A stretch of DNA of 64,000 bases from Siphonodentalium dalli (Eukaryota; Mollusca; Scaphopoda; Gadilida; Siphonodentaliidae), in the NCBI GenBank assembly GCA_032622095.1, contig CP136063.1, positions 30,568,987 to 30,632,986 of the forward strand, given 5' to 3'. The notes under the pieces were generated by a model. That model worked only from the letters and a program-made list of their open reading frames with translations. It was not told the origin of the DNA and searched no databases. Shown in pieces: positions 1 through 64,000 of this stretch. The translations under genes and the position numbers were made by a program. Positions within the stretch are counted from its first letter, which is position 1. Every line of letters begins with the position of its first letter.

Positions 1-2
1 TG

Positions 3-948
3 CTGCACTACTTAGACGATTTTGTCACAATTATACCCAGAGACGTTAACCCTCAGCCGGTAGTAAATAACCTGCTGAAAGCTTTTTCAGACGCCAACGT
101 TCCTCTAGCCGAAGAGAAGTCAATAGGCCCCACTACCTGCTTAGAATTCCTAGGCATTATTTTGGATTCGGAAAGAATGGAATGTCGCCTCCCTCACGAT
201 AAATTAGCTCGTCTCAAGCAGCTGCTGCTATCATTTATGCAAAAAAGTACCTGCTCAAAACGGGAATTATTGAGTCTGCTAGGCCATATGAGCTTCGCCG
301 GTAAGGTCGTAGTTCCCGGCCGTTCATTCATTTCATATTTAATATCACTTGCATCATCTGTATCAGAATTGCATCATCATATTAACATATCAGCCGCTTG
401 CCGTAGAGATATAGCCATGTGGCTTTCATTTCTGGAATCGTGGAACGGTTCCTCCGTCTTTCTGAATAACGAGTTCACATCATCAAGCGATCTGAGCCTA
501 TATACTGATGCAAGTTCTACAATTGGTTTTGGAGGAATTTTTCGCACTCAGTGGTTTCACGGCAAGTGGCCTCTAGAAATGAAAATTGAGCATGATAAGG
601 ACTGGTCAATGGCATTTCTGGAAATTTATCCCATAGCTATAGCATCCATGATATGGGGCCACTTATGGTCCAATAAGCGCATTGTTTTTGTGTGATAATG
701 AAGCGACAGTTCTAATCATTAAAAAAGGCCGCTCAAAAATTCCATCAATTATGAAGCTTATTAGGCGTCTTACCCTATCGGCATTAAATCACAATTTCAT
801 GTTTTATGCATCATACATTCCATCCAAGCATAATAATGTAGCTGACAGTCTGTCACGTTATTGTTTTCAGGAATTCCGAAAACTGGCACCGGAAGCAGAT
901 TCCGAACCAATTCCATGCCCCGCCTTCAACGCGGTCATGGCAATCTGA
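3..948 (+). pseudogene. DIRS-type retrotransposon RT-RNase H, 5' cut by window edge, one frameshift
   Basis: The window opens inside a reverse transcriptase. The polymerase box Y-L-D-D is at nt 9-20, and the frame stays open to 695. It passes the RT thumb and enters an RNase H-like domain (L-Y-T-D-A-S near nt 499; C-D-N-E-A-T near nt 691; A-D-S-L-S-R near nt 841). The frame moves by +1 inside the short T run at about 685-689, so the RNase H domain is split between two frames. This RT-RNase H type, followed directly by a tyrosine recombinase in an overlapping frame, is characteristic of DIRS-order retrotransposons (DIRS, Ngaro, PAT). No methyltransferase domain lies between RNase H and recombinase, which leans away from classical DIRS1. 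The frameshift could be decay or a homopolymer sequencing error. Confidence 0.85.
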
Positions 949-1964
949 TCGACAGGGCAGAGGAGCTGTGGTCAAATTCTGTTTCCCCTCAAACTCGGGT
1001 CCAATACCTAGTCGGACTTAACTGGCTCAGAAAGTTTGCGCTACTAAGTGACATTCACATCAGTAGCACAGTTCAGCTACCAGTATTGAATGAAAGTGTG
1101 ATTTTACAGTTCATAGCATTCTGCCACTTTGAGATTAAGTTGTCATATTCAACTTTGAAGTTATAATTGTCAGGTATTCGTTTTTTCTATATCTCAGCTG
1201 GTCTGCCAAATCCCTTAGAGCAACCAAATGGCCATCCATGGCCAAGAATCCATGGCGTCCTCAAGAGTATTAAAAAACAACAAAGCACCACAGCTCGTCC
1301 GCGTCTGCCGATCACTTTCAATATTCTCCAAAAACTCGTAGTCAAACTCAACCTTTCGCCTTCATGCATTTCTAACATCGATTGCCTTGTAATGAAAACG
1401 GCTCTCGTCATCGGTTTCTTCGGTTTCCTCAGGTGTGGAGAATTTACCATTACCAGCGCCCGTGAAAAAGCGTCTGCCATACTATTGCGCGACATTTCCT
1501 TCATCAATCGCGAAAAGCAAAAAACAGCATCATTGCTTCTGCGGCACTCTAAGACTGACCCTTTCAAGAAAGGCGTTCATATAAAATATTTCTGCCTATC
1601 TCCAATTTGCCCAGTCTTACTTCTAGAACAATTAATCTCAGCCCGGCGTGTTAATGGAGCTTCCGAAAATTCACCCTTATTCGTTAACAGCGCCGGTGAC
1701 CCACTAACACGCCAAACTTTCGTCAGCAACCTTAAAGCTCTAATTCTCAGCTGCGGCATTTCATCACAATATTATTCAGGCCATAGCCTCCGTATTGGCG
1801 CTGCAACCACTGCATGTGCTGCGCGGCTAGAGGATCATCTGATCAAAACACTCGGCAGGTGGGAGTCTGACTGTTACACGCGATACATTCATACCCCCAT
1901 CGACACATTATATCAGGCTCATTGCGCCTTATCCCAAGCATCCAGTACCAGCAGCTGTATTTAA
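861..1964 (+). pseudogene. DIRS-type tyrosine recombinase, one in-frame stop
   Basis: This recombinase overlaps the end of the RNase H frame, as in DIRS elements, so the true start is uncertain; recombinase-like sequence begins near nt 947. The N-terminal core-binding part (E-E-L-W-S-N-S-V-S) is followed by the catalytic domain. Visible catalytic residues are Arg in F-L-R-C-G-E (nt 1431-1433), His and Arg in G-H-S-L-R (His at 1782-1784, Arg at 1791-1793), and a W-E-S-D-C-Y-T-R-Y-I box (nt 1860-1889) holding the nucleophilic tyrosine. A TAA at 1164-1166 interrupts the frame between the two domains. In this family the enzyme integrates a circular cDNA, so DIRS elements make no target duplication. 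The catalytic domain is intact, but as read this copy cannot make the full protein. Confidence 0.85.
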
Positions 1965-3445
1965 GTTAGTCATGTTCACCCATGTTCTTGTTAATGTACA
2001 TAGGCCAAGTCCGGGAGTACTTGTCCATAACTACTTATTTCTTTGTGCGCTCTTGGTGGTTGTTAGGTAACATTCATCTCGCATCATCCTTTTTTTGGGG
2101 CTCTCCGCTGGTATCCAGCTTCGTTTGGGTAGTTTAATTATAAACGCCCCAAAGGCAGGATGGCATCGTATGATGAGGGTCAATATTAAATGATTACTCA
2201 ACGTACTTGAATGTAGCAGTTCTATATAATATCTCAATTATAATGAGTAGGTTACCAGTCGTGGAGAGTCCCATTGATCCAAATTTATGCTATGTATATA
2301 TATATATGTAACCATATTGCATGCTCACTCATTTGATAGCTTCATGTATTCGTAAGAGCGAAAAGCTCTACCAAATTTATTCTTAGATTCTGACAATCCT
2401 AGTCACATGGTGGCTCTTTAATAGACTCAGAGAGTCAATATCTAGCCAAGCGATAGATAGCTCAGTTGGATACTGAGAAAGTCTGTACGAAGCAGACAGA
2501 TATTCAGATTCATTTCAATGGTAATAATTATACATAACCCTCTTTGGCTTAACTGATATTAGTATATAGAATGAAGTAAACGACTCTGTTTTAATGGCAT
2601 AGTGATAAAGTATCCAAATAATGTGAATCGTTTGTGGTTATTCATCACCACTGGTAAAATTATAAGAAAAGATTATTCTGATGTAAACGACATGGCACGG
2701 CAGATGCATCAGGCGACCACCAGAATTCAGTTCCTTAACTACCATCATACATTATAATAATCAATATCATAAAAGGAATTCTTGGGTCGTGGTTGCATCT
2801 GCAGGGTCATCAGGTAGTTTGCATCCTCCTAAGATAACTCCATCACTTTTCATACATACATATAACTCTAGTCATGATCATCTTATCATATTTCAATGTG
2901 AAGCTTTATATATGTCTTGTTGTTTTTTGGACTGTTATGTTTACATCATTGTTATGCAGTAGTATGGGCTCTTATGAGCCAATTAGTCGAGTACATAATA
3001 AACAAATATATTAATTTTATTCTTCTCCATCATGATGTTTCCACAAGAGGGGATTCTCAAATTGATATTTTCTACATGAAGATAGTATTGTCCTTTCTTA
3101 AAATTACAGATGAAACAAATGCCTATGTGGTTTCTGATCTTGCATCCCAGATGGCAACATGCAGTGACTGTGTGTGGGATGTGGAGAGACTCGGTTTGTT
3201 TGTAAACAAAATATGATTAGCCTGCCAACCATTTGGTCTCAAATAGTCCTATTATTTTCATAATATGAGCTTAATCATCAAAGATATCCATTCAATTGAG
3301 TCATTTGCGATGACAATGCAGAAAATACTGAATATAATCGATTGCATTCCACAAAACAGTGAAACATTGGTCAGTACTGGTGGTGACGACCACTACGTTA
3401 ACTGTGCTATCTATATTCGAGCAATGACATGTGCTCAAATGAGCT
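1965..3445. other. Non-coding, including the presumed 3' end of the DIRS element
   Basis: AT-rich sequence follows the recombinase stop. I cannot place the terminal or internal complementary repeats of the DIRS element, because its 5' end is outside the window. Short stretches around 2917-3216 and 3265-3445 are open but show no recognisable domain. A weak tRNA-like box at about 2452-2520 is listed separately. Confidence 0.5.
2452..2520 (+). other. tRNA-like segment, possible SINE promoter remnant
   Basis: The string TAGCTCAGTTGG matches a tRNA A-box. It is followed by a perfect 5-bp stem with a 7-nt loop (GTCTG, TACGAAG, CAGAC) in the right place for an anticodon arm. The loop lacks the usual U33, and the B-box candidate (GATTCATTTCA) is poor. 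A functional tRNA is unlikely; a tRNA pseudogene or the head of an old SINE fits better. Confidence 0.3.
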
Positions 3446-3553
3446 GTCTGTTTAATAGCATTACATATACTCAAAGCATGTGTCTGTTTAGTAGCATTAC
3501 ATATACTCAAAGCATATGTCTGTTTAATAGCATTACATATACTCAAAGCATAT
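3446..3553. repeat. 36-bp minisatellite, three copies
   Basis: Three consecutive 36-bp units built on CTGTTTAATAGCATTACAT differ at only a few positions. The period is a multiple of three, so open frames cross the array on both strands; they show no domain. Confidence 0.8.
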
Positions 3554-3592
3554 GCTGCACATTGCTATCGCTATTATTCTGTTTTAGATTCA

Positions 3593-4171
3593 TTGAGGGA
3601 CACAAATGGCAACATTAGTGCCGAAACGCTTGAACGTCATGGGAAATTGACGGGAGTATTTGGACAGGCCATGGAACATATATTTACAACAAATGTGGCA
3701 AACGACGATAAAAAAATGAGGCCAGCGTCCAAGGAGTCCTATGACGTTCAAGAGGACATAAATTCTTTTATAGATTTAATGGGATCGGAGGATGTGTTCA
3801 AGAAAATTCCTGGAAGGGCATACTCCAGGTATGAGGAGTATAAAAGAGACACCACATTACCAAAGCCCAAAACCCTGAAAAAGACATTGGAAAAAAAATC
3901 TCTCCAAATGCTTGAGCGTCATGGGAAATTGAGGGAGTATTTGGGCATGCCATGGAGCATATTTTTACAACAAATGTGGCAAATGACGACAGGAAAATGA
4001 GGCCATCATCGAATAAGTCCTATGACGTTCAAGAAGACATCAATTCTTTTTTAGATTTTAGAGTGGAAGATGTTTTCAAGAAAATGCCTGGAAGGGCATA
4101 ATCCAGGTATGAGGAGTGTACAAGAGACACTAAATTACCAAGGCTTAAAACCCTGAAAAAAACATTGGAAA
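3593..4171 (+). pseudogene. Unrecognised coding-like segment, tandemly duplicated (about 280 bp)
   Basis: An open frame at 3593-4000 contains L-E-R-H-G-K-L, a hydrophobic F-G-Q-A-M-E-H-I-F-T stretch and a Lys-rich tail (P-K-T-L-K-K-T-L-E-K-K). A second, more diverged DNA copy starts near 3904 and runs to about 4171, out of frame and with internal stops. Copy 1 spans roughly 3628-3897 and copy 2 roughly 3909-4171. The first copy keeps a reading frame while the second does not. That fits an exon duplicated together with its surroundings, one copy of which decayed. I do not recognise the protein. Confidence 0.4.
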
Positions 4172-4291
4172 AAAAAAAGAAGTTGATAAATAATTCAACT
4201 ACTCGCGTGTAACAACACGGTGATAATACTAATATAAATGTATCAAAAGATTGATTATAGGTGTTTAAGTTAGTGGTGTGTGTGATATTAA

Positions 4292-4689
4292 TACTGCTCA
4301 GTCTCAAGAGGACATAAACAAGTCGAAAATCTTTCTTACATAAATCGACAGGTTCCTGTTTTGGTTTTTTTTTCATTTTGGGAACCAAATAATTGAAGTA
4401 ACTTATAAATTTGTGGTTGGTCTTCGAAAATACTGAGGGCGAACATATCTCAGTCTGAACTCATGTTTTTGATACTTAATTCAGTATAACTACACTCGTA
4501 GTGAACATATTCCACCAGTACGACGACACTTTTTGGTCGCTTAAATAATCATGCAATTTCCCCGACTAATTAAATCAATTATGTTATGTGGATACTTCCC
4601 GATTTTTAAACTACCATTCAGTCAAAGATTTTAACTGTTGGATAATTTGTAAATTTGATAGTGAGGAGGACGAAGCGTTGCAAGACATT
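4292..4689. repeat. Tandem segment A, copy 1
   Basis: First of three near-identical segments of about 395-399 bp. It starts just after a TTAA at 4288-4291 with no MITE on its left, and it ends at the TTAA that borders the first MITE. Its left boundary therefore shows the pre-insertion sequence for that junction. Confidence 0.85.
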
Positions 4690-4693
4690 TTAA

Positions 4694-4930
4694 CCCTTTG
4701 AGTGCCAGGGGCCGATATTATCGGCCCTAAACCTACACAATAAGTCTGTTAAAGAATATAATAAAATATATTTAAATTGTAAAAAATTGTGAAAAAAAAA
4801 CAACAAATTGCTAAGCCAATGCATTCTCTTATATATGCTAGGCGACCTATGGTCGACTCGCATATATAAGAGAATGCATTGGCACAGGGTATATGGGTTG
4901 ATACAAAAATCGGACCTGGCACTCAAAGGG
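4694..4930. mobile_element. piggyBac-like MITE, copy 1 (237 bp, TTAA duplication)
   Basis: Perfect terminal inverted repeats begin CCCTTTGAGTGCCAGG and end with the reverse complement. TTAA lies on both sides (4690-4693 and 4931-4934). The interior holds a long palindrome: GCCAATGCATTCTC and its complement are separated by a short loop around 4840. TTAA duplication with CCCTT-type termini is the hallmark of piggyBac-superfamily elements. No coding capacity, so it is a non-autonomous derivative. Confidence 0.85.
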
Positions 4931-4934
4931 TTAA

Positions 4935-5333
4935 TACTGCTCAGTCTCAAAAGGACATAAACAAGTCGAAAATCTTTCTTACATAAATCGACAGGTTCCT
5001 GCTTTGGTTTTTTTTCATTTTGGGAACCAAATAATTGAAGTAATTTATAAATATGTGGTTGGTCTTCGAAAATACTGAGGGCGAACATATCTCAGTCTGA
5101 ACTCATGTTTTTGATACTTAATTCAGTATAACTACACTCGTAGTGATCATATTCCACCAGTCCGACGACACTTTTTGGTCGCTTAAATAATCATGCAATT
5201 TCCCCGACTAATTAAATCAAATAATTGTTATGTGGATACTTCCCGATTTTTAAACTACCATTCAGTCAAAGATTTTAACTGTTGGATAATTTGTAAATTT
5301 GATAGTGAGGAGGACGAAGCGTTGCAAGACATT
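4935..5333. repeat. Tandem segment A, copy 2
   Basis: Second copy of segment A, flanked by a MITE on each side. The segment-plus-MITE unit repeats with an exact 644-bp period. Confidence 0.85.
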
Positions 5334-5337
5334 TTAA

Positions 5338-5574
5338 CCCTTTGAGTGCCAGGGGCCGATATTATCGGCCCTAAACCTACACAATAAGTCTGTTAAAGAA
5401 TATAATAAAATATATTTAAATTGTAAAAAATTGTGAAAAAAAAAAAAAAAAGTGCTAAGCCAATGCATTCTCTTATATATGCTAGGCGACCTATGGTCGA
5501 CTCGCATATATAAGAGAATGCATTGGCACAGGGTATATGGGTTGATACAAAAATCGGACCTGGCACTCAAAGGG
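5338..5574. mobile_element. piggyBac-like MITE, copy 2 (237 bp, TTAA duplication)
   Basis: Same length and termini as the copy at 4694-4930, with TTAA at 5334-5337 and 5575-5578. The two differ mainly in an A-rich tract near 5437-5453. The near identity says the array formed recently or is being homogenised. Confidence 0.85.
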
Positions 5575-5578
5575 TTAA

Positions 5579-5972
5579 TACTGCTCAGTCTCAAAAGGAC
5601 ATAAACAAGTCGAAAATCTTTCTTACATAAATCGACAGGTTCCTGCTTTGGTTTTTTTTCATTTTGGGAACCAAATAATTGAAGTAATTTATAAATATGT
5701 GGTTGGTCTTCGAAAATACTGAGGGCGAACATATCTCAGTCTGAATTCATGTTTTTGACACTTAATTCAGTATAGCTACACTCGTAGTGATCATATTCCA
5801 CCAGTACGACGATGCTTTTTGGTCGCTTAAATAATCATGCAATTTCCCCGACTAATTAAATCAATTATGTTATGTGGATACTTCCCGATTTTTAAACTAC
5901 CATTCAGTCAAAGATTTTAACCGTTGGATAATTTGTAAATTTGATAGCGAGGACGAAGCGTTGCAAGACATT
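5579..5972. repeat. Tandem segment A, copy 3
   Basis: Third copy. It ends at TTAA 5973-5976, but here the sequence runs straight on (AGGATTTGAC...) with no MITE, giving the unoccupied state of the right-hand junction. Confidence 0.85.
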
Positions 5973-6098
5973 TTAAAGGATTTGACAGATGCAAATGGCA
6001 AGTTAGAAGAGGAATATGTGGTACTGTTGTTATATGATATGAAAGTTGAGGAGTTGCAGAGGAAGCTAATGGATTGTATGGAGAATTGTGCGATGTGA
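5874..6098 (+). CDS. Unrecognised exon-like open segment crossing the end of segment A
   Basis: A 74-codon open stretch is rich in acidic residues and leucine (D-S-E-D-E-A-L-Q-D-I-L-K-D-L) and ends in M-D-C-M-E-N-C-A-M. Only copy 3 of segment A continues into the downstream part. In copies 1 and 2 the same beginning is cut by the MITE after the TTAA. Further coding-like sequence follows in another frame at 6100-6180. It may be the tail of the unknown gene whose pieces lie at 3593-4171. No domain recognised. Confidence 0.3.
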   Translation: MDTSRFLNYHSVKDFNRWIICKFDSEDEALQDILKDLTDANGKLEEEYVVLLLYDMKVEELQRKLMDCMENCAM

Positions 6099-6099
6099 G

Positions 6100-7025
6100 G
6101 TCGAGATTATGGAAGAAACAGAAGGCTCAAAATGTTGACAAAGATCACACTAAGAAACGGGAAAAAGTGATCGAACTAAAACAGGAGCACTGCTGTGATG
6201 TGGCAAAATATGCCCTTTAGCCATTTTGAATTGTACTACCACAAAACAAAATAATACTTGAGCTTACATGTGAAGAATATCTGATATACCCCTAATTTAA
6301 TGTCAAAATGCGGTCAAATTCTAAGTCGAAAAATGGCCATATCTCATGTGAAAATAATTAGACAAAACATATTTTTGAACTTGGCCTGTAATTTTAGCTG
6401 GAAAATACACATACAAACTTTGGTTAAGATAAAAAAAATCCTAACTGGAATAATCGATCTGAAACTAAAAATGTTAACAGACAGTCAAATTTTAAGTCGA
6501 AAAAGGGCTTAATTCATGTAAAAATAATGGACAGAACCCATATTCAAACTTGGCATGCATCTTTAGATGGAAAATAGACATACAATAATGCCCAAAGTAA
6601 GTTATACTTATACATAAAGGGATGATTGAATATAATTTCATGTTTAAAGTATGTCATATTGAACAACTGCAAGTTGACTACCATCCAGATTATACTCACA
6701 ATAACATTGCTAAATAATTCAAATACTGGTAATTCTGAAATTTTTTTTGGATTGCCATAATTCAAAGTATGAATGAATGTTTTGCAAGCAAAGGTCTTAA
6801 ATTAATTCATCTTAATTGTCAAAGTATTCTGCCCAAAATAGATGAGCCAAATATTGTATAAAAAAAAAAAAAAAAACGGACATCTAAAAATCACAAAGTT
6901 TAGGAATTAATCTTTTTTTCAGGATTTCAACTCGCCAAAAAAGCTCACTCTCCAAAAAATTTAATTATAGAGTATAACGCTTATGGCGCAGTAAGCAAAG
7001 TGATTCGTCAAGCCCACGCGCACAT
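6100..7025. repeat. Degenerate dispersed repeats, no gene
   Basis: Two diverged copies of a unit containing 'aagtcgaaaa' followed by 'ggccatatctcatg' or a similar phrase lie at about 6300-6420 and 6480-6600. The same phrase recurs at 13030, 44370, 53530 and 61930. An A17 run is at 6860-6876. Nothing coding is supported. Confidence 0.5.
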
Positions 7026-7583
7026 TTGCAAGAGATACGAAAACAATTATTTTCTGGGCGACTCTCTAGATGTACATGGCCTGATGGAGTTATACGACAT
7101 ATATCATGGACATGTATTATAGAATTATACTATAAAGGTATACGACATATATCATGGACATGTATTATAGAATTATACTATAAAGGTATACGACATCTAT
7201 CATGGACATGTATTATAGAATTATACTATAAAGGTATACGACATCTATCATGGACATGTATTATAGAATTATACTATAAAGGTATACGACATCTATCATG
7301 GACATGTATTATAGAATTATACTATAAAGGTATACGACATATATCATGGACATGTATTATAGAATTATACTATAAAGGTATACGACATCTATCATGGAGC
7401 GGAATGCATTGGAGAATTATACAGAAGTTGTTATCAACTGGGGCGATGCCGACGTTCCGGGAAGGTGACGCTCCCCAGAGGCATGGAGTGGCCGGCCATC
7501 TAAGGTTGGAGGGGCACTCCCGGAAACAGAAAGTCCATGTGTTTCAAACTGTAAATAATGGAAAGGAATCATATCAGAGTTAG
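7026..7583 (+). CDS. Open frame containing a 16-residue repeat, identity unknown
   Basis: The frame is open for 185 codons. It contains six full copies and one partial copy of a 16-residue unit (G-I-R-H-L-S-W-T-C-I-I-E-L-Y-Y-K), because the underlying 48-bp repeat keeps frame. The stretch after the array (nt 7400-7583) has higher GC and no repeats. The frame is probably a by-product of a period divisible by three; I have no family match. Confidence 0.25.
   Translation: MQEIRKQLFSGRLSRCTWPDGVIRHISWTCIIELYYKGIRHISWTCIIELYYKGIRHLSWTCIIELYYKGIRHLSWTCIIELYYKGIRHLSWTCIIELYYKGIRHISWTCIIELYYKGIRHLSWSGMHWRIIQKLLSTGAMPTFREGDAPQRHGVAGHLRLEGHSRKQKVHVFQTVNNGKESYQS
7090..7398. repeat. 48-bp minisatellite, about 6.4 copies
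   Basis: Near-identical 48-bp units start GGTATACGACATCTATCATG. Units differ mostly at one C/A position (ATATATC versus ATCTATC), giving a Leu/Ile alternation in the open frame. Confidence 0.9.
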
Positions 7584-9045
7584 GTGTGTGTGAATGGCAG
7601 GTGATGGCAGGCCACTTTGAACTGAGCATAAAGAAAGACATTGATCCAGAGGAAGCAGAGCTGCTCGACAGATTGAAGTCATGTTAAATGTTCATTGATA
7701 TTTGTTAGGAGCCTGATATTTTACCATATGAAGTTAGTACGCCCAGGGTTTCCGCTAAGGGGAAATTAATGAGTCCGTATTGGGGAAACCCATAACGTGA
7801 CGGGACGACCATGGTTCATCTTGTCGGACGAAAATTTTGTTATTTGACATTGTAAAGTAGCCATTTCCTTGCATCTGAGTGTCCCACAAAGCAATCCAAA
7901 ACTACGTATATTATGCAAGTCGATCATTTTCCGTGGGTGCATTAATTATGTTGATGGTATCCATATAATTAATCATATAATTACGCATGTAAGACGGTAT
8001 CTCAGAGCGTGAGTAGCTTCAACCACAGAAATCCCATGAAAAATAATATCCGTACTCAGCAGTGTGACATTCTTTGATGTTACCGCGACACTTATTACGC
8101 TGTATATAACGTCGTTATTTCAATGCACACCAAACATTACGTTGTAGTTTTGGCGCTTTAATTTCAAGGGTTGCGCTGTACTGGTAACACACTGCTCAAT
8201 TGACCCGCTTTTTCACCAGTATTCTGTTTAACCCACCGAACTCCCGTTGTAACCGGATTTTTTATGACATATTGCTACTGACTTTTGGTACATGTATGAA
8301 TCAAACAGATCATCTGGGGAATGGGTCCGTGGGACGGACCCGCAGCCGGCCTGGCAGAAACCCTGACGCCGCTGCAAAACAATAACCACGTGACCTTGCT
8401 TCCAAATCTGAGTGAAGAGAATTGACAAAATGAAAGTCAACAAATTGCATAACAATGTGATGTTGCCATGAGATGAGACCTTACTATTTAATTGAAGCGT
8501 GATATGAGACATAAAAATGGTGTGAGTTCATGAACTTTTGTATTATTTCTGCCATATGTGAATGAAGACTGAGAAAACGTAATGGTTACGAGCAAGCTAT
8601 GGTGAGTGATTTCTGGTATACAACTTGTATACCTGAATTTTTCGACTTTCTGAATCCATTTTTGACAATGAAATGCACATGTATTGATGAAAACAAACAG
8701 GTTGGTGAAGCCACACTTTAATATTATTAAGTAACTGACATAAAGTTATATGTACATATACAATAATTTCAGCAAAATCCCTCATACTCAATAACTCATA
8801 GTAGGCCTATCACAGGAGCCCCAGTTCCAACCTTCAGCCTAACTCACTAAATAAAATTCTACCATGATATCACCATTAATCTTTCTTAATCCATTTTTGA
8901 CAACGAAATGCACATGTATTGATGCAAACAAACATGTCAGTAAAGTGGCACTATTCCTATTATTTGTATTTATTTTTCTGTTTTCTATTCTGCTTCTGTC
9001 AGATGCAGGCTGATGAGGTAAGATAATCATTGGAACAAGTGTACA
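7584..9045. other. Non-coding; one short direct duplication
   Basis: No gene is supported. A segment of roughly 80 bp containing ATGCACATGTATTGATG occurs twice, at about 8645-8715 and 8890-8945, on the same strand with some divergence. This looks like a dispersed or locally duplicated repeat. Confidence 0.4.
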
Positions 9046-9063
9046 GCCATATCTCATTCAGAC

Positions 9064-9202
9064 TGTGACACGACATATCTCATTCAGACTGACACGACAT
9101 ATCTCATTCAGACTGACACTACATATCTCATTCAGACTGTGACACTACATATCTCATTCAGACTGACACTACATACATGTATCTCATTCAGACTGACACT
9201 AC
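9064..9202. repeat. 28-30 bp minisatellite (CATATCTCATTCAGACTG)
   Basis: Five to six units of CATATCTCATTCAGACTG are joined by variable spacers such as ACACGA, TGACACTA and ACACTACATACATGT. Confidence 0.8.
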
Positions 9203-9844
9203 ACAAAGAAGTCAGATTGCATGAAAAAAACAAGCCATATTTCCGTTCAAATCCTGAAAAGTTACCCATAATTCTGCTGTGTTTAAGCAGTCGATTAATT
9301 AGGGCATTAGTGTTATATTTATGGGTTTTTAAGTAATGAGCGCGTAAATATCGCATGTGTTAATTCCTGTTCGCTAAAGAGATGATTTTAAACTGATACT
9401 TGGTTAGTTAACTGAAGAAAGGTAACTCTATAGGGATGGTGCCGGATCTCACCGGAAACACACTAAGAGGAGCGGAAATTCACTGAGATCAGCAGAACTA
9501 CGGAATTGAGGGAGATACGTCATCACCCGGCCTCTTGAAATACAAACCTCCTATTGAATAGACGTATAATTATTTGCTATCTGCTATTGTTGATTCTACA
9601 CTGTTTACACAGCACAAGAATATTCTATCAGCGAGTCTTTGAATAATATTATATATTATATGCACATTCATTACATTACTATAGTTACCAAACAATGAGA
9701 CGTCTTCACTAAACATAACTATATACTGGATCCATCGATCGTATTGAACCACTATTAAAGCAGCCTGGATCTCATAAGACGCATTTCAATCCAAATATTG
9801 CAAAATGTATTAGTTCCAAGACAAAGTCACATGTGTAGACCAAA
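9203..9844. other. Non-coding
   Basis: No gene seen. About 60 bp at 9230-9290 (phrase CCTGAAAAGTTACCCATAAT) is repeated at 48490-48545, so it belongs to a dispersed repeat. Confidence 0.4.
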
Positions 9845-10650
9845 GGCAGATTGAGGGAGATAACCCAGTCTATTTCTAAATAAGGCTGATATATGTGTCG
9901 TCCACATGCTGAATGGGGGAGGCTCTGATGTATGTCGTCCACAGGCAGATTGAGGGAGATAACCCAGTCTGTTTCTAAATAAGGCTGATATATGTGTCGT
10001 CCACATGCTGAATGGGGGAGGCTCTGATGTATGTCGTCAACAGGTAGATTAAGGGAGATAACCCAGCATGGTCACTGAATAAAGCTCTGACGTAGGTCGT
10101 CCACAGGCAGATTAAAGGAGATAACCCAGCATGGTCACTTAATAAGGCTTCGATGTATGTGTCGTCCACAGGCAGATTAAGGGAGATAACCCAGCGTGGT
10201 CACTGAATAAGGCTATGATGTATGTGTCGTCCACAGGCAGATTAAGGGAGATAACCCAGCGTGGTCACTGAATAAGGCTCTGATGTATGTGTCGTCCACA
10301 GGCAGATTAAGTGAGATAAACCAGCGTGGTCACTGAATAAGGCATTGATGTATGTGTCATCCACAGGCAGATTAAGGGCGATAACCCAGCATGGTCACTG
10401 AATAAGGCTTTGATGTATGTGTCGTCATCAGGCAGATAAAGGAAGATAACCCTGTCTGGTTTCTGAATAAGGCTCTGATGTGTCGTCCACAGGCAGATTA
10501 AGGGAGATAACCCAGTCTGGTTGCTGAATAATGCTCTCATGTATGCGTCATCCACAGGCAGATTAAGGGAGATAACCCAGTCTGGTTTTTAAATAAGACT
10601 GATGTATGTGTCGTCCACAGGCAGATTAAGGGAGATAACCCAGCCTGGTT
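9845..10650. repeat. 66-bp minisatellite, about 12 copies
   Basis: Units of about 66 bp contain CAGGCAGATTAAGGGAGATA and GTATGTGTCGTCCA. Copies differ by substitutions and small indels, most at the two ends of the array. Minus-strand open frames with a 22-residue periodicity are artefacts of the 66-bp period. Confidence 0.9.
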
Positions 10651-10866
10651 GTTACTCGCAGACACTCTATACATAAAGTCTTAGTGCTCCGTCTGATTTC
10701 ATCACATTGATTGTAATGGACACCACATGAACACCTCGGCTTTTAATTTGCAAAAAATCAGCAACAGACAAAACTAGCAGCGGTAAAATATGTTTTGCAA
10801 GATATACAGCCCTTTAACTGTAAATTTTGGCTTTGCAATTTTCAGAAGACTGAATTAAGAGTTTAA

Positions 10867-12733
10867 CTCTTTCGTTGCCACACGCCACCAGACGTACCCC
10901 CCAGTGCCACGCATCCTGAACATATATCCATGTATTTTAGGTATATATGGGTAATACATTATATCTCAATCAGTTTCTAATATAATTAGTTGAAACTTCA
11001 CATGTATATAGACATAGGTATACCCTGTCAAATGCCGCCGTGGACACGCCCACCAAGGTCACGTGACATTGGCGGCCATCTTGGATTAGTGGCTATTTGT
11101 TGGTACATGTACAGTTTGTATGGGTATGAATGGGTGTGTTGTTTGTTTTCTAATTTTCAACGCAATTATACGATGTCCAACAGTAAGGTACACCGGAGTA
11201 ACACATATGAAACCACTTTGGAATAACATAGGTCACCTGACCTTGGCGTCCATCTTGGATTTATGCAAGTTGCCACCTATTTGTAGCAAAATGGGATACA
11301 ATGGCGCACTTTGTTGTGTTCGTGCTGTTCTTGCTTGAATATTCCCCGATAGGTACAATTCCAAATATAGATGTATATATAACCATACCCATATGTATAT
11401 ATATACCTGCAGGGGGACATATGACCCTGCTCCGCCCCTTATAAGTCACGTGATCTTGACCGCCATCTTGAATTTCAGGAAAATTGGGTTTTACGATGAT
11501 TTATGTGAATTATATGGGTCACGCGGGCGTACACATGGTCAACTCACCAGCATAATTAATTTAGTTGCCTGTTATCACCACTGGAAAATGATACAATAGA
11601 CAATTAAGGGTTGTTCAAAACCAGTAAAGGTGTATTATAAATAATAGGTATAAGTATCTTATGCGCCGCAAGCGCACTCGATCATTAGAGTATACAGGTT
11701 AGTTACCCACGCGTCACCCTATCCCGCCACCTATAGTATCTTATGCGCCGCAGGCGCCCCTATAGAGGCTACTGCCCATATAAATAATAGTTATCAGTAT
11801 CTTATGTGCTGCAGACGCCCCTCGATCATTAGAGTATAGAGGTTAGTTACCCACCCACCTCCCCATGCTGCCACCCATAGTAACTTATGCGCCGCAGGTG
11901 CCCCTATAGAGACTACTGCCACATAAATAATAGGTATAAGTATCTTATGTACCGCAGGTGCCCCTCGATCATTAGAGTTTAAACGTTAGTTACCCACCCA
12001 CCTCCCCATCCGCCACCCATAGTATCTTATGCACAGCAGGCGCCCCCATAGAAGATACTGCCACATAAATAAAAGGTATAAGTATCTTATGCGCCGCAGG
12101 CGCCCCACTACCATTGGAGTATAGAGGTTAGTTACCCACCCACCACCCCATTCCGCCACCTATAGTATATTATGCACCGCAGGCGCCCCTATAGAGGCTA
12201 CTGCCCACATAAATAATAGGTATAAGTTTCTTATGCACCACAGGCACCCTTCGATCATTAGAGTATAGAGGTAAGTTACTCACCCACCACCCCATCCCGC
12301 CACCCACAGTATCTTATGCGCCATAGGGGCCCTTATAGAGGCTACTGCCCACATAAAAATAGCTATAAGTATCTTATGTGCCACAGGCACCCCTCGATCA
12401 TTAGAGTATAGAGGTAATAACAATAACTTCTTCAGTCCTGAGTCTTTTGCGAGCAGCGATTTTCGACTGATAACCACATGCTAACAACAATGACGCAATA
12501 TTCCGGCTCTGACTGTACTCCCATAACATCATAAATAGCATGACCTTGAGGACATTGTCGCTTTAAATTGTTCGCGCGCAACAGTACTACAGATAAATAC
12601 ATTGTACACTGTCAAACACCCCGGAAAGAATAGAGTTATATCTCATACATCAGACTACATACCAAATTCGCAAAAATGCGCGATTGGCAGAGTCTCCGAA
12701 GTTCGCAAAAATGCGCGTTTGGCAGCGAAAGAG
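10867..12733. mobile_element. piggyBac-like non-autonomous element, 1.87 kb, carrying 143-bp repeats
   Basis: The left end CTCTTTCGTTGCCA is matched by the reverse complement of the right end TGGCAGCGAAAGAG with one mismatch. Both ends abut TTAA (10863-10866 and 12734-12737). The terminus resembles that of the 237-bp MITEs (CCCTTTGAGTGCCA), which suggests the same superfamily. Two copies of a subterminal motif (TTCGCAAAAATGCGCG) sit at the right end. The interior holds a tandem array and no transposase. Confidence 0.75.
11638..12420. repeat. About 143-bp tandem repeat, 5.5 copies, inside the TTAA element
   Basis: The marker ATAAATAATAGGTATAAG recurs at about 11638, 11780, 11923, 12065, 12209 and 12350. 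Each unit contains the phrase CTTATGCGCCGCAGGCGCC twice, so it is itself built from two related halves. Confidence 0.85.
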
Positions 12734-12737
12734 TTAA

Positions 12738-14395
12738 GCAAATATTGACCAATCTCAAATCGTAGACAGACTGCTATCATTTTTGCTTATGAGGAAAAAA
12801 GTATTGAAGTCATATGGTGGATACCGGGTGTTAACATGCCAATCTACCATCAGTGAGTTGAATATATAATAGAGATCACTTTAAAAACGATCTAAATTTT
12901 ATTTACAACTGTATTGATGTATTTTCAAACAAGAGCACGCTGTCGGCCTTGGGCACAATATGCCATTTCTGGAGTAAAGTGGGGTAAGGTTTAATTCATT
13001 CGTTTGAAACTTGGTTCAGTTCACTTGATTCAGTCTAAAGTTAAGTCGAAAAAGAGACAACTCAGTCAAAATCATGCGGACGAAACCCAGAACGGACTGA
13101 AATATGGTCATACATGTAGTATATCTTGTATATCTATAAACATTACCTAAAGTATATGAACATGCATATTTTGAAGTATTGAAATTAAATTTATATGTAT
13201 AATATTACACAATTTACAGAACTAGATATTTGTGGGGGAAAAAAACAACTCATCAGTTATCTCATACATTTCATCTCTATGTTCACTAGGGTTGAACCTC
13301 CATCAGATGAAATTCGTCAATTGGTCCAACCACTGAGATACAAGTGACAGAAGGCAGAACTATGGTCATATATGTCAGAAGGAGTGTGAAACCCTGTTAT
13401 TTGCTCACACACAACTAATGCCAAAAGCACATCCACCAGGATACCCTTAGTCATCATACCAAATCTGATTGAAATTGATTGTGCTCTGAGATAAAAATGT
13501 GAATAAGCAGATACATTATATAGACCCTTCTTTTTTCTATGGGAGGATCTGTTTATTTTGGAATCTCAACAAAGGTATTATTCTACTTTCAGATGTCCGT
13601 GAGAGAGGATATCATTTCAGATATGGATGTCGTAAATGCATTCAACCAAGTAATGACCATTAAATTCAGAGAAATGTCTCTGAAACACTTCAGAGTTCAT
13701 GTGAAGGGCATAATGCTATCTAAGTATCTGCGGGAAGAAATCATTGTGTATAACTGGCTATTTTCCTGGTGAAATAAGAGATTGATCGTGTATTACACAT
13801 CGTATAAAACCACGATACTCGTCGAAATTCATCATTACATCTGTCAACGTATTACAGACTGGCCTGGATGCGTAACTCATCACATGTTCGTCAATTACGT
13901 GTCGCCGATTTATACGACAGGTATGACACGAGTAACGGAACACAATATGGCATAATATTTCACCCCATTTTGAGCCCCAGGGTGATCGCACATGCGTAGA
14001 AGAGTTATGACAACTTGTTTTGATCGGGCTGTACTGAAATCGATTGAAATCACTTGTTGATTGAAAAAAATGGCGTATGAACAACAAATTGTTGAGTCGG
14101 GAGAAATGTTGCACACTGTGGCAGAATTGAACGATTCTTTGTAATTTGTTATTAGCGTGCATGTAGAATTTGCGCATACTACAAGCAAGTATTTAGGCTT
14201 TAGCGAGTGTTGCGTGGAATTCAATCCATGCCAGTTCAGGCAAATGTACACATAATTGAATCTGAATAACATCATGGATTGTAATTGTCACATTTATTGA
14301 TTTAGGCTATACTTTTATTTTCAATGAAATAAACATTTAATTGGCCTAGCCTAGCTTAGACTACTAATAAATTGGTTCTGTTATAAATATCGATA
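12738..14395. other. Non-coding; one possible exon
   Basis: Mostly AT-rich with repeat-like phrases (13020-13090). At 13592-13766 an open stretch follows a good acceptor (TTATTCTACTTTCAG) and starts M-S-V-R-E-D-I-I-S-D-M-D-V-V-N. It could be an exon, but I recognise no domain and no convincing donor. Confidence 0.3.
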
Positions 14396-14573
14396 TTGTG
14401 CTACACTGACAATAAATTCGGTTTTTATTGGTATTGACCAATACCAAATCTGATTCCCTTGGTTTTGATCAAAACCAAATCTGAATCCCTTTGTTTTGAG
14501 GACATGTTCAATACCATATATTGGTTTTGACCGATAGTCTTCAAGAGTTATCGTTACTGTTTCCGTGTAGCAC
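14396..14573. repeat. Palindrome-rich segment with short terminal inverted repeat
   Basis: TGTGCTACAC near 14396 is inverted as GTGTAGCACA near 14564-14573. Between them are palindromes such as GGTTTTGATCAAAACC and GGTATTGACCAATACC. The same palindrome is tandemly repeated at 42515-42890. It looks like a small fold-back element; no clear target duplication. Confidence 0.45.
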
Positions 14574-15182
14574 ACGGCCAGATTGGAGGTCGCCATTTTA
14601 TTTCGAAGCGACTGAAATACATTCTAGTTTTAAAATCACAGCAAATAACTTAGACTGGTTCAATGGGTGATCACAGATATGTTTCCTGATGGCCGGACAA
14701 TCTTATCTTCGGGAATCTTGACATGTATGTATCTACAAACTTTTAATTATAGGATGCTTTCGGTTTCGACTTCAACTTTACACGAAATCTTCACACATAT
14801 TTTGTATCAGCACAAAAGCTCATATATGGGCATCAACACGATAGAGAAGTGACAAAACATTTCAAACTCAACAAATAAGATTATGCCTTTGTCAATGGAT
14901 AAGAAATAACAAATTTTCATCAAAAAGATTTCAAGTTGAAAAATAAATTTCTCAGTAAATTTGATAAAAATTTGTCATGCTGTTTGAAATTGGTCATGTT
15001 CACAGTAATTTATCAGGTTTAGAACTTTAGGTCATGTTTATGGAATGGCATGTACTTTTACATTTATTCCTTATTTGCGCTTAAGCTTAAATCACTTACG
15101 CGTATTTGCAAATTATTTTGCTTAAATGCAAATCATTTACGCTTAAGCACGAAAAGATAATAATTTTCATATTTACGCTTAA

Positions 15183-15823
15183 GGTAGCAATACACGATTT
15201 CCAGCAATTTTTCCAACCTGGGAGGGGTTACTGTACTTCAAATAAATGCTAAGCCATTATCGTTGGCATATATCCAATCGAGCATGTTTTAATTTCGACA
15301 GAAATTTTAGGTGTAATCATATAAATGTACTTTTGGTTCTTCGTACAGTTTGTCATTGAGTTATGCCCCTTGGTTAGCACACACGAACCGCTCAATTTTA
15401 CCCATTTTTTTACTCAAATTGGCCATTTTCAACCCAAAAACAGACCATGATAGAGCGAATGTCAGTAAATAAGATTCTTCCACCTGATAGAGCTATGCTA
15501 GAGCTGAGAAATATTTGAAATAGAAAAAAAGTTATCGTATCAATTTGAAAAAAAAGTCTTGCGAGCCCAGATGACAGAATTCAGGGGAGAGAAATCGGGC
15601 TATTTTCCTGTAATCAATAACACAGAGTTGGCCTTCACTGAATACGAAAACCCTGTTCAAATTTTACACTTTTTTGAGAACTTTCCCAGTTTTGTAAATT
15701 AAATAAACCTTCAAACCAGTAATGACACAGTTAACACAGGCTACACTGGCCGTTATGCCCCCCAGATACTTATATTTCTATTTTTCAGACCCCCTACAAC
15801 CCGTGAAATCGTGTACTGCTACC
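15183..15823. mobile_element. PIF/Harbinger-like MITE (641 bp, TAA duplication)
   Basis: A 19-bp terminal inverted repeat GGTAGCARTACACGATTTC (one mismatch between arms) is flanked by TAA at 15180-15182 and 15824-15826. Joining the flanks gives a CTTAAG-type site typical of the surrounding palindrome field. This is independent evidence for insertion. A three-base TWA duplication with a G-initial terminus fits PIF/Harbinger. No transposase. Confidence 0.75.
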
Positions 15824-16292
15824 TAAGTGCAAATAAGTAAATATTAAAACCATGTCCCATATTGTATGGGAGTTCAAATTCACATTTCATAGCCAATTAC
15901 GCTTAAGTGTAATGCATTAAGACATTACACATGAGCGTAATTCAGATTTCCATTATGTTTTTCAAAGCATTATCTATTAAACTTAAGCGTAAAGCCATTA
16001 CGCTTAAGCGTAATGTCGTTATGCTTAAGCGTAATGTCAATACGCTTAAGCGTAATTCATATTCCATATGTGAAAACTCCCCTGAAGCTGAAATGGATGC
16101 AGCCAATTCCTGATGCTAGTAACTTTTGACAAATATCGAGCTTATATTATATCATTATATGTAAGGTAATAAGGCTATAAAAATATGTTATGCTTAAGCG
16201 TAATGGCAGTGCGCTTAAGTGTATGTTTAAATTTTCAGTGCTTTATGACTAATTGGATTCTCATTATTATTAAATCTATTTTGAACCCTTAA

Positions 16293-16884
16293 AGGGGTAC
16301 GGTACCCAAGATGTTGTTGTTGGTTTCTATAATACCCGAGTCGGAGAATAAGGTAACAACTTTTCCATTTTTTGAAAGTCTGTTGAGTACGAAGTATTGT
16401 TACGGATGGCAAATTTACCGGAATGCAAAAATACAAATTGTCGTTGTCGAGTAATTTTTGTACAGTTTTCAACCAAATGAATCAAATAAACATTATATTA
16501 TATGCTTAGTAGTCCCATATACTCATTTAAGTTAGTGTATGGTCACTAGTCAATGAGTGGCTTGGGTTTTCTCCCCGTATAAGCATAATGTTTCAAACGA
16601 TCGTGTGTGCAATTGTTTTATTAATCCAGTATCCCTCAATTATAATTTGATTACGTTTTGTACACGGAAATTCCAATTTTAAGAGACGCCATTTTATGGC
16701 TGGAGCCATAAAATCAATTTATATTAAATTATTAACTTTTAAATTATTAAATTTTAAGATAGCCTATTAACCTGAGCGTTTACAGAATACATCTTCGACT
16801 CAAATTACTTATATTTCTATATAGTATCGATACTAGATCGTTGTTATCACCGGGAATTTATTGAAAATGGCGTACAGTACCCCT
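16293..16884. mobile_element. TIR element with TTAA flanks (592 bp)
   Basis: The left end AGGGGTACGGTACCC and the right end (reverse complement AGGGGTACTGTACGCC) form an imperfect TIR. TTAA is present on both sides (16289-16292 and 16885-16888). Because TTAA is self-complementary, the duplication could also be read as TA (Tc1/mariner style). It sits inside the palindrome field and has no coding capacity. Confidence 0.65.
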
Positions 16885-17368
16885 TTAAGCATAAGTAGCT
16901 ATTAAATATGAATTTGGCCTCCCATACCAATATGGGTGAACCACAAATCAATCTTTATTTAGACCGATCTGTCTAAATATGTTGGGCAATCAGTCTAAAC
17001 TGATTGAATGTTGACAATTTGCCAATATATAAGACATAAAATTTTCATAAAAACAAATCTTAAAGTTGAAAAAGACATTTGGCAGTTTATTTGATAAAAA
17101 ATTGTCATTCCGTTTGAAAATTATCATGATTCATGGGAATTTATCAAGTCTAGGTGAATAGGTGTATGGGAGGCCATGCGCAAATTACTTAAACTTTAGA
17201 AGCGAAAAATTATGGATCATATTTATGCTCAAGCGCAAATAAGGTACAAATGTTAAAATCGCATCCCATATTGGTGAACCATCGAATGTTCTTTATTTGA
17301 CCGATCGGTCTGAAACGTCTAGACCAATTGGTCTAAAGTCTTCCTGTCAGTACCTTCTCTGACACCAG

Positions 17369-18903
17369 CCCTTATAGTTTTGCAGTGTGTTTAAGGTGTG
17401 GATACGGTGCTTTTGTGGTGTGGGCCTGAAAGATGGCTGAGGTGTTACACCTCACACAAGGTGTGGGGACACCTCACATGAGGTGTGGTGGCTGAGGTGT
17501 GCCTAAGGTGTGGTTGAGGTGTGTCTGAGGTGTGGGGCCAAATATTTAAATGAGGCATGAGGTGTGGTTGAGTTGTGTTTTTGAGGTGTGCTTCTGAGGT
17601 GTGTTTAAGGTGTTGATGAGGTGTGCCTGAGATGTACGGTCTGAGGTGTGCTTGAGGTGTGCCTATGGAAGAGTGCTTACCGAGGTGTGGGTAGAGGTGT
17701 GCCTGAGGTGTGGGTAGAGGTGTGCCTGAGGTGTGGGTAGATGTGACTAATTTTGTCTTGTCCACATGCATTCATTCTATATAGTTTGTTCCTGGTGACT
17801 TTTGATTATTTTTATCAGTGCCCTAGTAGCGTTCCTAGTGTTATTGCAAGAGTAAGGTATATGTGTTCCCATGAGTAGCTTCAGATCACTATTATAAGTG
17901 ACTAATTATAGTCTTGTTCAATCATTAGTACCCTATGAATTTGCTATATACATGTACATATGTATAATATTGACATATTGCATGGTACCATGCATGCAGT
18001 TAACTGCAGCTCAAATTAAGTCATAATGGGGCTCGGGGTTGGGGCAAAAATTCAATAAAGCAAAGCTTATAATAAATTAATTCTATATTATCCTATATAG
18101 CTGACATGATCATGCAGTGCACCGCTTATTTTATAATTCATGCAGTCAATTATATAATGCTGAAAGAATTCATATACTTATGATTTACAATCTCCATATT
18201 TCAATATTTTATTGTGTAGTATACACTGCACAAATGTAAGGTATTGCCATCACCACTTCTCTGTCCATTTAATTGTTTTGATACAAACACAGTGGTAATT
18301 AACAGATATCTTTATAGATAATATAATTTAGTTGCGAAAATCAAATATATCGAAACATTATATGATATGTTACTTACTTACTTTCAAAGAGTATATTAAT
18401 GTTTCACATGCCTTTTATTCCATTTAATGACAACTTTTGATATGAAGTATCTTTTCAAATCCTTGAGAGATACAGAGCTGTGTTTGGAGCAGCTACACTC
18501 TTCTGAACAAAGGATCCAAATTCAAATAAATTTTGGCGCAATTCTACCACATGACCTAGCCAGCTCCATATGTTATATGTTTGTTTATCAGATCATACAA
18601 TTCAGCTTGGCTAGCTTCCGCATTAAACCAGGAACTTTGATAGATACCATGTGGTGTTTTGCAGACCTGTGAGGTGTATTTGTGGTGTGCCTGTGGCAAA
18701 ATGGTTTTTGTTAGAGTACCTGAGGTGTGTTTGAGGTGTGCTATGATATTTTACTATTTCTATGAGGTGTGGATGAGGTGTGGTGTAGACGTATGAGGTG
18801 TGGTTAAGGTGTGCTTTGCAGATATTTGCATATCATGTACCACACCTCAACCACACCACATCCACACCTCACAGCGAGGTGTAACACTGCAAAACTATAA
18901 GGG
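17369..18903. mobile_element. 1.5 kb TIR element with inward-facing GAGGTGTG subterminal repeats
   Basis: A perfect 20-bp inverted repeat, CCCTTATAGTTTTGCAGTGT, occupies 17369-17388 and 18884-18903. Many copies of TGAGGTGTG occur at 17446-17745 and 18664-18890. At the right end the last copies switch to the complementary orientation (CCACACCTCA). Dense subterminal motifs in a non-autonomous element usually mark transposase binding sites, as in hAT or Mutator-like families. I see no convincing target duplication (AG at most), so the superfamily is open. Confidence 0.65.
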
Positions 18904-19100
18904 AGTCCAACTAAATTGTAAGAGAAGGAAAGCATTTTCACATTTATTCATTATTTGCGCAAAAGTGCAAATTATTTACTCTTAAGCGCAAATTATTTAC
19001 AAATGAGCACAAATCATTATCATTTATTCTTAAGCACAAAATTGACAAATGGGTCACCCAGACCTGTTTTAATTTTATAATATTTCATTAATTAATCATA

Positions 19101-19608
19101 TAATCAAAATGAATATATTATGTCACAACACAGACATAAAAATTTACTAAGGCTAAGGTGTTACTTATACCAACCCCATCCACTGAATAATTATTGTTTT
19201 AAATATAAAAACTTCATGCTAACAACAGCTGTAGATGTATGTTATATTTATATGGACATAAATGTACGTCGTTTAATAAATGGACCCGATATTTACGACC
19301 TATTTTAATCATGCAACAAATTAAAAAATTATTTGCATGTTTTCGTATCTTCGAATTATTGAAAATTATGAAATTAGGACATGTTGCCCACCCACTGAAC
19401 CTCACTTGTGTCTACTTAGTGCCCACGGAACCAAACAGGTAAGGTCATATAGGCAGAAAATTACGGCATACAGCCATACAAACTGATTACCGATCTAATT
19501 TTCCTAAAAAAGGTGATCAGGTCTGGCAAAAGTGAGAATACAGCAACAATAGCTGTATTCAGCTATATATTATACTCTCAAACTGGCTGTATTTGCGCAT
19601 TAAAATTA
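19101..19608. other. Non-coding
   Basis: AT-rich, no gene supported. It leads into the left arm of the TIR element that hosts the LTR retrotransposon. Confidence 0.4.
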
Positions 19609-19743
19609 GGCTACCATATTGTCCGGTCACCCTCAACCAAATCAAAATCGTCGCTTGTGTTCTGACAAAGTGTTGCCTTTTGTTGACAAGGCAATTCTGA
19701 TTTTGTGTGAAAATTTACTACGGTGGTCGATGTCAGTAAATAT

Positions 19744-19974
19744 TGTAGCGGTTTTGGCCTCTTGTTCCACGGAGATCATCCGGAAACCCACGGAGATGTA
19801 TCTACACCACTCGGAACGACTCACGTGACCCGACTCTTCCCGAAGGTGACGTCATCCGGGAATTCACTTCACTTCAACCACAGACTTCAAACCGACGACT
19901 TCGCTCCGCGCTCAAGACTTCTTTCATAGGTAATTTCATTAGATAACATCACTTATAAACCCTAATCATGTTAT
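19744..19974 (+). repeat. 5' LTR (231 bp)
   Basis: Starts TGTAGCGGTTTTGG and ends CATGTTAT. Two substitutions from the 3' LTR (C versus G in CCACNGAG, and C versus T in AAANCCT). The end is not the canonical CA; the boundary was set by the AATAT target duplication. I could not pick a promoter with confidence. Confidence 0.9.
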
Positions 19975-19976
19975 AT

Positions 19977-19990
19977 TGGCGACGAGGTGT
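19977..19990 (+). promoter_or_regulatory. Primer-binding site
   Basis: TGGCGACGAGGTG begins two bases after the LTR end. TGG complements the CCA end of a tRNA. I could not assign the tRNA. Confidence 0.7.
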
Positions 19991-22185
19991 TTCGAACTTA
20001 ACGCGCGTGAAATAAAATGTAACTTAGAGTGTAATTAAATTATAAATGAATTTCTGATTTTTCTCTTGGAAAATTTTGGCGCGCCAAGCGTCGCCATCTT
20101 GCCTTCTTGTCCGAATTCTCGGCAATTTCCGGAAATGATGGTAATTTTCCAAGAACACGCGTAAAGCAAAATAAACCATAAAGTAAACTAACATTCTATT
20201 ATCTATCCTAAATTTACAATAATGCACTTGGCAAACTCGTATTTAATGGACATTTTTTCTTTCAGATAGGCCCAATGCCAACGATTAATTCTACACTGTT
20301 TCCCTGAATTTGAGTCGTGCATATGAGCGCACAATTCATTGTTCAAATTCTTTCTGCAGTGTTTTGCCATGTTTCTATTTATTTCATCGAAATAGGCCAA
20401 CTTTGGAACTTGCACAACACTGTTTAATTTTCTTGTCAATGTATTTCGTACTCTTATGATTCAATAAATGATTTGTTTTTTTTATGTTATTCTCTCGGCA
20501 GAAACCGGAATAACATTAGCACCCACTAAATGATGTTTCACTGGGTATCTCGAATATTCGCAACGTTGGACATAGCAAATTTGCTTGTAATTTAAATGGT
20601 TATTACAAATTTTTGTAATAAAAGGTAAATTCTACGGGTGTCGCACCTGCCGCTAAATCACATAAATTGCTGTTGGAAATGCTGTGTGACATGTTTTATG
20701 TCACCTATGATACAGAGCGAATATTCGAAATACAGAAATACTCATAATAAAACTTATTTTTGAGAAAAGTACAACTTTTCATTGCAATAAGTACGATAAT
20801 TCATTGAGAGCTGTTTTTTGCGTGGTGGAAAAACTGTCCGAAAGCAGCTACTTGATGTAATAAATAATTCTAAACAGTACTTTTATTTCCATGACATAAT
20901 TAATTAACATAATATAACGAGGAGGCTATCTCTGTTGTGGCGATTGCGCTTCGCAGGAATAGAACTTCCAATAAACTTGTTAAATTTCAAAGAAGAGATC
21001 GATTGGTAAGTCAGACAGGGCGTAATAGGGATTTAAATTTTTGCAATAAACCTGGTAACCATTTTTCGTCCATAAACTAGGTCATAATTAATTTGAATTC
21101 GTAGACTTATCTGGCACAACGAATGAAGTGTTCATGGATGACATGACCACACTCGCGTAATCTGTGTTTTTTTTGTGCGCGATATAACTGTGCCTGTTAA
21201 ATTAATAATTTCAGCTGAATATTGTTGTTGTATGTAATGTATTAGCTGTCCAGTTCACACAAATAGCTACTATCAAATTGTTTGAACTTTTTGTGATTTA
21301 CATTTCTTGAAATTATCATGTGATAAATAATTTGGTTATTAATTTTGTGATTGTGATAAAGAATAATTGATTATATAAAACATTGTGAACTGAACAGATT
21401 GCAGCAACTTATATTTATATTGTATTATCCATTGAACCCTACTAGTGTTGAATGCAACCACTGGCACATGTCAAAAAAGGTATCCACTTCTCGAATCATG
21501 CCGTTCTCTTCGATTCTTCTCAATCAAGAGACGCGGGTCTTGATGAATCTGATCTATTCCCTTTAGATTAATGCATATTAATTTAACACTTTTTCAATAA
21601 CTCTGCTATTCCAATAAGTTACAGTTACTTAGGAAGCCGAGCATCATAAGTGTAATACACTTAAATTGGAATCAGTCAATCTGTTTCTAAACAGATTAAT
21701 GTATATCACTTAAATTTTGTATTGTAATTGTTGTGTGATATACATTCAGAGATTAATTTGTTTTTGTGTAGTAAATTATTAAATTGTCTGAGTAAATGAG
21801 CAGCTTATAATTTATGTGTGATAATTGTTTTTGTAATAAGATATTTGTATTAATTTATTTTTCGCTGCTCGTAGATTAATTTTCATAAGATAACATTATT
21901 ATGAGGAATGTATTAATTTAAAGGGGAATAGCATAACATCAATATTCCAGTTAATAAAGTCATCACAGGTGTTACTCGCAGTCAATAATTAAAGCAGACG
22001 TTCCGTTTATTTGCTAAAGTAATACCAGCGTGATTTAGTCTCGACCGTCAAATAAACGCGGACAATCCGTTTGATTGATAGGTTGAGATAGGCTAATAAG
22101 ACCAAAACTATCGAAGGCGACTATTAAAGGTAAGGCGGAAAATCCGTTTATTTTTACCAAAGCACAACAAAGGTGAGTATACATA
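19991..22185 (+). other. Long leader of the LTR element, non-coding
   Basis: About 2.2 kb between primer-binding site and the first gag ATG, AT-rich with many short stops in all frames. A leader this long could carry a packaging signal or other cis elements, but I see no specific motif. Confidence 0.5.
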
Positions 22186-24848
22186 ATGGCAACCAACGGA
22201 GTGGAAATAAATCGTTGCTCGCACGATGAGTTGTGTAAAATAGTAGGAATTTCTGGGGATTCAGCAATGAAGATAGTACTCCATAGGTCACAGAAAGGTG
22301 ATATCAAAAATAGCAAAGAATTGTCAGAGTTACTCACCCCCCCACCTATGTGCCAGAATTAAAGGGCCAATTGACTATGTAACAAGCAAGGGACAAGTAG
22401 CAACCCAGAAGGAGGAGAGCGCAATCAGGGAGTATCCGGAGTTCTCTCTTTCTGATGAGGACTTTCAGGAACCCAAGTATTCCAGCTCTCCAATCACTAC
22501 GAGAGGTAGACAAGAAAGAGAAAGGGAAGAGCATGTGGCCTCTTACAAAAGAGAAACAGATCATATGGCCTCTTTAAAAAGAGAAACACAGCAGAGAGAG
22601 ATAACGGAATATGAAAAGATAAGGCAACAGGAGTACGAAGATCAACGAAGGGAAGATCGAGAACAGGAAGAAAAAGACCTGCGACGTGGGACAATCAGCA
22701 AGGAGCAAGGAGATATCCAACCGAGGGACCAACAGGATAGTCGAGGAAAGGAAATGTCGAGAGTGCGGAAATCGTATGAAGAACAGCAAGGGGACTGGTA
22801 TGACCGCGTAGAAGAGGAAAGACACAAGTGGCAGGGGAAAATAGACAGAATTCGAGAGGATTTCAAACGAGAAATGTACCAAATAGAAAAGGAACTTTAA
22901 ACAAGCTAACAGTGAGGAACAACAGGTAAGAGGAAGTTTGAGGAATGTGCAAGAGGCTCTTAAAAGACAGAAGGAGCAGGTGGAGAGGGATGAACAGAAA
23001 AACAGAAAAGAGTGGGATGAAATATTAGGACAGATGGAGTTGAGGGAAAAAGAAATTTATTCCCTGAAGAAAGAGTTGCTCCAATCTACGGAAGAGAAAA
23101 CACAAGAATGTGAGGCCCTGAGAGAAGAAAAGAGGGCACAGGCTCGAAGCTATGAAGATAAGTTGAGGGACGAGAGAGAAGGGCGCAGGAAAGAGAAGCA
23201 AAGCTATGAACAAGCTAGGGTGGTACCCGAAGTACAAAGACACCCCACCCATTTTCCTCCACCAATCTGGCAACAACCACCATTCCCGTATGGAAACAAT
23301 CAGCAGTACACGTACCCGCCTAACCAGGTGGCGACCCCAGCGATGCAGATGCCACCAGCCACAATACCTCCAGTGACACCAGCGGTACAGGCAGTGGCCG
23401 ATCCAGGGAGACGGGAAAGGGAGCCGGAACGAAACGACAGAAGGGAGAACGAGGAACCAAGGAGATGGGGTGAGGACCGGGAGCAATATAGAGGTGAACG
23501 TAATGACCGGGGAAGATATGATAGAAGGGACAGGATAGGTGTTGAGAAAATACCATCTCGACTAAAGTTCGATGGAACCTCCATGTGGATGGAGTTTGAG
23601 AAGCGATTCGTCCATTTCGCCCAGCGCCAGAATTGGGATGAGGAAGAAAAGAAAGAGAAACTGGTCTGGTGTTTGGAAGGGAAGGCGGCCGAATTCTGCG
23701 CGATGGTCGATAGACAGGATGAAATGTCCTATCAGCAACTTCTGAGGGAACTCCGAAGTAGATATGAGGAACATGATCGTCCTGAGAAGGCCCAGACGGA
23801 TCTAGCAGTGGCCAAACAACATACAGATGAACCTCTAGAGGACTGGGCAGACAGGGTCCAAAAGCTGTCAATACAGGCCTTCAGTGACGCGCCGGGGGCA
23901 GTCCAGCAGAGACAGGCAGTACTAAAGTTCTGCCAAGGACTACTGGACAAGGAAACAGGGCAACATGTTGCCACTTCCGCCCAGCCAACCATTAAGATGG
24001 CAGTGGAAAAGGCGCAACTCTTCCAGCAGACCACGCAGGCAATATACGGGAAGAGACTGAAGAAAGAGGTAAAGGCCACATGGGTAGATTCGGATTCAGA
24101 TTCTGATGGGGCCCAAATCAGCCAAGTGTATAGGCATCGGGACAATAGGGGACGAGGGGATGGAAGAAGGGCTCCCGACTTGGGGGATGGAAGAAGGAAC
24201 AATTCCAGGTATGACCGGAATTGGAGGTCAGAGAGATCTGAGGGTCCCAACAATTCCAGGTATGACCGGAATTGGAGGTCGGAGAGTCCGAAGAACTCCG
24301 GGTATGACCGGAATTGGAGGTCGGAGAGTCCGAAGAAATCCGGGTATGACCGGAATTGGAGGTCGGAAAGTCCAAAGAGCTCAGGGTATGACCAAAATTC
24401 CCGATATAACCGGTCCCGAAAAACAGAAAATGCAAAGCCGACAAATGATTCCACTCCATGGGGCAAGAGTGAAACTACAAGAGATGGAGACACTGCCAAA
24501 AACAGGACGTCCACAAACCAATCATCGGATGTCAACTTAAGGGTGAGCTCACTAGAAAGCACCGTGGGAGGATTGGATACGTCGGTGGGTGAGATGGCAG
24601 CAAACATTAAGAAGCTGATGGGCCTAGTAGAGGAGAAGTCGAGATACAGGAATTATTCCAACTATGGGGACAGATCGAGAAGCCCTTCACCTAGGCGAAA
24701 TGGGGAAATGGTTTGCTACAAATGTCAAAAACCAGGCCACTTTCGCAATAACTGTCCCCAGAATCAACAACAGGAAAGATTCTCAAAGAAAGTATCATTC
24801 AATAAGAACGAGGAGTTAAACGAGAGCGGGTCGTCCATCGAGGCCTAG
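22186..24848 (+). CDS. gag: gag polyprotein of the LTR element (two frame breaks)
   Basis: ATG at 22186 opens M-A-T-N-G-V-E-I. The frame moves +1 within a C7 run (22337-22343) and again at CTT-TAA-A (22895-22901), then is open to TAG 24846-24848. The total is about 885 codons, long for Ty3/gypsy Gag. The first third is a highly charged Arg/Glu/Gln coiled-coil-like region. A Pro-rich patch follows (23230-23390). A retrotransposon capsid domain comes next (about 23545-24040; K-F-D-G-T-S, W-C-L-E-G-K-A-A, L-E-D-W-A-D-R). Then there is a 16-residue repeat region and a CCHC zinc knuckle C-x2-C-x4-H-x4-C at about 24714-24755. Gag packages the RNA into particles. The breaks may be indel errors; the second could also be a programmed shift (see findings). 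Confidence 0.85.
24195..24395 (+). repeat. 48-bp in-frame repeat in gag
   Basis: Four to five copies of a unit encoding Y-D-R-N-W-R-S-E-S-P-K-(N/K/S)-S-G are arranged in tandem just before the zinc knuckle. The Arg/Tyr/Ser-rich composition suggests a disordered RNA-binding stretch. Confidence 0.85.
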
Positions 24849-27220
24849 AAACGACCCGAATCAAAGAAGGCCCAGCCAAAGAGAAAAAGCCTTCAGAACG
24901 TGGAAGCTCCACTATAAGTAGAGAGGGTAATGCACAACCAAGTTGTAGAACTTATAGCCTGGAGGACGAAGAGTTCAATGCATCGATATTCAATGTTGAC
25001 TCTAACCAAACAGGTAGTGAGTTCAAAGGAGTTGTGAGCAAGCCCGGGAACGAGGTAGGTACATCAAAACGCCCTAGCCCAATGGTGAAGCTGGACGATG
25101 CATTGTTACCCGATGCTCAGCCGGCTTACCAGGTGGATAGGGACACGAGTGGGCCTATCTTGATATCTGCCGACGAAAGAAATAAGTGGAGTAGACCAGA
25201 ACCCAGGAAGGAACCGATAGGTGATACGAGGGACAAAATACCCACGGCTGGGAAAGAGGTAAAGCAAGTCGCAGAAAACTCGTGGAAGGGTGACGACGAA
25301 ATCCTATCGGAAGAGAAATCCGAATGGATCATGCCAGCAAACAGCATGAGTGGACCCCCTAGTCAAAGAAAGGCTGAGATCGAAGAGATAGGGAACTCAG
25401 AGGATCACGATGAAACGGATCTGGTAGTTTCCCCGGAATTGGGAATAGCTCAGCCTAGCGAACCATCTCCGGGTACGCTAAACAACGAAGAAGAAACCGT
25501 TGAATTGACGATCCAACAAGTTAGGGGAACCATGCTTTACATCCCAGTAGAGATCAATGGGAGCAGATTGAATGCCGTTGTTGATAGTGGTGCAGAAGTA
25601 ACCATCGTATCGGATAAGGCTTTCAAGAGGCTGGAGAAACAGCCTGACATCCAGAAAAAGGCGAAGATGCATACGGCAGGCAGGAATTTATGCATGAATG
25701 CGTGGATCACCCAGCCGACCAACTTGCTAATAGGGGGAAAAATATACAGCCACCCCTTATATGTTGCTCCCGTGGCCGATGATATGCTGTTGGGGTTAGA
25801 TTTCATGAAAAAACATTCTGCCCATATAGACCTAGACCGGGATATTATCGAATTGGGAGAAATCACTGTCAAGATGGAACGCTTAGGGGATGCTGCCCAT
25901 GATGGACAAATCCAAGTACGAGTTTCAAAGGCGACCGTGGTACCTCCAGGACAGGTGTGCTTGTGCCAGGGTGTCATGGCCGAAAATCTCAAACCATACA
26001 TCCTGGAAGGAACGGAGCATCCTAGTATCATCATTCCGAGAACTGTTCACAGTGCCGGGAAAACCCCAGTGATCTGTCTCGTCAACACTTCAGAGAGATA
26101 TATTAAATTCAAGCGAGGGCAAGTTATCGCCGCAGCATCTGAAGTGGAAGTATTGCGCTGTGACGGCGGCGCCAGTGTATCAGCAGTGCGAGTCGGAACA
26201 GAACCGTACAAAATCCCAGAACATCTGATGGATTTATATAATCGTTCAGCGGAAAATTTAGAGGCAAGCCAGCAGGACGCTCTGGCTCAACTCATAAGTG
26301 AGTACGCTGATGTTTTCGCAATAGACGAATATGATCTGGGGAACTTCACGGCAATGGAACACACTATAGATACCGGAGATGCTCTGCCCATTAAAATGAA
26401 CCTCCGCCGAACACCCGTGGCTTTTGTCAATGAAGAAAAACAGCTGTTGGACAAAATGCTGAGAGCCGGCGTGATTGAACCCAGCACTTCAGAATGGGCA
26501 GCTGCACCAGTACTGATCCGGAAACGGGATGGCAGTATTCGCTGGTGCCTCGACTACCGCGGTCTGAAGTCGGTGACTAAAAAAGATGTCCGGCCCATTC
26601 CCCTGTTCTCAGAATGTGTGGATTTGTTAAGCCAGAAACAGCATTTTAGCCACCTGGATGGAAATTCTGCGTATTGGCAGATTCCCATTCGAGAAGAACA
26701 CCGCCACAAGACTGCATTCCTAACAAAATACGGGACCTTCCATCACGTCCAACTCGCTTTCGGTCTTTGTAACGCGCCAAGTTGCTATTCCAGGGCCATG
26801 AGCCTTGTGCTCCAGGGGTTAAACTGGAATATAGCCTTGGCATTCTTAGACGACGTTCTGGTGATGGCGTCAGATTTTTCTAGCCACGTCGTCAACCTTA
26901 AGAGGGTCCTGGAAAGATTCCGGAAATACCAACTCCGCCTAAAACCCCAAAAGTGTGGATTGTTTCAAAGAAAAACAGAATTCTTGGGGCGAACGATAGA
27001 CGGCCAGGGCATGACGATGACAGATGCCTCCTGCAAGGTCATCGAGGAGTGGCCGACCCCTCGAAATAGCAAGGACGTAGAAAGATTTTTGGGATTGGCA
27101 GGATACCACAGAATGTTCGTAAAGAACTTCTCGAAGCTCGCCGCCCCCTACACCAGTTCACGGGGAAGAATCCAAAATTTGAATGGGGTTACGAGCAAGA
27201 AGAGGCTTTCCTTGCCTTAA
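24806..27220 (+). CDS. pol: pol part 1: aspartic protease and reverse transcriptase
   Basis: The -1 frame has no stop from 24806 to about 27150. A long acidic linker is followed by a retropepsin-like protease with active site D-S-G-A (25583-25594). The RT has L-D-Y-R-G-L (about 26553), H-L-D-G-N-S-A-Y-W-Q-I (26653 on), F-G-L-C-N-A-P and catalytic F-L-D-D (26843-26854). F in place of Y in the YxDD box is seen in some Ty3/gypsy RTs. A one-base loss in the C5 run at 27144-27148, at the junction to RNase H, throws the frame so that it ends at 27220; homologous sequence continues in the next frame. No independent start is needed, since expression would be by frameshifting from gag. Confidence 0.9.
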   Translation, partial: ERGVKRERVVHRGLETTRIKEGPAKEKKPSERGSSTISREGNAQPSCRTYSLEDEEFNASIFNVDSNQTGSEFKGVVSKPGNEVGTSKRPSPMVKLDDALLPDAQPAYQVDRDTSGPILISADERNKWSRPEPRKEPIGDTRDKIPTAGKEVKQVAENSWKGDDEILSEEKSEWIMPANSMSGPPSQRKAEIEEIGNSEDHDETDLVVSPELGIAQPSEPSPGTLNNEEETVELTIQQVRGTMLYIPVEINGSRLNAVVDSGAEVTIVSDKAFKRLEKQPDIQKKAKMHTAGRNLCMNAWITQPTNLLIGGKIYSHPLYVAPVADDMLLGLDFMKKHSAHIDLDRDIIELGEITVKMERLGDAAHDGQIQVRVSKATVVPPGQVCLCQGVMAENLKPYILEGTEHPSIIIPRTVHSAGKTPVICLVNTSERYIKFKRGQVIAAASEVEVLRCDGGASVSAVRVGTEPYKIPEHLMDLYNRSAENLEASQQDALAQLISEYADVFAIDEYDLGNFTAMEHTIDTGDALPIKMNLRRTPVAFVNEEKQLLDKMLRAGVIEPSTSEWAAAPVLIRKRDGSIRWCLDYRGLKSVTKKDVRPIPLFSECVDLLSQKQHFSHLDGNSAYWQIPIREEHRHKTAFLTKYGTFHHVQLAFGLCNAPSCYSRAMSLVLQGLNWNIALAFLDDVLVMASDFSSHVVNLKRVLERFRKYQLRLKPQKCGLFQRKTEFLGRTIDGQGMTMTDASCKVIEEWPTPRNSKDVERFLGLAGYHRMFVKNFSKLAAPYTSSRGRIQNLNGVTSKKRLSLP
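24815..24858 (+). promoter_or_regulatory. Gag-Pol -1 ribosomal frameshift signal
   Basis: The heptamer G-TTA-AAC (24815-24821) is in the gag frame. A 5-nt spacer follows, then stem CGGGTCGT (24827-24834), a 16-nt loop containing the gag stop codon, and the perfect complement ACGACCCG (24851-24858). The pol frame is -1 to gag and opens at 24806, so the two overlap exactly here. GUUAAAC is a known functional slippery heptamer in some nidoviruses. All three required parts are present with normal spacing. Confidence 0.8.
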
Positions 27221-28779
27221 GAGAAGCCCTTAGGACACCCCCGGTTCTTGCTCTACCGACAATAGAGGACCCATTCATACTGGATACGGATGCCTCGGAC
27301 GGGGCGATAGGCGCAGAGCTAATCCAAGTCCAGGAAGGGGTGGAGAAGGTCATTGTGTATGGAAGCATATCTTTGAGTCGGGAGCAAAAGAACTATTGCA
27401 CGACTCGTAAAGAATTACTGGCCGTGGTATTTTTCGCCAGGACGTTCCGGCACTATTTGCTGGGGCGACCTTTTGTGGTGCGAACTGACCACGCCAGCCT
27501 GACATGGCTCCTACGCTTCAAGCACCCCCAAGGCCAGATTGCACGATGGCTGGAAGAACTGAGCCAATACCAGATGACTATTAAGCATCGCCCAGGAGCG
27601 CGTCATCAACATGCAGACGCAATATCACGCCTGGTGGATGAAGATCCTTGTCATTGTTTCAAGGCAGGTGTGATATTAGAAGATTTGCCCTGTGGTGGGT
27701 GCAAATACTGCCAAAGGGCAGAAGAGAAATGGGGAGCATTCATCGACTCGGTTGATGACGTGATCCCCTTGGCTCAAGTCAGGGCACAGTCCGTAAACCT
27801 GGAGCACCAAGTTATGGATGTGACGTGTCCCATGCTGTGGCCATGGGATCCAGGGGGGTCGAGAATGAAAGAACACCGGACGGAAATAAGGGAACTTACC
27901 TTAATTCCCGACTGGGGTTCGGAACTAAGATCCCACCCTACCGTGACCTGTGTTGCGAAAGTGACAAATGGGGAGGAAATCTCCCACCAAGTTGGGGTAG
28001 GTGTTGCGAGAGCAACAATAGGGGAAGTTCAAGGGAACCCCGAATCCGGGTTAATAAAGGTAAGTGCGACAGACTTAGGAAAAGTCCATTTTATCGGTTC
28101 CATTGACATACCCCATATGGAAATTATTACGGTGAGTCAGGTCGTGGCAGAGGCATGCCCTCTTCAACTGTATACGGCTGACGACCTGAAAGAAGCACAA
28201 GGCGAGGACGTGGATTTACACAAAATTATAGAGTGGGTACAACAAAAGAAGGATCCTGAAGAGGGAGAATTATTTAGATGCAGTCCTTGGGTGAAATATC
28301 TGAGGATTAATAAAGATCGCTTGAAGATGAGAGAGGACTCTAGGGCAACCATTCCCTATCGCCATTCTCCATTAAGGAAATCTTCAATGCGCCACTCACC
28401 ATATCCGAGACCTCAGGGGTCAGGGATGGCCCAGCCTTATGAACAGCCCCTTCGAGAACGTCAACGTTCGGTCGCACCCTTTCGATCACATCAGGGCAAC
28501 ATGTCATTGCGGAGATCAAGGTCTTCTCCTTCTCGTAGGAATCCGTCCAGTCTCGACTCGCGAGATATTGGGATTCCTTCAGCTCAGTCTTCTCGTAGGA
28601 ATCCGTCCAGTCTCGACTCGCGAGACATTGGGATTCCCCCGTCTCAGTCTTCCCAGATAGACCCGTCCCGTCTTGACTCCCGGGACAGTGGGATCCATCT
28701 ATCACCTTTCATCTTGCAGAATCCTCCCGTCTCGAATCTCGAGGCTCTGAGGCTTCACCATTATATTCTTCTATTCTGA
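27149..28779 (+). CDS. pol: pol part 2: RNase H, pre-integrase segment, then linker
   Basis: RNase H residues include D-T-D-A-S-D (27283-27300), T-R-K-E-L-L-A (27403 on) and T-D-H-A-S-L (27484 on), as in Ty3/gypsy. The frame then gives H-Q-H-A-D-A-I-S-R, a Cys-rich patch (C-x2-C-x2-C-K-Y-C, about 27690-27714) and a segment near 28156-28340 resembling the helical region that precedes integrase (D-D-L-K-E-A-Q-G, W-V-K-Y-L-R-I). Where the His2-Cys2 finger and D,D,E core should follow, the sequence becomes a Ser/Arg/Pro-rich linker with 60-bp repeats. The frame ends at 28779 because of an apparent one-base loss near 28726-28728; the linker goes on in the frame of the next ORF. Confidence 0.8.
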
Positions 28780-28950
28780 AGAATCCTCCCCGTCTCGAAT
28801 CTCGAGGCTCTGAGGTTGCACCATTAAATTCTTCCATTCTGAGGAATTCGCCCCATCTCGATTCTCGAGATTCTGAGGGCCCATCATCATATTGTTCTGT
28901 TCTGGAGACCCTACCCCGTCTCGAATCCCGAGATTCTGAGGTTTCCAGTT
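28531..28950 (+). repeat. 60-69 bp in-frame repeats in the linker
   Basis: About seven units each contain CGTCTCGA(A/C)TC(T/G)CGAG or a close variant, encoding S-L-D-S-R-D-I-G or R-L-E-S-R-G-S-E. The first three are exactly 60 bp, later ones about 66-69. The repeat motif continues across the frame break, showing that the two frames were once one. Confidence 0.85.
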
Positions 28951-31007
28951 TTAACGTCATGCCATTGACTGGGGGAGCTACGACAGAGATCAATACCTCT
29001 GTTAACTCTACAGATTCTCGGGTAATTCTTCCCATGGAGTTACTGACTGAGGAAGTCAATTCTCTTCCTTCTTTGGAGACCTCTCTTGTTGAACCAGGAG
29101 AGAAGCAGGTTAGCAAGAAAGTTCCATCTCGTAACGACACCAAGTGTCCTCTGTGCGGTCAACCGTCTAAGAAGATGGAACGGCATTGCATGGTCCATCA
29201 TCTCCCTCAAACAGTCTGGGAATTTAGGACAGCAGATCAACCCCAACCGGAAGATTGGGAATTTCTTTTGCTCTTCCTTGCTAAACGTCTTAACTGTAGT
29301 CTCGCGGAGTTGATTGGAAAGTGTAATAACAGCTCCGCAAGGATGCCGTCTTCTAGCATCACACCCGATTGTTTGACCATGATGGCAGAATTTCAGTCTT
29401 TTCTTCACACACAGTATGATTGGCCAGTGGTGGACAAGTTTTCTCTCCATCCCATTAACTCTGTGGCCGTGCTTCTGCACTGGAGACCTCTTTGCAATTT
29501 GCTACTCCAAATTCCCCCGGAGGGACAGAAGAGTTTTCGTAATCTTTGCCCAGGTCGCCTTTGCAATTTTGTAACCAGATCTGGGAAAGCTCGACTGAAC
29601 CAGCAGCATCTGACCGCTGAATTGAACCTGACTAATGTAAAGAAGTCCGATGGAGTACCGATATCCACGAAGAAGAAACCGGTTTATCCGAATCTCCACA
29701 TCCAGATATCAGGCGAGTCTTTTCCACCACCCCATAAACTCCAGATAAGATGCGGACCTCCCCGAACTGTCAGCTGTTCCCCTCCAACTGCAGATCCTGC
29801 GATTTCAACGCTCCCCCCACCTTCCGAGGTTAAGATCAGCCACTCAACAGGTTCTGACAATACTGTTCCACCTGTCCAGCAACCGCCAATCTACACTCCA
29901 GATGCTGTTTCTACAGTTCTGGATCCGGGTGTACTTACTGTGGATGCTGTACTTACAGTTCCGGTTCTCTCGGAATCTCCCACTGGGTCAATGGACACGA
30001 CCCTGGTTCTGGGAAGTGACCCTCCCCTTACACCGGAGGTCAGCGACTCTGCCAACGCGGATAGTATTTTTGGGAGCCCATCAGGCCAGTGGCCTCCCCT
30101 CAGTGTTCCGCAGAATAGGATCAGCCGAATCACTCTTCCTATTCTTCCCCCACCTCGGGATTTTGGGCTAGCTAGAATGGCTGTAGATTCACACTTCCAT
30201 TTGGATCGCTTGCATGATCGTCTTAGAGGCTATCCAAAATTTGACATAGACGACATGCTCCAATATCGACCTTCGCCATTCCCGACGACTCCTATCAACC
30301 TTATAGGTGGAGTGATGATCTTCTGTGATCCATCCACTTACCCGGTTGACATCCGTGTTGATACCCCGTTTAAGACGGCCGTTGGTCTCCATCCGAAGAA
30401 AGCCGGTCTTTATTCATCTTACCATAAACGTCTCGATGAATTGTTTGCGCATCCCGGTACAGTCGCAATTGGCGAAATTGGACTGGACCGGACTGTGGCA
30501 GCTAGCTACTGGGAGCAGCAAGATTCTGTCTTTAGGGATATCGTCAAGTCTGCAGTACTATATCAGAAGCCCATAGTTCTTCATTTAAGAGGTCTTGCGA
30601 AATTCCCTGCTGATGTCTATGCCCGAGGACACAAGATTGTCTCCGACGTCTGTCCTCCTAACCAACTAATTCATCTTCACTGCTTCAATGCTGGCGTGGA
30701 GGAGTTCCAACAGTGGAGCAACTCCTTTCCCCATTGCTACTTTGGTTTTACGGCTGCTGTGACATTCTTCAACGTATCTCAGAAAAGGGCGTTGCAAGCC
30801 ATACCTTCTTCCCGTCTTTTGTTGGAAACAGACTCTCCCTACTTTGGTCAACCTTGGGGAGCCGAAATCAGTAGCCCTGCCTATATTGGAAATGTTGCGC
30901 GAGTCGTATCAGACATCCGGAACGAAAGTCTTCAGGACATCTTGCAAGCAACGATTCTGAATACTAGCCGGTTTTACAGAACACCTGTTCCGGGGAACTT
31001 CCTTTAA
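28677..31007 (+). CDS. Zinc finger plus TatD-family metallonuclease ORF in the LTR element
   Basis: The frame is open from 28677; the first ATG at 28959 gives 682 codons. From that ATG, residues 63-80 form a C2H2-like finger (C63, C66, H76, H80). Residues about 85-250 are unrecognised, and about 260-400 are Pro/Thr-rich. Residues 407-670 are a full-length TatD-family domain. The ligands are all present: D-S-H-F-H (H412, H414), G-E-I-G-L-D (E506), V-L-H-L-R (H542), H-L-H-C-F (H574) and E-T-D-S-P (D625). TatD enzymes are TIM-barrel, metal-dependent DNases (3'-5' exonuclease or AP-site activity in known members; TATDN1-3 in animals). The ORF is uninterrupted, in the element's sense strand, and sits where integrase would be. 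It was probably once fused to Pol through the repeat linker. Whether it is active or used by the element is inference. Confidence 0.85.
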   Translation, partial: LPGQWDPSITFHLAESSRLESRGSEASPLYSSILKNPPRLESRGSEVAPLNSSILRNSPHLDSRDSEGPSSYCSVLETLPRLESRDSEVSSFNVMPLTGGATTEINTSVNSTDSRVILPMELLTEEVNSLPSLETSLVEPGEKQVSKKVPSRNDTKCPLCGQPSKKMERHCMVHHLPQTVWEFRTADQPQPEDWEFLLLFLAKRLNCSLAELIGKCNNSSARMPSSSITPDCLTMMAEFQSFLHTQYDWPVVDKFSLHPINSVAVLLHWRPLCNLLLQIPPEGQKSFRNLCPGRLCNFVTRSGKARLNQQHLTAELNLTNVKKSDGVPISTKKKPVYPNLHIQISGESFPPPHKLQIRCGPPRTVSCSPPTADPAISTLPPPSEVKISHSTGSDNTVPPVQQPPIYTPDAVSTVLDPGVLTVDAVLTVPVLSESPTGSMDTTLVLGSDPPLTPEVSDSANADSIFGSPSGQWPPLSVPQNRISRITLPILPPPRDFGLARMAVDSHFHLDRLHDRLRGYPKFDIDDMLQYRPSPFPTTPINLIGGVMIFCDPSTYPVDIRVDTPFKTAVGLHPKKAGLYSSYHKRLDELFAHPGTVAIGEIGLDRTVAASYWEQQDSVFRDIVKSAVLYQKPIVLHLRGLAKFPADVYARGHKIVSDVCPPNQLIHLHCFNAGVEEFQQWSNSFPHCYFGFTAAVTFFNVSQKRALQAIPSSRLLLETDSPYFGQPWGAEISSPAYIGNVARVVSDIRNESLQDILQATILNTSRFYRTPVPGNFL

Positions 31008-32270
31008 TATTCTCTCCCTCAGTCGGGACCAACCGCCACATAGGCGTTTCTTTGTGTATTATATTGTAATGTTTCAACTAGCCGGACCGATGAAGTAATC
31101 ATCATTCCTGTTTTTCATGGTAGAATTATCATCTTCCCCTTTAGTAGAATTCCTGTATATATTCTGGAACTTCTCTTGAACTAGACGGACCCATCATGAT
31201 TCCTGTTTTAGATAACGTTGGAAACAAATTAATTTGTCAAATGTTTGAGTATTCTTCCATGTATTTCCCCGTAGGTTCACTAAACAAATCTGAGGTGACT
31301 GAATCAAATTGGATAGTATTGTTGGGTGTATGGAAGCAATCACGAGTATCTGTATTGTCTATTTAGTCAGGAAGTAATAATGGGATTCTATATTCATAAG
31401 TTAACATGGTTTAATATAAAGTATTAGATATCACGTAAGTTTGTCAAGTTGAAACCAAACAGACCCCCTATTCTATTTAACACAGAGGTTATTAATCACA
31501 TTAATTCATAAGTAAGCATAATAAATGGTAATTTCCACCTGTCAGCCAAAGTGCGTCTTTCTTGTTCAGTGTCCAGTTCTGTTTCCTCTGTCTTTGGAGA
31601 TACAGGGAGTCCTTTCTACATCCATATTTCGGCCAAGCCCACTGGACATCTTTCTTCACCACACCGCTGTCTTTGTGCTCCATCATGCGGTTGATTGTAA
31701 TCACCAGGGACCGTTGAATTGATGTCCGGAAACTGTCTTTATGCTATTTTTGGCACAGAGCGGCACCTTCGAAATTGTTAATGTCACGCTGTTAAACATG
31801 TTGTCGTTAGTTTTCATCAATCAGAATATGAAATATATATATATTTAGCAGCACAAACACACAGCCGAACACTGAATATATAATTATCAGGATCGGAAAG
31901 TTGACGAAATTGACGAGTCATTTTGACGAAGTTTAGCAACAAAATCCACATTTCCGTCTCCCCGTGTGGTTCGACACTACAACGTCACCAATGAAACAAA
32001 AACAGGACATTGTATTCATGTTTCACATAGTTTATTCTATGCATTAAAGTCACAATCAATGGTTAATCATATTCAACATGTCAGCTGAAATACGTGTTAT
32101 CTTGTTCGCAGTCAGTTCTGTTCGAAAATAACAAGACAGTCAATGACTGTGGGGTCGCTCACCAGACTGCAAAGACTGATAAGACTGGGACTCTGGAGAC
32201 CACAACAGTCAGAACTTTTCATAATCACTTTAAAAGAAGTAGATATCTAAAGAGTTAAATCTAAAACAAC
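31008..32270. other. 3' region of the LTR element, non-coding
   Basis: AT-rich after the TatD stop; no env-like ORF, no integrase. Two similar phrases (about 31540-31600 and 32080-32130, around GTCAGTTCTGTT) suggest an old duplication. Confidence 0.5.
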
Positions 32271-32279
32271 AAATTTGGA

Positions 32280-33210
32280 GTTATGTCCCTGGCCCCGCCC
32301 ACATTTGACCCAGTGACCTGATTTGAACAAATCTGAACCCCAGTCACCCAAGGATCCTTCATACCAAATATGAACCCATATAGCCTGATGGTATTTGAGA
32401 AGAAGTCACTTTAAGAATACTATGGAGGGAAAGAGTTATGGCCCTGGCTTCGCAACTATTTCAAGTAAACTCATTTGAACAAATCTGAATGTGAGTCACC
32501 TAGGGAACATTCACACCAAATATGAAACCATTCGGTCTTATTGTTCTGAAGATGTTTAAAAGAATTACTATGGTGGGAAAGAGTTATGGCCCTGGCTTCG
32601 CAACTATTTGACCCAGTGACCGCATTTGAACAAATCTGAATGAGAATCACCTAGGGAACATCCACACCAAATATGAACCCATTTGGTATTATGGTTCCAG
32701 AGGAGAAGATGTTCAAATAATTGTTGTCGGACGGATGGACGGACAGACGATAGACGGACGAGGAGTGATGACTATAGCTCCGCCGGAGCACAGGTAGGGT
32801 GGCTGTTTGATAATTAAATCTCTTATCTCCGCCCCTATTTGAACAAACGTGAATCCCCATCTATGAGATCCATTCATTTGGTAATTTCAGACATTAGATT
32901 TTAAGAGTTGAACTGAACTGATTTTCCTAAAATGACCCCAAATCTGAAAAAATCTAAACCCAGTCACCGAAGGACCATCCATACCAAACATAATCTAAAT
33001 AGTCCAGATGGTTCTTGAGAAGAAATTGTTTTAAGAATTACTATGGAAGGAAAGAGTTATGGCCCTGACTTCTCACATATTTGACCTGATGAACTCATTT
33101 GAACAAATCTGAATGTGAGTCACCTGGGGAACATCCACACCTAAATATATAAACCCATTTGGTCTTTAATATGTATCTGGAGAAGAAAACAATGACAGAT
33201 GGATGGATGG
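32280..33210. repeat. Dispersed repeat with about 150-bp tandem cores
   Basis: Cores starting near 32283, 32437 and 32578, with another near 33050, share GAGTTATGGCCCTGGCTTCG, CATTTGAACAAATCTGAAT and CACCAAATATGAACCCAT. They are followed by GGACGG-type tracts and CTATAGCTCCGCCGGAG. The same family is at 35285-35820. Tandem cores of about 150-160 bp with a hairpin end resemble the bivalve 'pearl'/Helitron-like non-autonomous elements; that assignment is inference. Confidence 0.65.
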
Positions 33211-33239
33211 GAGAACAGTCTGACATAGAGACTGACAAA

Positions 33240-34770
33240 TTCAATCCAATATACCCCCCAAGTTTTCTTTGCAAAATCAGGGTATAATGAGTTCAACTGG
33301 ATACTGGTGGTTAAGAACATAATATTCGAACAGACAAGCGTGAACATAGTGTCTGACATTTGCAGAATGAGGTCCCCAAAGGGTGAATTTAATGACACAA
33401 TCCTGCAATGCGGGCTAGCATCACCAAATTCACCCTCTGGGGACCTCATTCTGTGTATGCCTCAACTGCTATGGGAGACATAGCATTAGATTGAAGTTCT
33501 CCAGTTAAAGTTGGTGATGTGCACCCATTGGGCACCTCAATTATGCATTTTATATTCACAAATTAGGGGATATAGAAACTAAACAGAAGGGCTAAAGTAA
33601 GTAAAAATGTCAATTTAAGTGCCTATATACTTCCCAGAAGATGAGGCCTAAGCAGAATGAGGACCCTGGCTAGTGTATTTGGTGATGCTAGACTGCTGTG
33701 CAGGGTAGCATAACTAAATTCACCCTCTGGGGACCTCATTCTGCAAATGCCAGATAGAAGACAAATTTAATCCAATATATACCCCCCCCCCCCCATTTTT
33801 CTTTGAATATTAGTCGTATGATTTCATCTGGATAAGTGGTGATTAAAACAATAATATGAAATGGCCAAACCTGAATTTAGTATGTCTGACATATACAGAA
33901 TTAGGTCCCAAAAATGTGGATTTAATGACAATATTCTGTAAGGCAGGCTAGCATCACCAAATTCATCCTCAATCTGATTAGGCCTCAATGGCCAATAAAA
34001 CCAAGGAACAGATTGAAGTCCTACAGTTGAAGTTGGTGATACACACCCATTGAGCACCTCAATTATGCATTTTATCTTCTGCAAATTAGGGGGACATTGA
34101 AACTGAACAGGTGGAAAAAGTGACTAAATCAAACTGTCAATTTGATACTTAGGATACTTCCAAGAAGATGAGGACTAAGCAGAATTAGGTCCCTGGCAGG
34201 TGTATGGTGTATTTGGTGATGCTAGCATGCTGTATGGAATAGCAACACTAAATTCACCATCTGGGGACCTCACTATGTAAATGTCAGACACACTATTTCC
34301 AGACTTGAAGAAATCAAAGCCATTCACAGTATCATTGAATGTCAGTCATTAAATTGCTACAGATATGTTTAGATTAGAATAATACATGTCATCTGGCCAG
34401 TTTATATAATTAACATATATGGCAAACTTTGTATTAAATTGAGAGGTGATATGGCTTGGAAGGGATGTTGGTTGATGGCAGGGTTGGCCCTGGGCCATAT
34501 GGGAGGGGGTGGGTGGGGGGAGGGTGGAATGTTTCCATAATTTCATTAAAGAGTAAAGTTTCATAACTCTGCAGATGTTATATATAATGGTGTCACTTTT
34601 TTTCAAATTTTAAAAAAAGTTTTTAAAAAAATTGTCCCAGAAGATGAGGCCTAAGCAGAATAAGGTAATTGAGGTGTATTTGGTGATGCTAGCCTGTTGT
34701 ATGGGGTAGCAACACTAAATTCACCATCTGGGGACTTCATTCTGCAAATGTCAGACACACTATGTCCAGG
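33240..34770. repeat. About 535-bp tandem units with an inverted GAGGTCCCCAGAGGGTGAAT hairpin
   Basis: Blocks beginning AATCCAATATA at 33243 and 33774 repeat in tandem. Each carries GAATGAGGTCCCCAGAGGGT and its inverted partner ACCCTCTGGGGACCTCATTC around a GATGCTAGC centre (33363-33452 is nearly perfect). Diverged arms recur at 33650-33750, 33895-33970, 34170-34275 and 34655-34750. The hairpin family also occurs at 39425-39620 and 56105-56200. A C13-14 run is near 33782. Confidence 0.7.
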
Positions 34771-35284
34771 CTTGGAGAAATGAACAATGGACTATTCCTT
34801 GTAGACTCTGGTAGTTGTTTAGCTAATGTCATGTCTTGTAATGACAGATGATAAACTGGTCTGAAGCAAGCAGTATTCAGCAAGAGGATCGGGCGACCAC
34901 ACTATGATAAATTGGCTTTTTCAATAATACAGGCTAGAGTGTCCTCTTAAAAATTAATAGTGCATAGCAAAGGGGTGTGAATTATAAAGGGCCATAACTC
35001 TGTTAAAATATATCGGATCAAACCCATATTTTAACTTGATCTGTATATAAGTGTCAAAAATTCATATACCAAATTTGGTGTTGATCAGATGAAAAATGTT
35101 TGAGTAATCCTGTCTTGGATGAATTCTATATCAAAACAAGAGTGGAAGGGGTTAAATAAACAATACCAAAATCCATACAGATGAAGAACATGCTAAGAAA
35201 AATCTAGGTAAGAAATATGAGGCTGTGATGTGTCCTAAACAAAAATTAAAGGTCAAAATGCAAAAATTAAATTTTTTGTTTTTA

Positions 35285-35820
35285 AAGTTATGTCCCTGGC
35301 TCTGCCCCTATTTGACCCAGTGACCCCATTTGAACAAATCTGAACCCCAGTCACCCAAGGTCCCTCAGTACCAAATATAAGCTAATTCGGCCCAACATTT
35401 TTGTAGAAGAAGTCATTGTAAGAATTACTATGAGTTATGGCCCTGGTTTCTCAACTAATTGACCGGGTGACTTCATTTGAACAAATCTGAACACCAGTCA
35501 CCAAAGGACCCTCCATACCAAATATTAGCTAAATCGGCACAATGGTTATGGACAAGAAGTTGTTGTAAGAATTACTGTGGAGGAATAGAATTATGGCCCT
35601 GGTTTCGCAACTATTTGACCCAGTGACCTCATTTGAACAAATCTGAATGAGAGTCACCTAGGGAACATCCACACCAAATATGAACCAATTTGGTATGATG
35701 GTTTCAGAGGAGAAGATGTTTTTTTAAAAAGTTTACGGACAGACGGACAGACGGACGGACGGACGGACGAGGAGTGATGACTATAGCTCCACCGGAGACT
35801 TTGTCTCAGGTGAGCTAATA
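35285..35820. repeat. Second copy of the GTTATGGCCCTGG repeat, with terminal hairpin
   Basis: Three cores of about 150 bp are followed by GACGGACGGACGGACG and CGAGGAGTGATGACTATAGC. The terminal hairpin runs TAGCTCC...(A/G)GGTGAGCTA to 35817. It is inserted in, or part of, the LTR element's 3' region. The hairpin end matches the TAGCTC...GAGCTA end of the element at 58380-58775. Confidence 0.65.
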
Positions 35821-35889
35821 AAAGGAATCTACTCTCTGTATATAATATGGTCAATAAAGTAATAATAGGACATTGAATTCTCTACTTAA

Positions 35890-36580
35890 CCTAGTTCGTT
35901 AGGATAGCAAGAATGGGTCTTGCTCGGTCAGCGATCAGTTATGTTTTGTCATACTGGGTCGCTAAGATTTTGTAAATATGTTATGAGTTTGTCTGATCCG
36001 GCCCGAGGAACTATTGCAGATGCGAGTTTCTCGTTCTGCTGGTCCTCCTTGGTATTGAGCTTGTCCTTTTCGCTGAGAAGAAGTCTTCATTCTCCTTGTC
36101 GGACAGCCTTACCCAACCAGATGCCGGCCTGGAAGCGAGCACATCGTTCCATATATTCTTTGTTTAATGCACTCAAGAGAGGAAACCGCTCCACAACTAT
36201 CTTGGGTAACGAGGTCACCCGACCCAGACTGACATGAGAAAGGAACCCCCATGAAGACTCCCTAGTCTGATGTACTGGTTCCATATATCATCTTTGTCAC
36301 CATAATCCGTCCGAACCAAGATCGATACGAGAAAAGAACCTCAAATGAAGACTTCCTAGTCTGATGTAGTGGTTCTCTATATCGTCTTTGCTGCCGCAAT
36401 CCGTCCGAACCATGACTAACACAGGAAAGGAATCCCGATGAAGACTCTTGGGTCTGATGTATTGATTCCCTGTATCCTCTATGCCACCGTAATTCGCAAA
36501 TCACAACGAATAGCAGAGGCACTAGTCTAGGCCCTGATGACGGTCGGCGTCTAACCGAAGATTTAAGCTGAGTGGAATCC
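35890..36580 (+). repeat. GC-richer 3' region with about 95-bp repeats
   Basis: At 36222-36500 three units share AAGACTCCCTAGTCTGATGT and TAATCCGTCCGAACCA. The base composition returns to that of gag-pol, so this is likely original LTR-element sequence rather than an inserted repeat. No long ORF or domain is visible. Confidence 0.6.
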
Positions 36581-36599
36581 TCAAGGGAGCATCATGTTG

Positions 36600-36890
36600 T
36601 ACATATGTATATTGCGCATTATTTCCTGTCCTACGGAGCATCCGAATAGACTCATTCTTCCACGGAGCATCCGAATAAACTCATTTCGTCCACGAAGCGT
36701 TCCGAGGAATCCAATTCTTCTACAGAGCATCTGAATCGACTCATTCCTCCATGGAGCCTCCAAATAAACTCATTTCGTCCACTGAGCGTTCCAGGGAATT
36801 CAACCCTTCTACGGAGCATCCGGAGGGACTCATTTCTTCTATGGAGCATCCGGGGTCTTTCATTTCTTCTCTTCAACGGAGCCTCCCGAT
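36600..36890 (+). repeat. About 33-bp repeats near the 3' LTR
   Basis: Eight or nine units of 28-33 bp follow the pattern TTC(T/C)NCGGAGCATCCGA and ACTCATTT(C/T). A short open frame (36751 on) reads repeated E-H-P-(E/G) and S-S motifs, which is a property of the repeat. Confidence 0.65.
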
Positions 36891-36952
36891 AAACTCACGT
36901 CTCCTACTAAATGTCTGGTTTATCTCATTCCACCGGATATGGAGCCAATTCT

Positions 36953-36966
36953 TCAAAGTGGGGGAA
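36953..36966 (+). promoter_or_regulatory. Polypurine tract
   Basis: AAAGTGGGGGAA directly precedes the TG of the 3' LTR, the usual place and composition for the plus-strand primer. Confidence 0.8.
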
Positions 36967-37197
36967 TGTAGCGGTTTTGGCCTCTTGTTCCACCGAGATC
37001 ATCCGGAAACCCACGGAGATGTATCTACACCACTCGGAACGACTCACGTGACCCGACTCTTCCCGAAGGTGACGTCATCCGGGAATTCACTTCACTTCAA
37101 CCACAGACTTCAAACCGACGACTTCGCTCCGCGCTCAAGACTTCTTTCATAGGTAATTTCATTAGATAACATCACTTATAAATCCTAATCATGTTAT
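36967..37197 (+). repeat. 3' LTR (231 bp)
   Basis: Same length as the 5' LTR with two substitutions. It is followed by AATAT, the target duplication. Confidence 0.9.
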
Positions 37198-38050
37198 AAT
37201 ATTCTGGGGACTATTTTCTGCAAATGCATTCATCAACTATTTACTAACTTAAAAAAAGAGGGGGGGGGGGGGGCGTTAGAATGGTGTACGTATACCAAGC
37301 ATTTACAATTACATGTACATACCACTAGCGGTTTGTGAGCGATACTGGTAATTATTCATAACGGTATATACAGATATTGTGCGGCATATTACAAATGTAT
37401 ATGGCACAACATAGGGACAACTGAAATGAAAATGCGACTTATATACTTTCTGAAATATTTCAAACATGAAGTCCTGGTCGTTAGTCAGAACTATTCAATC
37501 TGTTTTGGAGGGAAAATATATGTGTGAAAAGTTACTAAACATAACATTGGTATTTGTATTTTCGCGGTTCGACATACATGTACCCGGTATACGTTTCCGT
37601 ATTTTTGGAGAGAGACAGCTCAAGCAGTGAGTGCAACTCGCTCGGTTAAACTCTGGCTAGAGATGTTCCCCTTTTTACCTGTTTTAACGCACCAACCAAA
37701 CTGCGTTTTAGCAGCATCATATTGATACTTCCGGGAATGATTAAGATGTTCCATCTTTGGTGATAAATATTTTATTTAATGTACCGGGTATTGTTCAAGG
37801 TATTCCGCATTGCATAAGAGATTTATTAACCGTTATGACCGACATCGACCGCCGTAGTAAGTTTTCACACATAATCACCATCGCCGTGTCGACAAAAGGC
37901 AACACTTTGTCAGAACACAAGCGATGATTTTGATTTGGTTGAGGGTGACCGGAGAATATGGTAGCCTAATTATGATGCGCAAATTAGCGCTTCTAGTTTA
38001 TTATCGAAAAACAGCCATAGAATTGAATATTTCTCAAACCAGTTGGTGGT

Positions 38051-38072
38051 GGGGGGGGGGGGGGGGGGGGGG
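38051..38072. repeat. G homopolymer (about 22 nt)
   Basis: Poly-G run just outside the right arm of the split TIR element. A likely site of length error or polymorphism. Confidence 0.8.
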
Positions 38073-38196
38073 ATTTTTTTCAGGGCACGTATGCCGGGTC
38101 GATGTGTGGTCGATGGGACCAACAAATTTTTTCCGCAACTCAAATTTTTTTTTCCTGCATGTTTTTTTTACTGTTTTTGCAATGAGTTTGGCTTAA

Positions 38197-38426
38197 AGGT
38201 ACTCAGTCCGATCAGACGCTAAATTACTATTTCTTTGGCTTAGGAGTTATTAAGTGGTTTAAACAGAAAACTCGAGTGGAAACAATGTAAATAACTAACT
38301 TGAAAAATCTATATATCTGATCACGCTGAGCTTTGACAGGTAGGTTCCTTGACTCGATTCAAATATATTTTAATCCCGAAGCCAAAGAAATAGTAATTTA
38401 GGAGCGTCTGATCGGACTGAGTACCT
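38197..38426. mobile_element. TIR MITE with TTAA flanks (230 bp)
   Basis: Long arms of about 50 bp start AGGTACTCAGTCCGATCAGA and are inverted at the right end. TTAA lies at 38193-38196 and 38427-38430. A diverged, reverse-oriented partial copy is at about 39825-39950 (CTGATTTGACGCCCCCTAAA...), and another short match is at 47320-47360 (GCCCAGTCCGATCTGAC). Non-autonomous; superfamily ambiguous between piggyBac (TTAA) and Tc1/mariner (TA). Confidence 0.7.
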
Positions 38427-38430
38427 TTAA

Positions 38431-39420
38431 AACACCTTAGAATAAGATAAGAGAAATAATGTAATTCTAGCTGCTAAACTGGCTGCAGGCAGTTATCGTG
38501 TTGTATTTTGTTGCAAATTTTGAAATCCAAGATGGCCGCTGGCAGCCATGTTTTTTTTTTAGCCGAATGACCCCAAAATGACACATTCCTATTCACATGT
38601 TATGTTAACATCCATGAATGCACAGAAATTCATACACAGCTGTTTACAGTGAATTCCCCCCCCAACCCTCACAAGTCTCTGTTTTAGTGATAAAAGGGGG
38701 GGTTGGGTGTCCAAATATGGTCGAAAAAACTGCCGAAAACAGAAAAACAATTTGGATGTGGGGATGAGTGAGTCCCAACTAGGGTCGAAAAGTAAAAATC
38801 AGCATACGTCCCTGAATTATTTTCCGAGCTCACCCCCTTATCCAGTTAGGATTCTCTCTTAACCAAAATATGGTAATACAGACCAAATAAGGAATTTACT
38901 ATGATAGTATTGTGAGTTGTAAGTTGTTGATGCACCAAATACAAATCTAAATATTAGGAAATGATGCATTATCGTGACTCTGCTTATAAACAATTCACTG
39001 CTTGTTTTGCTCGACTTGCATTTTCTCTGACACAAAGCGTGTTTTGTGAATAATATCACATTCATATAATAATTATGCTATACGGTACTATATAATAGTA
39101 TCTTCTTGAGGAAATTATCATAATTTGATAAATGTTATTTCTAAACTATAACCTAAATGAAGGCCGCCCGCCCCGAAGTCATGAAGAATGTGATTACTAA
39201 CACCCCCACCCATGATGGGTATTTCACCTGTCATCAAACCATGATACATGTATGACATGCCTGCAATAATGTTTTCTTTGTTTGAAATCCTATATATGTC
39301 GTGGCCAGTACATTGAAAAGATTTATATCCAGAACAATATGTGATATTTTAAGTAAATCTATAGATGTACATGTCATTTCATATACTAGTGCATGTCCAA
39401 GCCTTGAAATGGTGTGCCTG
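38431..39420. other. Dispersed repeat remnant, no gene
   Basis: The phrase GCCGAATGACCCCAAAATGA with 'aagatggccgc' before it (38525-38600) matches the two-core repeat at 58380-58730. The rest is unassigned AT-rich DNA. Confidence 0.5.
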
Positions 39421-39424
39421 TCAT

Positions 39425-39620
39425 TTGCAGAATGAGGTCCCCAGAGGAATTTAGTGATGGTATCCCGCACAGTGGGCTAGCATCACCAAATACACCCTCT
39501 GGAGAGCTCATGCTGCTTACACCTCAGCAGGAGGTTCACAGAGGGTGAATTTGGTGATGCTAGCCCACTATGTGGGGTACCATAACTAAATTCTTTCTCT
39601 GGGGACCTCATTCTGCAAAT
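39425..39620. repeat. GAGGTCCCCAGAGGGT hairpin family, two nested palindromes
   Basis: Inverted arms CATTTGCAGAATGAGGTCCC and its complement bound the segment. Inside are a second inverted pair and central TGCTAGCCCAC motifs. It is the same family as 33240-34770. Confidence 0.7.
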
Positions 39621-42280
39621 GACAGACACACTATTTCAAGGCTTGTTGGTATCATTTTATAAGACCTGTATGTTATATTTTATAGAGGACGGTCAGCTAG
39701 AAGTCTTGCTGTGGAAGTAACTTGACTGGAAGACATACACTGGACCTAAGTTGGAACTTGGATGTATTCAATTTACAACTGTACATGTAAGTTTTTATAT
39801 AAATACGCATCACTTAGAAGATGTATAATCTGATTTGACGCCCCCTAAATAACTATTTCTTCAGCTTCGGGTTTAAATAATATTTTATTTGAGTTGAGGA
39901 TTCTATCCCTCAAAGCTCTGAGTTATCAAATCTGTTAATTTTATCCACCTCGATTATTTGTCAGCCTACCAAACATTCCACTGACTTCTTCTAGAAATAT
40001 GCAGATATACAAGATATTGAGAGGTCTCACAAGGTCATCGCAAATCAATTTCGGAAGATAACATTATGAAAAGTAATGTTGGATGACTATTGGCTTTCGG
40101 TGTAAATTTCCGTTGTTGTTCATGTTGTAACTGGATGATCCGGGGATAATCAGATCAGATTGTGCACCTTTAACAAAAAGCATTATGTTGTATGTTTGTT
40201 GAATTTATGTCTAAATTCCCTACCTATGGAAAAGAGTCCAAGCAAATAATGTCTAGCAGATTGTGTACTAATATAATACCTGTGAATGGTAACTGGAGAT
40301 TAAAAAAACAGGGGCAATGGGGGGGGGGGTGTGAATAATCACTGCATTTTGCACTTTAATTCACAGAATACTGATGACACTATATAAACCATAGCCTTAT
40401 AAATGGCCTGGTAAATATCCAATAACCTGATGTGCTTTTAAAGACAAATTAAAGTGATGTGAAATAATCCAGTGAGGTGTTCCCGGACCTGCTGATGGAA
40501 TAATAAACAATCATGCCAAAATAAGTTATCCAAATAGTCAGAAAACAACAATTAAAGTCAGTGACTAGTATAATAGTAGTGGGACAATCATTTCAGTAAT
40601 GTTTATACTCAATAAGGTGCCCTGAATAAAGTAGTAAATGTTTACATTTGTGCGTGGTTCAACCATTGTATTCTCTGAAATGCTACAGTGGATATGGTTG
40701 GAATTTTAGTTCTTAATCTCAGGTTTTTGCTACATATTTCTAGTGGGGATAGTGTTTGGATACTAACTGATTGTTTATATGCACCCATATATGCCTGTTT
40801 AAAAAAGGGGATGTATTATGCTGCATGTCTGTCTGTTAGTTCGCTTTTGGATTCCAGATGTCAGATGATAACTTTAGATAGTCTCAACTGAGTTGAATGA
40901 AATTTGAAATGTGTGTGTTTTAATGTACAAAATACAGGTCAAGTTTGAGTTTTGGTTCAGCACGTCAATTTCACCAGAGTTAAAGGCCTTTTGTTGGAAT
41001 TGCCATGGGCATATTTTGCCATGCCCTAACAATGCTTTTAATATTCAATGAAATAAGTCTGCAATATATGTCTTTAAATCTGACTTTTCCTAAACATAAT
41101 ATTTTATGCATTTCTTTTCAGAGTATGTTCGTTCACTGGCATTGGAAACTTTAGTACCAGAATGTGCACAGCATACAGAGGAGGCATGTGTGTTATCTGT
41201 GCAGATACAATATATGTGTTATTCGTCAACTTTTCATTCATAAATATTGCACCACAATATACAAGTGTGGTGCAGCCTGTGGGAAGTTAGTAACATGCTA
41301 TGCTGTCAAGTGCTGCTATATTCATCAGATGCCAATATAAAGGAGTTTGCTGATCTTTAAATTTCTACTGCATGACAGGTGTAAAAACAGATGAGCTGTC
41401 ATTCTTGGAAATGTTCAATATAAGAAGGGTGTGATGAACTATATATTAAGTGTTAATTCATTGCAATTGTTGCAATGGTGAGGTGTGCACAGACATCAGG
41501 AATATACACTGCTGTGGAAGAATGGCTAGGATGACAATTATTCCTGCTGGATATGTTTGAATTAAAGTTTAAATTTCAAAATCTCACTGTGTCTTCATTG
41601 ATGTTTATCTTAAAACTTCATTCAACATTGATGCAACCAATTATGTCATTTGGACAATTTACTTTATCTTCGACTCTTAATTTTGGTTGCTTATGATTCA
41701 TGAATGGGGTGGCCCTCACATGTGCAGGCAAATTACATGCCTCAATTTAAGGTTACTGACAGCACTTAAATGGTAGAATAGTCCTCAGAGGTTTGTGATT
41801 TCGGGAAATTTTACATGTAATTTGCCACATCTTGCAGCATCTTGTGGAATTTAGTTCTATGCCAGCATGCACACATGAAAAATTAATCACAAAATTATGT
41901 GAGAAACACTTGACTGTTTGCGTACCAACTGTTTCTATCATAATAATTTCAGGACTGTGTAAACAGTATATAAGTGATAACTGTAAACAAAAAAATTACA
42001 TGGTCACCGTTTATTTTCTGTTTACTTGGCAACCAACATTATTATGGTAGAAACCATCAAAAATAATGGGTTTTTGTATAATTTAAGATTTCACCAATTG
42101 GCAAAAAGAACCCATATACATGTACATGTATGTTTGTGTGAGGGTATGAAAGGCATAATATAGAAATTTAATAGCCTGTAGTATGCAAGTGATCAGCTGA
42201 ATTTTTGTACTGGAAATGGAATCTGGTGGCATCTGTTTCAGACTGTCTAAAGCCTTTTTTATAATTAGCCCTTTAATATA
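39621..42280. other. Non-coding, one MITE fragment
   Basis: Apart from the diverged MITE fragment at about 39825-39950 I see nothing. Open stretches are short and without domains. Confidence 0.4.
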
Positions 42281-42284
42281 TCAA

Positions 42285-42355
42285 TGGATTGGTAATTATA
42301 ATAAAAATCAATTTATGACTTGAGTCATAAATTAATTTTCATTATAATTTTACAT
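42285..42355. repeat. AT-rich perfect-looking hairpin
   Basis: ATCAATTTATGACT and AGTCATAAATTAAT face each other around TG at the centre, with arms extending about 28 bp on each side (ATTATAAT at the ends). Confidence 0.7.
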
Positions 42356-42514
42356 GTCGAACTTGGAAAACCAAATTCATTCATGTGTTGCATATATTTT
42401 GTTGAGTATGGATATGGTACAATAAATGGGTGGATTTAGTGTACAGTACCCTTAAAGGTTGCATAAGTATGTTGTATGGCACATTTATCAATAAATTGTG
42501 CAAAAAAGAAACTT

Positions 42515-42890
42515 TTTTGTCAAAACCAAAATTGGTTTTTATCAAAACCAAAATTGGTTTCATATATAAAACCAGTTTGGGTTTTGATCAAAACCAGTTG
42601 GCGCTTGGTATTTGGTTTTGATCAAAACCTAATTTGGTTACATATATGGGACAAAAGTTCAATACCAATTTTGGTTTTGATCAAAACCAGTTGGCGCTTG
42701 GTATTTGGTTTTGATCAAATCCTAATGGTTACATATATGGGACAAAAGTTCAAAACCAATTTTGGTTTTGATCGAAACCAAATATTCATACAATTTGGTT
42801 TTGATCAAAACCAGTTGGCGCTTGGTATTTGGTTTTGATCAAAACCTAATTTGGTTACATATATGGGACAAAGTTCAAAACCAAATTTGG
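42515..42890. repeat. Tandem array of GGTTTTGATCAAAACC palindromes
   Basis: Units of roughly 90-120 bp each combine GGTTTTGATCAAAACC, CAGTTGGCGCTTGGTATTTG and TACATATATGGGACAAA. The 16-bp palindrome also occurs at 14465-14480. Confidence 0.75.
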
Positions 42891-42899
42891 TATTTTAAA

Positions 42900-43757
42900 A
42901 AACCAAAACGTTTAAGAGTGTAACTGTACTAGTGTAAGTAGTGTTGAAATTGTTGACTTAGTTTAGTTTATAGTACTAGTATAGTGACCATAAACTATTT
43001 TTTCTAAATTTTTCTTCAGGTTGTCTGTTGAAGACGAAGAGCATGGGACTGCGGTGGAGTCCGGACTCGCGAACTGGGTGGAAAGATATATAACGGATCG
43101 CGTTGACAATCGTCTCCAGCTCGGAAAAACGGGAACAAAAACTAATTTACACAAAAAAAACAGCAGAACTCGGCTACCTTCACAATTTGTCGGATTTGTA
43201 TCTGCACAATTTAGTATACGTCTTTCTCATATCAACATATATACTCATATATACTCATTGGTGCGTTTTTGATCATTTGGCATTTGAACTTTTGAAGGCA
43301 AAATCACACTCCACACAATGCATTTAAGAACCGTGAATGAAATACAATAGAAGGAATATGTACCATATAACAACGTGTTGATGATTCCGATGCGAAACTG
43401 TCAAACCACAATCCATAGTCTGTTTATGCCAGTTAAGAAAATCACAACCGCATCCCTGCCATCCCAGAGTATTGTATTAATTGCCCACCATAATGATTGA
43501 CACTAGACTCATCTTTGAAATAGAAATGGTATATCCAACCAATGTGTTGTGCATTTAAAAATAAAATACAAAATCTCTATCCATGACTTCGTTTTCGTCT
43601 TATTAACCCTTTCATGACCCCACCCCCGTTATTACAACATCAGCATCTCTGTCCAGCGAAGAGAAGAGGGATTTGTTACGAGTTGACTGGTTGAATGTCA
43701 ACCATATCAACATGGCGATGATGATGAAAAGTAAATTCTCAAATGCTAAAGGGCTGA
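42900..43757. other. Non-coding with one possible exon
   Basis: At 43020-43150 an open stretch after a plausible acceptor (AATTTTTCTTCAG) reads V-E-D-E-E-H-G-T-A-V-E-S-G-L-A-N-W. It is GC-richer than its surroundings but unrecognised. At 43602 TTAACCCTTTCATGACC looks like a piggyBac-type left end without a partner. Confidence 0.3.
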
Positions 43758-44057
43758 AGAACTGTTCTATGTTCTATATTCTATATACCAACACATGAAT
43801 TTGTTCAAATTCTGAATTCTGGAGGCAATCATTGGATCACATTAAGCACTGTGAGTTGTGAAGCAGGCACAATTGAAGTGTACGACAGCCTCTGCAGATC
43901 GCTACACAGATCAACAAGACAACTCCTGAAGGATATCATGAGAGCCAACAAGATGAAAGTTGTATTTCCTGAAACAGCCCGACAATCGAACACATCAGAC
44001 TGTGGTGCTTTCGCAATAGCCAATGCCTACCATGTGCTGAATGGAGACATCACTTGA
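43758..44057 (+). pseudogene. ULP1/C48-like cysteine protease fragment
   Basis: An open segment of 100 codons contains the signatures of the ULP1 (SUMO-protease, peptidase C48) fold: G-N-H-W-I-T-L (His, nt 43830-43832), V-Y-D-S-L (Asp), and Q-S-N-T-S-D-C-G-A-F-A-I-A with Gln and the Cys nucleophile (about 43983-44021). It ends with TGA soon after. Only the C-terminal half of the domain is present, with no start and no neighbouring gene. Such ULP1-like domains are common passengers or parts of invertebrate DNA transposons, which is the likeliest origin. The catalytic His, Asp, Gln and Cys are all intact. Confidence 0.7.
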
Positions 44058-44369
44058 AGATTATTCTCTGCTAAGAAGATTCGCCAGCACCTAGCAAACT
44101 GTTATAACAAAAGCTACCTTACATCCTTTCCAATCGACACAAGTTCCTTCATGTTATCATCAAAATGTACAAACATCTAAACATTCATCTTATGCTCCAA
44201 TTGTACTGATATTTTGAAAATGACATCTTATTCAGATTGTGAAATTCATCCAGGCTTTCAAATACCAAAGTAATATAATTTAAATAAAAGGTCAGCAGAC
44301 CCCAGTGTTCCCCGAATACATGGCAAGTCGATGTCGCTTTGTTAAAGAAATTAAAAAAAAATGTTAAAA
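44058..44369. other. Non-coding
   Basis: No feature seen after the protease fragment; AT-rich. Confidence 0.4.
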
Positions 44370-44800
44370 TTTTCAAAGTCGAAAAATGTCAATAACTTGG
44401 TAAAATATAAATTTTCCGTCATCTATATGCATGTTGCACATCACCAATATGTGGGTGACAACACTCTGAAATGTAAAATATCCACGATCAAAACTGTAGG
44501 AGGAGTTGATTACACCATGCGGGTACCCTTATACAGAAAATAAAAAAAAAATTCTAAGTCGAAAAGGGTTAACAATTTTGTCAAAAAAATATTTTTCTTT
44601 CATCTATATACATGTTGCACATCTTCAATATATGGGCAACAATATTATCAAGTTTCAAATCTCCAGGATGAAAACTGTAGGAGTTGATTACATGATGAAG
44701 GTACTCAAAAGTGTGACATACGAACAGATGGACGGCACAACGGACGGAGGAACCCCATTTCTATAGTCCCCCGAAAATTTAATTTTTGGGGGGACAAAAA
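44370..44800. repeat. Dispersed repeat: two 183-bp cores, GGACGG tract, terminal hairpin
   Basis: Cores at about 44373 and 44556 share AAGTCGAAAA, CATCTATA(T/C)(G/A)CATGTTGCACATC and ATCTCCAGGATGAAAACTGT-type phrases. They are followed by ACGGACGGAGG and a hairpin CCCCCGAAAATTT/AATTTTTGGGGGG ending at 44795. Confidence 0.7.
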
Positions 44801-45186
44801 GATTTTGTTATGCAAGGTGATTTTGTTATTAAAAATACCCTGAACATTGAAAAGTTAAACAGAACTGATGAACATTATTGTATGAATTTTAAAATGTGAG
44901 CAAACACGTCATTTCCCGAATATCAGTTATAAATATAAGACTGCCAATAAACATGAGAAGTGATTTGTAAACAAGAATGTAGAGAAATTTTAACTGATAT
45001 ATTGGCAATGTCCTTAACAAATTTCAAAATGAAAGTGTAGGATCTAGTGAAATGGAGCATTATGGTGGATGGCCTTGAACCAAGAGTTCTTCCTTTCTGT
45101 TATGTGTATATCAGTATATTATATCTAAAGCTAAATATTTGCTGTATCATTGTACAATGAACATCTTGGCCTACCTGTTCAATTTA

Positions 45187-45650
45187 GCAGGGGATAATAA
45201 ATGAGTACTTGGCTATGCATCTAGAAAAAATTCCCAATTATTGTATCAGACATTTCTAGTCACCTATGTAAACTAGGTGTGACGTTGGTTCATATTCTGT
45301 GTTTTATTGAGATATGAAAAACATCCCAATTGGCAGTAGCCATCCCCAATAATATTTACAAAGTCGTCTGTTACACAAAATGATTTTGGTGATTGGATCA
45401 CCTGTTTCATTATTCAATAACAGTCCGTAAACACCAGCACGACATCACCTAATTTGACCAAATTATTGTAATGAAATCAGAAATATAATGTCCCCATAAT
45501 TATGTCATTTATGTATATAATTCTTTCAAAATTTGTTTAGCGAAATCCAATATATACATTTTATATTTTATCTTTTATTTTATCATTATATATTTAAGGG
45601 AAATTATGACAAACGCCAAATCTATCAGCATATCAGGCAACTGCATGCTA
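45187..45650. repeat. Dispersed repeat, copy 1 (partner at 57268-57720)
   Basis: About 450 bp beginning CAGGGGATAATAAATGAGTA is closely similar to 57268-57720 in the same orientation, including CAATAATATTTACAAAGTCG. No ORF. Confidence 0.75.
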
Positions 45651-45800
45651 TAGCATATTTACTGGCAGAGCATATCGTTGTGAGTATAAATATTTATTCT
45701 TAACTTATCCCAAATCCAATTGCATTCAAACAATTGCCTAAGGGTTAGTTTTCCAATGAGGGTTGGCAACAATCATAGCATGACACCCATAACATGTGCA

Positions 45801-46000
45801 TAATACACATTTCATTACGCTGAGAATGATATAGCTTCTAATATTAACAATGCTCTAAAAATGTAATGTTTATCATGGAAGCCACATACAGATACACATA
45901 ATACACGTATCTCATTACGCTGAGAATGATATAGCTTCTAATATTAACAATGCTCTAAAATTTAATGTTTATAATGGAAGCCACATACAGATACACATGT
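45801..46000. repeat. 100-bp tandem duplication
   Basis: Two adjacent units with the phrase CATTACGCTGAGAATGATAT at 45813 and 45913, over 90% alike by eye. Confidence 0.85.
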
Positions 46001-47547
46001 GACATTATAATCTGATTTTGTTTGTTTTGTGTCTACGAGTCTAAATTGATTGTCATGAAAAATATGTGCCATATTCAGATAGCGACATATAAATAACAAC
46101 AGAAGGCATCTATTCCATCATTGACATTTAATGTGGACTGAAATTTAATTTGATGTGAACGTATCCAAAATTTAATTAAACATTCAAGTGACATCTGTTC
46201 GTCTGCTTGTCCTAGCCTATCACATCCAACTGCAATGCTGCAGTGCTAAATTGACTGTGTAACATATTTAACTTGATTTTCATCATGAATAGTAGAAATA
46301 GTACTGTAATTTTCAGAAATATAACTGAATGTTAAGATAAGCTGCAGTGTCATTGACACTTTCATTTTAGAATAATACAATGCAAATAAGAAGTGATCTA
46401 TATTACATGTGCTACGCTCTCCATTTATATGTTTATGGTGTACATGTGTCTGTTTTATGTCAAAGATAATATTATTCATTAAACCTTAATATGTTCAGTG
46501 AATTTGGCAGTAATTTTGGCTGATCAGAAGAGGTGCAGAAAATGCTGTACAATGGAGTTAGCAAAGATATTCTCGTTTGAATATATTGGGACATATTCAA
46601 TATCGGGGGTGGACCAGTTTGGAAGGCACGGCCCCAATGCGAAAGCAATGGTCGACAAAGACAAACTGAAGGAAGTAGAAGGTATTAATAATCACCCAAT
46701 TCAATCATGGTGTCTGAGTTTGTAATTAGCCTGGGTGCAGGGGCGTGCCGAACCTTTGGAATTTTTTTTACTCAGAATTACAACAGTTGAAAATTTTATA
46801 CTGCCAGTTGGAAATTTTATACTGCGACATAGTTGTAACTACCTCGTTGGTGATGGAGACAATGGACAAAACTATATTGAACCTCAGAGCTTCTTATTTA
46901 TGATTAATAATCATAATGCGTCTCTCTGATCTAAATTCAGTGAACAGGTTCATTATTCTTAAGATTTATTTCACATTTATATATACCACTATTCAATTTA
47001 TTTCACATTTATATATGCATGTACCTCTATTCTAATGTTGATATATTTTCTACATTGCAATTTACAAACCAGTTCAATTTCGAGCTCCCTTCATGTACAT
47101 ATCTTATATGTATGTTGAGCACAAGCTGAAAAAGGTGGCCATTTTGAAACAAATGGCAGCTATATTGAATCTGTCGACCATTCTGATTGTTGAAAAAAAA
47201 TGTTCAGTTCTTCACACTGATCTTTCATGCCATATTTCATGCTTGAATCTCAAAGCCAAAGATTAATTGGGCATAATTGGACACTTAACTGCCCTACTAA
47301 TTGTTTGATGTTTAAAAATGAAAGATGCCCAGTCCGATCTGACAACAAATTATAAAAAAAAATATCCAAGTTAATTTTCAGGACACTGCTCAAAAGAAAA
47401 TATATAAAAAAAAACATTTGCACCATCATTCGCAACACACAAGCATCACGAGAATCAAGGGATTCACACATAATCCAAAATTTAATTAAACATTGAAGTA
47501 TTAGTATTTTTTTCTTTTTCCCCCAGGAAATATTCAGCCAACTAAGG
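46001..47547. other. Non-coding with one possible exon
   Basis: Besides the exon candidate at 46498-46690 there is a short MITE-like match at 47320-47360 and AT-rich repeats near 46950-47020. No other feature. Confidence 0.4.
46498..46690 (+). CDS. Possible exon with BEN-domain-like character
   Basis: The open stretch reads C-C-T-M-E-L-A-K-I-F-S-F-E-Y-I-G-T-Y-S-I-S-G, then K-A-M-V-D-K-D-K-L-K-E-V-E-G, and reaches a donor-like G/GTATTA at 46681. The spacing of E-L-A-x-x-x-F, S-x-x-G and L/V-D-x-x-K-L is reminiscent of BEN domains (DNA-binding). No acceptor or partner exons were identified with confidence. Confidence 0.3.
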
Positions 47548-48170
47548 AGAGAACTGTAACAACGTAAAGGCAGTTATCCTCCATAAATATATGATAGAGA
47601 CCGGAGAACTGTAAAAACGTAAAGGCAGTTATCCGTCATAACTATATGGTAGAGACCGGAGAACTGTAACAACGAAAAGGCAGTTATCCTTCATAACTAT
47701 ATGGTAGAGACCAGAGAACTGTAACAACGTAAAGGCAGTTATCCTTCATAACTATATGGTAGAGACCAGAGAACTGTAACAACGTAAAGGCAGTTATCCT
47801 TCATAACTATATGGTAGAGAACTGTAACAACGAAAAGGCAGTTATCCTTCATAACTATATGGCAGAGACCAGAGAACTGTAACAACGAAAAGGCAGTTAT
47901 CCTTCATAACTATATGGTAGAGAACTGTAACAACGAAAAGGCAGTTATCCTTCATAACTATATGGTAGAGAACTGTAATAACGAAAAGGCAGTTATCCTT
48001 CATAACTATATGGCAGAGAACTGTAACAACGAAAAGGCAGTTATCCTTCATAACTATATGGTAGAGAACTGTAACAACGAAAAGGCAGTTATCCTTCATA
48101 ACTATATGGCAGAGACCAGAGAACTGTAACAACGAAAAGGCAGTAATCCTCCATAACTATATGGCAGAGA
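47548..48170. repeat. 48/57-bp minisatellite, about 12 copies
   Basis: Units contain GAACTGTAACAACGAAAAGG, CAGTTATCCTTCATAACTAT and ATGG(T/C)AGAGA. Longer units carry an extra CCAGAGAAC-type insert, shorter ones do not. The 48-bp form keeps frame, so short periodic ORFs appear on both strands. Confidence 0.9.
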
Positions 48171-48544
48171 CCTGGCTGTTTGGAGAATTCCCCATTTCGT
48201 CTTGGAGCGTCTTTAGGTAGGCGACCAGGACGAATAACGACGTCAAGGGTAAGAATTCTTTAACTGATACAGACTTATTTGATTTCAAAACAAATACAAA
48301 TACAGGAATTTGAATACACAGAAAGTTTTTAATAGGAGCATGTTTAATAAACCAAAAGTTTTTCAGATATACATGTAGTCCCAGATATACATGTAGTTGA
48401 TAAATGTGCATGCCTTGCATTCTCCAATATATCTGCCACATTGTCAAAGGTAATCAATCATAAAGACAGTCACTACTTGTTGCCAACAAGCCATATTTTC
48501 GACTATATCCTGAAAAGTTACCCATAATTCTGTTGTGGATAAGG

Positions 48545-48990
48545 AGTCCATATTACTTTACTGTGTATATAATGCTACTAAGGCTTTACTGTGTATACAA
48601 TGCTACTAAGGCTTTACTGTGTATATAATGCTACTAACTGCTTTACTGTGTATATAATGCTACTAACTGCTTTACTGTGTATATAATGCTACTAAGGCTT
48701 TACTGTGTATATAATGCTACTAACTGCTTTACTGTGTATATAATGCTACTAAGGCTTTACTGTGTATATAATGCTACTAACTGCTTTACTGTGTATATAA
48801 TGCTACTAACTGCTTTACTGTGTATATAATGCTACTAAGGCTTTACTGTGTATATAATGCTACTAAGGCTTTACTGTGTATATAATGCTACTAACTGCTG
48901 TACTGTATATATAATGCTACTAACTGCTTTACTGTGTATATAATGCTACTAAGGCTTTACTGTGTATATAATGCTACTAACTGATATATA
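48545..48990. repeat. 28/29-bp minisatellite, array 1
   Basis: About 15 copies of CTTTACTGTGTATATAATGC plus TACTAA(CTG or GG). The sequence following it (48980-49125) is shared with the region after array 2 at 63200-63345, so array and flank move or duplicate as one unit. Confidence 0.9.
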
Positions 48991-49089
48991 ACAAAATTGA
49001 TACTATTGATTGATATCGGTGTTTATTCTCCATCACAAATAACGATTTTTAGACCGAAGATGGCTTATGTTTTTAATATCTGTTATTTA

Positions 49090-49354
49090 TAGGTTGGCAA
49101 CAGAGATTAAAATCCAAATCCAAAGGGGCTTCCCTCCAGTTATACCAACTGATTGAATTCATGAGTGATGAGGCTGCCCTCATCCCAATCTCCTGTGTAC
49201 TCATGGCCGATGGCAAACTTTGACGATTGCAGCGCAAGCAGGAGCGAACGAAGCAGAGGGATCTATTTGACCTCTGGAACAAGTATGACAGAGCAGCTGC
49301 TACGCAAGGTTGCCAAGATCAACGGCCCTATGCAACCATCAGAAAAGTATTGAG
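49090..49354 (+). pseudogene. Exon-like segment, broken, unrecognised
   Basis: It follows a good acceptor (TGTTATTTATAG, 49081-49092). One frame reads L-Q-L-Y-Q-L-I-E-F-M-S-D-E-A-A, is broken by a stop, and resumes R-D-L-F-D-L-W-N-K-Y-D-R-A-A-A. The paralogous site after array 2 has only the first about 35 bases. Confidence 0.3.
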
Positions 49355-49764
49355 ATCTTTACCACATTACCACAATACACAAGTCACTTGAAATTAATGA
49401 TGTTTGATCAATAAAAAACATGTTAATGCCACATTCTTATAATATATATATCTAGTATAATTAATGGCTCAACAGGAAGTATAGACTTCAAATTTGACAG
49501 CCATCAATGTCATTCCCTGTGATTTCCCTGACGTTACATGAAATGAATCGTGTCAACATGTCAGTTATTTTATGCTAGCCATCAGTAACTCTATTGCAGC
49601 ACGGCAATCGGAATAACCAGGAGTTATAACTCCCACAACTTGGTTGTATTTTGCCTTTATTTGTTAAGTAAATCATACAAGGAACATCGTTTATCCACAC
49701 AAGTAACTGGTATATGGTCATCTTCTTATTCATTTGTTTACAAATAATTTTTTTACCCTTTTAG

Positions 49765-49960
49765 ATGTTCTCCTGCATTTCTGACAGTTTTGTGAGCTCA
49801 ACCATGTCATTTGTTTGGGATGACCCTGAAGAGAATGCAGATGTTGGGCAACTGGCGATCAACCTTTGTAATGGTGGCATACAAGGTTCGTTTCAGCAAA
49901 GCTCCTGTATGCAGTTGCTTGGTTACTACAAATTTTGATGTATCTGAGGTGTCAAGGTAA
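49765..49960 (+). CDS. Possible exon, unrecognised
   Basis: A pyrimidine-rich acceptor (TTTTTTTACCCTTTTAG) precedes ATG and M-F-S-C-I-S-D-S-F-V-S-S, W-D-D-P-E-E-N-A-D-V-G. A second open piece at 50234-50490 (W-S-F-Q-V-G-E-E-C-I-R-E-I-P-E-K-G) may belong to the same transcript. No family recognised. Confidence 0.25.
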
Positions 49961-50597
49961 GCTATATTTTATATGTAGCTGCTCAATATCATAATGCTTT
50001 CTACTTCAGTGCAGGATTCACTCTGAACTGAGAAAATAACTGAGATATGTCTCCGGCATCTAGCACCAATATATCAGGTTTTATACAAAAATGCTGGTGT
50101 CTTGCAAAAACCATGTCATTATAGTTATTGAATAAAACATAGTTCTCAGAACCATCCTTCAAATCAACATCTAGTTGTCCCGTTCATGAGCATTTTTCCA
50201 CAAATTTAGCTCTAATGACCACAAAATAACAAGATGTATAAATGGTCTTTTCAAGTTGGAGAGGAATGCATCAGGGAGATTCCTGAGAAAGGCTTAGCCA
50301 TCCACCTGTTCACTTATGCTGAAAAGACCGGCAACAATGAAACCATGATGCATCGTTCGTTAACACCAATTTGTTCCACTGGTGTTGGCACACAGCAAAG
50401 ATTCCTGCGCGAGAAGAAAAGATGCGTCATCATCGCAAATAAATGGGTGACCCAGGCCTATGATATAAATGGTGAATATTCTTTAACTATGCAAACTGTC
50501 TTAATAATTTAATAATAATATATCATGCTAATATACTGTCAATTGGCAAACAGTCATTTACTTGTCTTTAATCTCCCTAAAGCAGTAAATAGCATTA

Positions 50598-51359
50598 GGC
50601 CAAACAAAAAAAGTGTTTTGATTCTCAGGCAATTTTTTTGAGAATCGATGAGGGAGCGAGGGTTTTATTTTTATTTTTGTTATGGGGATAATGCCCATAG
50701 TTAGCATGGGTTATTATACCTTCCCAGGTTAAGAAAATGTAAGGAGAACATTGTTTTGTATAAAATAATGTATTCCACTATAAAGAATTACCAATTATCA
50801 CATTGTACTACCCATACATCAAATCTAAATAAAGAATGACATAAATATGACATTGTACTATCCTACATCATATAGCCTATTATAGGATTTACCAGAATGA
50901 TATATATATATACAATGTATATTTCAAATTACTATTGTTGATATATTTGAAATATGTATGTACCTTTTTTAGTATATATCTATTTATATATATCTATCTA
51001 TATACTTTAATATTTATCCATCTATACTATAGTAACTATACATGCTAGCCATAAAAACTTCAAATATTATTAAATTAAACCAGCAAACACATCGCCAATA
51101 CTTTGGGTTTGGGCAGCTTGTGGTGACAATATACCTGGTAGTTATCTTGCATGTGTGTTTTTTGAATACTAAGACATACACCATTGTATGTCTATAATAT
51201 TCGATGTTTGAAACAAATAATTTATGTTTTCTAGTTTCCTATTTTCGTGTTATCATTTGACAGCTTCGGTCAAATTGAAATTCGTAATAAAATGGTTCAA
51301 CGAGGGCCATATTTCCAGACGAGGCTATGCCCGAGAATCAAAACACTTTTTTTTTGGCC
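50598..51359. mobile_element. PIF/Harbinger-like MITE (762 bp, TTA duplication)
   Basis: The left end GGCCAAACAAAAAAAGTG plus TTTTGATTCTC is inverted at the right end (GAGAATCAAAACAC, poly-T, GGCC). TTA is present on both sides (50595-50597 and 51360-51362). The interior is AT-rich with TATA repeats. Non-autonomous. Confidence 0.75.
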
Positions 51360-51469
51360 TTATGGAGAGATAAAATGTGTCCAATTGCTTACAAGCATAA
51401 TTTAATGAATAATCTTCATTGCCTGACATGAATAGCCTGTTCAAACAGAACAAATAGCAAAGCTCATTG

Positions 51470-52440
51470 AAAATATTTTTCTGAAAATGTATATGGATTC
51501 GTATATATCATTGATTTTTTAGATTTAATGGAATTTTTATTGGTAGGGAATGTGACAGTCTTCGATGAAGGTTTGATATTTAGCTTCATCCTGAGAACAG
51601 TTGACGTCTTGATGAATGAGCCAGAACTACCGGTGTCAACCAGTGCATTCAAATCATTTGGATCTTCCTCTATTGCAGATGACCTCCACATTTGTGTTCA
51701 TAACTGATCTGGCTCATCCACACATTTTCTGCAGTACGATAATGTGGACGTTGTTGCGGTCCATATTGATAACGTTTTTTGTGCATCTGAATTTCGACGT
51801 TTGTTCTGCGTTTTCAGCATGTGCATTAGTGTTTAGATACGATATATTTAGTGATATATTTCTGAGTCCGTTGCTCGTCATGTGATGAAATAGATAGTGC
51901 GTTGATAGGAGCTTGCAAGTTGTATGTAGCATTGTTCTTTTCTGCCAACTCAAGCGATTTTGCAGTTCGCTTTGCAGTATCAAAAGTCCAATCACATTTC
52001 TCTAGCAACCGTTGTTGAATGTTGACAGATGACAACCCAGCGATAAATGCATCTAACATACTTTGTTGCTTGTTTGCTGTTAATGCATCAAATTGGCAGA
52101 CACGGGCCAATGCTGACAGTTCATTGAAATATTGCTGAATATCCTCATTCGGTTTCTCTTTTCTGCTCGACAGAAGATACCTTGCAGCAATTTTGTTCGA
52201 ACATTGGTTGTAGATTTGTGACAAGCTGTCCATAGCTGAGGTATATGTTGTGTACTGGGCAATGTAATGGTACGCTTTCTTTCCAACATTCTTTCACTGT
52301 AGCCATACTTTTTGTGCATCATTGTCGTTGACGTCGGCGCCTTGCTCTGCTAAATAGCCTTCGAAAATGCATTCCAATATTCCCAGGTGAGCGTAGCCTC
52401 GGGGTCATCGGGGTCAATTTTGGTAGTACAACTTAAGATT
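51470..52440 (-). pseudogene. Retrotransposon gag-protease remnant, minus strand
   Basis: Read on the minus strand, about 52440-51826 encodes a gag/capsid-like protein (W-E-Y-W-N-A-F-E-G-Y-L near the start; K-P-N-E-D-I-Q-Q-Y-F-N-E-L; F-I-A-G-L-S-S; R-L-L-E-K-C-D; S-L-E-L-A-E-K-N-N). Below it comes a protease-like D-T-G-S-S-G-S-F-I at about 51640. Frameshifts and stops separate the parts, and the zinc-knuckle region is not clean. No RT follows, so this is a decayed fragment or a domesticated gag-protease that has since broken. Its family differs from the LTR element above. Confidence 0.65.
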
Positions 52441-52687
52441 ACCACAAAAAGTAAAGACATGATTATTATTACTCAAACATATATTAACCAAATCTGCACA
52501 GAGTAAAGTGTTGTAGAATTATAAATGCATGATAATAATGTTATTATACTATAATATAAATCCATGGATTAGCTTTTTGTTTGAAATGAACCACACCTAG
52601 TCATTCTAGTGTATATACATTTAGATGCAAAGTAAAATGAGATATTTTTACCAATATTGTCTAACGTATATCTATCTTATATTTGAG

Positions 52688-52842
52688 GTACCAGACAACA
52701 TAAAGTAATTACTGATATCATAACCAAGAAAGCATTTATCACAGACATAAAGAAACTGTCACCAGTTCATCAGAAATATGGGCTGGAGGTATTCCACAGC
52801 ACCAAAAAGTTAACATTTTGGCTACTGGGCTATGAAAGCAAG
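52688..52842 (+). CDS. Transposon-derived protein exon ('LSP-HQ...LEVFHS' family)
   Basis: The open stretch contains D-I-K-K-L-S-P-V-H-Q-K-Y-G-L-E-V-F-H-S and ends at a strong donor AAG/GTGAGT. The pattern L-S-P-x-H-Q-x-x-x-L-E-V-F-H-S is a signature I know from a multi-copy, uncharacterised family in fish, molluscs and cnidarians that behaves like a mobile-element protein. Function unknown. Confidence 0.5.
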
Positions 52843-53056
52843 GTGAGTACATTTCTTCTTTTACATCCATTTCGTTCCAAATTGTCAGTGAATTTGAAGT
52901 ACATTCCATGACAAATTGCACATACAATTTTAAAACAATATTTGAATGCGGAAAATATTTTCACACATGAAAAAATACATGTATGATATCTGGTATGCGT
53001 CAAATACATGACATTCTAACATATGACATTTTCTGATTTCTGACTATCGATTGCAG

Positions 53057-53180
53057 CATTGCATTTCAATGATAACTGCAAAAAGCCACAGCAGAAGAAT
53101 AAAGACGGTCAGCTTAAATGGAATGTTAAATATCCAAAAGCAAGGAAAGGAGAAATTGCTGTAGTGGTGCCAATCTTTTG
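53057..53180 (+). CDS. Next exon of the same family
   Basis: It starts after TTGATTGCAG and ends at G/GTAAGA. One frame reads A-L-H-F-N-D-N-C-K-K-P-Q-Q-K-N-K-D-G, then K-W-N-V-K-Y-P-K-A-R-K-G-E. In the family this block directly follows the L-E-V-F-H-S block, so order and strand agree. I could not make the splice phases agree exactly, which may mean decay. Confidence 0.5.
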
Positions 53181-53319
53181 GTAAGATTCACTTTTAAAAG
53201 AAAATTATGCGATTTGACACATTGATTTTTTTTAATTCAAAAACAACAAATCCTATATGATCAGTAATACACGGTGAAATGAATACTATAACTGAAATGC
53301 TTTGAAGAACAATATCAAA

Positions 53320-54360
53320 CAAGAGGTGTGCACTCGAGTGCTAGCATACCCCCACCATGGCAAATTCAACCCGCATTATCCGTAAACTCAACCAAAAAGA
53401 TTTTTAACTTTAAAGAAAAATTCGGACTACAAATATCGATATGATGTCACAAGAAACTTGTACAGAAAAAATTATTCAAATCGGTTCATATTTGTTAAAG
53501 TTATTAAGTCAGACAGAATTTTCTAAGTCAAAAGAAGTCGAAAATGAGGTGTAATATTACGAAAAACAGTCTGAGCCAATCCCTAGCTGCATCATGTAGA
53601 GAGGGTATTATGAGAAGCATGTATACCAAAAATTATTGAAATCGGTTCATATTTGTTAAAGTTATTAGTCGGAAAGAATTTTCTAAGTCAGCATCATGTG
53701 GAGAGACCGTCCTAAGGAGATTGCATACAAAAAATTATTGAAATCGGTTCATAGTTATGAGGACGGACATACCAACAAATGGGTAGATATGTGGCTTCGA
53801 CCTATGTGGCTAGAAATGGTAATGTGGCTTTAGTTTTTATGTGGCTTCTCAAGTAGCCATAAAATTTTAAGTGGCTATCAAGTAGTAGATAGTGATAAAA
53901 CTCCAGATTATGGATTCATAACATGTTGGAATTATAGCAGAAGAAGCTGATTAAAACTCAAAAACTTGCTCACAGCAACTGGGACAGTGGAATAGGAGAA
54001 ACTGACAGGTCCGTGATTGGGTGGCTAGCCACATAAATGTCTTGTCAGTGTCCGACATCTCCTATTGACGGGTCATGGATGTCTAAATCGATGGACTTTT
54101 TTTTCCCAAATTTTGAGTGACTACAAAATTAAATAAGCTGATTAGGCCAAATAGATCATTTTAGAACGTCCATCTGAAAGCTGTTACGTGGCTAGCCACG
54201 CAACGGAAGTTATGCACATAAATATCCATTTTACACAATCTTAGCCACATAAGTAGTCATTAGTAAACACGGACGAACGGAGGAAAGCGTGACGGACGGA
54301 CGGACAGACGCAGTCAATCCAGTATACCCCCCATTTTCTTCGAAAGTGGGGGGTATAATT
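53320..54360. repeat. Dispersed repeat with tandem cores, GGACGG tract and hairpin end
   Basis: Cores around 53440 and 53600 share AATTATTGAAATCGGTTCAT, TTTGTTAAAGTTATTA and GAATTTTCTAAGTCA. A TAGCCACATAA-rich stretch (53790-54260) follows. The end is ACGGACGGACGGACAGACG and a hairpin TATACCCCCCA...TGGGGGGTATA at 54330-54352. Confidence 0.6.
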
Positions 54361-54432
54361 ATAAAATCTACATGTAATCATTAACCAGTACTACAATGTA
54401 CTACAAATTATGTACACTCTATTTGCCAACAA

Positions 54433-54783
54433 GCAGTCGCAGACGGCGGTATCCCCCGCCAAAATGTGCAGTCAGGGAAATGCATTCTCAATAATATTTG
54501 CATTCTCTGCCGAAATGTGCAATTGGGGATCAATCTTGGCGTTTACAATGAAAACCCTAGCATATCTGAGTGTACCAATATCATTCTTCAAGAACTACAG
54601 AAATACGTCCCAGCCACGACAAACAACAGAGTATACCCCATCATTTGCTTCGGGGATCAGATGTCTGCAGAAAGGACAATCTCTGTGAAGGAAGACAGAA
54701 TATATGAAAGAAATACAATTGATCGTATTGATGGGATAGAGCCTGGGATACAGGAATTCCATCTACAAATGTTACTTATGCAG
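54433..54783 (+). CDS. DUF6589-like exon, transposon-derived
   Basis: The open stretch (no stop in frame from at least 54433) reads C-I-L-N-N-I-C-I-L-C-R-N, then V-Y-P-I-I-C-F-G-D-Q-M-S-A-E-R. It ends I-Q-E-F-H-L-Q-M-L-L-M-Q at a donor CAG/GTACGC. The G-D-Q-x-(S/T)-x-E-R motif followed about 35 residues later by x-F-H is typical of DUF6589-type proteins, which are multi-copy and transposon-associated in animals and fungi. The last bases of the exon plus the donor are tandemly duplicated (67 bp, to about 54895). Confidence 0.55.
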
Positions 54784-54889
54784 GTACGCCTTGTGCAAAT
54801 TAGTGCATGTTGTACAGATTTGAATGATTGACGGATGTTACTTATGCAGGTACGCCTTTGTGCAAATTAGTGCATGTTGTACCAGATTC

Positions 54890-55040
54890 GAATGATTGAC
54901 TGATGCGATTGGGGGTGTACTGATGCGATTGGGGGGGTACTGAAGCGATGGGGTGGGGGTACTGATGCAATGTGGAGGGGGGTGTACTGATGCGATGGGG
55001 GGTATAATCAGTGCATATTTGAATGTTTGACTGATGCGAT

Positions 55041-55085
<45 letters not shown>

Positions 55086-55250
55086 ACTGATGCGATGGGG
55101 GGGTACTGATGCGATTGGGGGGGGGGGGGTACTAATGAGATGGGGGTATAATTAGTGCATATTTGAATGATGCGATTGGGGAGGGGGTACTGATGCGATG
55201 GGGGTACTGATGCGATGGGGACGGGGGGGTTCTGATGCGATGAAAGTGAG
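54890..55250. repeat. G-rich VNTR with a 44-nt poly-G run
   Basis: Repeats of ACTGATGCGATGGGGGG and variants; G44 at 55041-55084. The minus-strand Pro-rich open frame across it is an artefact. Length here is unreliable. Confidence 0.9.
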
Positions 55251-55299
55251 TTAAGAGACATTGGGGATAAATGTTTTAAACAATATTTTTTTTCCTTAA

Positions 55300-55789
55300 A
55301 GATGGATTATCTCTTTAAATAACAAATTTTAAATAGATGCGTGAATATGAACTGAAGACCCCTGTCCAGAAAAGCTTCTATCAATATTGATATTATTTCG
55401 AATATTAAATCGGGACCGTTTATGTTACTATTTTTTAAAGCAGACCATTTGGATGATACCATATTGCGATATAGAACACTGGGCTGTTCCCATGGCTATG
55501 CACCGAAGGTCAAATGTCCCAGATTGATTATTTGTATTGTTTTGTTCCACAGATATAAGCGATAATGAGTATAATTAATGTTTATTTGTGACAAAATTGT
55601 ACAATATTTCTGGTCTCTTAACAGAAACCACTATTGTTCATTAGCTGAACCTTTTTAGACCAGAAAATATTCAAAATAAAATGAATATTAATCGATAGAA
55701 GCATTTCCGGACAGGAGTCTTCGATTCAAATTTAATATTTTATACCCCGGTAACTATGTAATGCATGTTTACATATAGATAATCCACCT
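55300..55789. mobile_element. TTAA-flanked MITE, copy 1 (490 bp)
   Basis: The left end AGATGGATTATCTCTTT and the right end AGATAATCCACCT form an inverted repeat, with TTAA at 55296-55299 and 55790-55793. Closely related to 58875-59394. No ORF. Confidence 0.8.
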
Positions 55790-55793
55790 TTAA

Positions 55794-56760
55794 GCGAAAA
55801 GGAATTGAGACCAACCCCTCTTTGTGAACAATGGATGAAATTGCAGTGTGTTCTAATAACCAACAGGTCCAATGCCAAGCGTAGCATATGGCACTCTGTT
55901 CAGAAATGGGCAATGGATGGAATTTTTTTTTTTTTTAATTTCTGATCCAAGAAGTTGGTATCCTTTCGCCTTAAACTGGGCTATCAATACACCAAAGGCA
56001 CAACCAAATCTGATGATCCATGCCCGAGGTACAATCTGAAATGTTGATACACAGACATAATTCAGAATCCCCCCCCCAAAGCCCCAAGTCAAACAAGGGC
56101 TGTAAAATTAAAGAATAAGGTCCCCAGAGGGTGAAATTTGTGATGCTACCCGCATAGTGGGCTAGCATCACTAAATTCACCCTCTGGGAACCTCATTCTG
56201 CTTAGCCCTCATCTTCTCTTGAAGTATCTCTATCATCAAATTACCTAGTGTTTTAATTTCTGTAGAAACTTTGTCACAAATGTTTTTTTTTTAAGTTAGT
56301 ATATCTATATCCCCAAATTTGTGCAGACTATACATTGCATAATCGAGGTTCCCAATGGGTGCACATCACGATATTCACAATCTGGGAACATCAATCTGAG
56401 TCTAGGTCTCTCATAGCAGATGAGGCCATGAAGAATGAGGTCCCGAGATGGTAAATTTGACGAAACATGTAGTGAGTCAGTACCCCCCCCCCCCAAGAGT
56501 TGTGCTATCAACACAAAAAAGCACAACTCAATAAGAAGACCATTGCTCAAGTTACAAGTTGAAATGTTTACACAACATTCACAAATGGCCATGTCAAGCA
56601 AGGGCAGTAAATTAACTATGGTTGTAATTAATGGACAGAACCCGTAGTATATGCATATCCCTCCAACCTTAGCTATCACCATACCGTACCAAAGGACAGC
56701 GAAATGCAATAATAAAGACATCCAAAGCATAATATTTGTTATAGACGCGTTTGTTATATC
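55794..56760. repeat. Hairpin repeats (GAGGTCCCCAGAGGGT family) and unassigned DNA
   Basis: A clean inverted pair lies at 56115-56202 (AAGGTCCCCAGAGGGTGAA and TTCACCCTCTGGGAACCTCA). A degraded one lies near 56345-56460. The rest is unassigned. Confidence 0.6.
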
Positions 56761-56764
56761 AATC

Positions 56765-57260
56765 AAATATCAGGCCGAACCTGGTTTACGAACTCTTTCT
56801 AGATACTGGTCACGTGAACTCATGTCCAAAAAATCTTTGAAATCCTTTGACATTTGTGGAAATGAGCCCTGTGATGTCTTCTATTTGTTATTTGGTAAAT
56901 TCAACAAAAATAGTAAACAGTCCAATAACTCCGGTAAAGATATCAGGCTGAACCTGGCTTGCGAACTCATTACAGGTAATGGGCAGGTGACTTCATATAA
57001 CAAATTACTTTGAAATCCATTGAGATTTGTGGAAATGAGCCCCATGACGTCGTCTATTTGCTAAATTTCGACAAAAAAATTTCCAATAACTCTGGTAAAA
57101 ATATCTGACACCTGGCTTGCAAACTCATTCTAGGTAACTGTCAGATGAACTCATAACATAAATCCTTGAAACCAGTTGAAACCAGTTATGGCTATCTAAG
57201 TCGGGACAGGTTGATGGACAGACAGACGAACAGAACACATTCCTATATCCCCTCAAATTT
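56765..57260. repeat. Dispersed repeat with three about 175-bp cores
   Basis: Cores near 56770, 56948 and 57108 share ATCAGGC(C/T)GAACCTGG, GAACTCAT and GAAATGAGCCC. They end in GGACAGACAGACGAACAG and CCCCTCAAATTTTCAATTTG. Confidence 0.65.
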
Positions 57261-57267
57261 TCAATTT

Positions 57268-57720
57268 GGCAGGGGATAATAAATGAATACTTGGCTATGC
57301 ATCTAGAAAACATTCCCAATTATTGTATCAGCCATTTTTAGTCACCTACATGTATGTAAACTAGATGTGACATTGGTTCATATTCTTTTTTACTGAGATA
57401 TAAAAAAAAACAATTGCCCCAATTGGCAGTTGTCATCCCCAATAATATTTACAAAGTCGTCTGTTACAAAAATGATTTTGGTGCTTGGGTCACCTGTTTC
57501 ATTACCCAATAACACAGACCGTAAACACGATCACGATCACGATATCACCTAATCTGACCAAATTTTTGTTATAAAATCAGACAAATAATGTCTCCATTAT
57601 TATGTCATTCATGTGTATAATTCTTCCAAAATTCGTTTAGCGGAATCCAATATATACATTTTACATTTTACGCCAAATCCATCAGCGTATCAGGCAACTG
57701 CTGGAAAAGGTCCCGGGTTT
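57268..57720. repeat. Dispersed repeat, copy 2 (partner at 45187-45650)
   Basis: Same order of sequence as the partner with scattered differences; this copy lacks about 40 bp of AT-rich DNA near 57672. Confidence 0.75.
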
Positions 57721-58370
57721 GATGTAGAGGTGCCACGATTATTTATCTTGATAATCGATAATCAGTCGTCAATAATCGACTATAATCGATTAATCGTACA
57801 TAATAATAATATCAGTAGAAGTATTCCGTAATATGGCCTATTGCCATATTGGCTGGGTGCTGGTTAACTGCTATCGCTGCTTGTTTGAGGCATCGGCTGA
57901 TGTAGTTTTTGTGTTAATAAAGTGCATCATAAACCACCAGTAATGACTAATGAGCACAATGTGTTCAATACAAGCACAGTTTTCGGCAATGTCATGGTTA
58001 TAATATTTGTGAGTTCATTGGAACGAACGTAGCGAGTAATTTAACAGCCAAATATACAATATAAAAGTAGGAATGCACGACGGACCGACGGTAGTTCCTA
58101 AAAAATTCAGTTCACCGACAGTCAGCCCATTTCAAAGACGTAGTGCCACCTTTCTTGCAGAAATATACAACAATGTCGGCATAAGTTTAAAGCTGCAGTG
58201 CCGCCATCATGGCGCCATGCAATTTGAAGAATATACAATGACTCGAAGAGTAACCATGTCATCAAATGAATTGCCGGCTGTTTACAACATATACTAGTAG
58301 TACTCGAGTTGTCGGAATCTCTCATGATCAAATGTTGTTAACCCCTAGGTTGTATATCAAACTGTGTTAA
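57721..58370. other. Possible hAT-type terminus, otherwise unassigned
   Basis: GGTGCCACGATTATTTATC followed by repeated ATAATCGA/TCGATTA words (57730-57800) resembles the ends of hAT elements, whose outer bases often contain such ATCGATTA runs. No second end was found. Low confidence. Confidence 0.3.
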
Positions 58371-58379
58371 AGAGTAAAA

Positions 58380-58775
58380 TCTAAGATGGCTGCCGGCGGC
58401 CATGTTTTTTGGCCGAATGACCCCAAAATTACTCGTTCCCATCTACATGTCAATATTAACTTCCATGACAAATTTCATGACAATAAGATGAACAGTACAC
58501 CCTGTAGCCCGTGCTAATGGATTGAATTTTGAAATCAAAGATGGGCGCTGGTGGCCATGTTTTTTTTCCGAATGACCCCAAAATGACTCGTTCCTATCTA
58601 CATGTCAATGTCAACATCCATGACAAATTTCATAATAATCGGACCAAAGGTACGAACTGTAGCCCGTGCTAAAGGAAATTGTTGACGCATCACACACAGA
58701 CACACGCACACACGGACGACGGATACCAAGCCATGGCAATAGCTCAAACTTTACAAAGTAAAGTTGAGCTAAAAA
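58380..58775. repeat. Dispersed repeat with two about 165-bp cores and TAGCTC...GAGCTA hairpin
   Basis: Cores at about 58380 and 58545 share AAGATGG, GGCCATGTTTTTT and CCGAATGACCCCAAAAT. They are followed by a CACACAGACACACG tract and the hairpin ATAGCTCAAACTTTAC / GTAAAGTTGAGCTA. Confidence 0.7.
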
Positions 58776-58874
58776 CCATGATAAACTATGAGAAAAGATG
58801 AGAATGGCTTTTTTTTTCATTGCAATTTTTTTCCTCGACCAAAACCGGACCCACCCCATGTTTTCAACTGTTAA

Positions 58875-59394
58875 AGATGGATTATCTCTTTAAATAACAA
58901 ATTTTAAATAGTTGCGTGGGTATAAAATAATAGATATGAACTGAAGACCTATGTCCGGAAAAGCTTCTATCAATTAATATTGATTTTATTTCGAATATTA
59001 AATCGGGCCCATTTATGTTACTATTTTTAGAACCGACCATTTGGATGAGACCGTATTGCGATATAGAGCACTGGGCTGTTCCTACGGCCATGTAACGAAT
59101 GTCAAATGTCACAGATTGGTTGTTTGTATTGTTTTGTTCCACATATAGAAGCGATAATGAGTATAATTAACGTTTACTTGTGACAAAATTGCACACTATA
59201 ATTTCTGGTCTTTGCTAACAGTAACCACTATTGTTCGTTAGCTGAACAAACACACCTTTTTAGACCAGAAATTATTCGAAATAAAATGAATATTAATCGA
59301 TAGAAGCATTTCCGGACAGGAGTCTTCGATTCAAATCTAATATTTTATACCCCGGCAACTATATAATTCATGTTTACAAAGAGATAATCCACCT
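58875..59394. mobile_element. TTAA-flanked MITE, copy 2 (520 bp)
   Basis: Same termini as 55300-55789 (AGATGGATTATCTC / GATAATCCACCT), with TTAA at 58871-58874 and 59395-59398. It has about 30 bp more than copy 1. Two copies with independent TTAA flanks confirm the element boundaries. Confidence 0.8.
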
Positions 59395-59398
59395 TTAA

Positions 59399-61050
59399 AG
59401 GGAGAATTTGTGGACAAAAAATTAAAATATAGAGCCCCCCCCCGCACTTGTATAAGGCTATAGCATGCACTACTATATGAATCTGATTGTTTCAATTCAT
59501 TTTGAAGCTGTAATTTGTCTTAGAAATGATTTTGGAAAATGCATGACATCAGAAAAAATCTGCATTCCGGGCTCGGGGACACCCACCCACCCGGTCCTTG
59601 TATCCCGTAATTTTTTTCCGACCCCCCCCCTGACTGGCATACTAATTTTGGTTCAATTCCGATGACCCAATCTTTAATGAAGTTATCATCAAACCTCAAA
59701 ACGATAAAATTCTTTGTAAAAAAGGGCCATAACTCTGGTAAAAAATCATCTGACAAACCCCATAATCGAAATTGACCTGTCCTTTGACTGGTGAACTCCA
59801 TACCAAATTTCGTCCCATTCCCAATCCGATAACCCAAATTAAGGCTATCACCCAGAAACCATTGTCTGATGGATGCGTGCATAGACACACGAAGAGACAA
59901 TGAGCATTACATGTATATATCTACACATGTAGATGAAATTTTGCTTTGCAATGAAACTAACAGCTATATTTACAGACAAATATTACTTTTTAGAAAAAAA
60001 ATTGGTTATTTTTTATGCCATTCAGAATTGTGACTAACGGGACAATTACGGTGGTGTGACTACTAACGGGACAAATTTCACAAGTCACTATTCTCAAATT
60101 CTGTTTGCCATAATTCAGTTTCCATTGATGTAGTTAAGTTCACTTCATATAGAGAGATAATATATAGAGACTGAAGATAGATATCTCACTGATGTGAAAG
60201 TTCTCACCTTTTTGGTGAAAAGAGGGGACAATTTAGTGACTAACGGGACATGAAAGTTCCATGAAGGAAGAATAAATTTTCTTCAACAAAAGGGAACAAC
60301 CATCAAACTTAACATTTTTTTGTAACACTCCGCATATTATTTGTGAAATTAAACATTAAATTAACATTACATGGCCACTATTATTATCTAAACATACAAG
60401 TATTACAGTGAATAGCATTATTAACCTGGAAATACTAAATACTGGACGAAGGTTACCCCATATGTAATTTTGGAACAAAAGAATAACCAAGATAATTTTA
60501 TTGAATTCTTACTCTTCAGATACAGCCCTTTGGAAAAAAAAGTAACATCTGTTCTGTATAAATGATTGGATTTTTAATTACCATGTCTCATTTTCATGGA
60601 ATTGCTGTATAAATGGTGTTGTTATAGTATACAATACGTATAATCACAAGTGTGCAGCTGTATTGTTAGGCCTCCTTCTTAATAACGGATTAGTGGTAGG
60701 CATTGCGAAACTTCGCCCAGCTGCAAAATTAGGGCAAAGTGAGCAGGAATAGGGAGACTTCTTCACCCACGTCGCCCTCTCGGCTGGTCCCTGACGGAAT
60801 GTGTCTATTTCGTTTGAAGTTTATTTTGTACTTTTGGTTTCGCGCAGTTGAGCTAATAACCGGCATTTTCCAATGTCTGAAATAAATAACGCAGATTAAT
60901 CGACGACGGATATGAGGCTGCATCACTTGATGATGTTAATGATAGATTATATGTGAACGGTTAAATATCTAATACTTTATTAAATAATTATATAGAACAT
61001 GATTATAAATATATTCCTGACTTGTTTTAAATATTCTGACGTTTGTTTCT
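59399..61050. other. Non-coding, scattered repeat remnants
   Basis: C runs at 59436 and 59621 and a GGGCCATAACTCTGG-type phrase at 59725 mark old dispersed repeats. GTGACTAACGGGACA recurs at 60030, 60055 and 60235. No gene. Confidence 0.4.
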
Positions 61051-61058
61051 ATATTTCA

Positions 61059-61451
61059 GGTGATCTGAGCTGGAGATCTATTCCGTTATACATCAACCCA
61101 CAACACGACCCGCTGAATGAATCGTCAGCTAAAACTCCTATACCGACGGTTCTCATGGAAACATTAGACAGTCGTGACGCTGATATCGACCCGGAGATAA
61201 GAGAGATAACACGGCGGGTGGTGAGTTGTACGGCACCAGATACCGGGAGTATGTTACACCAGATGTTACGCTCCTTGGTGTCAGACTGAGGTGACCTCTC
61301 GACCCGACAGTCAGATTATCATTCATCATATAAAGAGGTTAATGGAGCGGGTGCTGACAGATCTGAGGGCGAGGTATCCAGACGTATTTAAACAGAGTGC
61401 AGCCGTCCTTCTTGGTTCCGTCGCTGAAAATATTTGTGCCGTGTCTGTATA
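61059..61451 (+). pseudogene. Unrecognised exon-like segment with one break
   Basis: After the acceptor TTCTATATTTCAG the frame reads G-D-L-S-W-R-S-I-P-L-Y-I-N and continues for 76 codons to L-R-S-L-V-S-D and TGA at 61287. Clear coding-like sequence resumes in another frame (L-M-E-R-V-L-T-D-L-R-A-R-Y-P-D-V-F) and ends S-V-A-E-N-I-C-A-V-S-V at TAA 61449-61451. GC content is higher than in the flanks, and codon-like structure holds on both sides, so it is probably a terminal exon with one indel. No upstream exon or family identified. Confidence 0.4.
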
Positions 61452-61479
61452 ATCACCACGAAGCATGGTTCCCGGTGAA

Positions 61480-63205
61480 GAGTAACTGCTTTACTGTATA
61501 TATAATGCTACTAACTGCTTTACTGTGTATATAATGCAACTAACTGCTTTACTGTATATATAATGCTAGTAACTGCTTTACTGTATATATAATTCTGCTT
61601 TACTGTATATATAATGCTAGTAACTGCTTTGCTGTGTATATAATGCTACTAACTGCTTTACTGTATATATAATGCTAGTAACTGCTTTACTGTATATATA
61701 ATGCTAGTAACTGCTTTACTGTATATATAATTCTGCTTTACTGTATATACAAGTGCACCGCTGGGCGGAGGTAACGCCCCCGACTGTACAACCAGAGAGG
61801 ATTTTTCTTATTTATGTGCAAATGCTTATTAAATGGCACTTTGTAAAGTTATGTTATTCATGAGTAAACAATCCAACATCAAGTTATCATCTGGAAACCA
61901 AAAAAAGTAGCAGAAAACATGAATTTTCTAAGTCCAAAAAGGGGCGTAACTCTGGAATAAATGGGCGGACGAAACCGCAGTTATGGGGAAATCTTGTCCC
62001 CCCGGCTGGTCTATTAGCATACCAAAGATCAACTGAATTGAGTTCGCGAAACCAAAGTTATGAGTTGAAACGTTCGTACGGACGGACGGAAGGACGGAAG
62101 GCTCCACTATATACCCCCAAATCTCCATCGGAGATCGGGGGCATAATAATGCTAGTAACTGCTTTGCTGTGTATATAATGCTACTAACTGCTTTACTGTA
62201 TATATAATGCTAGTAACTGCTTTACTGTGTATATAATGCTAGTAACTGCTTTACTGTATATATAATGCTAGTAACTGCTTTACTGTGTATATAATGCTAC
62301 TAACTGCTTTACTGTGTATATAATGCTACTAACTGCTTTACTGTGTATATAATGCTACTAACTGCTTTACTGTGTATATAATGCTACTAAGGCTTTACTG
62401 TGTATATAATGCTACTAACTGCATTACTGTGTATATAATGCTAGTAACTGCTTTACTGTGCATATAATGCTACTAAGGCTTTACTGTGCATATAATGCTA
62501 CTAAGGCTTTACTGTGTATATAATGCTACTAACTGCTTTACTGTGTATATAATGCTACTAAGGCTTTACTGTGTATATAATGCTACTAAGGCTTTACTGT
62601 ATATATAATGCTAGTAACTGCTTTACTGTATATATAATGCTACTAAGGCTTTACTGTGCATATAATGCTACTAAGGCTTTACTGTGTATATAATGCTACT
62701 AACTGCTTTACTGTGTATATAATGCTACTAAGGCTTTACTGTGTATATAATGCTACTAAGGCTTTACTGTATATATAATGCTAGTAACTGCTTTACTGTA
62801 TATATAATGCTACTAACTGCTTTACTGTGTATATAATGCTACTAACTGCTTTACTGTATATAATGCTAGTAACTGCTTTACTGTATATATAATGCTAGTA
62901 ACTGCTTTACTGTATATATAATGCTAGTAACCGCTTTACTGTGTATATAATACTACTAACTGCTTTACTGTGTATATAATGCTAGTAACTGCTTTACTGT
63001 GTATATAATGCTACTAAGGCTTTACTGTGTATATAATGCTACTAACTGTATATAATGCTTGTAACTGCTTTACTGTGTATATAATGCTACTAACTGCTTT
63101 ACTGTGTATATAATGCTACTAACTGCTTTACTGTATATATAATGCTACTAACTGCTTTACTGTATATATAATGCTACTAAGGTTTTACTGTGTATATAAT
63201 GCCAA
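61480..63205. repeat. 28/29-bp minisatellite, array 2
   Basis: About 45 copies of the same unit as at 48545-48990, with GTGTATATAA and GTATATATAA variants and CTACTAA or CTAGTAA ends. Interrupted at 61752-62145 by a dispersed repeat. Downstream flank 63206-63345 is shared with array 1. Confidence 0.9.
61752..62145. repeat. Dispersed repeat inserted in the minisatellite
   Basis: It starts GTGCACCGCTGGGCGG and contains a core (AAGTCCAAAAAGGGGCGTAA). It ends with GGACGGACGGAAGGACGGAA and a hairpin ATACCCCCAAATCTCC / GGAGATCGGGGGCAT. The array resumes immediately after, so both boundaries are visible. Confidence 0.75.
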
Positions 63206-64000
63206 CTGATATATAACAAGATTGATACTATCGATTGATTTCGGTGTTTATTCTCCATCACAAATAACGATTTTTAGAGCGAAGATGGCTTAATATGTTT
63301 TTAATATATGTTCTTTATAGGTTGGCACCGAAGATTAAATCCAAATCCAAATTAGTGCTGAGCCGATAATCGGGAACGACAATCGGAATCGGCCGATTGT
63401 GGCCCATCGGATGACACTTGGTACTCCGGTTTGAACATCGGGATTTCCGATTGTCTAAATAATAAATAGGTGCTTGTTTTTCTTCAATAAACTTTTAAAT
63501 ATGACAATGTTTTGTTGAATAAATGACAAGCAAACATGGGGAAAGTGATACCAAACACAAACTTGATATACAGACATGTCCTCTTCAATACCCCGGCCCT
63601 ACCTGGGTCTATGTTTGAACAATATATTAGTGGGGATCACCGGGAAGCACGTGGCACTTTGTGTTAGAGTGAGGCTGCAAGCATGACGCCATGATTGCGC
63701 ATAATCATTAATTATTGGCATACCGGAATAGTCGTTTCAGTCTGTTTCAGTCGATTGATTTCGTTAGCATTATGATGTACACAACGTACTTATCATGGGA
63801 CTTATGTACGCCCACAGGTAACTTTATTGTTCGTCAACATGTAGACATTTTGATTTTTTTTTGTCATACTATCAAAAATCAAGATGTATGCATATGGAGT
63901 ATAAACAGAGCTATCTATATAGTACATACAGCGTAACAGGTATAAACTATACTATAGAAACCGAAAGTGCAGGTCACGTGACTTTAAATAGTCAAAGACA
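63206..64000. other. Array flank, possible hAT terminus, then unassigned
   Basis: 63206-63345 matches the flank after array 1. At 63353 TAGTGCTGAGCCGATAATCG with repeated CCGAT/ATCGG words resembles a hAT end; no partner in the window. Nothing else supported to the end. Confidence 0.35.

What the first reader, a model, noticed from the sequence alone, without database searches (positions are those of the whole stretch)
28156..31007. LTR retrotransposon in which a zinc-finger TatD nuclease replaces the integrase core
Seen: pol runs protease, RT, RNase H and the short pre-integrase segment. It then passes through a repeat linker into a C2H2-like finger and a complete TatD domain with H412, H414, E506, H542, H574 and D625. 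No His2-Cys2 finger or D,D,E core exists in any frame I could follow between 28340 and 36966. Known: Ty3/gypsy pol ends with integrase, and TatD proteins are metal-dependent DNases of housekeeping type. Inference: a host TatDN-like sequence was captured and kept open while gag-pol in the same copy has breaks. It may act on cDNA ends, on host DNA at insertion, or be a passenger. I do not know of a described element with this layout.
Basis: partly seen in the sequence, partly recalled or inferred. Interest (0 to 1): 0.88.

Follow-up and report, generated by a model that had tools for sequence, protein, structure and literature searches.

The report
Retrotransposon third gene encodes TatD nuclease
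The jumping gene in this window did not swap its integrase for a TatD nuclease; it lost its integrase in a one-off deletion, but intact relatives in the same animal genome carry a normal integrase plus an extra third gene that encodes a well-preserved TatD nuclease.

Summary
The TatD domain is real, complete and inside an LTR element (LTRs 19744-19975 and 36967-37198, 230/232 identical). "TatD replaces integrase" is wrong. Sister copies in the same 2.2-Gb genome have gag, then pol with integrase and a PHD finger, then a separate third ORF (open frames 859-1491 aa) ending in a C2H2 finger and TatD. The window copy lacks about 3.85 kb (integrase, PHD, start of ORF3); of 40 scored genomic matches to the junction only the window spans it. 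The real finding: at least ten Ty3/gypsy-type families of this genome carry a TatD ORF3; in four of the nine scanned with Pfam it also holds a Tpt1/KptA RNA 2'-phosphotransferase domain. Finger and TatD metal ligands are invariant in 11 aligned sequences. In young copies TatD is under strong purifying selection (dN/dS 0.09; linkers 0.71-0.76). TatD and integrase trees show the same four groups, so the two are inherited together. ORF3 most likely processes nucleic-acid ends during replication (inferred). Bdelloid rotifer LTR elements with an ORF3 exonuclease of another fold are the known parallel. New variant of a known kind. Other species could not be searched.

The parts
19744..19975 (+). 5' LTR, 232 nt; 4-nt target duplication ATAT just before it (19740-19743)
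   Evidence: 230/232 identical to the 3' LTR; ATAT is 1.5% of flanking positions, so weak by itself
22277..24848 (+). gag in two overlapping frames (22277-22900 and 22887-24848), CCHC knuckle; gag frame broken
24806..27220 (+). pol: aspartic protease and RT
   Evidence: gag-asp_proteas 5e-12, RVT_1 2e-23
27070..28336 (+). pol: RNase H and start of the pre-integrase piece, in another frame than RT
28335..28336 (+). Deletion junction: about 3.85 kb of the full copy (integrase zinc domain and core, PHD finger, start of ORF3) is missing here
28337..31007 (+). Remnant of ORF3 (repeat linker, finger, helical block, linker, TatD); frame change in the linker at 28677-28779
28529..28943 (+). 60/63-nt tandem repeats coding the repeat linker
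29145..29201 (+). C2H2 finger, invariant in 11 aligned sequences
29202..29543 (+). Conserved helical block after the finger, no known family; fold not resolved
30180..31004 (+). TatD nuclease domain, HxH type, all metal ligands kept
31675..35816 (+). Extra 4.1 kb relative to copy A1 in the 3' non-coding part, rich in repeats
36967..37198 (+). 3' LTR, 232 nt; ATAT follows at 37199-37202

Best explanation
The window holds a defective copy of a Ty3/gypsy-type LTR retrotransposon. Intact families of this lineage have three genes: gag; pol (protease, RT, RNase H, integrase and a C-terminal PHD finger); and ORF3, where other elements carry env. ORF3 encodes a C2H2 finger and a C-terminal TatD metal-dependent nuclease, in some families preceded by a Tpt1/KptA domain. 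In this one copy a deletion removed integrase, PHD and the start of ORF3 and so put TatD next to RNase H. Shown: architecture, uniqueness of the deletion, conservation, selection, matching trees. Inferred: ORF3 acts on nucleic-acid ends or RNA-DNA hybrids made in the element's own replication (for example clearing RNA remnants or blocked 3' ends of the cDNA), the finger helps to bind the substrate, and Tpt1 acts on phosphorylated ends. The confidence given is for architecture, deletion and a selected element gene together; for the proposed substrate it is about 0.4.
For: Full copies: integrase-PHD, then a TatD ORF. Junction spanned by 1 of 40 scored matches. Ligands and finger invariant in 11 sequences. 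TatD 25 synonymous to 10 non-synonymous changes in 8 copies, p 1.7e-9; dN/dS 0.09 among 7 copies. 56 of 80 integrase matches have a listed TatD 2.0-8.0 kb downstream, and one of the other 24, opened, has one too. Same four groups in the TatD and integrase trees. Identical LTR pairs in A2, B3 and G. TatD and Tpt1 activities: PMC10085689, PMC12709183, PMC6582358 (passages).
Against: No enzyme activity, expression or particle data. 23 integrase places without a listed TatD were not opened. LTRs were not fetched for C, D, E, I, J, K and M. A2 has no clear target duplication. TatD against linkers is not significant with the 7 full copies alone (Fisher 0.12). One genome only. The CD group is weak in the TatD tree (83/77).
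Confidence: 0.85

Rival explanations
1. Counter-defence or repair: ORF3 undoes host damage to element RNA, primer tRNA or cDNA. Tpt1 removes 2'-phosphates left by host RNases or caps 5' ends; TatD cuts abasic or damaged cDNA ends.
For: KptA works in RNA repair in phages and is rare in eukaryotic viruses (PMC9503650, passages); TRPT1 modifies 5'-phosphate ends (PMC6582358, passages); human and bacterial TatD are AP endonucleases (PMC10085689, passages). Tpt1 is in 4 of 9 scanned families.
Against: Five of nine scanned families have TatD without a Pfam Tpt1 match; no RNA ligase was seen in the ORFs scanned. The selection data do not tell this from the best explanation.
Confidence: 0.3
2. ORF3 is mainly a nucleic-acid binding or packaging protein and TatD catalysis is secondary.
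For: Long low-complexity linkers and an invariant finger.
Against: All TatD metal ligands are invariant in 11 sequences and the Tpt1 R-H-R-R residues are kept in 4 of 4, which binding alone would not demand.
Confidence: 0.12
3. TatD is a passenger without use to the element.
For: Captured sequences occur in retroelements; the source of this TatD is unknown.
Against: Purifying selection in young copies, ten families, and co-inheritance with integrase.
Confidence: 0.05
4. One reading: TatD replaced the integrase core, and the element inserts or processes its cDNA with TatD instead.
For: The window copy has TatD and no integrase, near-identical LTRs and a possible ATAT duplication.
Against: The junction is unique to this copy (1 of 40); sister copies have H2C2, rve and PHD.
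Confidence: 0.01

Closest known systems
Bdelloid rotifer LTR retrotransposons (Vesta, Juno) with enzymatic ORF3 (PMC5408684, passages)
   Same: Extra non-envelope ORF3 besides gag and pol; in some a 3'-5' exonuclease (DEDDy) with intact active site; relatives cluster apart from cellular homologues.
   Different: DEDDy or GDSL fold, not TatD or Tpt1; that paper reports no significant departure from neutrality, here TatD is under strong purifying selection.
Ty3/gypsy (Metaviridae) LTR retrotransposons
   Same: LTRs, gag, pol in the order protease-RT-RNase H-integrase; RT-RNase H closest to Ty3 among solved structures (E 8.7e-74).
   Different: C-terminal PHD finger in pol and a TatD ORF3.
Orchid Ty3/gypsy elements with an m6A demethylase domain (PMC9289625, search listing only)
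   Same: A nucleic-acid enzyme domain added to a Ty3/gypsy element.
   Different: Other enzyme, other hosts.
TATDN2/TATDN3-type (class II, HxH) TatD nucleases (PMC10085689, passages)
   Different: Encoded by a retroelement, joined to a C2H2 finger and in some families to Tpt1.
Tpt1/KptA/TRPT1 RNA 2'-phosphotransferase (PMC6582358, passages)
   Same: Pfam PF01885 with E 7e-32 to 7.6e-48; R-H-R-R residues in 4 of 4.
   Different: A domain of a retrotransposon ORF3 that also holds TatD.

Membership tests
Ty3/gypsy LTR retrotransposon | pol order protease-RT-RNase H-integrase | tested here: met
   A1 and B1 pol; the window copy itself lacks integrase
Ty3/gypsy LTR retrotransposon | RT closest to Ty3-type RT | tested here: met
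   Best solved match Ty3 RT-RNase H, E 8.7e-74; no RT tree with reference clades was made
Ty3/gypsy LTR retrotransposon | LTRs with 4-6 bp target duplication | tested here: met
   LTR pairs in the window, A1, A2, B1, B2 (5' one split), B3, G; 4 bp in window, B1, B3 and, if the LTR ends one base earlier, G; none in A2, unclear in A1
Ty3/gypsy LTR retrotransposon | tRNA primer binding site after the 5' LTR | tested here: inconclusive
   TGGCGACGA follows the 5' LTR in the window and G; no tRNA compared
TatD nuclease, class II | HxH, Glu, His, His and Asp metal ligands on a TatD barrel | tested here: met
TatD nuclease, class II | Nuclease activity | not testable with these tools
Tpt1/KptA | PF01885 domain with R-H-R-R | tested here: met
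   C, D, E, H; no Pfam match in A, B, I, J, K; M not scanned
Bdelloid-type enzymatic ORF3 | DEDDy exonuclease or GDSL esterase in ORF3 | tested here: not met
   Pfam finds TatD, with or without Tpt1, in ORF3 of the nine families scanned; it works like such an ORF3 at most in a broad sense

The most novel reading that the evidence does not exclude
A large and old lineage of animal Ty3/gypsy elements carries a dedicated nucleic-acid repair or processing gene (Tpt1 - C2H2 finger - TatD, or finger - TatD) as its third gene, kept by selection because replication, or escape from host attack on element RNA and cDNA, depends on it. It would be the first LTR-element use of TatD and of Tpt1 that I know of.
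Probability: 0.55. Interest if true: 0.82.

Novelty: new variant of a known kind. Interest (0 to 1): 0.7.

Why it matters
Few LTR elements are known to keep extra enzymes. One under strong purifying selection, in at least ten families of one genome, points to a step of the replication cycle, or a host attack, that gag and pol alone do not meet, and it gives a protein that can be tested. It also warns that TatD genes annotated in animal genomes may be retroelement ORFs: here 55 of 166 listed TatD places follow a related integrase within 12 kb, both lists being capped.

Tried and rejected
Rejected: TatD as integrase replacement. Rejected: chance ORF. Rejected: a pol-TatD fusion as the family layout; L030 (copy G) is a second fusion but by another deletion, which keeps integrase and lacks PHD, Tpt1 and finger. 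Led nowhere: viral contigs with single queries (no relative of TatD or RT) and with the alignment (three weak TatD matches, 23-27% identity); Rfam and tRNA scans of the window (none). The finger-helical block folded alone reached pLDDT 53 and was not searched; in the larger model (mean pLDDT 65) the listed matches cover the TatD part only, so the fold of that block is open. A count of PF01885 in the genome did not complete. Searches of the large protein database could not be made. Papers: searches list no LTR element with TatD or Tpt1; two searches showed only 3 of 10,050 and 12 of 2,013 papers, two of three. The 14 papers that hold both TatD and retrotransposon I judged by listing, and one of them, PMC6962438, by passages. 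The library is open-access only.
Full report

Where it lies. The window is part of a 2.23-Gb genome in nine contigs. The TatD ORF gave 73 matching stretches (58 candidates scored of 845). Besides the window, ten are near-full copies at 95-96% with no stop, in open frames of 1005-1207 aa; older copies at 88-89% carry stops.

Integrase is not replaced. I fetched up to 30 kb around each of six copies. A1, A2, A3, B1 and B2 have a pol frame (1612-1681 aa within the fetched piece) that ends in a PHD-like stretch, then a separate frame of 1118-1207 aa that ends in TatD. Pfam finds H2C2, rve and PHD in pol, and TatD alone in ORF3, of A1 and B1, the two scanned. Aligned to A1, the window matches up to A1 position 3357 and resumes at 7204: 3.85 kb are missing, with 2 nt of overlap at 28335-28336. 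A 200-nt probe over the junction has 40 scored matches (46 candidates); only the window spans it, 39 match one half. The pol-TatD neighbourship is thus a private deletion. It need not have happened before insertion; the data do not say. Two other copies show separate deletions: in L030 (G) one 2078-aa frame joins integrase to TatD without PHD, Tpt1 or finger, and in B3 (LTRs identical, 196 nt) a 1078-aa frame begins like gag and ends in TatD.

The actual finding. Eight more families (C, D, E, H with its relative G, I, J, K, M) share the plan. Where one search lists them (C, D, I, J, K, M) their integrase is 53-56% identical to A1; B is at 70%. Pfam finds rve above its cut-off in C, D, E, G, H, J and K, and PHD in C, D, E, H, I, J and K; of I only the end of rve was fetched, and M rests on the integrase and PHD-like matches. 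The open frame of ORF3 overlaps pol by 8-26 nt (D, H) or follows after 27-93 nt (C, E, J, K), about 20 nt after the PHD match (M), 0.6 kb (B), 1.0 kb (I) or 1.5 kb (A). With A and B there are ten families. ORF3 of C, D, E and H also has a Tpt1/KptA domain (E 7e-32 to 7.6e-48) with the R-H-R-R residues described for TRPT1 (PMC6582358, passages; residues checked). Pfam shows none in A, B, I, J and K; M was not scanned. In 11 aligned sequences the two Cys and two His of the finger and all TatD ligands are invariant.

Integrase and TatD travel together. A1 integrase gave 80 main matches (4811 candidates at first look, so a lower bound). 56 of them have a TatD or 49 between 2.0 and 8.0 kb downstream on the same strand. 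Of the 24 others one was opened, and it has a TatD ORF3. In the TatD tree the element sequences form one clade, 100/99, apart from six other TatD sequences of the genome; L042 and L043, which I had labelled host, fall inside it, and their surroundings were not examined. Groups AB (100/99), CD (83/77), EGH (99/97) and IJK with L042-L043 (98/97) recur in the integrase tree (100/100, 100/100, 100/100, 99/98) (M is in neither). This fits one acquisition followed by common descent; how the groups join is not settled.

Selection. Among seven full A copies mean dN/dS is 0.09 in TatD, 0.40 in the finger-helical part and 0.71-0.76 in the two linkers; for the window against the seven it is 0.11, 0.24, 0.91 and 0.45. 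Counting changes once over eight copies, TatD has 25 synonymous and 10 non-synonymous (p 1.7e-9 against neutrality), the linkers 17 and 33 (Fisher 9e-4). With the seven full copies alone TatD is 12 to 5 (p 4e-5), but the contrast with linkers is not significant (0.12). LTR pairs of A2 (225 nt), B3 (196) and G (279) are identical. So TatD was under selection in elements that moved recently. Four-bp duplications flank the window (ATAT), B1 (GCAC), B3 (TTAT) and, if its LTR ends one base earlier, G (TATA); A2 has none and A1 is unclear. LTRs were not fetched for C, D, E, I, J, K and M.

How it may work. HxH TatDs are class II; human and bacterial TatDs are 3' exonucleases and AP endonucleases (PMC10085689, passages). 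TATDN2 cuts RNA in R-loops (stated in PMC12709183, passages). TRPT1 ADP-ribosylates 5'-phosphorylated RNA and DNA (PMC6582358, passages). KptA serves RNA repair in phages and is rare in eukaryotic viruses (PMC9503650, passages). A retroelement makes RNA-DNA hybrids, nicked cDNA and primer remnants, so an enzyme for nucleic-acid ends fits. This step is inference; repair or counter-defence is the main rival.

Known or new. Bdelloid LTR elements carry DEDDy exonuclease or GDSL ORF3s (PMC5408684, passages), so an enzymatic ORF3 is a known kind. Orchid Ty3/gypsy elements took up an m6A demethylase domain (PMC9289625, search listing only). A survey of mollusc LTR elements (PMC6238403) has no word beginning with PHD, ORF3 or nuclease in its main text. 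The paper searches (limits told under Tried and rejected) listed no element with TatD or Tpt1. Hence: new variant of a known kind.

Noticed in passing
L027, L028, L029, L031: ORF3 of families C, D, E and H carries a Tpt1/KptA RNA 2'-phosphotransferase domain ahead of the finger and TatD, with R-H-R-R residues kept.
   Followed up: partly
L030 (C5:240190772-240197772): A second, separate deletion joins integrase to TatD in one open frame of 2078 aa, without PHD, Tpt1 or finger; its LTRs are identical over 279 nt.
   Followed up: partly
L024 and L026 (copy B3): A short copy, about 5.8 kb, with identical 196-nt LTRs and TTAT duplication, whose 1078-aa frame begins like gag and ends in TatD; it may be a non-autonomous derivative.
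   Followed up: no
L036-L039: Intronless TatD ORFs of about 300 aa with a Cys/His-rich N-terminus, outside the element clade; their nature is unknown.
   Followed up: no
window 31675-35816: 4.1 kb absent from copy A1, with palindromic units of about 100 nt (33362 on) and 147-nt tandem units (35286-35681): nested insertions.
   Followed up: no
window 19591-19737 and 37838-37984: Inverted 147-nt arms, 91% complementary, on either side of the element; a different repeat.
   Followed up: no
window 47548-48983 and 61481-63202: Tandem arrays with units of 48-55 nt and about 29 nt; the 29-nt type lies in both places.
   Followed up: no
L019 and L020 (copy B1): Copy B1 is flanked by a direct pair of 1137 nt, 99.9% identical, as if it sits inside a larger LTR element.
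   Followed up: no
L010 (gag of A1): Gag begins with a helix-hairpin-helix match (PF12836, E 4.3e-8, above its cut-off), unusual for gag as far as I recall.
   Followed up: no
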